A stretch of 64,000 nucleotides of DNA from Isoetes taiwanensis (taxonomy: Eukaryota > Streptophyta > Lycopodiopsida > Isoetales > Isoetaceae): contig JAJEKV010000047.1 in the NCBI GenBank assembly GCA_021234155.1, positions 7,219,071-7,283,070 of the forward strand, written 5' to 3'. Below are positions 1-64,000 of this stretch, piece after piece. The notes under the pieces are model-generated. The model was not told where the DNA came from. It worked only from the letters and a program-made list of their open reading frames with translations, and made no database searches. The translations under genes and the position numbers were made by a program. Positions within the stretch are counted from its first letter, which is position 1. The number at the start of each line of letters is the position of its first letter.

Positions 1-555
1 CGCAGGTTGTATGGCTGGAGGTTATTATTATATTGCCGCACTGATTACAATGTGGTTTTTCTCTGAATAGAAAAAGGGAGGTATGGCCTTGCCAATCTGA
101 CTCTCTTTTTTATTCTATCTTTACGGTTGTTGAATTCTACAGACAATATTTGAGTCTCTAAAGCGTAGATGCAAGTGAAGATGGAAAGTCATATTTAAGT
201 CTTTTAGCTTTGATAGCTCTATTCACTAGAAGAACTTTGTGTTTCGACATAATATTCAGGAGTAAACAGAAGTTCTTCACAACATTTCATTTAGAGACAA
301 ATCTGAGTTGACTGTCACAAGCACCACCTTTATTCTGGATTGGGTTTTGCCACAAAATATCATGCTCCTATGATATGAGACATCCATTTTCTTAACTACA
401 AAATGCATCCATTTTATTAACTACAAAATGAAGGATGTAAATTACCTTTTACCACGCAAGACAATGGTCTATACAAAATCAATTCCAGGGAAAGGAGGAT
501 GCAAGAAAGCTAGAGTTTACACCAAATATTCTGAAGGCAAGTCTCCAACTCATAC

Positions 556-1110
556 CACCTTGAATAACCTAGATGACCAGGGTTGTAAGCATGCCTACAT
601 GGTTGATATACTATGAAGATTACAAGTTCTGCATTATTAATCCACATCTCTACTCCCCACCACACAGGTCATCTCAAATACAATTGCAAGCTTCATTGAC
701 TACAAATCTCAAACAACTTCTGTTTTAACTTTTCATATTCACATAGCCACCCCACGAGTGAGACAGCCAAACAAGGTCTTCCCTTTAGACAGCCTCTGTT
801 CACTTCCCTTTTCTTGACCAGGGTTGTAAGCATATGCATACCCACATGACTGATATACCATGAAGATTACAAGTGTGCATTACTAATGCACAACTCTACT
901 CTCTGCCACACAGGTCAGCTCAAATACAAATACAAACTTCACTAACGACAAATGTCAAACAACTTCGTTTCAACTTTTCATATGCATATACGAGTTGCCC
1001 CACTCCACAAATGTCAAACAACTTCGTTTTAACTTTTCATATCCATATACAAGTTATACCAGGAGTGGGGCAACTAAATAGGGTCTTTTCTTTAGACAAG
1101 CTATCTATGA
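556..1110 (+). repeat. Imperfect tandem duplication of about 250 bp
   Basis: The segment from about 575 to 785 (containing 'gaccagggttgtaagcat', then 'atgaagattacaagt', then 'aacttttcatattcacata', then 'ctttagac') recurs in the same order at about 820-1105. The second copy contains an extra internal repeat: 'aaatgtcaaacaacttcgtt' occurs at about 950 and again at about 1010. The copies differ by scattered substitutions and small indels, so the duplication is not recent. Confidence 0.75.
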
Positions 1111-1591
1111 TTTCAAACAAATACAATTGCTCTATTATCCTTTAGGCCTTTGCCGATAAGTATGTCCTTTTTGTTATAGCAGTTGGGGCAATGTTATGCA
1201 GTATTCTGTGAACAACTGCTTTATTGTCCTTTAAGCCATTCGCCAAAACTAAGCATGTTCGTTTTATTATAGCAGTTTAAGGCAACAGAATATTTTATAA
1301 CTTAAGCAGCACTCCATGAACAACTGCATTATCTTTCAACACTCCATGAACAACTGCATTAACAGTCAGCATTCTAGGAACAGGTCATGAAAAGGCAGAA
1401 CAGGTCATGAAAAGGCCAATCATGTTTCTTTGTTAATCAACTGGAGAGGGAAACCACCAATACAGATGTAACGAATACGATTGCGTATGCAAGTTCTGTC
1501 TTACATGCTAGGCCAACATAGATGTAACAAATACAGGGAATGAATTGCAAATACAAGAGGAGTTTGCTAGCACGACATTAACAAAAAGGAC

Positions 1592-1614
1592 GGTGCCCAG
1601 CAATGCTGGGCACC
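1592..1614. repeat. Perfect 11-bp hairpin with a second copy at about 26324-26343
   Basis: The sequence ggtgcccagca-a-tgctgggcacc is an 11-bp perfect inverted repeat around one base, followed by 'ataactagt'. A near-identical copy at 26324-26343 (gcccggcaacgctgggcacc) is followed by the same 'ataactagt'. Two dispersed copies with conserved flanking sequence suggest the end of a small non-autonomous transposon; no full element was delimited. Confidence 0.5.
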
Positions 1615-3649
1615 ATAACTAGTAGGTATAGAAGCTTCTGCCATTGTGGCTGAAATTTAGCATCAATAATGTGGTGGGCAGAGGTAGTAGAGTACGACTA
1701 GTATAAAAAATTTATCCTGCTCTTTTCCTTCCCATTAACATTCTGTCTTCCTGAGTAAAGAGAAAAGAATAGACATAGAGATTTGGACAATTCCTCGAGT
1801 ACTTCTTCCATTTAACTCTGCCAGTACATAAAAAAGCATTAAGTTGTAGCTGTATTAGTGGAATAAAAAAAACATACCAATTCTCTTCTTGTTTTTGGCC
1901 CCTTCCTTTTGCAAAGTTTTGTGCTTCTTGAGCCTACAATGATGAGCTTTTCTAAGGTCAGGATTCTGAATAGACTTCATGCTTGCCAAGGATCCTCCCA
2001 ACATGCTGACCAAGTTTTCTATCAGCCTCCAATTTGTAGAAAAGCTGGGACTATTGGTACCTATTGCCAGAAGCTTTATCTTGATAAGTTATGAAATCTT
2101 GCAGAAGAATTATGCCTAGCATAAACGATTCAAGAACAATTACCTCAAAGTGTCGAACGGCTGCCTCAAACTTCTCGTTCAAGCTCACCTTTAACGTTCT
2201 TCAAACCTGCATAATGGAAAACAATAGTATCATCTTAGAAGTTATGGTCGTTAGAAAACAGAATTTTCAATCTCTTTAGTTAGAGTAGATCTAACTTCTT
2301 TGGAGCAGTGCTAAAAGCACAAACAGAGAAGAAAGGCAATGGGAATTTAAACAGAGATGTCAGAAACTTTTTCATCGTCCAAGATAACTGCATCCTAAGA
2401 AATCTTGAACCCATTTCTATGTCGAAATAATGACATAGGTGTGAGAATCTAGGCTGCCAATGATGTCACAGAAACAATGGCTTGAAGAGGCTGTGGGTTA
2501 GAGCCTCTTTCCTTCTCAAAATGTCACGTACCTAATGTTGCATATAGAAGAACGATGAGTGATAAGGCAGGATCATGGTATGTGTAATCATTCATTCCAA
2601 GTATTGCGTTCGTACACCATGAGAGAAGATTTGCAGCTGCAGTGAACAAAACAAACACATTCTCAATTTAATCTAAGTATTTTGTGATAGACATGCCAAT
2701 GATCCATTGTAATACCCTAACCCACAGTTTATAATAATATCTTAATTGATGTCCAATATAGAAGATCGATGGAGCATTCAAGATGTCATGCTACAAAGAA
2801 ATGCGAAGATCGATAGTATGGAACTATAGCGACAGAAAGAGACATGAATGCAAGCACAAAAATATAATCTTACCACTTTTTGCAACTGGAATGGCAGCAA
2901 AAAGGTTCTCCACAAGGCCACAATTTGGACATGGGAGGGCCATTCTCCAATACTACAAAAATCACCACCAGTAGCCATCATCAAAATCTTTTCCTTAGGA
3001 GCTATGAAATATTGCAAAGAAGATGTGGGCTATAGATGACTAAGGCAAGTAGCGGTTCATATAACTTTGGGTCGCCAGGAAGTTGCCAGGCCCTTCATAT
3101 ATACAAATTTCTACACTGCTCCATATTCAGCACAGCAGCCTGAGATCCTTTCCAAGAGGGCTAAAAGGAGTATGTGGTCACGGTGGCCATGGTTGTGGAA
3201 AAGCGCAGAAGCTCCCATGCCGGGGTCAGCGCTGCAAAAAAAATGATCTACAATCCATGCAAATTCACCATAATAAAACTATACTTCTACCATCCATGCC
3301 GCGGGCTATGGCTCTGAATAAAAAATAGGAACATAATATCATGAATCCTAACCATAGCAACGATGGCTTCCATGCCGTGTTGCATGCTTCTGGAGGGACA
3401 GTGCATGAATCGAAGCTTCACTCAAGAAAAAATCCTATATTCGGCCAAAATTGAGGCCATTAAAACGATATAAAATGCTTTCTAAATTTTTGGATCATCG
3501 AAAATGTCTTCCGGCTCCCTAAACCCTTCAAACCTTTAGAAAAACATCTTAGAAAAAAAAAATTTAAAAAGTTTTCGGAACCCGAAAAAACCAAATTTAA
3601 ACCATATGATGGGTGAAAATAAAGTTACTCTATGGTTCTCCCAAATAGA

Positions 3650-3815
3650 CCCCTTTTTTGGGTTGCCCCTAGGGGGGCAAATCCTTGTTTATGTGGGTTT
3701 GTGGCATATCCTGGGTATATGCTGGAATATACCCAGGATATGCTGGTGACTGCTCAAAACCTCTTGTTTCCTGTAAACTGGCGGTCAGCTGCATTCGGGA
3801 TTGCAGATGTTCTAA
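3650..3815 (+). repeat. Dispersed repeat, copy 1
   Basis: The block beginning 'ttttttgggttgcccctag', through 'tttatgtgggt' and 'gctggtgactgctc' to 'cctgtaaactggcggt', is matched in reverse complement at about 10025-10170. A weaker start-only match occurs at about 30262-30330. The family is unknown and no coding capacity is seen. This copy also contains a short inverted repeat formed by 'tatcctgggtatat' and 'atatacccaggata'. Confidence 0.6.
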
Positions 3816-4193
3816 CCGGGTAACTGGCAGCTCCAATCTGATCTGGTAAATAAGAACATATGTCGGTTCGACCATATGGAGGTTTGGTGATTTATTTGCG
3901 TTTTCCATTCCTTGTATCTGTCTTTGGTTGCTCGGGACTACTACTCTTGGTATTCATTCATAAAAAATGCTATCAGTTCGATAGGTTAGGCAGTATTTAT
4001 CCTTATCGCAGCAACAGCAGTTTGTGGCAAATAGTAGAAGTTCCATTTCGTGCCTGTCAATTTGATATTATCAATAACCTTCAGTATTTTTTTAATGTTC
4101 TTGTCTTCATGAAATACTTGTTGCCAATGATAATCCACGGTAGTACTATTTTCTGCGCAATATATCTGTTGAGAATAAGGAAAATGTTTGCAG

Positions 4194-5935
4194 CATGCTA
4201 CACACACTATATTTTTTGCTCAGCTACACATGGCTGGGAAAAATGAAGGGGTTCATGCATTTATAGCACAGATCATAGATGAAAATGGCAAAGCATGTTC
4301 AGGGATACGAATAGCTTATTGTGGTCATAAAATCGGGCTGCATGGAGTTGGTAATGGCCGTATTTGGTAAATATATATTTTTATTGTTTCTTCTGAAAGT
4401 TTAGTTGATACTCTATACTCTTTAGGTTTGATAACATACGTGTTCCTCTGGAGAATTTGTTGAACTCAGTTGCAGATGTCACTCCAAAAGGACATTATGT
4501 TAGCTCTATAAGTGATCCTGATCAGGTCAATCGCATGTGAAATTTGCAGTTTTTTTCGTGCTGAACTTTATTACTATTCTGTGGAATTTTTTACCAAATA
4601 ATACTTGATTCGCTCTCAAAACATTTATCTTTCAGAGGTTTGGTGCATTCATGGCTCCTTTGACTTCAGGACGAGTAACAATTGCCGTTAGTGCTGTGTA
4701 CCAGGCAAAGGTGATTATTATCAACACAGTAGCTTTTGGTACATCTTTGTATGTAATGTAGTGAGATGATTAATAAAATACAATGTGGTCCTTTCCAGCT
4801 TGGGCTTGCCACTGCAATTCGTTATGCTCTGACAAGGCATGCATTCTCCTGTGTTGTAAATGGGCCAGAGGTGTTCTTTCCGGTGCTCGGTTTTGAGGAA
4901 TCAGTGACATTGTCATTTTAGATTAATGAGGTTCACTCTCTAGCAACTTACTGACCCCTGGCTCTTGAATCAGATATGGAATTAGTTTTGATGCCATGGA
5001 TCTGAAGAAGTTATACATTAACAGAAGGGCAGAAGATGCAAAGACCATTCACATTTTGTCTAGTGGTTATAAAGCCGTCTTTTCTTGGCATAACCTCAGG
5101 ACACTTCAGGTGGATGAATTAAATTAATGGTTGATGAAATCGTGTGCCCTTTGTCTTAACACCGATCCTTGTGAACTTGATCAGGAATGTCGTGAAGCTT
5201 GTGGTGGTCACGGACTTAAAACCGACAATAAAGTTGGGCAATTTAAAGCAGAGTATGATGTGCAGCTCACCTTTGAGGGTGACAACAATGTCCTTACGCA
5301 GCAGGTTTGACATCTTACGTGCTTTGCAATATGGTCTGGATATGAGTGTTGGGATCTACAATTTTCTATTTGATGGTGCAGGTGAGCAAAGGGTTCCTGT
5401 CAGAATACTTTAACATCGAAGAAGAAAGGAAAACCTTTAAGGGGCTAGGACTAGAGCACATTAACGGGAACGTCCAATGGTTTCTACTCATGATACAACA
5501 AGGTTTCGCGAGAAAGGATTGCAGGTACACTACTAACATATGTGAGTCAGACAAATATGGTTGTGATTTCTTACAAGATATCCTTACATCTTTACCGTAC
5601 ATACAGATGGCATTATTCTGCTTAAGAGAGAGGGACCTGTTAGAAAGATATGCTCAGGAATGCACAAAGTTGACCCAAGATGGGCTGTCATCTTTGGATG
5701 CTTCACTTTTGGTATTTGTTGTATGTTTCTGCTGTAACTTTTTCCTGGTTAATACATCCCATTGTGATTTCAGAGTTATCAGCTGGCTGAAGATCTAGCA
5801 CATGCATTTTCTCAACGTGCAGTTTAGGCCTTTGGCAGTTGTCGTTCAACACCAAGAGAATGCTCAACTTACCCGTGGAAATAGTCAAAGAGATCAATGT
5901 TCTTGCAGAAAGGAAACAATTGCTTGGAATGAAGC
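4194..5935 (+). pseudogene. Acyl-CoA oxidase (ACX3-like), partial multi-exon gene, probably decayed
   Basis: Acyl-CoA oxidases catalyse the first, FAD-dependent step of peroxisomal beta-oxidation and release H2O2. Exons with GT-AG borders can be read at 4194-4366, 4426-4525, 4636-4710, 4799-about 4869, 4974-5109, 5185-5304, 5382-5524, 5607-5711 and 5774-5827. They encode family blocks in the right order: ATHTIFFAQL, GVHAFIAQI, CGHKIGLHGVGNGRIW, DPDQ/RFGAFMAPLTSGRVTIA, ECREACGGHGLKTDN, FEGDNNVLTQQ, FKGLGLEHING, FCLRERDLLER and YQLAEDLAHAFSQRAV. This corresponds to roughly the middle and C-terminal half of an enzyme of about 670 residues. Signs of decay: the block usually between NGPEV and YGISF is not recognisable at 4870-4973, a stop occurs at 5825, and similarity seems to resume in another frame at about 5855-5945. 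The first 200 or so residues were not found. The family assignment is firm; pseudogene status is inferred and could partly reflect sequence errors. Confidence 0.7.
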
Positions 5936-6012
5936 ACAATTTCATTAAAATGAGAAATTTCGTGATTCCAGTTAGGGATGAAAATCCTTTTTAATCCATT
6001 TTATGACGATTT

Positions 6013-6935
6013 TTTGAGCAATTATGGCGCCATTTAGCAAAAAAAATGCATCTAAAGTGCCATTTATTGGCGCCATTAATATCAGAGGGGGGAGAAAAAA
6101 CAACAAAAAAAAAATACTGCAACTTAAGTTAGCAAGTTTTACCTATTTTACAGGAAGAAGGGCATCATTAACTTCTGAAATTGACAAATTTACACATCAA
6201 GAAAATTTATTTATGAAGCTAAATTACGAAATTTGTTGCTGAATTGAATCACTACCATTAGTAGGATCATGCTTTTCTTTGCCAACATTCATAAGAATGT
6301 CAAATCCTGCCCCACTAAATGCCTCTTCGTCAAAGTTGTAAGCTGCATTTTGAATCTCATCGTGACTAAAATCTTCAGTGGTACCAAGCTGGACGAAGGT
6401 GGCTCCACAGCAAATCTCCTGGCATACCTGAACGTGCATTTGCTATAGCAGACCAAATGCATGCTGGTGCATCCTCAACATATTTTTTTTGCATGCTAGT
6501 GAATGCAAATGGCGCCATGGCGCCATTTGCATCCTCAGCATGCTTGGAAATGGCACCTTGAGGATGCAACATGATGCCATTTACACCCCCAGCACCCAAA
6601 AAAATTTCCCCCCGAAAAAAAGGGTGTTGGGGTGCAAATGGCGCCATGGCGCCATTTGCACCCTCAAGGTGCCATTCTTAAGCATGCGAAGGACGCCATT
6701 TGCATCCTCAGCATGGTTGAAAATGGCACATTGAGAGTACAAATGGCGCCATTTGCATCCTCAAGGTGCCATTTCCAAACATGATGAGGCATCCACAGCA
6801 TGCATTTGATATAACATCTGGACCAAATGCATGGTGGTGAATGCAAATGGCGCCGTGGCGCCCTTTGCATTCCTCAACATGCATTTAATAAAGCAGATCA
6901 TGCTAAGGATGCATGCCATTTGCATCCTCAATATG
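6013..6935. repeat. Palindrome-rich repeat block 1 (AAATGGCGCCATTT motif)
   Basis: The self-complementary core aaatggcgccattt, and a doubled form with two GGCGCC cores, recur at about 6024, 6066, 6506, 6638, 6743 and 6845. They alternate with 'tttgcatcctca' and 'atttgcaccctcaaggtgcc'. All ORFs here are translations of the repeat (MAPF, GAICTL and similar strings) and are not genes. The unit spacing is irregular. Confidence 0.8.
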
Positions 6936-7069
6936 CATCAAGCAAACATATTCAAGAAACTGGTGCTATTTGACTAGGAAAACTAAAAAATCAAGTAAAA
7001 GAAGACCTACCTTTTCCTTGGAGACTTGCCTTCATGATTCTTGATATCTTTAGTGTCTAGAGTGATGAA

Positions 7070-7400
7070 AACAAAGGCGCTAAGCGGTGGCGCTGGCATT
7101 GGCACTAGGCGCTTAGGCCATCTAGTGCCGCAGCTACCGACGTTGGCGCTTAGGTTCAATGGGCCATCTAGCAGCGGCCACCGGCACCGGTGGCCGGTGG
7201 CGGTCATGGCCGCAGCGACGGAAGCGGGGATGTAGGCGGCGCTTAAGCAAGTGGGATGGCGGCGCTTAGGCCATCTAGCAAAGCCGGTGGCCGGGCGCTA
7301 AGTCCAATAGGCCATCTAGTAGCGCCGGCTGGCAGTAAAAGCCGGGCGCCGGGCGATCGCAGTGTGCGGAAGCAAAGCGGAATGTAGGTGGCGCCGGGCG
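7070..7400. repeat. GC-rich degenerate tandem repeat around 'ggcgcttaggccatctag'
   Basis: The phrase 'gcgcttaggccatctag' or close variants occurs at about 7104, 7148, 7262 and 7297, separated by GC-rich spacer containing 'ccggtggccgg' and 'agcgccggc'. Base composition jumps from the AT-rich surroundings to strongly GC-rich. No ORF here resembles a protein family. Confidence 0.6.
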
Positions 7401-7839
7401 GTGGGTATGGTGGCTTCGTAGAAGGCGGGCGTAAAATTTAAAAATGCCCGCCCAAATTTGAAACCCTCCGCCGCCTAAATTTGAAAGCCCTCCGCCCGCC
7501 TAAATTTGAAATTCAAAATTTGAAATCCCAAATTTGTTGTTGCCGCCGACATATCATTTCTTTAGGCGCTTGTATAGATCCTTCTATAGCCTGGGATGCG
7601 TGGTCTTCGATGGTTTCATACCGGACGGCACATCTAAGGCTTCTTGCGATCATTTATTTTCAGGTAACATTAGCCGCTTGCACCGCGGGTTTTTGGGCTT
7701 CTTTTGAGGTATTTGCAATTTTCTTACAAGATCCATATACTCCAGTCGCTGATAGTTTTTTCACCAAAATTGTGACTACCATACCCAGGTAAGTCTTTCT
7801 ATATGCATCGTCTTTTTGTTAGAGCCATTCATCACATGT

Positions 7840-8220
7840 ATACATCCAAATGGAGCCATTTGGGGCGCCATTTGGAGCCCTCAAATGGCTTCATGGCGCC
7901 ATTTGGGGGGTGCAAGGGGGCAGGTATACCACCCAAATGGCGCCATTTGGGGGGTGCCAGGGGCAGGTATACCACCCAAATGGCGCCATTTGGAGGGTGC
8001 CAGAGGGGGTAGGTATACCCCCCAAATGGCGCTATGGAGCCATTTGGGGTGCCATTTAGAGCCCTCAAATGGCTCCATGTAAGCCATTTGGGGGTGCCGA
8101 GGGGGGGCGGTATACCCCTCAAATGGTGCCATTTGGGGGTGCCATGGGGGGCAGGTATACCCCCACATGGCACCTTGAGGATGCAAATGGCGCCATAAAT
8201 GGCGCCATGGCGCCATTTGC
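7840..8220. repeat. Minisatellite with two palindromic motifs (GGTATACC and AAATGGCGCCATTT)
   Basis: Units of about 45-60 bp run as 'caggtatacc', a few C-rich bases, 'caaatggcgccatttggg', then a G-rich 'ggtgccagggg'. At least five units are visible at 7915, 7962, 8005, 8105 and 8150, and a diverged unit follows the poly(T) at 8308-8340. Both motifs are self-complementary, so each unit can form two cruciform arms. Long ORFs on both strands here are repeat translations and are not counted as genes. Confidence 0.85.
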
Positions 8221-8226
8221 ATCCGC

Positions 8227-8227
<1 letters not shown>

Positions 8228-8274
<47 letters not shown>

Positions 8275-8304
8275 TTTTTTTTTTTTTTTTTTTAATTTTT
8301 TTTG
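8228..8304. repeat. Poly(T) tract of about 75 nt
   Basis: Near-pure T run with two or three single-base interruptions, inside the minisatellite. It could be the reversed poly(A) tail of an inserted retrocopy, but repeat units flank it on both sides and no retrocopy body is seen, so expansion of a short T run is equally likely. Its length is unlikely to be exact in any assembly. Confidence 0.85.
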
Positions 8305-8400
8305 GGGTAGGTATACCCCCCAAATGGCGCCATTTGGGGGTCTTTGGGAAGCGAGGCAGGTATACCCCCATTTTGGTTGGTTGCTAGGGGGGTAGATATA

Positions 8401-8476
8401 CCCCCAAATGGGGGTTGGGGGGGGGGGGAAGGGGGAGGGAGGGGGGGGAGGGGAGGGGAGGAGGGGGAGGGGGGCA
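8401..8476 (+). repeat. G-run tract, candidate G-quadruplex cluster
   Basis: About 75 nt made almost entirely of runs of four to twelve G separated by single A or TT, ending just before another 'caggtatacc' motif. Many runs of at least three G with 1-2 nt loops are present, enough for several alternative G-quadruplexes on the plus strand. Confidence 0.75.
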
Positions 8477-8567
8477 GGTATACCCTCGGGGCACCTCCCA
8501 TGGAGCCATTTGGGGAGCGCCAACGAGGGCAATTATACATGCCATTTGGGGTAAAGAGAGCCACCCT

Positions 8568-8754
8568 TCATGGCAAGGATGTTGATCCATTGAATGTAGC
8601 AACAGAGATCACGAAATCTGTGGTGCCATCTATTGAACTTCCAATCATATGCTGGGGTGCAGATAACATTGATGAAGCAGTAGGTGCATTTATTCAGTTG
8701 CCAAAGAAGGATGTAAGACTGGTTGAGGCTTGTATGCTACAAAGATATGTATGA
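8568..8754 (+). CDS. Coding-like segment, function not recognised
   Basis: An open frame with unique, non-repetitive amino-acid composition follows the minisatellite. It includes GKDVDPLNVATEITKSVVPS and PIICWGADNIDEAVGAFIQL. It has no satisfactory start and stops at 8752, with repeat DNA on both sides. It looks like an internal exon or gene remnant rather than a complete gene. I cannot assign a family. Confidence 0.3.
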
Positions 8755-8965
8755 TACATGTGTACTACTCACGTGTATCATACACCTATGTATCTTAAAA
8801 ATATATGTATGATACATGGGTGTCATACCTGTGTACCTAACATATGCAGAAGGTGTATGATACCGAGTAAATATGTTTTCTAAATATTTCATGGTGGTGT
8901 ATACAACCCCTGCATAGGGTCTATGATACAGGGTATACAACCCCTGCATAAGGTCTATACAACCC
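8737..8965. repeat. Short interspersed inverted repeats (TATGATACA) and a 35-bp tandem unit
   Basis: The words 'tatgatacatg' and 'tgtatcatac' alternate at 8743-8870, giving several overlapping inverted pairs. From about 8897 a unit beginning 'tatacaacccctgcata' is repeated, followed by a truncated third copy, ending at about 8965. Confidence 0.65.
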
Positions 8966-10703
8966 CCAAAATAAGAAAATTCCAGTTTACTAAAATTTTT
9001 CCCATTATAATGAAATTGTGCTTAATGGACAAAGAATTAGCTTGTGTGGAGGTTTCAGGCAATTCTGACTCGTGTAAAGATCAAAAGAGAATCCTTTGTG
9101 GACGCACGAACCTCATAATGAACCACGTCTTCAACTGGCAACTCCTCTTTTAATCTGGATCATGGGATTTTTCTGTCAAATCATAAACCTCATCTGCAAG
9201 GCTATCATCCTCAAACAATGGGGGCTTGTTATCTCCGAACTCACTCTCCAAGAACTTGGGGCCTCGTTATCTTGAACTCTCTTTCTAGAAAAGAACTTGC
9301 AGATATATTCACATCTAGGCTGCAGAACAACAAGCCCAGCTGGGATCAGCAAACAAGATTGGAACATATAGGTTGGCATTGTCTGCATTTGCTCACAAGA
9401 TGCCATTCTACCTTATAACATTAATGATATAAGGATTTATCTCTAGTTACGATTATTAATTGAAGCACGATCTCACTCTACACATGGAAGACAAGGTTGG
9501 CAACAAAGTTGCTACTAACTTATTCTCAATATAGAATGCTGCATTTGATGTCACTGCACCTAAGCATATCACAACCATTATCATATTCATAATGTGGTTT
9601 TTTTTTTAATGCATTATTATTTCTCAATATAGACTGGGTTATGGTCTGTGGGGCTTTCAAGGAGGTTATAACAAAAAAAATCTGAATCTGCATGTCTTGA
9701 CATTCTTGATTTTATCAAGGAAATAGAAAACTATCATAATGCACTAATACTTTCTAAAATTAGTTATATTTGTTATGGCTCATAGAATTTAAAAGTTGTC
9801 TTCAGACTGTTCACTTATAATCAATTTTTGTCTATTTAGGGCATTTTTTTATCGCATGATTAGAACATGATTATTGTACGTACTTCAAATCGTACACTAA
9901 TGACAGTGGCATTTGTTCATTTTTGTTTATGAATTGCCCCTAAAGGCCGAGCCACACAAAACAAAAAAGACCCAACACGAAAGGATGAAATAGAAACTAT
10001 GAAAACACATTCTCGGGCCACGTAGAGCAACCCCTCATTCGCAGCACCGAGAGTTTACAGGCAGCAGCCAGTTTGGAGCAGTCACCAGCATATGCCGGCA
10101 TATACTTGGATATGGCCACATACCCACATAAACGAGGGTTTGCCCCGTAGGGGCAACCCAAAAAAGACCCAACACGAAAGGATGAAATAGAAACTATAAA
10201 AACACATTCTCGGGCCACGTAGAGCAACTCCTCATGCGCAGCACCTTGTTTTTTTGTTTTTTTTTTTTTCTATGCCCGTACAACCCCAGGTGCGGCTCCC
10301 TCCTGCCAGCAAAGTCGACCTGCCCCGCAACGCTGCGCTGCATCTGCACCCTAGCATTAAGGTCCGGCAGTGAGTTCTAGCCATAGCCTTTGTGGACACT
10401 TTGGGATGCTCCCGATTTTGAATTGGCGAGCTTAAAAAAAATGCAGAGAACATAGTGATCGAGAGCTTAGAGAGGTAATTCCCCCCTCACTTTAGTTTGA
10501 GCTTTAGATCAGAGTTTGCTTGCAATTTAGGGCCCGATTGCATTAGAGTGCGGTGTGCCTTGGTTCTTGCATGTCCAAGCTTTGTAATTAACTCTTTCTG
10601 AAGTGCAGATTCGAATACAGCGAAGAAAATCATTGAAGCCTCTGGCGTCAAAATCGTTTGACATTTTGTGAACTGCTGCGTAAACTAGGTAATTAAGAGA
10701 GTA
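8966..10703. other. Intergenic, no gene seen
   Basis: AT-rich sequence with only short ORFs that resemble nothing known. It contains the minus-strand copy of the dispersed repeat at about 10025-10170, followed by a second, shorter repeat of its edge near 10171-10228 ('gacccaacacgaaaggatga' occurs at about 9969 and 10169). Confidence 0.5.
10025..10170 (-). repeat. Dispersed repeat, copy 2 (inverse of 3650-3815)
   Basis: Reverse complement of the 3.7-kb repeat: 'gggttgcccctacggggcaa', 'tttatgtgggtatgtggcc' and 'catatgctggtgactgctc' read in that order on the minus strand. Confidence 0.6.
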
Positions 10704-10835
10704 TCCGCCATAGCCAAGAGAGTATCCGAAAAAGGGAGAGTGTAATATCTCTGCAACGTGTCAACAAGATAATGGAGGTTATTCTCAGGGGGCGCCAGGG
10801 AAGCCCCTCGAAGAATTTTCTCGTGGGTGTATTTT
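10704..10835 (-). repeat. Left arm of a 132-bp perfect inverted repeat flanking the CHI-like gene
   Basis: By eye this segment is base-for-base the reverse complement of 12927-13058, and similarity stops abruptly at both ends of both copies. The arms are 2.09 kb apart. It translates as a shared short frame in both copies (for example FFEGLPWRPLRIT), which probably only reflects the shared DNA. Confidence 0.9.
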
Positions 10836-11036
10836 GAAAAAAGTATACAAAAAAAATCAAATACAAAAAAAAAGTATATATGTATTTCAACAATTACACA
10901 CTTTTATAAGTTTCCAAAAGATAGATAAATGAATTTTTACGTCCACGAGAACCCAAGCAAGCCATGGGAGGAGTACATGCAAAGGGCCTAAGCCCAAATG
11001 AAACGGGGAGTAAACCCCTCACAAAACATAATGAAA

Positions 11037-11570
11037 AGCGAGTTTAGCAAGTTTATTTATTTTTGTGTCCAACCAAGTCAAGTTTAGCAAGTTTATTTAT
11101 TTTTGTGTCCAACCAAGTCTTTGAAACATACAATATACATCTTTACCTAAGAAGGTACACCAAACCCGACAATCTTGTAAAGATGGGCATTTAAAAAAAG
11201 GAGTCAAGTTCTTTTCATATACATCTTTATCTAAGGTACATTGCATTTATGAAAAGGAGTCAAGTTCTTTTCATATACATCAAGGCAAATAGGTTTGCGT
11301 TCTTGCACGATACCTTCGATCATTCTTGTCAAGAATGAAAACCGAGTCCACAAAACCTGTAGAATTCGGTTCTTTTTGCCTTGACATAGTACAATGGCAT
11401 GGGGGCAGCAAGAATGGCACGGCGCGACCTGATTCTGCAGGTCATGGGGGCAGCAAGAATGGCTTCCCCCATGCCATTCTACATAACATCTTTACGTGAG
11501 GTACACCAAACCCGACAGTCTTGTAAAGATGGGCATTTATGAAAAGGAGTCAAGTTCTTTTCATATAGCC
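11037..11570. repeat. 41-bp tandem duplication and nearby direct repeats
   Basis: A unit beginning 'agtttagcaagtttattt' is repeated back to back at about 11041-11121. Downstream, 'ggagtcaagttcttttcata' recurs at about 11200, 11256 and 11545, and 'ttgtaaagatgggcattta' at about 11174 and 11520. No gene is seen; the nearest is the CHI-like gene at 11841. Confidence 0.7.
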
Positions 11571-11840
11571 TGATGAGCTGTATTGTACTCTAATGTAAAT
11601 GTCCCACAAACATCTTTGTGAAAGAAACAAATAATCCTATGCAAAGCTTGTAACCGCAAGGTTGACTTATCTGGAAAGGTTTTAGTACTATTAGAAAATT
11701 AATCCTCTTAAAACTTGCTCTAACAATGTAGACTTATAAAGATGAAATTCATGTTAAATTTGGTATCATAATTTTCTTCCAGATAACACTCAGTTATTAT
11801 GCTGTTATGGTTGAGGGACGATCTGTCTAAGAAATCAGAT

Positions 11841-12727
11841 CTATCTGGCCAGCAAAGTGGAGACTTTGTTGGCAATGGCAATCTTCAGATCAGGAGACAC
11901 TCCATCCTTCCCTATAATGGTGTAAAGCAGAGCCTCTCCAAAGGCACGGTTGCTTATCAAAGTGACAGGCTCATTAGGAATAACCCCTTCTTCTTCAAAT
12001 GCAATCTACAGGGACATTGTTTCAATATGTTCAATATACATTCAATATGAACTTATCACATGGTTTATGTTCAACACATACAAATCAATGGAAGAATGCA
12101 ATGATGCTTACTGCGATTCCGGCAGGTGATATCAAGTAAAGTGGACCAGTTTTTGGTAGCAAAGTTCGATCTTCAAATAACTTTTGAAAATCTTCAATGG
12201 CCTTATTTTCAGATTCTCCAAATGTACCAGCTTCTTCAAGCACTGCCTTTGTATTTTCCATCACTTTGGCAGTGAATTTGGGGCCTGGCAGTGGCTGCAG
12301 CATTGTGGTCCTAACGAATTTTTCAAAAGGAGCTGCCAATATTCCACAACAACCAGTTATTATGTAAGGACATATATTATCTGCACCTAAATATATATGC
12401 TTTATGTACATACCTGTGGTAATATCCTTGAAAAAACCTTCATTTGCTAATAATTGTTCTTGAGATTTGCCTTTCCAAGAGTGAGACAAATGCTCAATGA
12501 TTTGGGGTTCCATATAAATCCCAAGAACAGTGACTTTGAGAAAGACTTGGGGATTTATTTGGATGCCCCTTACTCCTACACACGCCAAAATATGCATCAA
12601 ACACAAAAGATTGCGTGTGCTTAAGAATAGAGATAAACTATGTACCTGCGCCTCCATAAAGAAGCTGCTTTGTGGATCCAAGTGGAGTAAGAAATGGCGG
12701 AAAAACTACGTCTTCTACAGCAGCCAT
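11841..12727 (-). CDS. Chalcone-isomerase-fold protein (CHI or CHI-like), four exons, intact
   Basis: CHI cyclises chalcones to flavanones in flavonoid synthesis; CHI-like relatives bind chalcone or assist chalcone synthase without catalysis. Reading the minus strand, exons are 12727-12646, 12575-12414, 12332-12112 and 12005-11841, all with GT-AG borders. They join in frame to 630 nt, 209 residues plus stop, the usual family size. The start is the ATG giving MAAVEDVVFPPFLTPLG. Conserved blocks are GGAGVRGI (Arg), LKVTVLGIYMEP (Thr of the active site), SWKGKS, APFEKFVRTTML, KVMENTKAV (Asn) and IIGKDGVSPDLK. The position of the catalytic Tyr (MsCHI Tyr106) is Phe in GPKFTAKVMEN, and the Thr/Ser expected near MsCHI 190 is replaced in NRAFGEALLYT. 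This suggests altered or no isomerase activity, although the overall sequence resembles catalytic CHIs more than type IV CHIL. The gene is bracketed by the 132-bp inverted repeats. Confidence 0.88.
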
Positions 12728-12926
12728 TGCCGAATGAGAAATCCTGCAGCAGCAGATGAATGTTACAAAAGGGCCGGACTCAATGTGACCACGCTCATCC
12801 AAATGAATGGTAGGTGAGGTGCCATAGCTACACTAAGTTTTAGCCCTTCATGTCAGAAAAGAAACTTTTGCTCCTTGGACTTCGTCCATTCTTTAAGGGG
12901 AAACAACCCCTGTTTTATGTACTGGG

Positions 12927-13058
12927 AAAATACACCCACGAGAAAATTCTTCGAGGGGCTTCCCTGGCGCCCCCTGAGAATAACCTCCATTATCTTGTTG
13001 ACACGTTGCAGAGATATTACACTCTCCCTTTTTCGGATACTCTCTTGGCTATGGCGGA
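12927..13058 (+). repeat. Right arm of the 132-bp perfect inverted repeat
   Basis: Identical by eye to the reverse complement of 10704-10835. It begins about 200 bp upstream of the CHI-like start codon, so it lies in the presumptive promoter region of that gene. Confidence 0.9.
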
Positions 13059-14094
13059 GCAGCAGGTTAAATTTGAACATTGCAGTACCATTCTAGAGCT
13101 CTCCAACCATGCAGAGAGAACGGCACTTCATTTTATAGCCATGCAAAAGAACGGCAACATAAAAAAGTGCTATGCAAACCGAAATGCAAAAAATAATGTA
13201 GCCATGAATGGCTATGGTTTTTAAAAATTTCAAATTTTATATGCATTATATATCTTACTACATATAAAATTACTGGCTTAACTTTCCGGTTCCAAATGTC
13301 AACAAAAAAATTCCAAAATGTCCACTTTTAGAATCAGAAATTGATTTCCGGCGCCCCTGCTTTGTCTGGTTTTAGCCACTGTTTTTTCTTAAAGGACTAG
13401 GCAAAGACCTTCTAGGAGGTAGCTTCTCGCCTTTGCGAGCGCCTTTCTGATAAAGCTTTCCATCGGAGCTAATCTCTGGGGTTGCAGATCCGTCTAATTG
13501 CTCAGAAAATCGCTTGGGGCAGATCTTATCTTGCGGAGTAGAGGGGCTCTGTACGTCTGGATCTTGAATGTATTGAGAATCAGAACCATTTGCCGCTTCT
13601 AGACCTTCTGCCGCATGTGTGCGGCTACCCACTGTCCACCATTGTAGAAAATCTGCTGAGATGAATGAGAAGCCTATCTGTGTGCGAACTACCCACGAAA
13701 AATAAAGGGAAAATCCAATTATATCATTTGGACCCCAAAACAAATACAATGCTAATAGATGAGTGGCTGATGTACCTGCCGAAAGCTTATCATCGGGATT
13801 AAAAAACCCCGCCCTTTCGGGTTTTCGAGGAAAAACCCTAGTGATAAGCCTTCGGCAAGGGGCTTAGACAAACGTAAGGCATAAATTCGCTCCCAAAAAC
13901 CCCCGCATGGAGAAGTCGAAACGGATGCCGCTCGCCAACCTGTACCTGCACATCACCAACACAACAAACGAGAAACATACCAGAGAATAGCATCACCCAG
14001 CGGGTGGAAAAAAAGCATCACCCCGCGGGTGGAAAAACAGGATAAACAGAACTTGTACAAAATATAATAAACAAAGAAGGGGGGGAGGGTGGGT

Positions 14095-14640
14095 TCAAAG
14101 AGAATAAGGTACTGTTGAGAGAAGAGGAAGCGCCGATGAGACGTGGATGCAGAAACGCGCCTGAAATAGCGAACTCCCAACCCAAAACGGGCATGCGCCG
14201 CCCGCATGCATGCATGACATGCATGCTTGTCCCATTCTAGAATGGCGATCCGATGTCTCAGATCGATGCGATTCTAGAATGGGACTCGCAAGAAACCAAC
14301 AAACCGCCCGACTACCAGAGAACTTCCTTACAAACTAGGATCGAGGACGAAGGTCACAGGACGAGGCCAAAGGCCGGTAAAGGATAGCAAGAAAGATACG
14401 CCAAAGTGGCTAACCAGGCAGGAAGAAGCCCCTCCCCTGCCTGGAAACAATTCAAAGAGAATAAGGTACTGCTGAGAGAAGAGGAAGCGCCGATGAGACG
14501 TGGATGCAGAAGCGCGCCTGAAATAGCAAACTCCCAACCAAAACGGGCATGCGTCGCCCGCATGCATGCATGACATGCATGCTCGTCCCATTCTAGAATG
14601 GCGATCCGATGTCGCGGATCGATGCGATTTTAATTTGGGA
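14095..14640. repeat. Direct repeat of about 185 bp, two copies
   Basis: About 14095-14282 and 14453-14638 share nearly all their sequence, from 'caaagagaataaggtactg' through 'gcgccgatgagacgtggatg' and 'cccgcatgcatgcatgacat' to 'ttctagaatggcgatccgat'. Each copy contains the palindrome gcatgc several times. The 170 bp between the copies is unique. Confidence 0.85.
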
Positions 14641-17356
14641 TTTTCCGGTTTGGTGGGAAAAGTTGTTGGTTTGTTTTTTAGCATGATTTCCTAAGATTGT
14701 TGGTGTTTTAGTCGCCGGAAAATATTTCGGTGCTTCCAAAAATTGCTAAATCTCTTTGAATATGATTTCGAGCAGGGCGAAGGGCGAAGGAGAGAAGGCA
14801 TGCTTTCCATCTAGGCATATCTGGGCATGCATACCCGAAGAAGAATATATGGGCATGCATATCCGAAGAAGAGAGAAGTGATTGCCTGGAGATCTATCGG
14901 TCTGGATCATCAAGGGGGATCAATCTATTCTGTGCCGTAAGAGGATAGGCGGCTAGATTGAAGCCATCCTACAAAAAGACCTGTCTCCTGAATGCCGCGT
15001 GATGTTAAACACCTCAATATGCTCTGGATCTTAGTGGTGGCTGCTCTTTGCAGACTATGGCGATGAACGGTCTGCAGACCAACTAGTCTCCAAATTTTAT
15101 GATATTGATATATGCATTTTTCTGCGTGTTCTGCCTGTGTAGATACAGATAGCAATGTGGATGGAGCTTTATACACTCATTTTGATAGGCCAAGATTAGT
15201 AGGGTTACCAAAATTTCTTTGCTCACAATATAAACCCATCAGAGCCTGATGATTTTCTTGCAGAGCTATGACAGGTACACCTTAATTTCTCTTTTTCTGT
15301 TTCAGCTAATATCACTACATATTTTGGGAAATTAGCAGGAACAACGATTATTATTGCATGTTTTGGGAAATTAGAAGCAGGGAAAGCAGGTTTTATGCCA
15401 TGGAAGCTTACGCTTATACGTAGAAAAGATCATTTTTTATCATGAAGAGCACAAGGTATTTTTGAGAAATCCCCATTGTTGTTATGTGATATGATGATTT
15501 CATTATATATTCCATTGCTTTTTGATCCAGGAAACCCAAGCCAAGGTTGTCGCTCAGGCAATGTTTCGCTTTATGTTCTGAATCTGTGAGGATGGTTGAA
15601 TCTTAGAAGAAGAAATAGACAACCTTATGATTAAGGCAGCGAATATCGAACTTTTTTATTAATTCATGCCTTTTCCAGAAGAAGTGTATTCTACGTGTGT
15701 TTGCAAGGGCGGAAAGTTTATCATTGGCGTTGTGTTGCATGTAAGTTCCTCCTTCAAATTTCTCCTTCAATCAACCCACCATACCACTTTGCATTTAGTG
15801 TACATATGATGCTTTTAGAGAGTATTTGTAGTAGACATTCCAAGGGTGCATTCTGGCTGTCAAAATTGATCTGCATGATTGCCACTGCATGGTTGCTACT
15901 TGAAAGGCATGTTTGATGTGTTCTTGGGTCTTAAAACATTCGTCCTCTCTGCATTTGTGCATGCATTGCTATGAATCTTTTTTCCTTTTTGTGCATCCCA
16001 TCTGTGCACTAGCAGGTGAGATATCCATTCATAGGGATAACATGTAATTTCCTAGATATTTGATATGGAAAATCATACAGTCGCAACGTTCAAATCTCTG
16101 CGCGAATGGTAGTTTTTATGTTCAGGTTGCTAAATTATGGAATGGTGTTTGTTGGGAAATATGCATGAACAAACAATGGAAAACAGTTCGTTATATGGAT
16201 GTAAAACTGGCTACATATGAGTTTTCTACATATCGTTTGTATTGATTTTCACGTAACCAAGTGCTTTTATTGCTTCCAGATTCTTTGCTGCAATTCTCGA
16301 TTAGTTCCATACTGGATGCGTCTCTTACCTGAAGCTATGGTGTTATAATATCAAAGGGTAAGCATTTCAACAATTGCATTTGCATTCACACTTTCTCACT
16401 TCTAAATTTATCATACATGATGCATGTTATATAACCAACCTGAAATGTAATTTGTTCTGCATGAAATCACAGGACCAACAACTGGATTTGAATTTCTGCC
16501 ACCCAATAGAACTCTACATAATATAACACCTCTCTGTACTTGCAGACGTTAGATTGCGAGTTGCCAAGAAGGCGTGCACCATCCGTTGCTCTCCTTTTGT
16601 CCCCATTTGACAAGCTTGCAAGGACTTCATCTCATTGGTTGCATCAAGAACTAAATTTAGAGTAAGAACATTCCCCTAGAGTAAGAGCCTTCCCTGCTAA
16701 TGATTGAGCATCATTTTTTTTTTTTATTGGGTGAATTTGGATGTTTTACGGTGTAGTCGCGATCTAAGGATTTTATAAGGATTAACAGAGAATAAGAGAT
16801 TCTATAAGGATTACTTAAGAAGAGACTATTCTGGATGTCTATTGTAGAGTTGTTTGGCATTCTTGCATGTCCAGGAAGGATGGTATAGTCCAGGAATGGT
16901 TTCATTATCTAGGAATGATGGTGCTTAGTATATTCTCCTTTGGTGTGGACCATATATGGTTGATGATTTGGAGACATACTATGTTCTATGCGTGCTGCAA
17001 CTATTTTTATTTGAAGTCCGTTGTATTGACATTACTAGAACTTCATCTTTACTTTTCCCTATGCATCTATTATGGCAGCCTCTGCAGAGAAACTAAGGTG
17101 TCTGAGATTTGTTCCAGATCCATATGTGTGTCACTTGCTGCCATATGTGTGTCTCTTTCAGCAAGTATTTCCTTCTCAATCCATGTGCATTTGTTTCAAG
17201 TCATCAATTTCATTTGTCTTCTGCTATAGTGTACATAAGAAATATGCAATTCATTCCATGGAGATCATGTAGTCTGGCTGCCAAGGTTTTTCTTTGGGAC
17301 ATACTTGCTTTTAAATTCAGAAGATAGAATGATGGCATCTACTATTCACAATCTTC

Positions 17357-17586
17357 CTTAATGATTTCGTGAATAACCATCGCAGTAGTAACTGAAAACT
17401 GGAAACCATAGTGTGTTTTGGTTTTTCATACCAATAGCAACCATTCTGCAGACCCAAGTCCTCTTTTGTACTTAATGATTTCGTGAATAACCATCGCGGT
17501 AGTAACTGAAAACTGGAAACCATAGTGTGTTTTGGTTTTTCATACCAGTAGCAACCATTCGTGCAGACCCAAGTCCTCTTTCGTAC
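17357..17586. repeat. Tandem duplication, 114-bp unit
   Basis: 'cttaatgatttcgtgaataa' starts both units, at 17357 and 17471, and the units run without a gap to 'acccaagtcctctttcgtac'. They differ at only a few positions, indicating a fairly recent duplication. Confidence 0.85.
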
Positions 17587-20500
17587 TTTCTTTTTTTTTA
17601 CTAAATGAGATCGGAGTTCAAGCTTCAATGCTCTTCAACTTAAAGGGGAAGCTCAAGCCTCTACTTATTAGAGGTGGTATTTGCTTGACCATTTATGGTA
17701 TTTTATAGATTTAAGCCCTTATTGTTCATTCAAAGTATTTCTAAACTAAAAATCATACATTTGGCCAACCACTACAAATTTAATTCAACCTGTAGCTGGT
17801 CCATGTTTGTAAAAAGGTTTTTCTAGAAGTTTTCATAATTATGGTTTCATTTATATATGTATTTGCAATAGTACTTTTCTATGCTGCCAATTTGTTGCAT
17901 GCTTTTGCCTTAGGGATCATGACATGGAGGACGCATGTTTTCCATCGTGCGTGGATGGTTGGCGGAGGCCTAATGATAGAGTATCAACATGCTTTCCAAA
18001 TCTGCAGATAAAGATTCTATTGTGACAACATTATGTAAGAATGATAAGCAAAGGCCTTTTGTCCATTGTTATGGCACGAACTTTGCAAAGACTGCATAAG
18101 GTACGTAACTATGCAAAAGCCTTTTGTCGTCTACGGTTGTAAAAGCGTTATAAGGATTGCTTGGTTTTCCAGAATACTGAACCGGAAGAGAAAAGTGATA
18201 GGCATTTTCACTTAGTTAAAGTTTGGCCAAATGTGGACATGGAAAGTGAATGAAATGCGCCGCTTCTAATTGCTGGATGCTATAGCTTGCTAAATCACAG
18301 GCCATCAGTATATTGTTTTTTAGATGATATATTATCTCCGACGTACAGGATTTCAATGCTAGCACTTCCCAAAACATGTCTTCTATTGCTATAAGTATTG
18401 CAATTCTACAATTTATGTAACTTCAATTTCACCTGGGTATTTCTTAGTCCACTATGTTCGTTTAAGTACTTCAAACACTACGCTTGGCTAATTTTTGGTC
18501 CAATATGTTAGTTTAAGTACTTCAAATACTATGAATGCATCCTAGACCTTGCCTTTCAACAAACACTATCAGTCAAGGAATAATGGTACATGAACAAGAA
18601 GTTGAATAGACAGTACATCTGCACAACCTCCCACAAATGAATAGTAAAACAATATATACCTCTATACAATATCTAGCATAATAGCAGGGGGTTTCTTTTG
18701 TATTTTTGTACACTTTTTTCAATGGTTTTTATATGATTTGGTGGCCGTATTACATGAGGTGTACTAATTGGTACATCTAGAGTGTGCCAGGTATTTGCAT
18801 GCAACTTGTGCTAATTTTTTTTTCCTTTCTTAATGGTCAAGAATCAAAGGGCTTACAACAAAAACCCTCTTTAAAAAAGACGAGATTGAATGGCTTACAA
18901 TAAAAGCCCTTTTCAAAAAGTAAAAAATAAAAATAGAAATAAAATAAAAAAAGAAAAAGTTAAAACCTTTACCCTTCTGTGAAACCCTAGGCGCCATGTA
19001 GCGCAGCTTTTCGCCGGCAACACAGTTTCTAACATAACTTTTGATCTAGGACTCCGTTTCAGGTAAGGCTTATTGCGTTGGAAAGCTCTCTCCAGGATAT
19101 TTTCGATGGTATATGGTATGCCCATCTTTGGTTACATTTTCCATGTCAAAACAGTCCTGTTCCGGCCGGCTTTGGTAGGGTTTGCAGTATTGCCAAAGGG
19201 AAGGAAGCAGTGCCTTTCAAATGATTGTCCCTAATGTGACAGATGGATTTGAAGCAGCTTGGCTTGGCTTACGAGTTTGCAGATGGTTTTGTTGTTTGCA
19301 TGGGCTTCTGACTGCACAAAGCAGATTCTAAGATTGTTGGGCTACTGCAAAAGCCGAAGAGAAGCCTTTACTATCTTTCTCGTCATCTGCATTCAACTGT
19401 GGTGGCACCATGGCAGCTCAAACCCCTGGGTATTTGCTGACCAACAAGATTCACAACAACCCATGTCGATTTCAACGAGGTAACTATTGGACCCAAATCC
19501 TTTTCTTTAATCTATGGCATTAAGAATTTGCTGCAGTCCTATCCCAGCCAGCATCGTCTCAAAGTTCCAGGAAAGAAACCAACAAATGACTGCTTCCTAT
19601 TCGAATCATATTGTGAAGTTTTGCTCCAAAAAGGCTTCCACAAAAATAAGATGTTTATTTCTTACTTTTGCTCGCAGCAGAATAAAACACATTAGATAGT
19701 TTATGCCACAAAGTGCAATGAAAGATTTACATGAATCGTGATACAAAGCTTGTAGTTATATTTCTTTGGTTCATGCCACAGATCTTGAAATTGGCAAAAT
19801 TATGGATAATCTTGATTTCATCTTATTATATTTCTCATTGTCTTTGTTAGATTTATGAGTTTGATCTTAAAAAGATCTACAAATGGTCTGATTACATATA
19901 AACCTGCTCCGATAAGCTTTTCTGATGCCTTGCAATAGAAGTATCCATTGGTTTATCTTTCAAATCCGGTCAAATTTTTGTTGCGGATGTTCTTACATAC
20001 CATATAGGCACATCCTGAAGATGATTTGTGCCAAGATTTTGGTCTGTAGTGCAAAGGCATTACATGCGTATTGCTAAAGTTTCATAAACACTGTCTTCAA
20101 TCTCAGTTTTAGGTATAAGCATTTCAGAAGTATTGGCAAACCTCTTGCAAAGGAATGTGCCGCAGACTATTCACCATGTTATGTTGCATGTTCAAAAAGA
20201 TATGCCAACAACTTGGTTTATAATAAGCAACCAAGACCCAAATTTTTTTAAAATAAATACAATTCATTACATTCGGGCCATTTGGTTTGTTGAAGGCCCC
20301 GAAGGGGCCAAACATTTTTTAGATATAACACAAACCATTACATTCCACTTTTAAAAATAAAATTCCCCCTTAAACCCCCTTTGGTTTGGGTGCATATTCA
20401 CACGGGGGGTGACGTACGGCAGCGAGAGCTGTTGGATAAGCATATATGCCCTTTATTCCTCGATCTAGACCGTACATAGAGATCCTCATTTGTGGGGTAT

Positions 20501-20617
20501 GCGTGTACAAGATTTGGTATACTGTATAATACTATGGAGATGCAATTTTGGAAATTCAAACTTCGATAGACATGTACCTTTTAAATTTCAATATACATGT
20601 GAAGACAACCTTGTCCA

Positions 20618-20975
20618 GATGCCGTATAGGGAACTGTATGATGACATAGACCGCTATAATCAGCAGGGACAAGTGTTTTTGCTTGGAGATTTCAATGCTC
20701 GTACGGCGCAGTTGCAGTCGGTGACCTTCCAAGGTGACGATAATGCTGATCCGCTTTGGCTTGAGACAGCCGCTATTCAGAATACACGGCACTCCCAGGA
20801 TATGGTGGCTAGACCATTTGGCAGGCAGCTGGTCCAGCTCTGCCAGGTTTTTGACATGGTAATTTGTAATGGTATGCAGCGATGGCCACACTCGGGGGTG
20901 TTACTTGCTGTGAGTGATAGGCGTGATGGGGAGCTAGTGTGTTGGATTACCTTCTCGCCCGGTAGAAAGACTTGA
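20618..20975 (+). pseudogene. LINE 1 endonuclease domain
   Basis: The AP-endonuclease-like domain nicks target DNA to prime LINE reverse transcription. The frame contains YRELYDDIDRYNQQGQVFLL followed by GDFNART, the conserved GDFN motif with its catalytic Asp and Asn, and downstream QLVQLCQVFDMVICNG. It is truncated: the N-terminal third of the domain is not recognisable and the frame ends at 20975, before the expected C-terminal motifs. Confidence 0.7.
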
Positions 20976-22252
20976 CATGGTTACACACCCTCCATTGGCA
21001 CAAGCTAACGCGGGGATGAGGAGGCTTTGTCGATCACTACCCGCTTTATGTCACGCTGAATTGGGAGCACTCAATACGAGACACCGCAGGGGGGCGTGGA
21101 GGGTTACCATACATCCCACGCCATCGAAGCGTGGGAAAAGATGAATCGCGGTTGGTGCAGGAATTACAGGGGTTTGATAGCTTCTACACACCGCAAGACG
21201 TGTGCATGGTCGGTGAGGGCGCCGCTGTACCATTGAGGCTTCCTTTGTAAATTGAAGGGCCCTCCAAGGAGGGACACCGCGATTTTCCCCGGAGAACCCG
21301 TGGTTTGATGTCGATTGCAAGGCTCTAAAGAGCCACCGCTGCGCTTGGTCATAGATCCACAGCTTGCGCCACAGCCCCGCAAGACTATAAGCTCTTCCTA
21401 AAAGCCAAGAAGGGGAGATACATGGCGTAAAACCCGTGAGAGCCCGCTTGACATGCTCATGGCGTGAGCCAAAAGCTTTTGGCGTAAGGTGTTATATAAG
21501 AAGCGCCCGGTGGCTGGTAATGTAAGTGTGGAGCAATGGATGCACCGCTTGCGGGGAGTTATATGACCCGCCAGAGCTAATGCCGTGGTCCCGGATCGTA
21601 GGAGAGGTGCCGCAGCTCACGCCGGAGGATGTTCAAGAAGGTCTCGTGCATCCGGCGAATGGCAAGGCAAAGGATTTACACAGTGGGCTGCAGTCGAGCT
21701 GTTGAAATGGGGTGGCCCATCTGCGGTAGGGCCCCCCCGACGGTGATCATTAACCGTGCTCGAGCGAGGGGCCCCCGTGAGTGGATGGTTAGTAAGGTTG
21801 TTCCCGCTCATAAAGCCGGTAATACGGATGGGCGAATTACCGGATGATTATGGTAAGCTCGGTTGCTTGCAAAGCTCCCCGCAGGGGTGGTGGAGAAGAA
21901 ACTTACTAAGTGGGCCGAGGAGGCGTGGGTGCGGCAATTGGCCAGCAAAGCTTGCCACCACTCCTCCACGACCGACCATATCTTCACTTTGAGAGTGTTG
22001 ATGGAGGCAAGTTTTAATGAGCGGCATGTGACTTGTATTGCCGCTTTGTAGATTTTAAGATCGCATATGATACCGCCCCCAGAGACATACCGTGGCGAGA
22101 GGTTGCAAGAATTGCGAAGTTCCACAGAGTTGCGTAACGTGGTGCACCGCCTTTATGATGGGATTTATGCCGCGACCGCCTTTATGAGGATGGGCAGTAG
22201 CTAGCACTATGGGAGTTAAGCAGGGCTGCCCGCTGTCTCCAACGCTTTTGGG

Positions 22253-22987
22253 TTGTATATTGATAGCTTGGAGACGTGGATGCGGCACCATGGGGAGCCG
22301 GGGTGCAATTATCCGATGCGACCTCCGCGGAGCCGATTACTATATGCGGATGATGTAGCTTTGCTAGCTCACACGCGGCCAGCCAGATGCAAAGAAGATT
22401 TGGATGCCCTCGATTGGGTTACGTGGGGCAACGGGAATGACAAAGTGAACTTGCACAAAACTAAGCTTCTCGCGATCCTGTCCTCGCAACACCCTATCCC
22501 GGAGTTCTATTACAGGGGACAGGAAGTGGAGATGGTGCGGAGCTTCAAGTATCTGGGAATTGATTTCACTACTAACATGCTGTGGGATGAGTGTGTGGAG
22601 AGAAGAGCCAGTGCAGGCTGGAAGGCTTTATATGCAGTGCAAAACGCGTGTTGCCGGATAGATCTCTGTGACTGGGCGAGGAGAGCACACCTGTTTAGAG
22701 CTTTGGTTGAGCCGGTGCTGCTATATGGGGTGGAGGTTTGGGGCCCAGCAGTTAGCAAAAATACGTGGGATAGGTTGGAAAGGGTGCAGAAAGCTTTCTT
22801 GACCTATAGCTTGGGAGTGAAGGACACCGCATCAGCATCGATTTTGTTGTATGAGGCGGGGTTCGCCTTTACAAAGATTCCCGCTATGCGAAGGCATCTT
22901 ACTTGCTTCCATAAGGTGGATGGGATGGATGAGCATCGCTTGCCCCCACAGGCCGTGTTGTTAACGCTAGGGCCCCAAATACTATGA
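22253..22987 (+). pseudogene. LINE 1 reverse transcriptase, palm/thumb part
   Basis: A 244-residue open frame contains the LINE RT catalytic box RLLYADDVALLAHT (YADD) near residue 27. It is followed by the usual downstream phrases KVNLHKTKLLAI, FKYLGIDFTTNM, AGWKALYAVQ, ALVEPVLLYGVEVWG and LERVQKAFL. RT copies the element RNA at the nicked target. Upstream fingers and palm motifs lie in other frames at about 21300-22250 and are disrupted, so the copy is not autonomous as read. Confidence 0.85.
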
Positions 22988-23090
22988 AGAGGGTATGGCA
23001 CGAGCAATCGTAAGGGATGGTTTAGGAGGTGGTCTATGGATTACCAACGGATGGTGGTAATCGCGCAGATTTCGATGTGAGAATGGGCAA

Positions 23091-23435
23091 TTGGATGCGG
23101 GCTATGCCGCCACTCGTGGGATGCCTCTACTCTTGCAAAGCCCAAGACAGAGCACTATCACGCCAGTTAATCCCAGCCTTGAGCATGGACCCCATCGGCA
23201 TTTGAAAGCACACATCTCTCGGAAGAAACGGAGAGCTATTGCCGCCATAAGGACGGGTTCCCATTACCTCGTAATTGAGACAGTCATTTGGGGGGTGAAT
23301 GGCGGGCACGGGATCCCTGTGGAGGAGAGGATATGTCGGTGTTGTGAGATGCACGTGATAGAGGATGAGCACCATGCCCTCCGGGTGATTGCCAAAGATA
23401 TGCCCATGTCCGAAGCAAAGGCACACCGATCTTAG
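23091..23435 (+). pseudogene. LINE 1 C-terminal Cys/His region
   Basis: The frame contains ISRKKRRAIAAIRTGSHYL and then a C-x-C-C ... H-x8-H arrangement (ERICRCCEMHVIEDEHHALR). This is the zinc-knuckle-like end typical of plant LINE polyproteins, and it is matched in LINE copies 2 and 3 (IEGESHALRA, IEDESHALQA). Confidence 0.7.
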
Positions 23436-23721
23436 ATGCTCGACACACCGCTACATCAGTTACTCGTGATCACCTATGGTAGCGCCGACCGGGAGCTTAC
23501 ATCCCGCAGATTTTTCGGGCCGTCCGACTTGCTCTTTCGGGGCATGGTATTTGAGAGCCTACTGTTAGGGTTTTTCCTCCCAAGTGGGGGTTTTTTCATC
23601 CCGGTAGTAGGGTTCCACTGTACAGTTACATTGTTTGTTTTTGGTGTTGGGGTTTTTGGCTTTTTTGCCTGTTCTGTGCCGTCTCATAGGCCTCTGGCCT
23701 CCGTGGACGTTAAAATAAACT

Positions 23722-23748
23722 TCCTTCCTTCCTTCCTTCCTTCCTTCC
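23722..23748 (+). repeat. (TTCC)n simple-repeat tail of LINE 1
   Basis: About six TTCC units follow the conserved LINE 3' end. The other two LINE copies end in an (ATTCT)n-type tail at the same position. Confidence 0.8.
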
Positions 23749-24286
23749 TAACAAGATATATGCCATAGATCGAACTTTTATTTCCCTCTTCAAATTTTTT
23801 TCATATGTATATCTCACTCCACCAACTTCCTATATTCACATTCTTGGACCCAAATTAAATTGTACACATAGAACCACATGTCTCTTCCAAAAATCAATAA
23901 ATAAACAAATAAATAACTGAATCAAGTGCATCATTGCTCCCCTCATCCCCACAGCCTTTCCTAGAACCCATCTAATAGGAATCGAAAGAGCATGCAAAAA
24001 TAATTACACGAACACTTGGAGCCCAAATGAAGGTTGCAAACCCATCTAATGAAAATTGAAAGAGCATACAAACAGTTACGCGAAACACTTGGAGCCCAAA
24101 TGAAGATTTCAAATCTTGAACATGCAATTATGGAAATGGAGATTGAGTACCCTTTCTAAATCCACTTGCAATTTTGCATGATAAACTAAGAATACTCCAT
24201 GTGTGATATGATATTCAATCCGAGCCTCTTTAACTCCCTCCTATGTAAGCAAAAAGGGGTACAAAAAGAACTATCAAAGCCACAAC

Positions 24287-25625
24287 ATAGAATAGAATAG
24301 AATATGATTTTATCGTCCACGGAGACCAACTGGCCTATGGGACCCAAGTACAAAGAGAGAGAGCAAAGCAGCGATATTACTACGGGGATTAAAACCCCCC
24401 ACCAAGGGTTTTCGGGGAAAAACCTTAGTAGCAATAAGGATGCTCGACATACCGCACGCTTATATACATAATCACAAGTACACCGAGGTTAATGCCCGGA
24501 TGGTGGGGGCATAACCGAAGTCCACAGATCCATTACCTCCTGGGAGGTAACGATCCCAACAAGCCTACAAACGCCGTGGCTCAAGTAGCTCATGCAAGGC
24601 CCGATGGGGCACAACTAACCGAAAGCATACCGAGCCCGGATATGCCCATACGGACGGACAGCTCGGAGGGCGTGACTTTCGCCCTCAATGGCCTCGACTG
24701 ACAAAGACGACGGACTGGTCCTCACGCTGCCCCGAATCCATCTCCCCGTCTCAATGCGAGGTGGTGTGCACTGTCGCGTAATGGAAGCAATCACCCTTCG
24801 CTTTTTCATGGGTAGATGGGTGCGCACGTAGTGGTGTGGGCCCCTCGTGAGCATGGGATTAACCTGCTGTCGATAATTTGCCACCTTGACATGTGATGGG
24901 GCCTCTCGCATCCCAAAGCTTGGCCATGAAGCAAGCATCCAAGCACCGCTTCAAGGCGTGTTGTTTCGGTGTATGCACCGGTCCACATCGTGTGCCCGCA
25001 CATTCCATAGCGAGAACCACCGGGCTTGCTTGTCTTTCCAAAGCAGGCTTTGAGTCGCTGCGGGGCCCATCGCCACCGCCAAAGCAAGGTTGGGCAGCCG
25101 GGCTTCATCCATAGCCACCACCTTACGGAAGTAAATAATGTGACGTTCCAGTAGCGGCCCTCCAGAATGGAAGGAAGCCCGCCTCTTGGAGCAAGATCCG
25201 ATATGGGACCGTGGATTTCACTCCTAGTGCCCGGGCCAAGAAAGCTTTTCAGACTGCTCTAGATCGTTCCAAGTGGTGAGGGATATCACCGCCCCCACAC
25301 ACGCCCCATAGAGAAGGACCGGTTCAACCAAGGCCCTGAACAAGTGTGCCTGGTGACCCCATGCATACAGCTCTGCCTTGTGACTGTTGTTTTGCATTGC
25401 ATACAGGGCTTTCCAGCCTGCAGTGACCCGTAACCTGATGGATGCATCCCAGTGTGTGGTAGTAGAAAACTCAATGCCCAAATACTTATAAGACTGAGCC
25501 ACCTCCACTACCTGCCCCTGGTAAGTGAATGAGGGAAGACGTGGGTGCCGAGATGATGGGACCAGCAGCACCCTTGTCTTGGCCAAGTTAACTCTCATGT
25601 CAGTAAATTGGCAGAAAGTTACAAA
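24287..25625 (-). mobile_element. LINE retrotransposon 2, 5'-truncated
   Basis: Minus-strand relative of LINE 1. From the right: VNLAKTRVLLVPSS, SYKYLGIEFSTTTHWDAS, AGWKALYAMQ and ALVEPVLLYGA (25600-25230), then the Cys/His region near 24700 and a 3' UTR with 'gggacccaagtacaaagaga' (plus strand). It ends at the left in a (TATTC)n tail at 24287-24305. Sequence upstream of the RT YADD box is missing, a typical 5' truncation during target-primed integration. Several frameshifts are present. Confidence 0.8.
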
Positions 25626-25675
25626 CCATTCAGTGTAATAAATTTCTAAATATAGCATCACTTTTTGATGCATTT

Positions 25676-25890
25676 CAAATCATGTGGAAAGCACGTTGTA
25701 AATGTCTAGCATAAGGTCTTGGCCATATATGTCATCAACAATTCTAGAAAGAAACAAATACTATTTGCGTTTGTTATTTTGTATTCAAATCATGTGGAAA
25801 GCACATTGTAAATGTCTAGCATAAGATCCTTAGCCATATATGTCATCAACAATTTCTAGAAAGAAAGAAATACCACTTGCATTTGTTGTT
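25676..25890. repeat. Direct duplication of about 110 bp
   Basis: 'caaatcatgtggaaagcac' starts both copies, at about 25675 and 25787. Both continue through 'ttgtaaatgtctagcataag' and 'ccatatatgtcatcaacaat' to the stretch before 'tttgtt'. A few substitutions distinguish the copies. Confidence 0.75.
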
Positions 25891-26790
25891 CGGTACTTTA
25901 ATGATGAAGAGTGTAAAGACACAACGTTCCATTAGGCATTCCCATTACGTGTTTACTGCATGTGAGCAAATCAAGAGTCCATGGGATTTTTAAAATCAAG
26001 TCTATTTTCCATCTAACAATTTTTAAATGGTACAGGGCTGCTTTACATATCAGATATGCAGGTTTAGAGACAGGATAAAGGTAATGCACTTTTTCGGATA
26101 GGATAGAAACACCCAGGTCTAAAAGATATTATAAACATGGAGTCTTTCTATTTGTTTTTTTGGTCATGTAACAAAATCCGTAGTAAATCATTCTTCAATA
26201 ACAAAGTTGGCATGTTCTTGCGATGAACACATATTTTAAGTGAGGCAATGTCCCTAGCCCCCTCCAAGCCATACTGTCTATTCTGACCAACAATGAAACA
26301 ACCACCATAAAGATTGTTACTAAGCCCGGCAACGCTGGGCACCATAACTAGTTTGTTTTAATACCCTTTTATTTTTGAGATTTGAAGGAAATTTTCCAAA
26401 ACAAAATTTTATTACTAGGATAAATCCCATTTAAATTTGTAGATGCCTGTTCATCCCAAGGCTAGTAGCAAGGCTAGTAGGAAATTTTCCTATTAGTTTA
26501 AAATACTTTGCCATACACTGTTAGGGTGTGTTCCCATTAGGCCAAAAAAGGCCGGTAACTGTGCCAGCTGGCAAGTTACAGGTCTGGCTCGTCCATTCCC
26601 GTTACATTCACCGGCACGAAATTTTGCTGACATGGCAAGGGCCTGGAGTTCGAGTTCGGATGAATTGCGGAGCTTCTGAATTAAACAAACCGTCCCCTTG
26701 CTTTGTCGGGTAGCAGAAACACGTCATCATTCTTGTTAGGATTTGGGATGGCACTCCTCCACGAATTTGGCGCCAATAGAGAATGTATTT

Positions 26791-26854
26791 GGAGGCAGCA
26801 AATTTCTTCAAAGAAGCATTCGGGAGGCAGCAAATTTCTTCAAAGCAGCATTCG
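26791..26854 (+). repeat. 32-bp tandem duplication
   Basis: 'gaggcagcaaatttcttcaa' begins two adjacent units that differ at one base (agaag versus agcag). It lies about 190 bp upstream of the trihelix-like ORF. Confidence 0.8.
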
Positions 26855-27045
26855 GTAACCTTTATTGCTGCTCTTATCATGAGAGGCAACAGTCGAAACA
26901 TCAATTTTGCTAGGCAAATGCATGGTTTCAGTTCTTTTTCTGTAAACCAGGTAAGATTTGCATTCTAGGTTATGCTTCCTTCTTATGTTTTGAGTTGCTT
27001 GATGTATCTTAGAGCTAGCCTCAGGGGCAGCGTGCTCCTCAAGCC

Positions 27046-27378
27046 ATGGAACCAAGGCATTATGCCACGACGCATTGGACATCACATGAACTGATGGTGC
27101 TTCAAGCTGCAAAGAAGCAAGATGAGGAGAGACGTTTATTTGGTGGCACAAGAGAGAAACACAAACGAAAAGATGTGAGATGGTCAGAAATAGAGGACTT
27201 TTGTTGGCAGCATGATGTGCGGAGGTCTGCCAAAGCATGTTTAGCCAAGTGGGAGACATTGACACAGGATTTCAAAAAAATTCACGATTACATGAAGGAG
27301 ATTCCAAGTGGACGTGATGGCTACTGGCAGATGACCAGGAGCAGGCTACCTCAATATCTTCTGTTACTAGGAGCCTGA
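27046..27378 (+). CDS. Trihelix / Myb-SANT-like DNA-binding domain protein, possibly partial
   Basis: A 110-residue frame matches the trihelix (GT-factor) or Myb/SANT-like domain: WTSHELMVLQAAKKQDEERR, VRWSEIEDFCWQHDVRRSAK, CLAKWETLTQDFKKIHDYMK and then YWQMTRSRLPQY. The three regularly spaced tryptophans (THW, VRW, AKW) and the helical acidic/basic pattern are diagnostic. Such proteins bind GT-rich promoter elements; related domains also occur in PIF/Harbinger-associated proteins. The start is the ATG giving MEPRHYATTHW. The frame stops right after the domain, shorter than typical trihelix factors. A following open stretch (27381-27690) is not clearly related, so this may be one exon or a retained fragment. 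Confidence 0.65.
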   Translation: MEPRHYATTHWTSHELMVLQAAKKQDEERRLFGGTREKHKRKDVRWSEIEDFCWQHDVRRSAKACLAKWETLTQDFKKIHDYMKEIPSGRDGYWQMTRSRLPQYLLLLGA

Positions 27379-30300
27379 ACTTGCGTATTATAGCGGTTGC
27401 AGAGGCAGAAGATGATGCCCTTTCTGATATGGATGCTGCTTTGCATTTTGTCACTGATGTCATGCATGTGAAGGCTGGTGGAGTTGTCTTCGCTACTAGG
27501 GTGGGAGCGGCAAGACCTGATCGTCCTCGCCATCTTTTGGTTCGGTTTCAAGACACTCTTAGCCGCTTACATGTTCTTCAGCATGGAAACCATCTCAGAG
27601 GGACTAGTTTCTCAGTACAGGAGGACCTCTCCCCTCTTCAATTGTGTAACCGTAAGGAGGCACAAGGCCCCCAAAATTGAATCAGCATGATTTTATTTCA
27701 GTGATTTGTTGGTGAAAACCAAATCCACAAATCAATACATGTTAGTGGGTTCAAAAGTTTACAAACCATATCTAGTTATATAATATGGTTCACCAACATA
27801 TTTTTCTAAGGTGATAAACCAATATTGTTTTGTGAAATGGTATTGAAACATGGTAATTTCCATTAGTCTTTGTAACAGCTTAAAATATATGATATATACT
27901 AATGTTTAGTATGTCAGGTTTAGTGTTTTGGTATTTGATCACATCTCTCGTCCTCGATATATTACCATGATAAGTTAAAGTGCATAATTATCATGATACT
28001 TTATAGTGATAAATAGTTAACAAACAATGTGATAAATGTACTTGGTTTAAATATGCTAATACATCCTCTTTTACCATATTTTTTTGCATGGTACAAAACG
28101 TGATCATTTTACTTAGCTTTTCTAACAACTAAACTGTATGATATATAATAATGCTTAGTATATAGAATTTAGTAGAATGATATTTAATCATATTTATCTT
28201 TTCGATATGTTGACTTGGTAAATTATTCGTATATTTCATAGTAATTAATCAACACACAACATGGCAAATTGATATAGTTTAAATTTGCTAATGCGATTTT
28301 TGTTTTCGATGATTTATGTAGTTAATCAATCGACTTTGCAACGTTGTAAATATAACTGATTCCTATGATATCTAATAGTGCTTCAAGTGTGAAGTTTAGT
28401 GGTTGTGTGTTCGTGTGCGAGGGTTAAAAATCAAAACTCATAAGAAAAGGAGGCAAGTAAACCCACAAACTCGAATTCCAAAATAACCACTATAATAAAA
28501 AGTCTTAGAATCCATATGTAGGATCCAGAGAAAAGTTAGGAGAAAGAAACTGCAGTTGGGAGAGAGCTGTGGGATTTGAACCCACAAAACCAAAAAAGCC
28601 TCAAGAAATTATCTTTCACTATATTCAAGATGTATTTACTCTCCTAAAAGAGTAGGAATCAAAGAATCAAAACATCATTTTCTGGTAGCCAACTACAAGG
28701 TGATACATTCTCACATACCCATCTGTCAGTAATCAGTATTCAACGATTTGATGATAGAGAATTTTTATACCTGAAATTGATTGAACCAGTGGAGGATGGT
28801 GTAACAATCCAGGAATTGAAACTCCTTACTTTGGTACATGGAAACACATTCTAACATACCATCTGTTGAGCCAATAAGCTATCAGTGTTGAAAGATCTAA
28901 TGCCAAATGTTTATACCTGAAAGCAGTCGACAGCGTGGAGTGCAGTGTTCTTCAAAGTGTGTATTTCTGGACAAGTGCTATTGTCAAAGAATCATCAAGT
29001 TTGTTGCATGATGTTCTCTCACCTATAAGTCAGCAACGAAGAATCAGCTTTAGGTAGCATTGTGAAAATAAACGTTATTCCAAACAAAAGGAGACAGCTT
29101 ACCAGCATGAACTGCCAGTGTGCTGGAGCGTGCCTTAGGAACCTCAACTGGGACACCAGTGCTGACTCCATCAGAGATTGCATCAACATAAGCTTGTTTC
29201 TTTCGCCCGATGTTATCACTTCCGCATGGAAACTCATGCCCACAGCATCAACAAACTGCAATTTAGAAACTCAGGGCACAATGGTCACATTAGCACTAGA
29301 TTTGTTGAAAAAGAACAACTTTCGACCATCGAATCTACTAGACTAGAAGAAGTCTGGCCACCAGAGTTAATTCAGAAGCAGCAACAACTTGTGCAATTCC
29401 AATATTGTCGTAGTCAGGTAAGCCTTTATGCTAAGCTGCCATTCAAAATACACAGGAAGATCAAACTCAAAATTGCAGAATCCACCAACCCAGACTGGCC
29501 TTGAGATTCCGAGGATGATTTGCGCAGGTCAGGCCACCGGAAGGGTTCCCTCCATGTTCTGCCATGCTACCACTATAGACACCATCCTCACAATTGAATC
29601 CAACAGTTTCCCATTTGTACTGCAGATTCATACATTTTAGAACCCAGGGAAGACTGGCAATGCAAAAAACAAATTTGGGGCCTGCCTTTAGGGTCTATTC
29701 TTGAGAGATAGGGCCTTTGTTCTTTATCTTCAGATGCCGTTTAATTAATCCCTTGCATTTTTAACAGATCAGTGAAGCGATGAAAGCAAAAGGAGAAACA
29801 AAAAGCAAGAGCCATACACATTGAAATGCTAGAAGAAAGAAGAAATTGTGGATGATCGCCGAGGTCTCGAAAAACAAATCGCCATGATTGAACCGCTCCA
29901 TTGCAAATATGGCCGAAAAAGAATGGAAACTTGGAGCGGCATGTATTCCGGCAGCATGGGACGCAATCTGAAGCTCGAACTGCAGCATCAAGCTTTCAGA
30001 ATGAAATTTTCCTCTGTTTCAGAAAAGCTCTTCTCTAGTCGTCATGGCTATGGCGTTGCCTGTAAAAGAGAAAATGGGTTTGAGGTTTCGGACTCGAATA
30101 TTTCGGCCTGTACATGCCAACAGGTCCTCACGCTCCAGATAATGTTGCCGTTAGGCTGCATTCTATTCTATTATTGCAGAAAGAGGGACATTAAGTGCTC
30201 ACGGCCTTGTATTTTCTAGTAAGCTTGGTTAAGTTTTCACCATGCCATATAAAATTGGATTTTTGGGTTGCCCTTCTTTCCTCTTATGGGAGGGAATTTT

Positions 30301-31933
30301 GGGTATGTGCCAGTATATGGCCAAATATTCCTTGTAACCGACATAAACATGCAATTTGAGATAATTTACGGGTGGAGGCCTAGACCCTTCTCAGCCAAAA
30401 TGCAAAGTCCTTTCTGCTTGTGTAGTACATATTTTGGTGATACACATCACGTTTAAGAGCAATACCTCATGAAGTGTCTCCCTGCACATTGCCATTACAG
30501 CTTCTCAAGGAATTGCGTAAGTACTTTGAAACCTCAATTTGTCATGACGTATTGTATAATGTAGATGAAGTGCTTAGTTTGTTAGCATACGTCTTACATA
30601 GGAACCTCGTAGGAAGAAACGTGCTGTATAAGTCTAGCACTGGCATGTGGAGTAGAGCAAAATGCAAATCTGCTTCACGGTTCGGGCATTTGGATATGGC
30701 AAGCTATCCTTGTCAATTTTGTGACACTTTTCTTTTTTGTCGCTCTCATTTGCGCATCATACCATTGTTATTCAAACAATGGAAAAACACAAAGTACACT
30801 ATCAAAGGGAAAAAGGATTGTTTTGACATCTTACCTCAGCTTGGTACTCATGTTTCTCAAGTTAAATTTGTAGGCAGTTGTTTGCTTCGTGCACCAATAA
30901 TATAGTTTTGAAATCAACAAGATGTTCCCCTCAGCAGAAAAAACACTTTGTTGAAAACATACTATTATCATTGGATATAGCATTCTTTGAGCATAAACTA
31001 GCTCAAATAATTCATATTCAAGATATATCTGCTCCACGCTGAAATCAGGAAGGCTTAGCCGCTTAGATATCTCAATGCTTTTAGAATGCTTGGGTATGCA
31101 ACACCATTTGGCGTGTAAACCCTACGCATAGTACTCCAGATATTTTAGAATGCAACATCATTTGGCATATAAACCCTACGCATAGTACTCCAACACAAGC
31201 AAACCTTCACCATGCTAGGCATAAGATGTATTATCTTGTCCAAGTCACCATGTATTATGTGAGTAGGCAGTTTTCAAGAAAATTTCAAGCTTCCACATTT
31301 CATGTATGTTTGGCTGCAATAACATCCGATTCAATCTAGAATCTGTTAATCATCTTACCAATATGCTTTCTTCGGTCAAGGTTCATTGTCACAAAGCACG
31401 CTTGCACATAATAACCATATCATATCATAATATATAAAAGTTTACTTTGGATGCCCCCATGAAATAGATTGTTACATATTTAAATGCGTTTAGGCCGTTT
31501 GTTTGAAAAATGACGAGGTAGCATAGTTGAGGCCATCAGATCTCCATGCGGGGCATGCATGGGCATGCATGCATGATTGCTCCCCTTCTCGGCATTATAG
31601 GATCAAAGAGAAAAGTTGACCTTGATGGTTGAAAATAAGGTGTAAGGTGCTACGAAGGTGCAAACTAGTAGGCTTTTGGATCAAGCCATTCCTGGCCGTT
31701 GATCCATGCTCTATGATAGGGCATAACAAGCAAGCAAACTCTGTGAGGTGGCAGTGGCGTGCATGGTTCAGGCTCGGATAAACTTCTTTGCATCTACGAA
31801 CATATGATAACTGATCTATAACATCTACGAACCTATGATAACCGATCTATAGCCTGATCAAACCTCTGATAATCAGCCTGTCGAACCTGTGATAACCCAA
31901 CTATGGATGAGGAATCTTGCCTGCCCGGTTAAA

Positions 31934-32036
31934 GGGATTAACACCCCTGCTCGCCCATTACCTCAGATAAACGGGCTCGCCCCTCCGGGCTCGCACATTT
32001 ATCTGAGGTAATGGGCTCCCTGGGGTGTTTATCCCC
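31934..32036. repeat. Palindrome of about 100 bp with 19-bp perfect inner arms
   Basis: gcccattacctcagataaa at 31953-31971 is the exact reverse complement of 31998-32016. Outside it, 'gggattaacacccc' pairs with 'ggggtgtttatcccc' with one or two mismatches. Inside, 'cgggctcg' occurs twice as direct copies in the loop. It could be a tiny foldback or MITE-like element, or a transcribed hairpin. Confidence 0.8.
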
Positions 32037-34005
32037 TTCTTAGTATTTATTGCCTCTGATGAGGTGGCCGTCATAATTTAATTTGATATTCCATAAATCA
32101 CAGGTAGTGTTTAGCCGTGTATAGAAAATATCCCGTGCCATTGCACCCCTGGATTACTCCTCTCTCCCGAACTAGTCGCTATAGCCAAGCTTCTGCAACC
32201 AAATTCTTCAGCTTATCTAGTGTCGGATCTGCGCCTCGGCATTGCATCTCTGCTGCAAGGCCACCTCAGCTGTGCGATTCAAGGATCTTGCGAAATTTCT
32301 TGTCTTGACCATGTCGAGGATCGTCTTATAAGTCCAGCGGATCATGCATGGCCTTCGCCTTCGCCTATGCTATGCTTTGATTGTTAATCAGACGCCACAT
32401 GCTTTTCTATTTGTCGTGCTTCCATCTGGGTTGAGCTTATAATAACAGAGATTTGATGTATCTATCTTGCTTGCATAAACAACGACTGAAGCTTTGTCAT
32501 TGCTAGTGCCTGTGCGGGTATCCTTGAGATCCAGGTCAGAAGTTTGCAAGTTTTTCTTCAACGTTTTATTTCATTGTTGATGTATTATCAAGTGATTATT
32601 TTACCTTTTGCAGTGAATGGCATTGCTTTAATCGGTGAAGGTCCACCATGGCATGAATGTCTGCTATGAGGCCAGGGCTTTATGAAGCAATGCTTAAACC
32701 CGTGGAGGCCTTATTATAAAATTCAAAAACGGTACCTACTAATGATCTTGAATTTGAAAGTGTCCGTTTGAACATATGGTATGTTGCTTAAATTTTAAGT
32801 TATAATCCTGATAGAGTTGCAAGTAAAAGGCATGATACATAAGTTGTATGTCTAATAAAATGTCTTATTGGATGGAAACCACCAACAAAACAAACCACCG
32901 AGCTAAAGAGCCGTGGTGAAGTGCAAGAAACAAGTAGCTCTTTTCTATGGCCAGCAAATTTTATTGATTTCATTCATGATAGAACATTGTTAAAATCTCA
33001 AAGAATTTTGAAGGAATCTTGAGGAATCTATGGGAATTATAGAGAATCTAGGGGAATCTTTTTAGAATTTAAAGGAATTTATGGATTTTTCATAGAACCT
33101 TATGGAGTTTGGACAAATATTAAGGGAATATTGGGGAATTCAAGGGACTAGGGGAATCTCTATAGAATATTAACAAATCTAGGGGAATCTTTGTGGGATC
33201 TAAGAGAATCTTCAGGAGACCAAAGGGAATTATGAACCATCCATTCATTTTGTTGCTATTTATTGCTAGCGCATGCTACAGATTGGATTGGAAAGCCGTT
33301 GTCAAAAGAGCCAGAGCTTATTTTTAAGAAGGTTTGAATTTTACTAGCCATGGATGCATAATTGTCAGAATTGAATTTAACTGATATGGATAACCACGTG
33401 GATAGGTTAGGAAGGAAGTGATGTACCCTCGCTAAGGTGAACCTGCTAAAAATAAAAAATTATGTTTACAAAAATTACGCTCTACACAGATATAAATATT
33501 AGAAGTTGGAATTACTAGCCGTTTTAAGCACAATTTCATTATTTTTGGACAAAACCTGAATTTATGGACCATTTTTTAAATTGTCGCATGAATGACCCTT
33601 TTCTATATACTAATTGACATCCCCTGCGAGTGCTGCATATGCCTCCGCAGCATGCACGGGTATCTTGATAGTATTGGGTATCTTCTTCTTGTTTGACAGT
33701 TCCCAAGCGTAGTCGATAGTCTCTATCTCTATTTAGTCACTAGCAGTCATAGGCTTCCATCTCCCACGTCAAATACAAGACATCATCAGGGCATAGGTTT
33801 ATCCTTTCACGGACTAATGCTCCTCGTGGCGATGGCTTGACGCTTTGTGGTACATGACCGGTCATTCTCAAACTAAAAAAACTAGAGGCCCAGCGTGCCC
33901 AGTCAACCTCTCATCATCATCACAGATCTGCACATGTTATTGAAATGTGTAAAAGATATGAAATCACATACCTATTTCTGTTTTGTACAAATGAATCATC
34001 CAGTT

Positions 34006-34083
34006 GCAAGAGAAATCTCATGGTAAGACCCATGGCAAGAGAAATCTCATGGTAAGATCTCATGGCAAGAGAAATCTCATGGC
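34006..34083. repeat. 29-30 bp tandem repeat, 2.7 copies
   Basis: 'gcaagagaaatctcatgg' is repeated three times, with 'taagacccat' and 'taagatctcat' spacers. The unit contains the inverted pair 'agaaatctc' / 'gagatttct'-like. Confidence 0.8.
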
Positions 34084-35219
34084 TCATCAAATGGACATTC
34101 ATGTTCTTACAGTGAGACTGCCGATATACGGACAATAGATAGTGCCAACTTCGATGAAAGTGCCTTCTTGTCAAATAGTCCAGTATCTCAAGTCTTGGAT
34201 GGCATATATAGCTTTGTCATTGTAGTAGTCCATATATAATGAAATAGTCCAAAAATGAATGTTGAGACTGCTAGGCAAATAGAACCCTTGGGTGTCGAAC
34301 ACAACCATGGTATTCAATCCTAGAAGCAGGTCACATACTGTAAGATCCAGGTCTGCAAAGGATACAAAACCCTTTCCCGAAGGTATTGTGATCCCATACC
34401 TCTATTTATGAGCATTTATCCTCTCCTAGAGTGTATAATCGACTTCAAAAAATACCTCTTACACCGTGTTCATATCCGCAAAAGCAATTGAAAGATATAC
34501 CATTACAAATTGGGCTCGCCGTTTCCAAGCATCTAAACACATATGAAAATTATATCAAAACTTGGTGAAATGGTCTTAAAAAATACGTAAAGAAAAGAGA
34601 GAGATTGAGCCTCAGCCCAATTTGATAAGCCCAAATTGGAATTTGGTGCATCTAAATTGGTGGCCCAATTTGAGGTTTTTTTTTTTTTTTTAAATTGGGC
34701 GATGCCCAATTTTTGGACGATGAAATTGGGATGTTAAGCCCATTTAAAGACTCTCCATATTGGTCGCCTGCGCTGCTGTTTTGGGGGCACAAGCTCCAAA
34801 TTGGACCCCCAAACAACTTGCCTAGCAACTTTGGGCCACCAAGTTGGCGCGTCTTTGAGCCATATATGTTCACTTCCAAGCACCCCATCTGACAATAACA
34901 ATATCTACACATGTCTAATACAAACTCTACCACAACTAGCTATGTGATTTCAAACAACAAAAACTCTTACCTCATCTTCAAGCCCTCTGGATGGACTCAT
35001 CACCTCATGATCATTGTGTCATTTGTGCGGTGTAATAATCTTACTGTAAACATGGGTACTTAGATTTTCATTAGCCAGAATGCTCAATGATACATTAGAG
35101 TTATTTAACAAATACTTTAGAATTGCAAGAAAATGGCAGCAAAACATGGAAGTACTAGCGGATTACACTAGCGCATGCTACATGCTAATGAAAACACGAA
35201 AACTTACATAGTGGAGGCA

Positions 35220-35290
35220 AAGCGCCTAGTTGAGAGCTGTCCACAAGCGCCTAGTTGAGAGCTATCCACAAGCGCCTAGTTGAAGGCTGC
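35220..35290. repeat. 25-bp tandem repeat, three copies
   Basis: 'aagcgcctagttgagagct' repeats at 35220, 35245 and 35270; the third copy is diverged after 'gttga'. Confidence 0.85.
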
Positions 35291-35890
35291 AATGACAGAT
35301 GGCGAGATGCCTGGAGGCAATACTGAGTTGAGGGGGGGAAATTTAAATTTGAATTTGAATTTTGACTACCACGTGCGAGGTCGACGTGGCCACTTTAATT
35401 TGAAATTTGAAATGCTGATGAAAAGGTGGGTTTTTTTTGTGACGCATTATGGGCCCACCAAATATACCCTATACTTTTTACTACGTTCCACGTGTCCATC
35501 ATGCATGCAGTCTTTTTGAACTTATTTTTGCTCATATTAAGACCTCATTTGAAAGGGGCAAGGTCATCTTTTCTTCCTCCATTCTGTGGTCCTCCTCCAC
35601 CAGGGCGCCCACCATCTAGAAGACATTTTGAAGGGTTTTTGCTTGTTCAAGACTACTAAAGGTAGGCGCACCTTCTTTATCTATTGTTTTTTATACTTTT
35701 TGTATAGATGTCCACATCTCCCTTGTATTTTGGCATGCATTGAACGTTAAAAGGATGGTATTGTGTGCATAAGCCATTAAAAGTGTGAGGAGGATACCAT
35801 GTTAGGTAAAAGATTTGATACACATAAGTAATGTTAATAATAATCAAATAAAAAAGAAATGAGCATGCATGAGCTTAACTATAACATTTG

Positions 35891-35988
35891 ATAGACATTA
35901 GAAACGATAAATTAAAGAAATGGTTGGAATATGTTCATTATAGACATTAGAAACGATAAATTAAAGAAATGGTTGGAATATGTTCAAT
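35891..35988. repeat. 49-bp tandem duplication
   Basis: 'atagacattagaaacgataa' begins two adjacent, essentially identical units at 35891 and 35940. Confidence 0.9.
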
Positions 35989-36104
35989 GAATGATTGAAG
36001 TGTGCTTCGAAGTCATCTGAAGCAATATCTGGCGTATTGAATACAAACATATGAATAAACTTTATATATTGTAATGTCCATATTGTTCAGCTTATATCTG
36101 AAGT

Positions 36105-36310
36105 GAACAGATTGTACCTGAAATTGGGCGACCGCCCAATTTCAAGGCCCCTAACAAAGGTCTGGTCTTGTCTATCTTGTGAACAGCTTGTACCTGAAAT
36201 TGGGCGACCGCCCAATTTCAAGGCCCCTAACAAAGGTCTGGTCTTGTCTATCTTGTGAAGTCGGGTAACCCAAATAGGGCGACCGCCCAGTTTAGAGGCC
36301 CCAAACAACT
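36105..36310. repeat. 76-bp tandem repeat carrying a perfect 11-bp hairpin
   Basis: Two near-identical 76-bp units (36105, 36181) and a diverged third (36257) each contain a GGGCGACCGCCC core. In the first two units the hairpin gaaattgggcg-ac-cgcccaatttc (36120-36143, 36196-36219) is perfect. Related half-sites occur at about 36360 and 37385, and AATTGGGC/GCCCAATT words also cluster at 34610-34900. Confidence 0.85.
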
Positions 36311-37140
36311 AAAACCTTACTTTTTTGCATTTTTCTGATAACCTGTCTGGCAAGAAATCAGGCGACCGCCCAATTTGCAGGAGCATTCCTTGTGCCCAAA
36401 TCCTTGTGCATGATTGATTTCTGGAACCACATTACCCATTCGGCTTCACATCAATTTGCCTGCCGGATATGCTCTTTGAAGCAATTCCTGATGCACAGAA
36501 CCTGTTAAACTTAATATTTTCTTACATCCTTAGAAGTAGACCCATTTTCTTACATCCTTAGAAGTAGACATACCTCAAAACAAGCACCATTTGAACCGAA
36601 TCCTTCTGAAGAAATTTGCTTCCCCTTATCCTTATAATTCACAGGCTGCATCTACAGCTCCAGGAACTACTTTGAAGGGCCATAGCTTCAATATACTGCA
36701 CAATAGAAAACGGTCTTTCCAATTAATCGCTTTGCAGCAAAGAAAGGAATACTAGCAAGATTCATGGCAGCCTCAATCTCGGCTGCATCTCAGATGAAAT
36801 GTCATGCCTGTACAAATGAAGGAGTGATTCTGCTGCCCTGTTCATCGGGGATGGTTTCAATCCGGCCATGGTGCCAAGCTCCAACACATGAATAACTCTA
36901 TACTAAATAAAAACACTCAGTTCCACAAGCTTCTTCTTCTGAATAGCTTCTTCTTCCACGAGCTTCTTCTTCTTCTTCCATGAGCTTCTTCGTTTCTAAT
37001 GTACCTGAAATGCAGTACCTAAGCTTGGCCGATGCCTGTGCTCCCATACTCGATGCCTGTGCTGCCATACCCGATGCCTATGCTGCCATACCATACCCGA
37101 TAGCTCGAAGCCAAACTATGTCGCCGCCATAGCTCGAAGC

Positions 37141-37181
37141 TGTTAGGGTTAGCAGTTAGGGTTAGCAGTTAGGGTTAGGTT
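37141..37181 (+). repeat. Short TTAGGG-type interstitial telomere-like repeat
   Basis: 'gttagggttagca' is repeated three times (third copy degenerate). The usual plant telomere unit is TTTAGGG; here TTAGGG occurs within a 13-bp unit. Only about 40 bp is involved. Confidence 0.6.
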
Positions 37182-38029
37182 ACGTTAAGTTTAATTGTGA
37201 ATTTAATTTTTCGAACTTAATTTTAATTCTTTAGTTAGGCAATGCATTTTTTCTTAAAGAAATCCATCTATCTATCTTAGTTAATTGAATTTCTTTTTGC
37301 ATCATGCCCCTTTAGGCAACACTTCCGCAACATTAAATCTGACATTCTTGAATGTCATCGGACGTGAAGCTAGACTTAAATAAGGCGGTCGCCCAATTTC
37401 ACACTTGTATGTCCCTCTCGATAACCTATTACAATACTAACATTTAACTGGGTATGTGCAGGAAAATAGCAATAATCCCATTAGACTGCTGAATGGGAGA
37501 CCTGCTCCTGCTGCACAGATTTGCAAAACAAAGCTTGACTAGCAACACCTCTTATACAGAAGGCGCTTTTCCGCGACACCGAGTTTGCTGTGTCTTCCTT
37601 GGCTTAATAGAAACAACACCTAACATCTCACCTACCTGCACGTTTCCCGAAAATTTGCATCATTCTATTAAAAAAACAATAATATTCCAGAAATTTGCAT
37701 CAATTTCGGAGGCGTATGGACTCAGGAAAAGTCCATATATAATGAAACAGTGCTTTTTTATAATAAAAGTTGCAAGATAACTAGATTATAATAAACTATT
37801 AAAAACATAGTGAATACCCACATCCAAAAACCATAGCATCTTTGCAAAATTCAATATGATTTTTGAACTGAGATGAAAAGACATGATAGTATATAAAATA
37901 TGTGCTGAAAAACATATAGGATAATGACAACTAAAATGTGAAGCATCCCAAATTATAATATTGAAAATGTATATGTAAAAACCATCCCATAAATCAATGA
38001 TGATTTCAAGAAACCACATTGCAAAACTT

Positions 38030-38669
38030 AGAATAGAATAGAATAGAATATGATTTTATCGTCCACGGAGACCAACTGGCCTATGGGACCCAAGTACAAA
38101 GAGAGAGCAGCAGGCGTATTACTACCAGGATTAAAAAACCCCCGCCCCGAAGGGTTTTCGGGGGAAAAACCTTAGTAGCAATAAGGATGCTGACATACTG
38201 CACAGTTATATACATAATCACAAGTACAACTGAGGTTAATGTCGGACAGGGGGGCATAACTGAGTCCGCGTATCCATTACCTCCCGGAGGTACGATCCCA
38301 ACAAGCCTACAGAGGCCGTGCTCAGTAGCTCATGCAAGGCCTGATGGGGCACAACTAACCGAGCATACCGAGCCCGGATATGCTCGTACGCCGGACAGGC
38401 CTGGAGGGCGTGACTTTCATCCTCAATGGCGCCCTGTTGGACAAAGACCGGCGGACTCGTCCCCTCACGCGGCTTCGAATCCATCTCCCCTCGCCTCAAT
38501 GCGGAGGTGGTGTGCACTGTCGCGAATGGAAGCAATCACCTGGCGCTTTTTTCATGGGTAGATGGGTGCGCATGTAGTGGTGTGGGCCCCTCGTGAGCAT
38601 GGGATTAACCTGCTGTCGATAATTTGCCACCTTGACATGTGACAGGGCCTCTGCATCCCAAAGCTTGGT
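38030..38669 (-). mobile_element. LINE retrotransposon 3, 3'-end fragment interrupted by an LTR
   Basis: Minus-strand copy collinear with LINE 2: the Cys/His end (AIEDESHALQACPAYEHIRAR), the 3' UTR with 'gggacccaagtacaaagaga', and an (ATTCT)n tail at 38030-38052. It matches LINE 2 up to 'catcccaaagcttgg' (about 38668), where LINE 2 continues with coding sequence but this copy is replaced by LTR sequence. Either the LTR element inserted here or the LINE was 5'-truncated at this point. Confidence 0.8.
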
Positions 38670-38676
38670 TGTGACG

Positions 38677-40314
38677 TGTGACGCTCCCTGCTAAATATAC
38701 GGCGCCCGGCCGTACACTCGGCAGGAAATCCCCCATCCGGTCCATCAACCGCATGGGCCCTCCGTCTAACCCGCGACTCGAGAGAATCCTAGTCTTGGGC
38801 GGGGGACACGAAGGTGTCTTGCGCGCCCTTCCCCTATGGGCTCCTATCACAGCGGAAGCATAAACAACGTCAGAACTAGCAATAACAATACAACATACTA
38901 CCTCGAAGGGTAGTCCATCACATATCCACAACTGCAAAGAAGATAATCCTATGCCATAAAACATAAGAGCTCCTACCCATGGCTCCGACTCATAAGGAGG
39001 ATGACTGACTGGCTAGGCCTCAAGATAGAGCAGACCGAGTCATAACAATGGCGAGGGCTGGCATAAGACAATGGCTAGGGTTGACCACTCCATCCGCCCC
39101 TCCTGTGCATACTTTGCAGATGGGCTAAATCAGGCTCTGGCATGACTCTAGCCTTCCGGATACGCAATCCCATGGCATCACCCATCGGGACTACTCCAGG
39201 TTGCATCTCCCTGGTCCGATGAGGCAGGAAGGGTTGCATCTCCCCTCCCCAGGGTCTAGAGGTTCCGTGGGCGGCTAGAGAATCGTGGCGACACACGATT
39301 CGTACCCGACTTAACCCCCCAAAACGAGAGCCAAGCCGACACTTGCAGCTCTCGAGAGGCAGGGCGGCACCATTGCCCCAGGAGGTGTCGGACCCATGCT
39401 CGGCCCACACGAAGTGACCGACCATAAGCCTAGCCCACTATGGGATCCCCCGAAGCCCCCACTCGGCAGGGATCCTCCCTCCACATTCCCTCTAGCCCCG
39501 TTATGTGGTGCTGAGTCACATCATAGCCTCGATAGCCTGGTGGGCTCCTATGCACAGGCCGCAACTAATAGGAACTAAGGGATCTACTCTAGGAGCATAC
39601 TACATATGGCCCTAGGTCTCTACCCCCCTTCCCAATACAAGAGGAGCAAACATGATCAACCATCATCACATAATCATCATATCATGAGAATAATCATAAG
39701 AAGAACATCTTAACCTAATCATACAACCTAACTAAGGGTTAGGGTTCATTGATTAGGGTTCAAGATGTTGAATACGGGTTCTAGGACGGCTCTACTCTAG
39801 ATACAAGATACTAGCACATCTGGAATGCTAATTCCAGATGAGCTATCACAACTACTACTCTACATACCTCTCTCCCTCCAGATCCGTGTGCCTCCATGGT
39901 CTTCGACTCACGTGATGCTGCTCTTGCTCCAAGAACGAGTCTACCCTGCTGGGGCTGCTGCACCAGTCTATGCCACAGCAAACGATGTTCAAACGGGGTT
40001 TCGAGCAGTAGGTGAGTCTCTCGGGTGCTAGGGGCTGGAAAGAGGCCTAGGGTTAGGGTTCCAGCCTATATAAGTTAGGTCCACCTAGGATGCCACGTGG
40101 CACCAATCGAGTGAGTCTCGTGTGGCGGTTGCCCAATAGGTTAAGGCCACGTGGAAAATGGTCTTAACCTAAGGTTGGCTAAGTTATATGAATAACTTAG
40201 TCATGCCCCCCTAGTGCCACAATCTATGGTATACAAGACTATGAAGATAGACTTGTATAGTGACGGGTCCAGGAATATACGTATTCATAGCGTATATTCC
40301 TCTGGAACGTCACA
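38677..40314 (-). repeat. LTR copy A (minus orientation), same family as the gypsy LTRs
   Basis: It begins (plus-strand view) tgtgacgctccc and ends ggaacgtcaca, the terminal signature shared by all LTRs here. Internal landmarks match the others in reverse: 'ctccatccgcccctcctgtg', 'gcacaggccgcaact', 'ctctaggagcatactac' and 'ggtctctacccccctt'. It differs considerably from copy B, so the two are not the LTR pair of one recent insertion. The left border shows a duplicated tgtgacg at 38670-38676. Confidence 0.8.
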
Positions 40315-41918
40315 TGACGCTCCCAGAATATATACGACCCTCGGACGTATACATACGGGGACTTTCCCCTCCCATGGCGATCATCTCACCATGAGCAGGG
40401 CCCTCCGTCTATTTCGGGCCATCTATGAAATGAGGCCCGAAGAAGGACACGAAGGGGTCATTCGGCCCACGCCTTCAATGGGACTCCTACGTCGCGGAAG
40501 CATGAATACAAGGGTTAGCACACAGCACGAATATACATAAATAACCACCACGAAGGGTGGCGCATCCATCCAAAATACCAACGGCATAGAATATGCATCT
40601 AATCCTAAGAAAACACCCAAACCCCTGTGTTCTACCCCTCGCTCGGACTTCGGGGGATCGGACTGACGGCTGGGCCTCAAGAGATCAGCAGACCGAGTCT
40701 TGGCATGGCGTTGGCTGGCATAGAACATTGGCTAGGGTTGTCCACTCCATCCGCCCCTCCTGTGCACACTTTGCAGATGGGTCAATTCATGCTATGGCTT
40801 TGCTATAGCCTTCCGGAGACGCAAACTCAGGGCATCACCCTCTGAGCCTACTCTGTGTTCATGGCCTTTGGTCCGATGAGGTGAGGTGGGAAGCGTCCCC
40901 TTCAGAATCACGGTGGTTCCATGGGTGAGCTAGAGAATACGTGCCGCATCAGCGACCCCCGCATCCGTACCCAACTTACTCACCCTAAATCTACTCAAAG
41001 TGCAAGGTGCTCCATACGGATCACACCTTCCCACCCAGGGAGTGTCAGACCCATACCCGGCCCTCTACGTGACCGGCTATCAGGCCTAGCCCACTGTAGG
41101 AGTCTCAGGAGCCTTGTATGCTCATGCAAGACCCCACCCCTCATGTCACTTGTGTTCCTTGTCTGGTGCTAAGCCAGACCATAGCATCTAGGACCCGGTG
41201 GGTTCTTGTGCACAGGCCGCAATTAATGGGACTCTACAGGGCGCTATCTAGGAGCATACTACAATACACGGTTCAGAGGTCTCTACCCCCCTTAATTCCC
41301 CGTTTGAGTCGGACTAAACAAAGAGCTAACAATCCATCCTTTGAGTAGAAACCATAATTGAATATAAAGAGTACTTGCTTGTACAAACAAGGGTTAGTTT
41401 CTATGATTGAATTACAAAGAGAAACAGAGAAACGGACATAATCACGCGTTATCTAGAATTCACATAGCCACCTACCCGAAGTTCGGCTGGACTCATTCCC
41501 ATGCGCCTCCATCTCCTCGGGCGGTTGAAGATTCAATTTGTGGCTTCCGGGAGGGACGGTATGGTGGTTCTCTGCAGGTGATTGATGGCGCTCAGCTCCT
41601 GGCCTTCCTTGGTCGATCTTCAGGAGTCAATCCCAGGGATAGGGGTCAAGTTGGCATCCAAACTTGGCAATCCCCATGCTGCCCAATCGATTGGGGCAGG
41701 TGGCGCCTTACCAATTGGTAATTAGCCTAATTTCCTAGGTTATAGGTTATTATTATTAATGTATTAAATTAGCATAGCTAATTTAATCCTTTGTAAGGTA
41801 ACCCCCTAGGTTGCAATTAAGTTCCCATACCCCCATGGTAGCGTACCTTTAGGGAGTGACGTGCTTGTATTTGTACGTGTCCCGTATAGTAGACCGTATA
41901 AATACGTGGAACGTCACA
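40315..41918 (-). repeat. LTR copy B: 3' LTR of the minus-strand element
   Basis: The plus-strand view runs from tgacgctccc to acgtcaca at 41911-41918, directly followed by the reverse of a polypurine tract. It abuts copy A with only the first two terminal bases missing or shared. Landmarks 'ctccatccgcccctcctgtg', 'gcacaggccgcaat' and 'taggagcatactac' align with copy A and with the reverse complement of the inner element's LTRs. Confidence 0.85.
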
Positions 41919-41930
41919 TTCTCCCCTCCT
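41919..41930 (-). promoter_or_regulatory. Polypurine tract of the outer element
   Basis: Minus-strand AGGAGGGGAGAA ends exactly at the LTR start TGTGACGT. This is the plus-strand priming site for LTR retrotransposon replication. The inner element has AAGGTGGGGAGAA at the equivalent place. Confidence 0.85.
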
Positions 41931-42520
41931 TAAAAAATAATGCTGTCCTCAGCATTGGGGTCAGCTAATTGAATACATATACGTAAAGCACTGAATTAGA
42001 AAATGAAGTTAATACGTAAAAACATAACATTAATACGTTGAGATTATAGTAATTCGGACAGTAATACATTGAAGTTAAAATATCAAAGTACAAGCACCAG
42101 GGTGCTCGATACAAACTTATGATCAAAGGAGTTTAGGACCGGAGTCCGATTTAAAACATTCTGACAACAAAATTCATACATGTAGACAAAACCAATACGG
42201 GACAAGTTGGGTCATCAGCAACCCTCTATACAAGGCAGGTGACGACTTGTTCATTGGCCTGCACACAACCATATACCCGTAGGTTAATAATATGATTAAG
42301 TTGTGGTTGAAGGGACCACCCCCTACAAATAAAAGAAAAAGTATCTAGAAGGGAATCTATCATGTGTACGGCTTGCAATTCATTGTGGCATGAGGAATGG
42401 TTCGAGTTCCTCAGATAGCGGAATGAACGCAGATCTATTTACTAGATGCCTTCCTAGCAATTCAGCGGTCATGTCAACATCAACAATACACCCGTCCTAG
42501 AGAACACGAAGGTGATCTCA
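41931..42520 (-). other. 3' untranslated region of the outer element
   Basis: Between the chromodomain frame and the polypurine tract. AT-rich, no ORF or structure noted apart from a short 'atgctgtcctcagcat' inverted repeat at about 41940. Confidence 0.6.
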
Positions 42521-42946
42521 TCATCGGTTATTACTATCATATATACGATCGTCTACCCCTCTAAAACATGATTCTCGGTCAATCAAGCCTTCAAGCTTAC
42601 CGCCGGGAGCGGGGTTGATAGCATCGTTGATGGTGCGGCCTTGAGATTCCCGCATGAAGTCCGGATAGTGCTTCTCAAGGTCTATCTTCATCACCCAGGT
42701 AGCATCTTCAAGCGGTAAGTGCTTCCACTTGACCAAGTATTGCAACATTTGAGTCCTTACAGTCCGTTTGTAAGCTCGATCAAGAAGAGCTTTGGGCACT
42801 ATTTCCAGCCGGGCACTATTTCGGGTATCCAAAACCTCCTCGGATCGATCGGGGTGTGTTGCTTGAAGACTCACGTGAAAGACCTTGTGGATCTTCAAGC
42901 GGGGTGGCAAGTCCAAGCGATATGCACTGTTCTCCCACGCGTTCAA
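42521..42946 (-). pseudogene. Outer element: integrase C-terminus and chromodomain
   Basis: The frame contains LPPRLKIHKVFHVSL, the GPY/F-type end of gypsy integrases, and then a chromodomain: LDRAYKRTVRTQMLQYLVKW, KHLPLEDATWV and LEKHYPDF, with the W and aromatic positions typical of the fold. In chromoviruses this domain binds modified histone tails and steers integration into heterochromatin. An upstream frame (43049-42816) carries GPFMILERVGEQCISLGL, so one or two frameshifts separate it from the main integrase. Confidence 0.85.
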
Positions 42947-43256
42947 GAATCATGAACGGCCCGGCCCATCCGGGTGCCAACTTCTTACAGTTACCAATTT
43001 TAAGCTTGGCTTGTTTTACTTTGATCTTAAGCCAAACCGACTCACCCACTGGAAGATTAGGTGGGGTTTGGCTTATCCGCTAGACTCTTCGACGACTGCG
43101 CGTGCGCCAATAAGTAACCCGAACTTCTTCCACCAAGGCCCGCATTTCTAAAAGGAGTTGTTGAGAGACCTCCACTTTAGAAGCAGGATTATGCCATGTG
43201 TCGGAGTAAGACATTGATAGCCATAATTTATCATGAAAGGAGACATTCTAGAAGAC

Positions 43257-43919
43257 TCACGCCGAAAATTGTTGTAGGCTTAATTCTACCAAGTAAATAT
43301 AATCCGCCCATTGTATTTGTTTACTCCATACATAGCTTCTTAGCATATCTTCGATAATACGATTGACACGTTCGTTTGACCATCCATCCGAGGATGGTAG
43401 GCTGTACTCATGGCAAGCTTGGTCGGATGGTGGCGAAGAAATCCTTCCGAATGCATCGACAAACTTAGGATCCCTATCCGATACAATTACTCTCGGCATC
43501 CCGCAACCTGAAAAATTTCCTTTGCAAAGAGCAAGGCGGTGTCGGCGGTGTCCGTGGTGCGACATGGCGTGAAGTGAGCCATCTTTGATAATTTGTCGAC
43601 CCGCGACCATTAAGGCATCATACCCACGGAGAGTACGTGGAAGCCCCACAATGAAATCCATGGTTATGACTTCCCACTTGGCGTTGGGCACATCCAAAGG
43701 TTGCAACTCCCCGGGAACTCTTAATTGCTCAGCCTTGGTTTGTTGACAAACCTGACACTGTTTGATGTACCTAGCAATATGCTTCTTCATGGAAGGCCAA
43801 AAATAGCTGGAGCGGATCTTAAAGTAAGTTTTCATAAAACCCGCATGTCCTGCTATAGGGCTGTTGTGTGTGTCGTGGAGAATCAGCTTTCGCACCCCTG
43901 CAGTCGCTGGAACACACAA
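43257..43919 (-). pseudogene. Outer element: integrase
   Basis: Integrase inserts the cDNA. The 220-residue frame has the HHCC zinc-binding N-terminus (LILHDTHNSPIAGHAGFMKT, then KQCQVCQQTKAE) and the catalytic core beginning WEVITMDFIVGLPRT (first Asp) with VIVSDRDPKFV (second Asp). The third acidic residue region (SNERVNRIIEDMLRSYV) is distorted by indels: the usual DGQTERVN is changed and the middle of the core is shifted. The gene is broken as read. Confidence 0.88.
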
Positions 43920-44023
43920 CTTATCTTTGTAATATAATAAATTGCCCTCCTTCTTATATGAACGGAATGCTTCACGTTCTCTATCGGTACGGGCTTCCTT
44001 ACCCGCAAGGTCTGTTCTATCTG

Positions 44024-45607
44024 CTACCCAAACTCGCTGGTGAGTGTGGAAATGGCATTACAATGGGTGCGGGTTATGAAGGGATGACGTGACAAAGCAT
44101 CCGCAACCACATTGTGCTTTCCTGGCTTGTATACAATCTCGAAGTCATATTCCTCGAGGAATTCCATCCATCTTCGCTGACGGAGATTCAGATTTGGCTG
44201 GGTGGATAGATAGCGGAGACTCTGATGATCCGTATCCAGCTGAAATCTTCTACCAAGAAGGTAGTGTCTCCAAATACGGAGAGCACGAACAACTGCCAGC
44301 AATTCCTGGTCATGGGTAGGGTATCGCTGCTCTGCATCGTTCATCTTCTTTGAATCGTAAGCAACAACTCTCCCCTCCTGCATTAGAACTCCACCAGTAG
44401 CTATCTTACTAGCGTCGGTGGCTACTGATTTATCCTTTTCAGGATCAGGCAAGGTAAGGACTGGTGCAGATGTTAAGGCATCCTTGAGCTTCTGAAAGCC
44501 GACTTGGACTTTTGTTTTCCAATGTTCCATCCAATCCTTTACTTTCTCATGCCTTGTGAGATTAGTAAGAGGTGCGGCAATTGTTGCAAAATCCTTAACA
44601 AATTTTCGATAATATCCTGCGAGTCCCAAGAAACTCCGGACCTCTGAAACATTAGCTGGAATGGGCCAATCCTTTACTGCTTCTATCTTAGCTGGGTCTG
44701 TAGCAATTCCTTCTGCTGAGATAATATGCCCCAAATAGTCTACCCTCGGAGTGGCGAACTTGCATTTAGAGAACTTGGCAAAGAGCTGATGGCGCCTTAG
44801 CTTTTGCAAAGCTAATCGAAGATGTTGTTCATGTTGCTGCAAGGTTTTACTATAGATGAGAATGTCATCAAAGAAAATGACAACAAAATCATCCAAGTAT
44901 TGGCGGAAGATGTCATTCATCAACCGCATAAACGTTGCAGGGGCATTGGTCAATCCAAAAGGCATGACGGTAAATTCATAATGCCCATATCTGGTGCGAA
45001 AAGCAGACTTATGGATGTCCTCTTCCTTAATCCTTATCTGATGGTACCCGGAGCGCAAATCAATCTTTGAGAAATATTTTGCTCCTTGCAACTGGTCCAT
45101 AAGATCATCTGCCCTAGGCAAAGCATAGCGATTCTTGATGGTATGCTTATTGAGTTGCCTATAATCAATACACATCCTTAAGGAGCCATCTTTCTTCTTG
45201 ACAAAAAGAATAGGAGCGCCAAATGGTGAAACACTGGGCCGAATAAACCCCAAATTCAGTAACTCTTGTAGCTGTTTCTTAAGCTCTGCTAACTCCGGAG
45301 GACTCATTCGATGCACGGGGCTTTCTTTGGTAGGCTTAGTACCCGGTTCAAGAGTTATCTCACATTCCACCCCTCTGAAAGGAGGAAGCTTGTGGATCTC
45401 ATCTGGAAAAAGATCGCTAAATTCTCGAAGAAGGGTAGCAATGTCCGATGGTAAGACGTCAATTACTTGCTGCTGTTTGGAGTCCGACTCAATGGAAGCA
45501 AGTTTAATGAGGCAAAGGAGTTCATTCCTGCGTATAGCCTTTCCTAGTCGCTTTTCTTCGACATTGGATCGCATGGCGGAGTGTAATGAATCACCTTTTA
45601 TCGCCAC
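44024..45607 (-). CDS. Outer element: reverse transcriptase and RNase H, 527-residue open frame
   Basis: The longest intact frame in the window. RT copies the genomic RNA and RNase H removes it. RT motifs run in order: [74 protein letters not shown] (catalytic Asp), [13 protein letters not shown], and the catalytic box [12 protein letters not shown]. The connection has [10 protein letters not shown]. RNase H follows with [30 protein letters not shown] and [11 protein letters not shown], then [19 protein letters not shown]. Upstream, protease remnants (GKYDLIVGMEFL) lie in another frame at about 45680-45730. All key RT and RNase H residues are present. Confidence 0.95.
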
Positions 45608-45896
45608 ACGTGCTCCATTAGCGGCGTTGAAGGTGACCTCCGCTTCTCGCTGGATCTATGTGGGCCCCTGGCAGACGCTTAAAAACTCCATTCCCACAAT
45701 AAGATCATATTTGCCAATGTCCATTAACTTCGGCACCCAAGGCAACCGGTGCACGGCAACGTGCATCTTTAAGGTTAATCTACGCCATTAGTGTGTCCGA
45801 TCTTACCGCTAGCTAATGTGACCGGCTTAGGTGGGATCTCAACGTTTCCAACTGCGCAGCACAGGCCATTCTAGGAGAAGCAAAATTATCGCATTA

Positions 45897-46819
45897 CTAC
45901 CCGTGTCCATCAAAATTATGAAGGGCTTCTTGTCTACTTGGCCTATTGTAGATATAATGAAGGCTGACTTTCAGCAAGTTACTGTTTCTATAGCGGCAAG
46001 AATATGAGACGCACCATGAATGTACTCGGGAGCCTTGTCTTTCCGCAGCAAGATTGGACTCCAAATCTTCCCAATCCAGTCGGCCATGGCCGGTTGGAGG
46101 CGTCTGGCGTGTGACGTACGGACAATTCTCGCATGAAGTGTCGGGCCTCATGCACCGGTAGCATGCCTTATCTCGGCTGAGCTGTTCTCACGCCTCCTTA
46201 GGGATGGACCGTAAGAGGCCCCCGAACTTCCTTACCCGCATTGTTCGCTTTATCCGCGTGCTAAAGGCGACTTTCTTCTCGGGCGGCCATAAGAATTGTC
46301 TTTGAGAGGGCCCCGGACTTGGCTTAACGGGTTTGTAAGGTGTGGGCGGCCGTGGGCTGCGAGTAAGGAGCGGTCGCGGATCTTGGCTTCTTGGCGTGTC
46401 CTCCTCAAGGCTTAATGCCTTAGCTTCCCGCCCTTTCTCGACTTTGGGTCGATGGCCTTGACCATTCGTTTAATGGATGGGGCCAACCCTTCAATGTAGC
46501 CCTCTCTTGCTCTTTTCTCATTCATTCCTCGCACGCATACAACCTCAAACGCATGAATTCTCGCGGTGTAGGCCTGCGGACATGCCTTTCTCGTTCCAAC
46601 CTATAGAAGGTCCGAATCTGTTGGCATTTGTGCGCCACGCAGGCGCGTAATCGCGATTTAAAAGCTTTAGCAAACTTCCTGAACTTGCATCTGCTCCTAT
46701 TCAGGTGTTTAGCTCTGGCGTAACCCTTCCACCAAATACGGGCAGCTCCGGTAAGGTTCGTGGTGGCGACCTTCCCTGTATCTTTCTCTGTCATTCCATA
46801 GGACTTTCCGAATTCCTTC
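45897..46819 (-). pseudogene. Outer element: gag, downstream part
   Basis: Gag forms the virus-like particle. Minus-strand frames contain KVATTNLTGAARIWWKGYAR, KFAKAFKSRLRACVAHKCQQ and, at 46151-45897, a cysteine-rich stretch (MRPDTSCENCPY) that looks like the zinc-knuckle end. The inner element's gag has the same blocks (RRIWWKGYAKAHGLSR, KFAKAFKS), showing close relationship. The part upstream of MKEFGKSYG was displaced to 60142-60587 by the insertion at 46820-46825. Confidence 0.85.
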
Positions 46820-46825
46820 ATTTCG
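46820..46825. repeat. Target-site duplication, left copy
   Basis: 'atttcg' immediately left of the inner element's 5' LTR matches 'atttcg' at 60136-60141 right of its 3' LTR. Ty3/gypsy elements normally make 5-bp duplications; the exact 5 bp within these 6 depends on where the slightly degraded LTR start is placed. Confidence 0.75.
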
Positions 46826-48502
46826 TGGACGCTCAAAGACAAAAGATCGCTCCCGGGGCGTATATTGTATTTGCCCGTCACGCAGCGTAACGCCACCCCG
46901 ATTGGCGGTGTGCCAGCGTATAGCCAAGTGGGTAGCCCCTAGGGGGCAACTTGCTAAGAATGTGCATTAGTATTAATGTGCACATTTTCCAATGTACACA
47001 TTAATGTGGGCACACATTTCCATGTGGCCACTTGATGCCAAGTGGGCCATACCCATAGGTGCAATTAATGTGCACATTTTCCAATGTACACATTCATTAA
47101 TGTGCACACATTTCCATGTGGGCACATTTGGCCACCTAGCCCTTAAAGGCAAGTGGGCCCATTACCAATTATCCCACATGCCAAAAGGGGATAATTGGAA
47201 ACCCTAGCCACCCCCCCTTGTCTATATAGGGTTGGAAACCCTAACTAACCTAATTTTCGATTTTAGGGCTTCAGAACTCTGTTTTGGCTGCCTCAACAGC
47301 CAAAACCGCATCCCAGACTCTGACTGGGAGAATTGCAACCTTAGTTTCTCTAGATTCGAGCGTTTCAGCAGGATGGTCGAGCTCAGGTCAGGAGGAGCCC
47401 CTCAAGGATCAGGTATTTGGCCAATTAGATAGTCTAAACCCTATTTTAGGCATTGAATCAGTAGGTTTAGCCTATTAGATTGCCCATAGCAGCCCTCTAG
47501 AACTCTAGATAGCAGATTCTAACTAAAGAACCTAACTCTATGATATAGATTAGATCTTGTTCTTTAGTTCTTCTGTGATGTATATGGATGATGTATCTCT
47601 GTGAACTCCTTGTATTGGGAAGGGGGGTAGAGACCTAAAGCTTTGTAGTTGATGCTCCTAGAGTAGCCTCTCTAGCACACTGTAGATGCGCCTCAGGCAC
47701 AAGAGCCACACGGTTGTGGGTGAAGGGGCCAGACTGGCTTATAAGGAGGTTCATGTTCTGACTCTTGAACGACCCCTATGGTGTGTTAGTGCACGCCGGG
47801 GTCACCGTGACTAGGTCTAATGGCTTGCCACCGCGTGTGGGCAAGGCATGGGCTCGACACTCGTGAGGTGGTGAATATGACCTTCCATTGAGTTCAAGTC
47901 GAGTCTGAGGCGGTGGCCCTCTAGTCACCTTGAGTCAAGCATTGTAGATCTCGGAGGGAGAGATCCCTACCTGCCCCATCGGAATCGGGAGATGTAACCC
48001 GGGATATAGCCCCTCGGCTATGCATCCGTGAGCGGGCTCTGATCGAGTCCCAACACTTTTCAGCCTACCGCAAAGTGTGCACGGGGAGGGGCGGATGGAG
48101 TGGACAACCCTAGGCCATGTTCTTATGCCCAAATCCATTGCCATGAATTGCATGCGCAATGAACTCGGAGACCCAAGCTTGTCGGTCCATCCCACGTGGT
48201 CCGAGCCTTGGGTAGGATTCCCTATGTGATGTCTTGATCTTCGTCTATGCGGATATGTGGAGGACCATCCTTCGCGATGGTCATATGATGTTGATGTATG
48301 TGCTCTTGACATGTATGTTTACGCTTCGCGACTAGGTAGGCCCCGAGGGAGGCGGGTGCAATGACCCTTCCACTCTTCCCACTGGAACCCGTTACGGTTG
48401 CAGTGTCATGTGGAGGGCCCTGTATTGGCACGGAGCTGGTATGGGGGATGAACTCCTGGTTGTATACGGTGAGTGCACCGTATACGAGTAGGGGACGTCA
48501 CA
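46826..48502 (+). repeat. Inner element 5' LTR
   Basis: Starts with a slightly degraded terminus (tggacgctcaaag versus tgtgacgttccaaag in the 3' LTR) and ends ggggacgtcaca. Length 1677 bp versus 1684 bp for the 3' LTR. U3 contains two copies of an enhancer-like repeat, 'aatgtgcacattttccaatg' followed by 'cacacatttccatgtgg' (about 46974 and 47067), and a TATA-type box CTATATAG at 47222-47229. About 290 nt from 47399 to 47690 are identical to the other LTR by eye. Confidence 0.92.
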
Positions 48503-48503
48503 G

Positions 48504-48515
48504 TGGTATCAGAGC
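48504..48515 (+). promoter_or_regulatory. Primer-binding site, initiator Met-tRNA type
   Basis: TGGTATCAGAGC one base after the LTR end is the standard plant retrotransposon primer-binding site complementary to the 3' end of initiator Met-tRNA. It fixes the element's plus-strand orientation and the LTR boundary. Confidence 0.93.
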
Positions 48516-48704
48516 TATGTTCTTGGAGACCAAGAGCAAAGCAGCGCCATGTTCAGTAGCACTAACTTGATAGGATCCTCAAACCTCGAAAAATGAGAAA
48601 ATTTTTTCTCATTTTTGTAGTTCATGCTAAGCTAGTAACAGTTAAAATGAATAGAAACGTAAAAAGACTAAAAATTGATGAGCCAACATCCAAAAAGTAG
48701 GGTG

Positions 48705-48771
48705 GTCTCACACGTCGCGCCAGGACAGATTTCTACATTCTAGAAATCGGGCTGGGCGCAACGTGTGAGAC
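48705..48771 (+). ncRNA. Hairpin element, copy 1 (upstream of H3 ORF)
   Basis: 67-nt inverted repeat: gtctcacacgt pairs with acgtgtgagac, gcgcc with ggcgc, and inner gatttcta with tagaaatc around a 5-nt loop. It differs from copy 4 (50752-50818), about 2 kb away, at a single base by eye. It could be a structured RNA, a protein-binding cruciform or a promoter element. The ncRNA label is a guess. Confidence 0.6.
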
Positions 48772-48892
48772 ATTCAGCTTTGACACCAAAAAAGTTGTAA
48801 ATTACAGTAAAATATCTTGATAATTCTAAATTTAAGCTAAGAATTAGTAGATTTAGCATGTTACATGTTAATTTAATAGTGGGCCCCACCAT

Positions 48893-48962
48893 GTCTCACA
48901 CGCGTCGGCGCCCAGACGGGTTTCTAGATTCTAGGAATCGGGAGGGCGAATAGCGGTGAGAC
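48893..48962 (+). ncRNA. Hairpin element, copy 2
   Basis: Diverged relative of copy 1: outer gtctcac...gtgagac and inner tttcta/tagga arms are kept, while the middle stem has changed on both sides. It lies 75-150 bp upstream of the TATA box at 49036. Confidence 0.6.
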
Positions 48963-49035
48963 CTTGCTTAATTAGGTGTTTTAGATGCCTTAGACAACCC
49001 AAAAGGTAGTTTAAAAGTTGACCTAAAATTGGCCC

Positions 49036-49043
49036 TATAAATA
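49036..49043 (+). promoter_or_regulatory. Internal TATA box upstream of the H3 ORF
   Basis: TATAAATA in the context ggccctataaatagaactgg, downstream of hairpins 1 and 2 and followed about 60 bp later by 'aaggcgatcttccggcgtag'. The second module (50996) has the same order and a similar leader. This suggests the H3 ORF has its own promoter independent of the LTR. Confidence 0.65.
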
Positions 49044-49564
49044 GAACTGGACCCTCCCATTTTTCCGTCCTTCCGAGAACTTATTTCGTATTGTCAAGGC
49101 GATCTTCCGGCGTAGACTCAATCGACGAACCAGTAAAATGATGGCCCGCACGGGCGGTCGCAAGGAAGCCTAGCCGAAGCGGATCCTCCGGCGCCGGCGT
49201 CTCGCCTTTTCACGGGATTCTTCCGGAACGCCTTCTCCACGCCGACGGATCTTCGTCGGCGAGGAATCGTGGTCGACCGTGAGCGACCACACGAGATCTT
49301 GGAGGATCTAACCGGACAGGCGCCATGGACCCGATCCTCAAATTAAATTGCACGGCAGAGGCGGGAAGCTGGGAGCAAAGCAGTTAAACACTTGGGGGAC
49401 GCCAACCCACGGAGGAGCAGAGGGAACAGCGAACCCACCAATAGGCCAAGAACAACCCTAAAGCTGAGATCCACCGCAGGAAGAGCAGGTAGGGAGAGGA
49501 GCAAAGAACTGCCGGAACTCACCGGGAGGAAGAGGTCGACCTAGCACGCTTCGGCCCACAAGTA

Positions 49565-50412
49565 ATGGTCAAACAAGCCACGGAGCAGAGATCAAAGGAT
49601 CAGGAAGACGCCGGCGGATCCAAGAAGAGGAGGGCCAAGGCCATCAAGGCAGGCAAGAGGAAGCTGGTCAAGGTTGGGAAGAGGGCAGAGAACCTTGTCA
49701 TCAACGAGCCGTCGGGAGGGGAGACCCCGCCCACTACCGACGATTCGGACCAAGACTACGTGCCGGGCGCAGACGGGGCAAGCTCTTCAAAGCCCCCGGT
49801 TGTAGAGGAAGAGGTACACGAGCAGACGGCCCAAGAGCAGGAGGAGGCCGGGCAGGTGGCGAAGCCCCCACCATTTCCGACGTGGGATAGAGTCAAGACC
49901 CCACGGCCGCAGCGGGAAGCCTATGTGATAGACCCCTTAAAGGTCTATCAGAAGAGGATCAGGGAGCACGACGCATATATGGCGAAGTGGGAGGCCTACA
50001 ACACCTATTACCAGGAGCACCGGGTGAGAACGATTGAAGGCGGGCACCCGACGAAGAGCCAGACACTAAAGCCACCTCCACCAAAGCCCAAGCCCCCACG
50101 AGCACCCGGGAAGAAGCGGAGCAAGAAGAAACAGGAGGAAGACAGGGCACTCAAGGAGATCCGCCACTTCCAGAAGAGTTACGGACTCCTGATTCCCCGG
50201 GCGCCGTTCCAGCGTCTGGTCCGCGAAGTCATTCAAGAATACAACACAGACATGCGCGTGACAGACGAGATGTTGCTGTGTTTGCAAGAGGCGGCCGAAG
50301 CCCACTTAGTGAAACATTTTGAAGATTCAACGGCCGCGGTGCACGTAAGAGGGTTACCCTCATGAGGCAGGATATGTATCTTGCCAGGCACATCAAGGGC
50401 GAACGACCTTGA
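49565..50412 (+). CDS. Histone H3-fold protein encoded by the inner retrotransposon (one frameshift near the C-terminus)
   Basis: A 266-residue frame from 49565 has a long basic, Pro/Glu-rich tail (residues 1-190, for example KKRRAKAIKAGKRKLVKVGK). It ends in a histone H3 fold: alpha-N/alpha-1 ALKEIRHFQKSYGLLIP and PFQRLVREVIQEYNTDMR, then alpha-2 LQEAAEAHLVKHFED. At about 50351-50356 a single missing base sends the frame to an early stop; the next frame continues VTLMRQDMYLARHIKGERP to a stop at 50410-50412, the normal H3 C-terminus. KEIRHFQK, LLIP and RVTLMR are more like plant CenH3, whereas loop 1 has the canonical H3 length without the CenH3 insertion. Normal H3 is 135 residues, so the tail is unusually long. 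No standard retrotransposon protein has this fold. It lies between the PBS and gag, behind its own TATA box. Role inferred: chromatin interaction or cDNA packaging. Confidence 0.88.
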
Positions 50413-50556
50413 GTTTTGTAAATAACTGGAAAAATTTTGTTAATATAAAGAAATTTTTGTGTAAATAAAGTGTTAAACCTTGTTTAAATAGGTCAAGATA
50501 TCGATCCCTAGCTTTTGTTTCAATTAAATTGGAGTTTTGAGCAAAATTGAGACGAT

Positions 50557-50621
50557 GTCTCACACGTCGCCGAGGGACGATTTCTACATTTTAGAAATGG
50601 GGCCGGGCGCAACGGTGAGAC
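50557..50621 (+). ncRNA. Hairpin element, copy 3
   Basis: Outer gtctcac/gtgagac and inner atttcta...tagaaat arms are kept, with a partly deleted middle stem. It lies just after the H3 ORF, about 145 bp past its stop. Confidence 0.6.
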
Positions 50622-50751
50622 CATGCCCAAAATGCCCAAAACAGTCCAAATCGACCAAGTAAGGGGTCAATTCGCCTAACTTCGATGAGTTTAGTAGAAT
50701 TACAGCCTTAGATCACCTAAATTGAGTAATCCTAGCCCAATTAGAACCCAT

Positions 50752-50818
50752 GTCTCACACGTCGCGCCAGGACAGATTTCTACATTTTAGAAATCGGGCT
50801 GGGCGCAACGTGTGAGAC
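50752..50818 (+). ncRNA. Hairpin element, copy 4 (upstream of ORF2)
   Basis: Same length as copy 1 and identical except for one base at the apical loop, although the DNA outside the two hairpins is not obviously alike. The outer 11-bp stem is perfect. Confidence 0.6.
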
Positions 50819-50995
50819 CCCACCATTCTTCACTAAATGATCTCCAAATTGCACAATAAGTTCAAGTAGCTCTCCTTAGCATGTTCAAGCCCTAGAAATA
50901 TACTTCAAACTTGCAATTGCATCACTTAATAGGTTAGAATTGCCTAATCCCAAAAGAAATTCTAAGTCTTCCAAAAATTAGGGTTTTCCCTTTCC

Positions 50996-51003
50996 TATAA
51001 ATA
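50996..51003 (+). promoter_or_regulatory. Internal TATA box upstream of ORF2
   Basis: TATAAATA in the context tttcctataaataagttccc, about 180 bp after hairpin 4 and followed by 'agggcgatctttcggctcga', which resembles the leader after the first TATA box. This is the second instance of the hairpin pair plus TATA module. Confidence 0.65.
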
Positions 51004-51112
51004 AGTTCCCCATTTCTCAATTGGTACCACGCAAATTCGCTCCCCACTTTGCTTAGGGCGATCTTTCGGCTCGAGGCGCCAAAAGATCCGTTTGATACTC
51101 CCTTCCTTGCTA

Positions 51113-52630
51113 GATCAATGGCCCTTTGCTGATTTGGGCGATGATGCCGGCAAGCCCGATTGCCCATGCCTGCGAGGTAGGATGTCAGCGACATCTTCCA
51201 AGTCTTTGTGAAAGAAATTGACATCCAAGCTTCGCCGAATGCAACCCCAAAGATATAGGCAGGTGCTAGCGGAATTTCAGGCTAGGGTAGGACCCTCCCT
51301 TGTCCAAGTCCCCCTTGCATAGGATGCCGTTCCCGCCCATCCCTTCAAAGCAGCCTTGGGCGATGTCCCCAACATCGCCAAGTACTTGACTAATAAGGCG
51401 CCAGAGGCTACCGATTACATGGTCCCGACAGCGGGGACCAAGTACTTCTCTTACACCGCCCTAGCCATCTTCTTATCCCACCGGCCGAGAACCCGATGGG
51501 GGCAACCTCTATCCCTCCGATGGAGGTAGACCCCATAGCCGAAAGCGAGGAGGAAGAGCAAATGCCGCCTGCAAAGATCAACAAGAACAGGAAGCAAGAG
51601 AGGATGAAGAAGAGTCGGACGACGAAGGATACACTGAGCTCGACTCCGGACGAAGAACGGCGCCAAGGAGAGCGGGGAGTCGATCAATTCCCGGCGAGCA
51701 GCGGGGGCATCGAGTTGCTCCCCACTTCGGGCTAGGCATCACAAGCCCAGCCCCTATCATCATCGGCGGAGAGGAGTATCTACTCCGACATCCGAACCTC
51801 CCCGAATGCGGGGAGGGAGCTCGAGTTGACCTAACTGCTCCACCAACTGCGGGGTAGACCGACACGGGCGACTTCATCGTCCGGGGAGCATCGACTTCCC
51901 CTTCAAGTGAGGGGAGTCCGACACCTACCGGGGAGGCGACCTCGATATCCGTGCCTCTGGCGGAAGATAAGGCAATTGATGGGCCGGCTGAGCGCCGGGG
52001 AGGCGTTCCTCGCCCTCCAAGAGCAGATGATGGGGATCCGTGGGAAGACCACGAGTATCCTAATGCCGGTCCTTCAATATCACCCTTGCCAAAAGGAGAA
52101 GGAATCGACCTCGGGGAGGCTCGACCAGCACAATTGAAGACTCTGGGGGAGCTCAATCAAGCAGAGGTCGACGAACTGGGCGGCACAGAGCCGGAGGCCA
52201 AACAAGCGAGAAGCTTGGCGACACACAACGGCAGTGTCATTTCAGGTACTACTTTACCTGGCTGATGGATGGGAGAATAGCGGTAGTTCACCGCAAGTTC
52301 AGTCCTGGGGCGAAGAAGGAGTGTTTATGCCGATTGCACTCTCGGGCCGGCAAGCATGCTTGAATAGCGGCAAATGTCGACTATCGTCTTAGTCAAGAGG
52401 GCAATGGCACTTGACCTCTTCGACCGCCATCCCCCACCGGCGTCGGGGAGATTAGCGATGGATGCGGCCCTTACATCCGACCGCATGAGTAGAAGACCCG
52501 GTGAGAGCCATCGGGGAGGCTCGCCAAATAGCATCATCGGGAACTTGGGTCACTTTCGGTAGGGACGGCCCAAGTTAAGAAGTTTCTTGAAGACAACCCG
52601 TCTTACCGGCGATTTCAAGACTAGTTAGAC
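51113..52630 (+). pseudogene. Inner element ORF2, unrecognised acidic/low-complexity protein, broken
   Basis: No family recognised. Open segments in changing frames suggest one decayed or mis-sequenced ORF. The first part is near 51330-51470 (AALGDVPNIAKYLTNKAPEA, then YFSYTALAIFLSH). A Ser/Glu/Lys-rich middle follows at 51496-51735 (ESEEEEQMPPAKINKNRKQE) and an acidic Pro-rich part at 51951-52265. The end is near 52570-52630 (AQVKKFLEDNPSYRRFQD). It sits where the outer element has its own ORF2, but I see no convincing similarity between the two proteins. The acidic composition would fit a histone-binding or chaperone-like partner for the upstream H3, but that is speculation. Confidence 0.4.
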
Positions 52631-52910
52631 TCTTGATCCCGGAGACTTTTTGTATCTAAAATATTACATGATATATAAATACAATTCTGCTGCACTTTAA
52701 ATGTTTTGTTGATGTATTTTGCCCCACAATTATACCAACAAACATAAACAATGCAAGAAAACAAATGGAACTAACCATATAGCCATTAATCACTTGTGGA
52801 TGCAGCTAGAGGGCTAAGCGAGGGAACGACAAACTGCGAGACCTTATAGAAGAGCAAAAACCCCGCCTGCACCACCCCCGGCAAGGAACCTATTTGAAGA
52901 TAGGGAACCC

Positions 52911-54190
52911 ATGACCCCAGAGCAGGAGATAGCCCAGATGAGGACGGATCTAGAGCAGATAAAGGCATTACTGTCCGTGCAAGCAGGAGTGGGTTCGGTG
53001 GGCAATGCTCAGTTGCCGCAAGCATCGGCTCGGAGGGAAGGAAGGGACAAGAAGAGGAGCAAGAGAAGGAGATCCCCGGTCCCGGAATCTTGGAGCTCAA
53101 GTTCGACTTCGGACTCGACTCGAGGAAGAGGAAGAGCGTGCTCGTGGAACTAACAGAGGAAAGGCAGAGGAACACCCCGGAGGGACGACAAAGAGATACG
53201 GGGGCCTCCGACTACCGTAAGAAGGTAGATTCCGCGACCGGGCAATGTATGGAAGGTCTTGAATCGAATGATTCTCGTGGGGAGAACAGCGTCAGGCTTG
53301 GAAGCAGAGGCATGGTCGGACGAGATGAGCGAAAACGAAATGCTTATGGCATGAAGGATAAGGACAAAGGCAAGAGTTGCAACAGCCAACTTGAAAGGAG
53401 CCGCCGGATTTGGTGGAAGGGGTATGCAAAGGCACACGGCTTAAGCAGGATGCTTGTAAGTTCGAAGTTTGCTAAAGCCTTCAAAAGCGCCATTACGCTC
53501 CAAGGGAACATAAGTCCAAAGATGATGCAAAGAGGTTTTAATTTGCAAAGAAGGCAACAAATCAGTTCAGAAATATCTGAGAGGAATTCATGAGGCTAAA
53601 GGTCAGATAAGCCGGAAGTTGGGAGAGAAGCATGAGAGAAAGCTATATCGAGGGGCTGAATGAGGAGATCCGCAAGTTTGTGAGAGCAATAAACCCTAGG
53701 ACAAAAGATCGAAGCGTAATCCAAGGCTATAAGCTTGCAGGGTCAGGACCTCAGAATAGCGGGCACAAGCAAAGACTACTTCCGTGAGAAAGGCAAGGCG
53801 ACGAAGCTATAGCCCCGTGGGCAGCCATCCAGGTCCAGCCTAGAACCCAATATGGTGGAAACCGGGGAAGCGGCAGGAGAAGAAGTGTGTCCTTCAAGGA
53901 CAAGCAGAGAAGTCGAACTACTCCAAAGCAAAGGCAATCCTTTTGCAAGCTTATGCCCAAGGAAAAGAGGCAGGAGTGCATAGAAAAGCAGTTGTGCTGG
54001 GTGCTTCCAGCCGGCCCATAGGACAAAGAACTGCCCCTACCGCCATGAGTGCAACTCTAGCGGAGTTGGGAGATTGGGACGCCGGTCGGGACGGCGACGG
54101 GCGAAGAGGCCCATGACTACATTCCGTGGTGAGTGTCACATCTTTGCCGCAATAGATACAGAGCAAGCAAGAGAGCCGTTATAAGGTAAT
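52911..54190 (+). pseudogene. Inner element: gag
   Basis: Starts MTPEQEIAQMRTDLEQIKAL, followed by a Lys/Arg/Ser-rich linker (KKRSKRRRSPVPESWSSSST) like that of the outer element's gag. Core blocks NDSRGENSVRLG and RRIWWKGYAKAHGLSR, then KFAKAFKS, align with the outer element's gag. A degenerate Cys/His knuckle (QECIEKQLCWVLPAGP) lies at about 53960-54020. At least three frameshifts are needed to join the blocks. Confidence 0.8.
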
Positions 54191-54503
54191 TTCCACAGTA
54201 GGGAAGGCTAAAGCTAAGTCCTTCATAGTCTTGATAGACTCAGGAAGTAGCCATAACTTTGCATCCCCCAGAATGGTTCAGATGTTGAAGTTGAAGCCGC
54301 TAAAGTCAAAACCAAGACCCGTTGTTTTAGCAAGTGGTGCAAGTAAGGCGACGGCGGCAAGAGAATTAACCGACATCGACTTGCCGGGGATTAATATCCA
54401 GATGGGAGCAGAAGTAATGGGCATTGGAAAGTATGACTTGATCATAGGAATGGAGTACCTTGGGCGGCGGGGGCCATTATCGATCGTGGAAAGCGGAAGG
54501 TGA
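54180..54503 (+). pseudogene. Inner element: aspartic protease
   Basis: Retroviral-type protease that matures the polyprotein. The frame shows the catalytic box LIDSGSSHNFAS, then PVVLASGASKATAARELTDI and GKYDLIIGMEYLGRRGPLSI, in the usual order and spacing. The frame ends at 54503 shortly after the protease; RT follows in other frames. Confidence 0.88.
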
Positions 54504-54699
54504 CCTTCCCAACGCCCGGCGGCAAGATCATTGAGATACGAGGTAAGGAAGTTGTTTCCATCATGCGGTGCATGTCTTCTAAACGGTTTGTTCAAGTGCA
54601 TCAAGAGTGAGCAAGTGGCATACATCTTCAAGCTTGAGATTAGTGAGCCGAATCGAAGGAAGCAAAAGAAGACAACGCTCGCAAGTTTGGGAAGCAAGT

Positions 54700-56090
54700 A
54701 TCTCGGCTAATCGGAGTTCCATGACCTCTTTCCGGATGAGATCAAGCAGCTCCCTCCTTATAGGGGAGTCGAAAAGCGAGATAGCACTCGAACCAGGAAC
54801 AAAGCCAACAAGCAAGGCTCCATATAGAATGACAACACAGGAGTTGTCGGAGTTGAAGAAGCGATTCGCGAGGAGCTGCTTTCGACCTAGGTTTCATTAG
54901 ACCTAGTGTCTCGCCCGTTTGGGCGCCCATTCTTTTTGTCAAGAAGAAGGATGGATCTTTGAGAATGTGCATAGACTATAGGCAGTTGAATAAGCACACC
55001 ATTAAGAACAAGTATGCGCTTCCAAGATCGGGACGACTTGATGGATCAGCTCAAGGTGCAAAGATCTTCTCAAAATCGACTTAAGGTCGCTATCATCGAT
55101 CGGGATAAAGGAAGAAGACATCCATAAGACCGCCTTTGAACGCGGTATGGGCATTATGAGTTCCACGATTAATGCCTTTCGCTTATCAAATGCCCCTTAA
55201 CGTTCATGAGGCTCATGAACGATATCTTCGGGGAGTTCCGGACACCTTTGTGATTGTTTTCTTTGACGACATTTTGGTGTATAGCAGATCCTTGAAGAGC
55301 ACGCACAACACTTGAGAAGGGTGCTAGAAAAGTTGAAGAGGCACCGGTTATGCGCCAAGTTGTCGGTGTCACTTCAAGAATGCGAGAAAAGGTGGAGTAT
55401 CTAGGTCATGTGATCTCGTGAGAAGGCATCTCAACAGACCCGCCAAGATTGAAGCCGTCATTCAAAGGGCGGCCAGAAGAATGTGCATGAAGTCGGAAGT
55501 TTCGGCCAGCCTAGGTGGTACTACGAGGAAGTTCAGAAGAACTTTGCTAAGATAGCAGCCCCGCTAAACAGACTGACGAGGGAGAAGGTGAAAGATTGGG
55601 TAGAGCATTGGCACAAGAAAGCCCAAAAGGGGTTCGAATTGTTGAAGGAAGCTTTAACAACAGCCCGGTCTTAACCCCACGGACCGGGGAGAAAGATAAG
55701 CTTGTAGCATCGGATGCGAGTAAGATAGCTACAGTGCGGTGCTTATGCAAGAAGAGCGTGTGGTAGCGTATGATTCCGGGAAGATGAACGACGCCGAGAC
55801 GCCGCTACCCAACGCATCGCATCAGGAGTTGCTTGCGGTTGTCGGGGCATTAAGAATATGGAGGCATTATCTCTTGGGAAGGAAGTTCCAATTGGATACC
55901 CACCATCGAGCCTCCAATATGTATTCACGCAACCACACCTTAATCTGAGGCGCGGCGGAGATGGATGGAGTTCCTCGAAGAATATGACTTTGATATAGTC
56001 TACAAGCCGGGAAGCTCAATGTGGTAGCAGATGCTTTCAAGGCATCCCCCGACAACTAGAGTGCATTGCAATGCAATTTCGACTCTCCGG
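54700..56090 (+). pseudogene. Inner element: reverse transcriptase and RNase H, multiply frameshifted
   Basis: Recognisable pieces in order: [30 protein letters not shown]-type fragments near 54930, [33 protein letters not shown] (catalytic Asp pair, 55258-55300), NFAKIAAPLNRLTREKVKDW, the RNase H segment VASDASKIA and [40 protein letters not shown] and FQLDTHH. At least six frame changes are needed. Compared with the intact outer-element RT, most breaks are losses of one or two bases. Confidence 0.85.
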
Positions 56091-56249
56091 GCCGACTTTG
56101 GTAAGAGGATTGAAGAGTCCTTGCCAACGGACGTGGATTTCAAGGAAGTATGGGCAAGCCTTTCTAAGGAGGCTAGAACAGGATAAAGAGCCGGGAGGCC
56201 TTCAAGCATTATAAGAAGGAAGGCAACCTGTTATACCATAAGAACAAGT

Positions 56250-57230
56250 TGTGCGTGCCGAATCATCGGGTGTAAGGAAGTTGATCCTCCATGACACGCA
56301 CAACAGCCCAATAGCTGGCCATGCGGGATTCATGAAAACATATTTCAAAAGCGCAGCAATTTATTATTGGCCAGGAATGAAGAAGCAAATAGCTCGCTAC
56401 ATCAAGGAATGTCTATTTATGCCCAGACGAGGCAGGAAGCGGCCAATTCGGGGGCATTAGAGCCGTGGCGGTGCCAAACGCTAAGTGGGAGGTAATCGGC
56501 ATGGATTTCATCACGGGACTCCCAAAAACGGAGAGGCAAGGATGCCTTAATGGTAGTGGTCGACAAGTTGTCGAAGATGGCACATTTTGTGCCTTGCGTA
56601 ACCAATGATGACCATGGATACAAACAAAGCTCTTCACCAAAGAGATCTTCGGGCTTCATGGCATGCCAAGGGAGATCATCTCCGGCGAGGATCGAAGTTC
56701 ATGAGCCTTTTGGCAAGACCTCTTTGCGACGATCCGCACGAAGCTATCCATGAGCCTGACGCATATCATCCTCGACGGATGGCAGACGGAGGCGGACCAA
56801 CAGGATTTTAGAGGACATGCTACGAAACTATGTCTGGAATAAGCAAGGTATGTGGGAAGAATTTATTCACTTGGTGGAGTTTGCATACAATAGCACCAAG
56901 CAGGAATCATCCCAAATGTCGCCGTTTATGATCAATTACGGCTATCAGTGCCTAACTCCAGACACTTGGCACAACCCCGTGTCAAAAGTGGAAGTTTCGC
57001 AGCAGATGTTGGCCGATATGCAGCAGCTTGTAGAGGAAGTTCGTGGCTATCTGCTAGCAGCAAGAAGTCGTCAAAAGAGCATCGCCGACAAGCATCGAAC
57101 AGTAAGAGAGTTCAAAGTTGGAGATGATGTTTGGCTCAAGATTAAGGTGAAGCAGCGGCTTCGGGATCGGCAATTGCAAGAAGCTTGCTCCAAGGTGGGC
57201 TGGACCTTCGGGAATAGTCGAAACTAGGCA
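56250..57230 (+). pseudogene. Inner element: integrase
   Basis: The HHCC region (RKLILHDTHNSPIAGHAGFM, then ARYIKECLFMPR where the second Cys pair is damaged) is followed by the core start WEVIGMDFITGLPK in an adjacent frame. MVVVDKLSKMAHFVPC comes next, then LLARPLCDD-type damaged core. From 56817 there is a good frame with MLRNYVWNKQGMWEEFIHLV, EFAYNSTKQESSQMSPFMIN and VGDDVWLKIKVKQRL. The arrangement matches the outer element. Confidence 0.85.
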
Positions 57231-57250
57231 ATCAAGCCTACAAGCTAGAC

Positions 57251-57589
57251 TTGCCAGCACACCTAAAGATTCATAAGGTCTTCCACGTGAGTTTGCTGAA
57301 GAAGCACACCCCAAATCCAGACGAAGTCTTGGATTCGCCAACGCTGTTGGAAATGACGGAGGAACAGCTGGAAATAGTTCCAGAATTGATTCTTGATAAA
57401 GCTTTCAAGAAAACGAGGAGATCAGAATTCCTCCAGTATTTGGTCAAGTGGAAACACTTACCGGTGGAAGACGCCACGTGGGTACTTAAGAAAGATTTAG
57501 TAAAGCAGTACCCACAGTTTATGGAGCAATGGGACGGCAAGGTCATCTCCGAAGAAATCGGCTCAGGCATGTCGATTTGTGTAGGTTAA
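57251..57589 (+). pseudogene. Inner element: integrase end and chromodomain
   Basis: PAHLKIHKVFHVSLLKKHTP is followed by a chromodomain: LILDKAFKKTRRSEFLQYLV, KWKHLPVEDATWVLKKDLVK and QYPQFMEQWDGKVISEE. It aligns closely with the outer element's domain. This is the terminal domain of pol; stop at 57587. Confidence 0.9.
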
Positions 57590-58438
57590 TTCTTGTATAG
57601 TTAAGATTAATCTACGCATGCCACATACGCTTAGTATGGGTCGCATGCGTTGTTACCGATGATGGGACCACTACGGTGATCTCTAGGGCGTGGTGTAATG
57701 TCAATGTAGGCATGACCAAGCGTTTCGTTTGGGCGAAAGTGGAAGGTAGATTAGAAAGTCTATACGTCCCACTAAGTAGACGACCTCGAGAGAAAGGAGG
57801 TCATTGAGGAATGCATTGATAGGAAAAGCACCTTTAGCCCCATATATGCTTTGATAGGAGGAATCTATCCTTCGCGCCCCCCACGCGAGAAGGATATCCT
57901 CCACGCTGGGCAACTAGAGGTGTAGGCATGAGCGGCATATAGGCATGTAGGCGCTGTCTCCGCGGCCATAATGGAAGATTCACCCTCTTCCTACGCCGGG
58001 AGATTAGCCATGCATCCATGTAGATAGGTGGGGTGGTCACCATATAACCAAAAATTTTAATTAATAATTAAATGGTACTAACGTAGTGTCGACCTGCAAG
58101 CCAAGTGAGCGCTCCGGAGGGCAAGGAGGTCGGACTACGAAGACTTGCAACACAAATTTTGTTGGAATGTGTTGCAAGGAATGAAGAGTGCCTCGGACGT
58201 AATTTTAAAATTTTGATAAACTTAATAGTAATGTTAAGGGAATGTTGGAGTAATCTGTTAGTAATGTAGTGAATTGATAAGTTATTTTATAATATAATAA
58301 TGTGATAAAAGTATTACCTTAAGGTAATCGTAATAAATGTGTAAGTATTATAGTAGTATATCGTATGCATCAGGTTGATTGCAGGTTAGGAAGATCCCAA
58401 GGTGGGGAGAACCACGATGCTGCGGACAGCATCATTTC
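57590..58438 (+). other. Inner element 3' untranslated region
   Basis: No coding signal. It contains a duplicated polypurine-like block: 'caaggtggggagaa' occurs at about 58398-58411 and again at the true PPT, with 'gatgctgcggacagcatc' (an 8-bp inverted repeat) between them. Confidence 0.65.
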
Positions 58439-58451
58439 AAGGTGGGGAGAA
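58439..58451 (+). promoter_or_regulatory. Polypurine tract of the inner element
   Basis: AAGGTGGGGAGAA directly abuts the 3' LTR start TGTGACGT. An almost identical purine block lies 40 bp upstream and could act as a second PPT. Confidence 0.88.
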
Positions 58452-60135
58452 TGTGACGTTCCAAAGACGATACGCCGCTCGGGGCGTATATTGTAACCGC
58501 CACGTCACGGCGTACACGCCACCCGATTGGCGGTAATGCGCCAGCGTATAGCCAAGTGGGTAGCCCCTAGGGGGCAACTTGCTAAGAATGTGCATTAGTA
58601 TTAATGTGCACATTTTCCAATGTACACATTAATGTGGGCACACATTTCCATGTGGCCACTTGATGCCAAGTGGGCCATACCCATAGGTGCAATTAATGTG
58701 CACATTTTCCAATGTACACATTCATTAATGTGCACACATTTCCATGTGGGCACATTTGGCCACCTAGCCCTTAAAGGCAAGTGGGCCCATTACCAATTAT
58801 CCCACATGCCAAAAGGGGATAATTGGAAACCCTAGCCACCCCCTTGTCTATATAGGGTTGGAAACCCTAACTAACCTAATTTTCGATTTTAGGGCTTCAG
58901 AACTCTGTTTTGGCTGCCTCAACAGCCAAAACCGCATCCCGATTTCATTTGGGAGAATTGCAACCTTAGTTTCTCTAGATTGAAGCGTTTGCCGGGATGG
59001 TCGAGCTCAGTCGAGGAGCCCCTCAAGGATCAGGTATTTGGCCAATTAGATAGTCTAAACCCTATTTTAGGCATTGAATCAGTAGGTTTAGCCTATTAGA
59101 TTGCCCATAGCAGCCCTCTAGAACTCTAGATAGCAGATTCTAACTAAAGAACCTAACTCTATGATATAGATTAGATCTTGTTCTTTAGTTCTTCTGTGAT
59201 GTATATGGATGATGTATCTCTGTGAACTCCTTGTATTGGGAAGGGGGGTAGAGACCTAAAGCTTTGTAGTTGATGCTCCTAGAGTAGCCTCTCTAGCACA
59301 CTGTAGATGCGGCCTGTGCACAAGAGCCACACCTGGTTGTGGGTGAAGGGGCGGGCCGGGCTTATAAGGAGGTTCATGTTCGACTCTTGAGCGACCCCTA
59401 TGGTGTGTTGAAAATGCTGGGGGGTCTTTGTGACTAGGTCTAATGGCTTGCCACTGCGTGTGGGCAAGGCATGGGCTCGACACTCGTGAGGTGGTGAATA
59501 TGACCTTCCATTGAGTTCAAGTCGAATACGGGCAGTGGCCCTCTAGTCACCTTGAGTCAGCATTGTAGATCTCTGGAGGGAGAGATCCCTACCTGCCCCA
59601 TCGGGCGGGGAGATGTAACCCGGGATATAGCCCCTCGGCTATGCATCCGGTGAGCTCTGATCGAGGTCCCAACACTTTTCAGCCTACTACGCAAAGTGTG
59701 TGCACAGGGGAGGGGCGGATGGAGTGGACAACCCTAGGCCATGTTCTTATGCCGGCCAAATCCATTGCCATGAATTGCATGCGCAATGAACTCGGAGACC
59801 CAAGCTTGTCCGGTCCATCCCCGTAATGCGAGCCTTGGGTAGGATTCCCTATGTGATGTGCTGATCTTCGTCTATGCAGATATGTGGAGGACCATCCTTC
59901 GCGATGGTCATATGATGTTGATGTATGTGCTACGACATGTATGTTTACGCCCGCAGCCTAGGTAGGCCCCGAGGGAGGCGGGGTGCAATGACCCTTCCAC
60001 TCTTCCCCTTTGGAACCCGTTACGGTTTGCGGTGTCATGTGGAGGGCCACATGTATTGCACCGCGGAGCTGGTATGGGGGATGAACTCCTGGTTGTATAC
60101 AGTGAGTGCACCGTATACGAGTAGGGGACGTCACA
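58452..60135 (+). repeat. Inner element 3' LTR
   Basis: Starts TGTGACGT and ends ACGTCACA, an 8-bp perfect terminal inverted repeat. It contains the same U3 repeats and TATA-type box CTATATAG (58848-58855) as the 5' LTR. Differences from the 5' LTR are clustered in short GC-containing patches, with long identical stretches between them. Confidence 0.93.
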
Positions 60136-60141
60136 ATTTCG
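60136..60141. repeat. Target-site duplication, right copy
   Basis: 'atttcg', matching 46820-46825. Sequence to the right resumes the outer element's gag on the minus strand. Confidence 0.75.
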
Positions 60142-60587
60142 TCCAACCAAGATTCCGCATTCAAGCCTCCTCTGGATTTCCCATCAAACTGAGCCAACTT
60201 CCGGTTCTTCCATATACTAGTGATGGCTGTATCAACAGTTTTTCGGTATTCCTTATCCTTACGCCTTGAATGGTCCTTTGTCGATAGCGAGGACCCCGAA
60301 GAACCCGAAGTGGTTGAATGTGAGGAAGCGGCGCTATCCTTAGAGGAACTTCGTTGACGTTTAGCATGAGTCCTTCTCTGTACAGGTACAGGGCTAGCTC
60401 TGGGAGGAGATGGCTGTTGTGCAGGTGGACTCAATGGTCGTGGAGGTAATTCCGGTCCGTCCTCCTGAGTATGTGGCAGTGGATTGGTATGCAACACATA
60501 AGCCCACGTAACTCTCAAAAGTTGCCTTTTCATTAACATCAATTCTGTTGGGGGTGAGCCCTCTTGGCGTTGGAGGGTGTTTGCCAA
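60142..60587 (-). pseudogene. Outer element: gag N-terminal part, cut by the insertion
   Basis: The minus-strand frame begins MANTLQRQEGSPPTELMLMK (or at a further Met at 60603), then a Pro-rich and Ser/Lys-rich segment (HAKRQRSSSKDSAASSHSTT), then KLAQFDGKSRGGLNAESWLD followed by EI, where it runs into the 3' LTR. The next gag residues are found at 46819 and leftward, which locates the insertion precisely. Confidence 0.85.
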
Positions 60588-60855
60588 GCGGCGTTACGTA
60601 CACCGTCTATAGGGAGCATTCATGAATATATAAGCAGATTTATACTAATGTATAATCCCTTTTAAAATAATTGAGATCAAAAGAATATACAAACAGAAAA
60701 CAATGTTTTTATTTCATTGAAGTCGAGTACAAAACAAGTATATTGGTACATGGGTTAAGACGAAAGTAGGTATGATACAGTGGAAACTCTTAAAATTCTA
60801 TCCAAGACACAAACAGAATAAAGCAACAAAGAAAACATAACGGAAGAGACCAAGC

Positions 60856-61338
60856 CTAGGGGTTGGCGAAGGGGTCTGAGAAGCGTGGGTACTCTCCGCA
60901 TTTCGGACGAAGTTTATAGCGTGCCCAGGCTTGGACAATGATTGCTTGGTACTCCCATGTTGGGCTGATAATCAGAAGGTTAAAGAGCCTTCGCATCGCA
61001 TAAAAGAGTTGCCAAAGATGGTCGTTGGCGTCCTCGAAGGCTTCGTGCCTGGTCATATTCCAGTAGTCCCAGGTACGACACAGGGTCATCTTCAGATCCT
61101 CGAAAAGCTCGATCCACGAGGATGTTAACTATCTCCGACCCTTTATCGGGGTCGTAGGGGTTCTCCGGTGGCGGTGGTTCGATGTCAACGCCTTCCTCCC
61201 ACTCGGATATTCACCATATCTCGGCCATAGTCTTGATCCGGTGGTGGGGATCGTCCCTCCTAACCATATCGGTGATTCTTTCCTCATACTCCCAAATGTT
61301 TTCCTCTGCAACATAGTTGGAACATTTTGTAATTCCAT
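60856..61338 (-). pseudogene. Outer element ORF3, unrecognised
   Basis: Two minus-strand frames, 61338-61129 and 61089-60856, appear to be one ORF with frame changes. Its fragments include RITDMVRRDDPHHRIKTMAE, WNMTRHEAFEDANDHLWQLF and IVQAWARYKLRPKCGEYPRF. Composition is that of a folded, Trp-rich protein. The first part may be preceded by an intron acceptor ('tatgttgcag'). No family recognised. It lies between ORF2 and gag. Confidence 0.4.
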
Positions 61339-61549
61339 TATATTCTAAAGTTTTAATACTTTTGAAGAGGATGTCATAAAAAGAACAATTTAGTTATACT
61401 CATCAAGAAAACTTTGTATTTAATAAGTAGATAAGGTACACCATTTTTCAATATGGTTTAAACAATTGCCAATCCAAAATCTCATAAATACATGTGTATA
61501 TATATATATATAACAAAATTTATATAGCACCCTTAGTTCGGAACTAGGC

Positions 61550-62948
61550 CCCCGCCTCTTTATCCTTAGCCCTAGGAGGTGGTGGGGCGGTCGGTGTCGC
61601 AGCTGAGAGCTACCCGGTGGTCCACCTTGGCGCGCGCCTTAGCAGATGCAACCTCCCGGTGGATAGGCAACGGCCAATGGGGCTGCCGTGAGGAGCTTCA
61701 TGCCCATCAAGGCGCAATATCGGCCCAAGGCGTAAGGGCAAGATCCCGTCGATGCAGTACATACGTAAGCGTCACGATAGGGAAGCTTCTTGTGGCGGCG
61801 GTGTAGAAAGTGCACGGAGGGGCCCACCATGAAGCTTCGACCTCGGCCCCTAAATCCGGGCTATGAAGAGGACTTGCCCGTATTTGAAGGCCGACAAAAA
61901 AAGCGGGTGAGGTGGTTACCCAAAGACCTTCCCTTGCGGAGTTTCGGATCGCGGCCACTTCCTTATCCAGTCCATGGGGACTTCTTCCTCCTTGAGCTCC
62001 TGTTGCTCCTCCTTCTTGTCGCGGGGTTATGGTATAAATCTTCACCCTCATCATCCGAAAGGGGAGGAACTTCCACCATATTAATGTTTGGGGCGTGAGG
62101 TCCCATAGCCGTGAAGGCATCCAGTGTAAAGTGAAATTTGGTTCCGCATCACGAAGTCACGAAGGCGTAATAGAGTCTCCGGGCCGGGCTCTAGAGTCTC
62201 CCGCCGGAACCGGCGAGCTGGTGCACCTCCGAGGAAGCTCGGTAGAAGTGAAGTCGATGAAATCAGCCATACAATACTCCGCAAGCTCGTAAAAGTACAT
62301 GGTCTTTGCGCGCTTGCGTCTAAATCCGCCACCACGTGATACGCCCGGATAATATCATCCAAGAGAAGGTATTCCTCGCCCCGGTGATAAATAAGCTGGA
62401 AGGCCGTCTAACCCACGACAAGCCTATCGATTGGTCGCGGCGCAATGGTAGCTCCTCCGCTAGCTCTTTCCAGCGGGCAAAGTAAGCCCATCCCTATATG
62501 CTCGTCATCCCCTCCTCGGAGGATTCCCGGCAGCTTGCCCTTCTCTGCCAAGCAAGGTTTCATCCTCAACGTATTGGTCCATGAGGATGGCTAGAGCTTA
62601 AAGTAGCTTCCGAGATTTGCTGCCTCGATCTTTGGACCTTTGGTAGGTGTTTACCCCATCTGGAAGTTTCCCCTTCAAGGCGTCATAAGCATGTGTGTCC
62701 CCGCCTAGCATCTGCCGAACTATCTCCCGCTCCAAATACAAGTGGGGAGGATCCCCCAGAGTAATACACAGAGGAAGCATTTCCTCCATGTAAAAGTCAA
62801 GGAATCCGGCGTAGTCCGGATGCCGCTGCATATTGGCAAGGAGATCTACGCGTTGGCATAGCAAAGGCTGCAGCAGGTCGAAGGGAACCTGTGGATCCCA
62901 TTTCTCTCCATCAAGGTACCAGGCAGCAAGGTCGGCGGCGGCAGCCAT
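61550..62948 (-). pseudogene. Outer element ORF2, unrecognised protein, frameshifted
   Basis: Starts at the ATG giving MAAAADLAAWYLDGEKWDPQ. The first 116 residues are open (VDLLANMQRHPDYAGFLDFY, MEEMLPLCITLGDPPHLYLE, REIVRQMLGGDTHAYDALKG), then the frame changes repeatedly down to about 61550. It looks like a globular, helix-rich protein. I do not recognise the family and it is not obviously similar to the inner element's ORF2. A TATA-like stretch and an ACGT palindrome lie just upstream (63002-63037). Confidence 0.45.
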
Positions 62949-63001
62949 GGCGCTAGAAGGAAGGAGAGAGGAAAAGAAGCGTTTTAAAATAACCTTACAG
63001 T

Positions 63002-63037
63002 CCCCTTTTAAACCCTTTTATTAAAGCTGACGTCAGC
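63002..63037 (-). promoter_or_regulatory. Candidate internal promoter for ORF2 of the outer element
   Basis: On the minus strand the 12-bp palindrome GCTGACGTCAGC (63026-63037), which contains the bZIP-type TGACGTCA site, is followed by 'tttaataaaaggg' and 'tttaaaagggg', the latter about 55 bp before the ORF2 ATG. It sits in the short gap between the H3 stop (63152) and ORF2 (62948), parallel to the promoter module between H3 and ORF2 in the inner element. Confidence 0.5.
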
Positions 63038-63151
63038 ATTTTATTTTAAATTTAACATAAAAAAAAAACATTAAACTTTTAATTCAAAATAAAAACCTCT
63101 TTATTAATTATCACAAAAAGATATGTACAAATGCGGATCCCCGCAATTAGG

Positions 63152-63915
63152 CTAAGGTTGCTCCCCCCGTATCCTACGGGCGAGGGCTAAATCCTTAGGC
63201 ATTATGGTGACCCTCTTTGCGTGGATAGCATAAAGGTTGGCATCACCAAAAGTGCTACCAAGTAGGCTTCGGCTGACCTCTTGAGCGCCAAATTACAAAG
63301 GTGCGGAAGCGGAGATCGGTCTTAAATTGCCGCGGCGATCTCCCATACCAGCCTCTGAAAAAGGTAGCTTCCTCGATCGGAAGGTCCGTGGACTTCTGAA
63401 ATTTGGCGGATCTCCAATGCCGCGATACCGGTCGGAACCGATGAGGCTTTCATTTGTGGCCCGTGCCCCGACGATGTTGGCACCGTCTTGGCCCCAAAGA
63501 ACCCGGGAGTTATCCACTCTCTGCTGCCTCGGCCGGAGCTGGTCTTCTTCCCAAAAGCCCCGGCGGTCTTTAACTTATCCTTGTATTGACTAGGCCTTAT
63601 ATGGGCAACTCCCTTCCTCCCGAGCTTAATCGGCCGGATCGTCGGTTTTGGGTTCGAGCCACTCCCGGATGCACCTCCTCCTGTTGGTCCTGGCTGATCT
63701 TGTCGGTCCGCTCCTCTTGCTCCAACTTCTCTCGCTCTTCCCGAGCTCTCCTTAGGTCTTCTTGGATCTCGAGCAAAAAAGTTGGGCTGCGACGCGGCGA
63801 TTAAGTTCAGCATTGTGGTACCTTTGTGGTCAAGACCCATATCTATCCGAATAGTTGTCGATAGTCTATGCTGATGTCGGGATTTCTCCCCATACAAAGC
63901 TGTTGGAACCCTCAT
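63152..63915 (-). pseudogene. Histone H3-fold protein encoded by the outer retrotransposon, several frameshifts
   Basis: The open frame from 63915 has a tail of about 160 residues (GRKGVAHIRPSQYKDKLKTA and Gly/Ser/Pro-rich parts). It then reads VPTGIAALEIRQ, matching the H3 start of alpha-N (RPGTVALREIR), and LFQRLVWEIA, matching PFQRLVREIA. In adjacent frames the rest of H3 can be followed: FQKSTDLPI, FKTDLRF (the exact canonical loop-1 phrase), SAEAYLVA and [20 protein letters not shown] followed by [10 protein letters not shown], with the stop at 63152. The core is thus nearer to canonical H3 than the inner element's copy. At least three 1-2 nt shifts interrupt it. The start codon is uncertain and another may lie beyond the window. 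Confidence 0.82.
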
Positions 63916-64000
63916 GCGGTGGTATGGGGAACCTCAATGGCTCGCCATCGATGACGGCAAAGCCGTCCCCGAGGTACGGTACTCCCCTACCCAGGGCTGC

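Follow-up and report, generated by a model that had tools for sequence, protein, structure and literature searches.

Multi-copy histone H3-fold genes under purifying selection in Ty3/gypsy retrotransposons of Isoetes taiwanensis

Histone H3 genes carried by transposons have been described in fungi, where H3-like (H3L) genes are present in 26 copies within hAT DNA transposons of Pyrenophora tritici-repentis (PMC3538342) and hAT-borne H3 is found in hundreds of RIP-inactivated copies in Pseudocercospora and its relatives (PMC6710886). Histones have also been captured by DNA viruses, among them the bracovirus H4, which is incorporated into host nucleosomes and whose action on the host depends on its longer tail (PMC9145170). 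In chromodomains that read methyl-lysine, the aromatic cage consists of Y24, W45 and Y48 (PMC3350952). The assembly of the lycophyte Isoetes taiwanensis was produced from Nanopore reads using miniasm, racon and pilon and comprises 1658.30 Mb in 204 scaffolds and 909 unscaffolded contigs; the word histone is absent from the main text of the genome paper (PMC8566536). Here we describe two nested LTR retrotransposons, each with an H3-fold gene, in a stretch of 64,000 nucleotides from this assembly (the window), and their relatives in the genome searched (1,658,258,908 bases in 1110 contigs).

Two H3-bearing elements within the window

The inner element, whose H3 gene we refer to as type 1, is a 13.3 kb Ty3/gypsy retrotransposon (46825-60135 on the + strand) with two LTRs, a PBS, a PPT, an aspartic protease and a chromodomain (Table 1). 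Its LTR stretches 46834-48502 and 58462-60135 are 93.2% identical and its PBS is of what we take to be the initiator Met tRNA type, while TGGTATCAGAG lies ~1.1 kb upstream of the H3 match in five of eight loci (L001-L008, L001 being the window's own). The LTR pair, candidate TSD, PBS and PPT of the window copy, in combination with the Pfam domain order in the frame of one sister copy (gag, protease, RT, RNase H, integrase and a C-terminal chromodomain), are those of a Ty3/gypsy chromovirus. The chromodomain of the window copy, read by eye, keeps W45 and lacks an aromatic residue where Y24 and Y48 would stand; nothing thus points to methyl-lysine reading. The initial annotation, which was made from the sequence alone, had suggested that the element may carry both a reader and its target in the form of this chromodomain and H3, an idea that these cage residues do not favour.

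The same annotation had placed an H3-fold ORF between the PBS and gag of a complete Ty3/gypsy element and had proposed a Pfam search for Histone and chromodomain profiles. Both profiles were matched, the chromodomain within gag-pol and Histone (PF00125) in ORF 49565-50365 with an E-value of 1.6e-16, and the two LTRs and the PBS bear out the placement. Against PDB the ORF matches nucleosomal H3 chains (E 2e-18), and a profile of type 1 has H3.3 and H3 chains as its best matches. A model predicted from the window ORF together with proteins of another H3 fusion set, of modest confidence (mean pLDDT 63.7, pTM 0.28), likewise has nucleosomal H3 chains as the best among the PDB matches listed (E ~1e-4). 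In a Pfam scan of five proteins Histone alone was above cut-off; CENP-T, CENP-S, CBF/NF-Y and TAF hits fall on the fold and are all below their cut-offs. Sister copies contain the full H3 fold from alphaN to alpha3, and in the window copy the last ~20 residues were correctly described as continuing in another frame, the shift lying near 50350. The tail of about 190 residues, however, was an underestimate. Position 49565 is probably not the real start, as nine full-length sisters begin with MARTKQTARK (8 exact, 1 with V for A) at a place corresponding to ~49141 of the window and have more than 300 residues before the fold. The window copy has lost this stretch of the frame from ~49141 onwards, and the part before the fold is thus >300 residues rather than 190.

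A second H3-bearing element, whose gene we refer to as type 2, is present on the opposite strand, and the inner element is inserted into its gag, the reading of which reaches both flanks of the insertion. The frame downstream of the outer H3 showed no significant similarity to the ORF2 of type-1 elements described below (E 0.65). Elsewhere in the window, frames at 22220-22984 (+) and 25227-25679 (-) resemble, by eye, LINE reverse transcriptase or post-RT sequence (FKYLGIDF, KYLGIEFSTTTHWD).

Table 1 Features of the nested elements, by position in the window
Feature	Position	Strand	Basis or remark
Outer element gag (3' part), pol, chromodomain	42524..46830	-	similarity to inner element
Candidate TSD ATTTC (5 bp)	46820-46824 and 60136-60140		flanks inner element; by eye
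5' LTR, inner (type-1) element	46825..48502	+	start inferred from TGTGACG... end of other LTR
PBS TGGTATCAGAGC	48503..48514	+	sequence
Palindromic 67-bp repeats, upstream module of H3	48705..48771 and ~48890-48964	+	half-sites at similar places in sisters
TATA box CTATAAATA, likely own promoter of H3 gene (predicted)	49035..49043	+	sequence, sister copies
5' part of H3 gene (MARTKQTARK... in sisters), frame-broken here	49141..49564	+	sister ORFs
Open part of H3 ORF (266 aa), H3 fold at end	49565..50365	+	ORF, Pfam and PDB matches
End of H3 fold in another frame (KRVTLMRQDMYLARHIKGERP, stop)	50347..50412	+	sequence
AATAAA, putative polyadenylation signal of H3 gene	50464..50469	+	sequence
Palindromic 67-bp repeats, upstream module of ORF2	50555-50622 and 50750-50819	+	half-sites at similar places in sisters
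Accessory ORF2 copy, frame-broken	51118..52640	+	alignment to sisters; bounds from sister copy
gag-pol, many frame breaks	52911..57586	+	similarity, Pfam
Aspartic protease	54231-54503	+	Pfam; within gag-pol
Chromodomain	57251-57589	+	Pfam; C-terminal end of gag-pol
3' LTR, inner element	58452..60135	+	preceded by polypurine tract AAGGTGGGGAGAA
Neighbouring part of outer gag	60136-60220	-	far side of inner element
Frame downstream of outer H3 (MAAAADLAAWYL...)	62601..63017	-	reading frame
Second H3 fold, outer element, pieces in several frames	63156..63464	-	frame-broken
N-domain of outer element's H3 protein, cut by window end	63465..64000	-	matches type-2 N-domain of L041, E 1e-20

Upstream of the H3 ORF the TATA motif CTATAAATA is present in all 20 type-1 sister copies, ~110 bp before the ATG where this is readable, and the H3 gene likely has its own promoter as predicted from this motif. 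TATAAA was not seen before the ORF in nine of ten type-2 copies. A second CTATAAATA precedes ORF2 in 18 of the 20 type-1 copies, and the half-sites TCTCACACG/CGTGTGAGA of the palindromic repeats are at similar places in sister copies, both before H3 and before ORF2; the repeats are perhaps binding sites for a putative regulator of both accessory genes. Host H3 promoters were considered as the source of the element's promoter and rejected, no half-sites being found around the 4 host H3 genes examined (of 15).

The block following the H3 gene (50413-52800) aligns end to end at 77-90% identity in 18 of 20 sister copies, in one of which ORF2 is 507 aa in length (L013:5905-7425, -). By blastn the H3 block and this block have the palindromic repeats in common and little else. 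ORF2 has no match in Pfam or PDB, and the idea of another histone was rejected on that ground; a second H3 gene within the block was likewise dismissed as there is no H3 match there.

Copy number, place and constraint of the H3 genes

A search with the window ORF gave 9889 candidates, of which 144 places, at 70-100% identity, were scored; by our own count 108 of these have no stop inside the match. We identified 693 exact matches (356+337) to the type-1 C-terminal signature AKRVTLM(K/R)QDM and 758 (379+379) to an 11-residue type-2 signature, a total of 1,451, with 0 matches for the reversed-pattern control of either; these are counts of places, whose location inside elements was checked on samples only. 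The type-1 copy of the window is frame-broken at the signature and hence absent from the 693, while its type-2 copy fits the pattern by eye. The host has 15 H3 genes, each 97-99% identical to canonical H3 over 136 residues. These account for 15 of the 96 genome matches to an 11-residue signature of canonical H3, the remaining 81 being dispersed. Two of the 81 were examined, L067 and L068. In each the H3 fold, which is broken in L068, follows an N part with similarity to that of type 2 (E 2e-8 to 3e-14), and we take them to be a third, diverged subfamily that is type-2-like.

A number of these copies were analysed for their place within elements. In 20 type-1 copies picked along the H3 match list, gag and protease follow H3 in 18, RT in 17, and integrase and chromodomain in 16, in the same orientation and order; in the stretches read for the other two (L025 and L032) no gag, protease, RT, integrase or chromodomain was found. 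We also sampled 20 RTs at even steps from 150 scored (30,359 candidates), blind to H3. At least part of the H3 fold is present 4.2-5.5 kb upstream of RT in 16 of the 20 stretches and, counting L052, in which the insert is present and the fold signature lies just past the stretch (C326:49074), the total is 17; H3 was not seen in the stretch read for the other three. The H3 gene is a conserved additional ORF present in most copies of the family. Its many genome copies and its presence in 17 of the 20 RT-sampled elements refute a one-off capture of a cellular gene, the outcome against which the initial annotation had asked for other copies to be searched. Type 2 has RT 4.3-5.5 kb downstream in three of four copies tested and in the outer element of the window; RT was not seen in the fourth.

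Selection was assessed from pooled pairwise dN/dS (Nei-Gojobori). In copies chosen by their H3 match, which lowers the values, dN/dS of the type-1 fold is 0.056 (23 copies including the window's, 253 pairs, dS 0.63), with 0.120 for the mid-insert and 0.293 for the N part in the same computation, and that of the type-2 fold is 0.024-0.029 (0.029 with 10 copies, 45 pairs), with 0.137 for the N-domain (8 copies, 28 pairs). Wrong forward frames of the fold gave 1.9 and 3.4 for type 1 and 3.5 and 10.1 for type 2. The reverse frames obtained gave 1.3, 0.16 and 8.0 for type 1 and 2.6 and 0.10 for type 2, one such frame being low because its third positions coincide with freely varying ones. Variable columns of the type-1 fold are distributed 30/12/74 over the three codon positions. 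In the RT-first sample dN/dS is 0.090 for the fold (15 copies, 105 pairs), at a nearly saturated dS of 1.49, and 0.297 for the insert, and stops interrupt the aligned H3 frame in 6 of the 16 fold-bearing copies and in L052 (7 in total). The fold is constrained under either sampling scheme. The comparison of dN/dS across copies that had been recommended at the outset thus reveals strong purifying selection on this part of the additional ORF (0.02-0.09).

A second computation, with one best frame per domain in the 20 H3-sampled type-1 copies, gave 0.051 for the fold, 0.248 for the insert, 0.212 for the chromodomain, 0.310 for protease, 0.427 for RT, 0.424 for integrase, 0.472 for gag, 0.587 for RNase H, and 0.424 and 0.515 for ORF2. 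When pieces of several frames were used the chromodomain had 0.33 and RT 0.51. Frame errors have probably raised the values for RT, integrase and RNase H, and the contrast with pol is probably in part noise. In the same 20 copies dS is higher for H3 than for protease (0.36) or chromodomain (0.23), a hint of a mosaic history, although RT (0.63) and integrase (0.65) show no such gap.

Many copies contain frame breaks or stops. The differences between the LTRs of the inner element fall into 33 clusters and leave two perfect runs of 299 bases, whereas the longest perfect run expected by chance has a mean of 63 and reached at most 138 in 2000 trials. Comparison of the window copy with its nearest sister gave 312 difference clusters, a few of them stemming from six short repeat alignments, of which 249 touch CG/CAG/CTG (183 expected from random placement). 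The clustered differences look like base-calling error at methylated cytosines (CG/CHG) in the Nanopore assembly, and many of the frame breaks may reflect long-read assembly error rather than decay. Such error means that a frame break in any one copy, such as the window's, says little about decay, and it biases dN/dS upward.

Protein architecture and relationships

Type-1 proteins are 411-439 residues in length (nine full-length sister copies) and consist of MARTKQTARK, an E-, Q-, K- and P-rich insert of >300 residues, and then ALKEIRHFQKSYGLLIPRAPFQRLVREV...HAKRVTLMRQDMYLARHIKGERP. ARTKQT is exact in some frame in 12 of 20 type-1 copies, and no recognisable H3 residues are present from position 10 to ~45. 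Type-2 proteins are of 409-420 residues (eight full-length copies) and begin with MANTKS or MAITKS, with variants; where H3 has its tail they have ~310-320 residues made up of a conserved N-domain and a linker. Neither type has the canonical N-terminal tail of H3, type 1 keeping residues 1-9 only and type 2 a MANTKS/MAITKS-like start. Residues 1-190 of the window ORF, which belong to the type-1 tail, and the type-2 N-domain each have no relative at E<=1 among 5.8 billion proteins, and no match was obtained between the type-1 insert and the type-2 N-domain (E 0.84 at best).

The fold is closer to host H3 in type 2 (85-88% identity, two copies compared) than in type 1, for which identity is 57-60% with host H3 and 53-54% with one Arabidopsis CENH3 sequence (two copies). 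C110, H113, D123 and L126, presumably residues of the H3-H3' joint, and R69, R72 and R83, which we take to be DNA-contacting arginines of H3, are unchanged in 22 of 22 type-1 copies (the window copy left out) and in 10 of 10 type-2 copies. The type-1 fold has the changes R63P, Y99 to K/H/N, L103H and R129H, and its pairing with host H4 is on this account not assured. Type 1 has K49, H53, F54, P63, A65, T85 and E87 in common with the same Arabidopsis CENH3. The longer loop 1 of CENH3, judged from that one sequence, is not found in type 1, where loop 1 is of H3 length, which argues against type 1 as a CENH3.

In a FastTree phylogeny of the ~90-residue fold, type 2 forms one clade adjoining host H3 (support 0.997) and type 1 a separate, long-branched clade (support 0.992). 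All ten type-2 copies have F54, F87, A102, G105, L124, A125 and P135 as fixed differences from host H3. These common differences and the single clade led us to reject repeated recent capture from host H3 as the origin of type-2 copies. F54 and P135 are common to both types where the host has Y54 and A135, two residues being too few to tell one capture from two. Profile comparisons align the fold only, and we therefore rejected a common origin of the inserts in type 1 and in other H3 fusions and of the type-2 N-domain.

Another family of H3 fusions, with MARTKQTARKNTGGK, a long insert and an H3 fold, was observed among database proteins; its motifs occur in 50 among the 120 homologues listed (P0015, P0104, P0038 and others) and IRHFQKS in 51 among the 120. 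Most of its proteins have a single contig listed and come from ENA sources, and some are incomplete or altered; the family has the look of another multi-copy H3 that is perhaps carried by transposons. No match in the genome of the window covers the first 168 residues of P0104; 14 of 99 alignments enter the insert and were taken as noise, their identity being 40-54% when the fold is counted in. A search of a plasmid collection gave no match.

Proposed role and comparison with described systems

The retention of H3 by selection in >1,000 places suggests that the elements use an H3 of their own to act on chromatin. That H3 is a selected accessory gene of the element we regard as very nearly certain. 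The best explanation of the whole, to which we give a probability of about one half, is that a chromodomain-bearing Ty3/gypsy lineage (chromoviruses) took up histone H3 and retained it as a working accessory gene, seemingly driven from its own promoter, the product of which would be a giant-tailed H3 variant. This variant would pair with host H4 and join nucleosomes on element cDNA, on new insertions or more widely. H4 pairing and nucleosome entry are proposed because the fold, including the H3-H3' and DNA-touching residues, is the most constrained part measured, and entry into nucleosomes is predicted with somewhat better than even confidence. The extension would occupy the place of the signalling H3 tail and so give the nucleosome an altered tail, with type 1 offering ARTKQTARK at the tip of its insert of >300 residues and type 2 an unrelated domain and linker. 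The likely gain would be altered chromatin governing the silencing or integration of the element; a benefit by way of silencing or targeting can be put forward only tentatively. The bracovirus H4, with its nucleosome entry and need for a longer tail, provides the closest functional parallel and favours element-made nucleosomes altering silencing or integration.

Other explanations were weighed against this one. A transduced host H3 gene could be a functionless passenger, as in the decaying H3 copies of fungal hAT elements; capture of H3 by transposons followed by decay has been published (PMC6710886), and frame breaks or stops are present in many copies here. Such passive capture is nevertheless already contradicted by the constraint on the fold (dN/dS 0.02-0.09 at dS 0.55-1.5), as well as by the presence of H3 in 17 of 20 RT-sampled elements and its retention in diverged subfamilies, and we consider it highly improbable. 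The H3 variant might instead be deposited in chromatin of a particular kind, which for type 1 could be that of centromeres or silent regions, and there mark the sites where the integrase of the same family lands. The same element does encode an integrase with a chromodomain, and type 1 has the seven residues listed above in common with Arabidopsis CENH3. Such steering of integration seems unlikely given that type 1 is without the longer loop 1 of CENH3 and nearer to host H3 than to CENH3, and that the chromodomain is without two of the three cage residues.

The protein may also act unassembled, as a decoy that sequesters histone chaperones or enzymes modifying the H3 tail and weakens silencing without entering nucleosomes. 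The exact ARTKQT in 12 of 20 type-1 copies, in some frame, and the unlikeness of the rest of the tail to H3 would suit such a role, though the H3-H3' joint residues are fixed, and in type 2 little of the tail motif is left while the fold is the most constrained; the odds of this explanation we judge to be low. Finally, the basic fold could condense or protect cDNA in the virus-like particle or pre-integration complex, as the histones of DNA viruses may do with viral genomes. The conservation of R69, R72 and R83, which are DNA contacts in H3, is consistent with packaging of this kind. Histones of large DNA viruses, for example Marseillevirus, do form nucleosomes (PMC9145170). In the single sister copy scanned, however, Pfam shows no further histone in either ORF2 or gag-pol, and the H3 gene seems to be driven from a promoter of its own and not to form part of gag, making packaging rather improbable.

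Few proteins are as conserved or as host-controlled as histone H3, and an H3 kept under selection by elements, with >1,000 signature matches beside 15 host genes, points to an arms race fought in the very substance of chromatin. Experiments could now ask if a transposon deposits or blocks histone marks on copies of itself, if it can give rise to H3 variants, and which tail lengths and sequences are compatible with a functional H3. In its furthest form, which we regard as speculative and doubtful, our proposal is that the lineage makes its own chromatin by providing an H3 variant for the host machinery to assemble into nucleosomes on element DNA, that the long tail blocks or redirects the tail signals for silencing and integration, and that selfish elements, whose H3 genes far outnumber those of the host, in part drive histone evolution here.

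The initial annotation knew of no described example of such a gene. As far as our searches of the open-access literature show, this holds for LTR retrotransposons, none of which appeared there with a histone, and it does not hold for transposons in general given the hAT elements of fungi (PMC3538342, PMC6710886). Those elements resemble the ones described here as transposons with an H3-like gene in many copies, and the H3L of Pyrenophora further shares tail insertions at the N-terminus, a fold that fully matches neither H3 nor CenH3, and a second ORF in the element. They are DNA transposons with terminal inverted repeats and a hAT transposase, whereas the Isoetes elements are plant LTR retrotransposons with LTRs and gag-pol, whose H3 is of two kinds with 1,451 exact signature matches in all and is under strong purifying selection. 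The additional ORFs described in plant LTR retrotransposons are likewise present in most copies of a family and conserved like its other proteins; they lie mostly between pol and the 3' LTR, and none is given as a histone in the available text (PMC7264820). Bracovirus H4 and xenomavirus H3 are captured histones with a lengthened N-terminal tail that are thought to enter host nucleosomes, although their bearers are DNA viruses and in xenomavirus H3 the tail exceeds the H3.2 tail by 35 residues (PMC9145170), where >300 are added here. Plant chromoviruses, including those of the lycophyte Selaginella, are Ty3/gypsy elements with a chromodomain, and Galadriel-like chromodomains have similarly lost the Y24 and Y48 positions; a histone gene is not mentioned for them in the accessible portion of that report (PMC3350952). 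That transposons can carry H3 was therefore known, and what is new, as far as we have seen, is an LTR retrotransposon lineage that keeps a selected and greatly extended H3 as an accessory gene.
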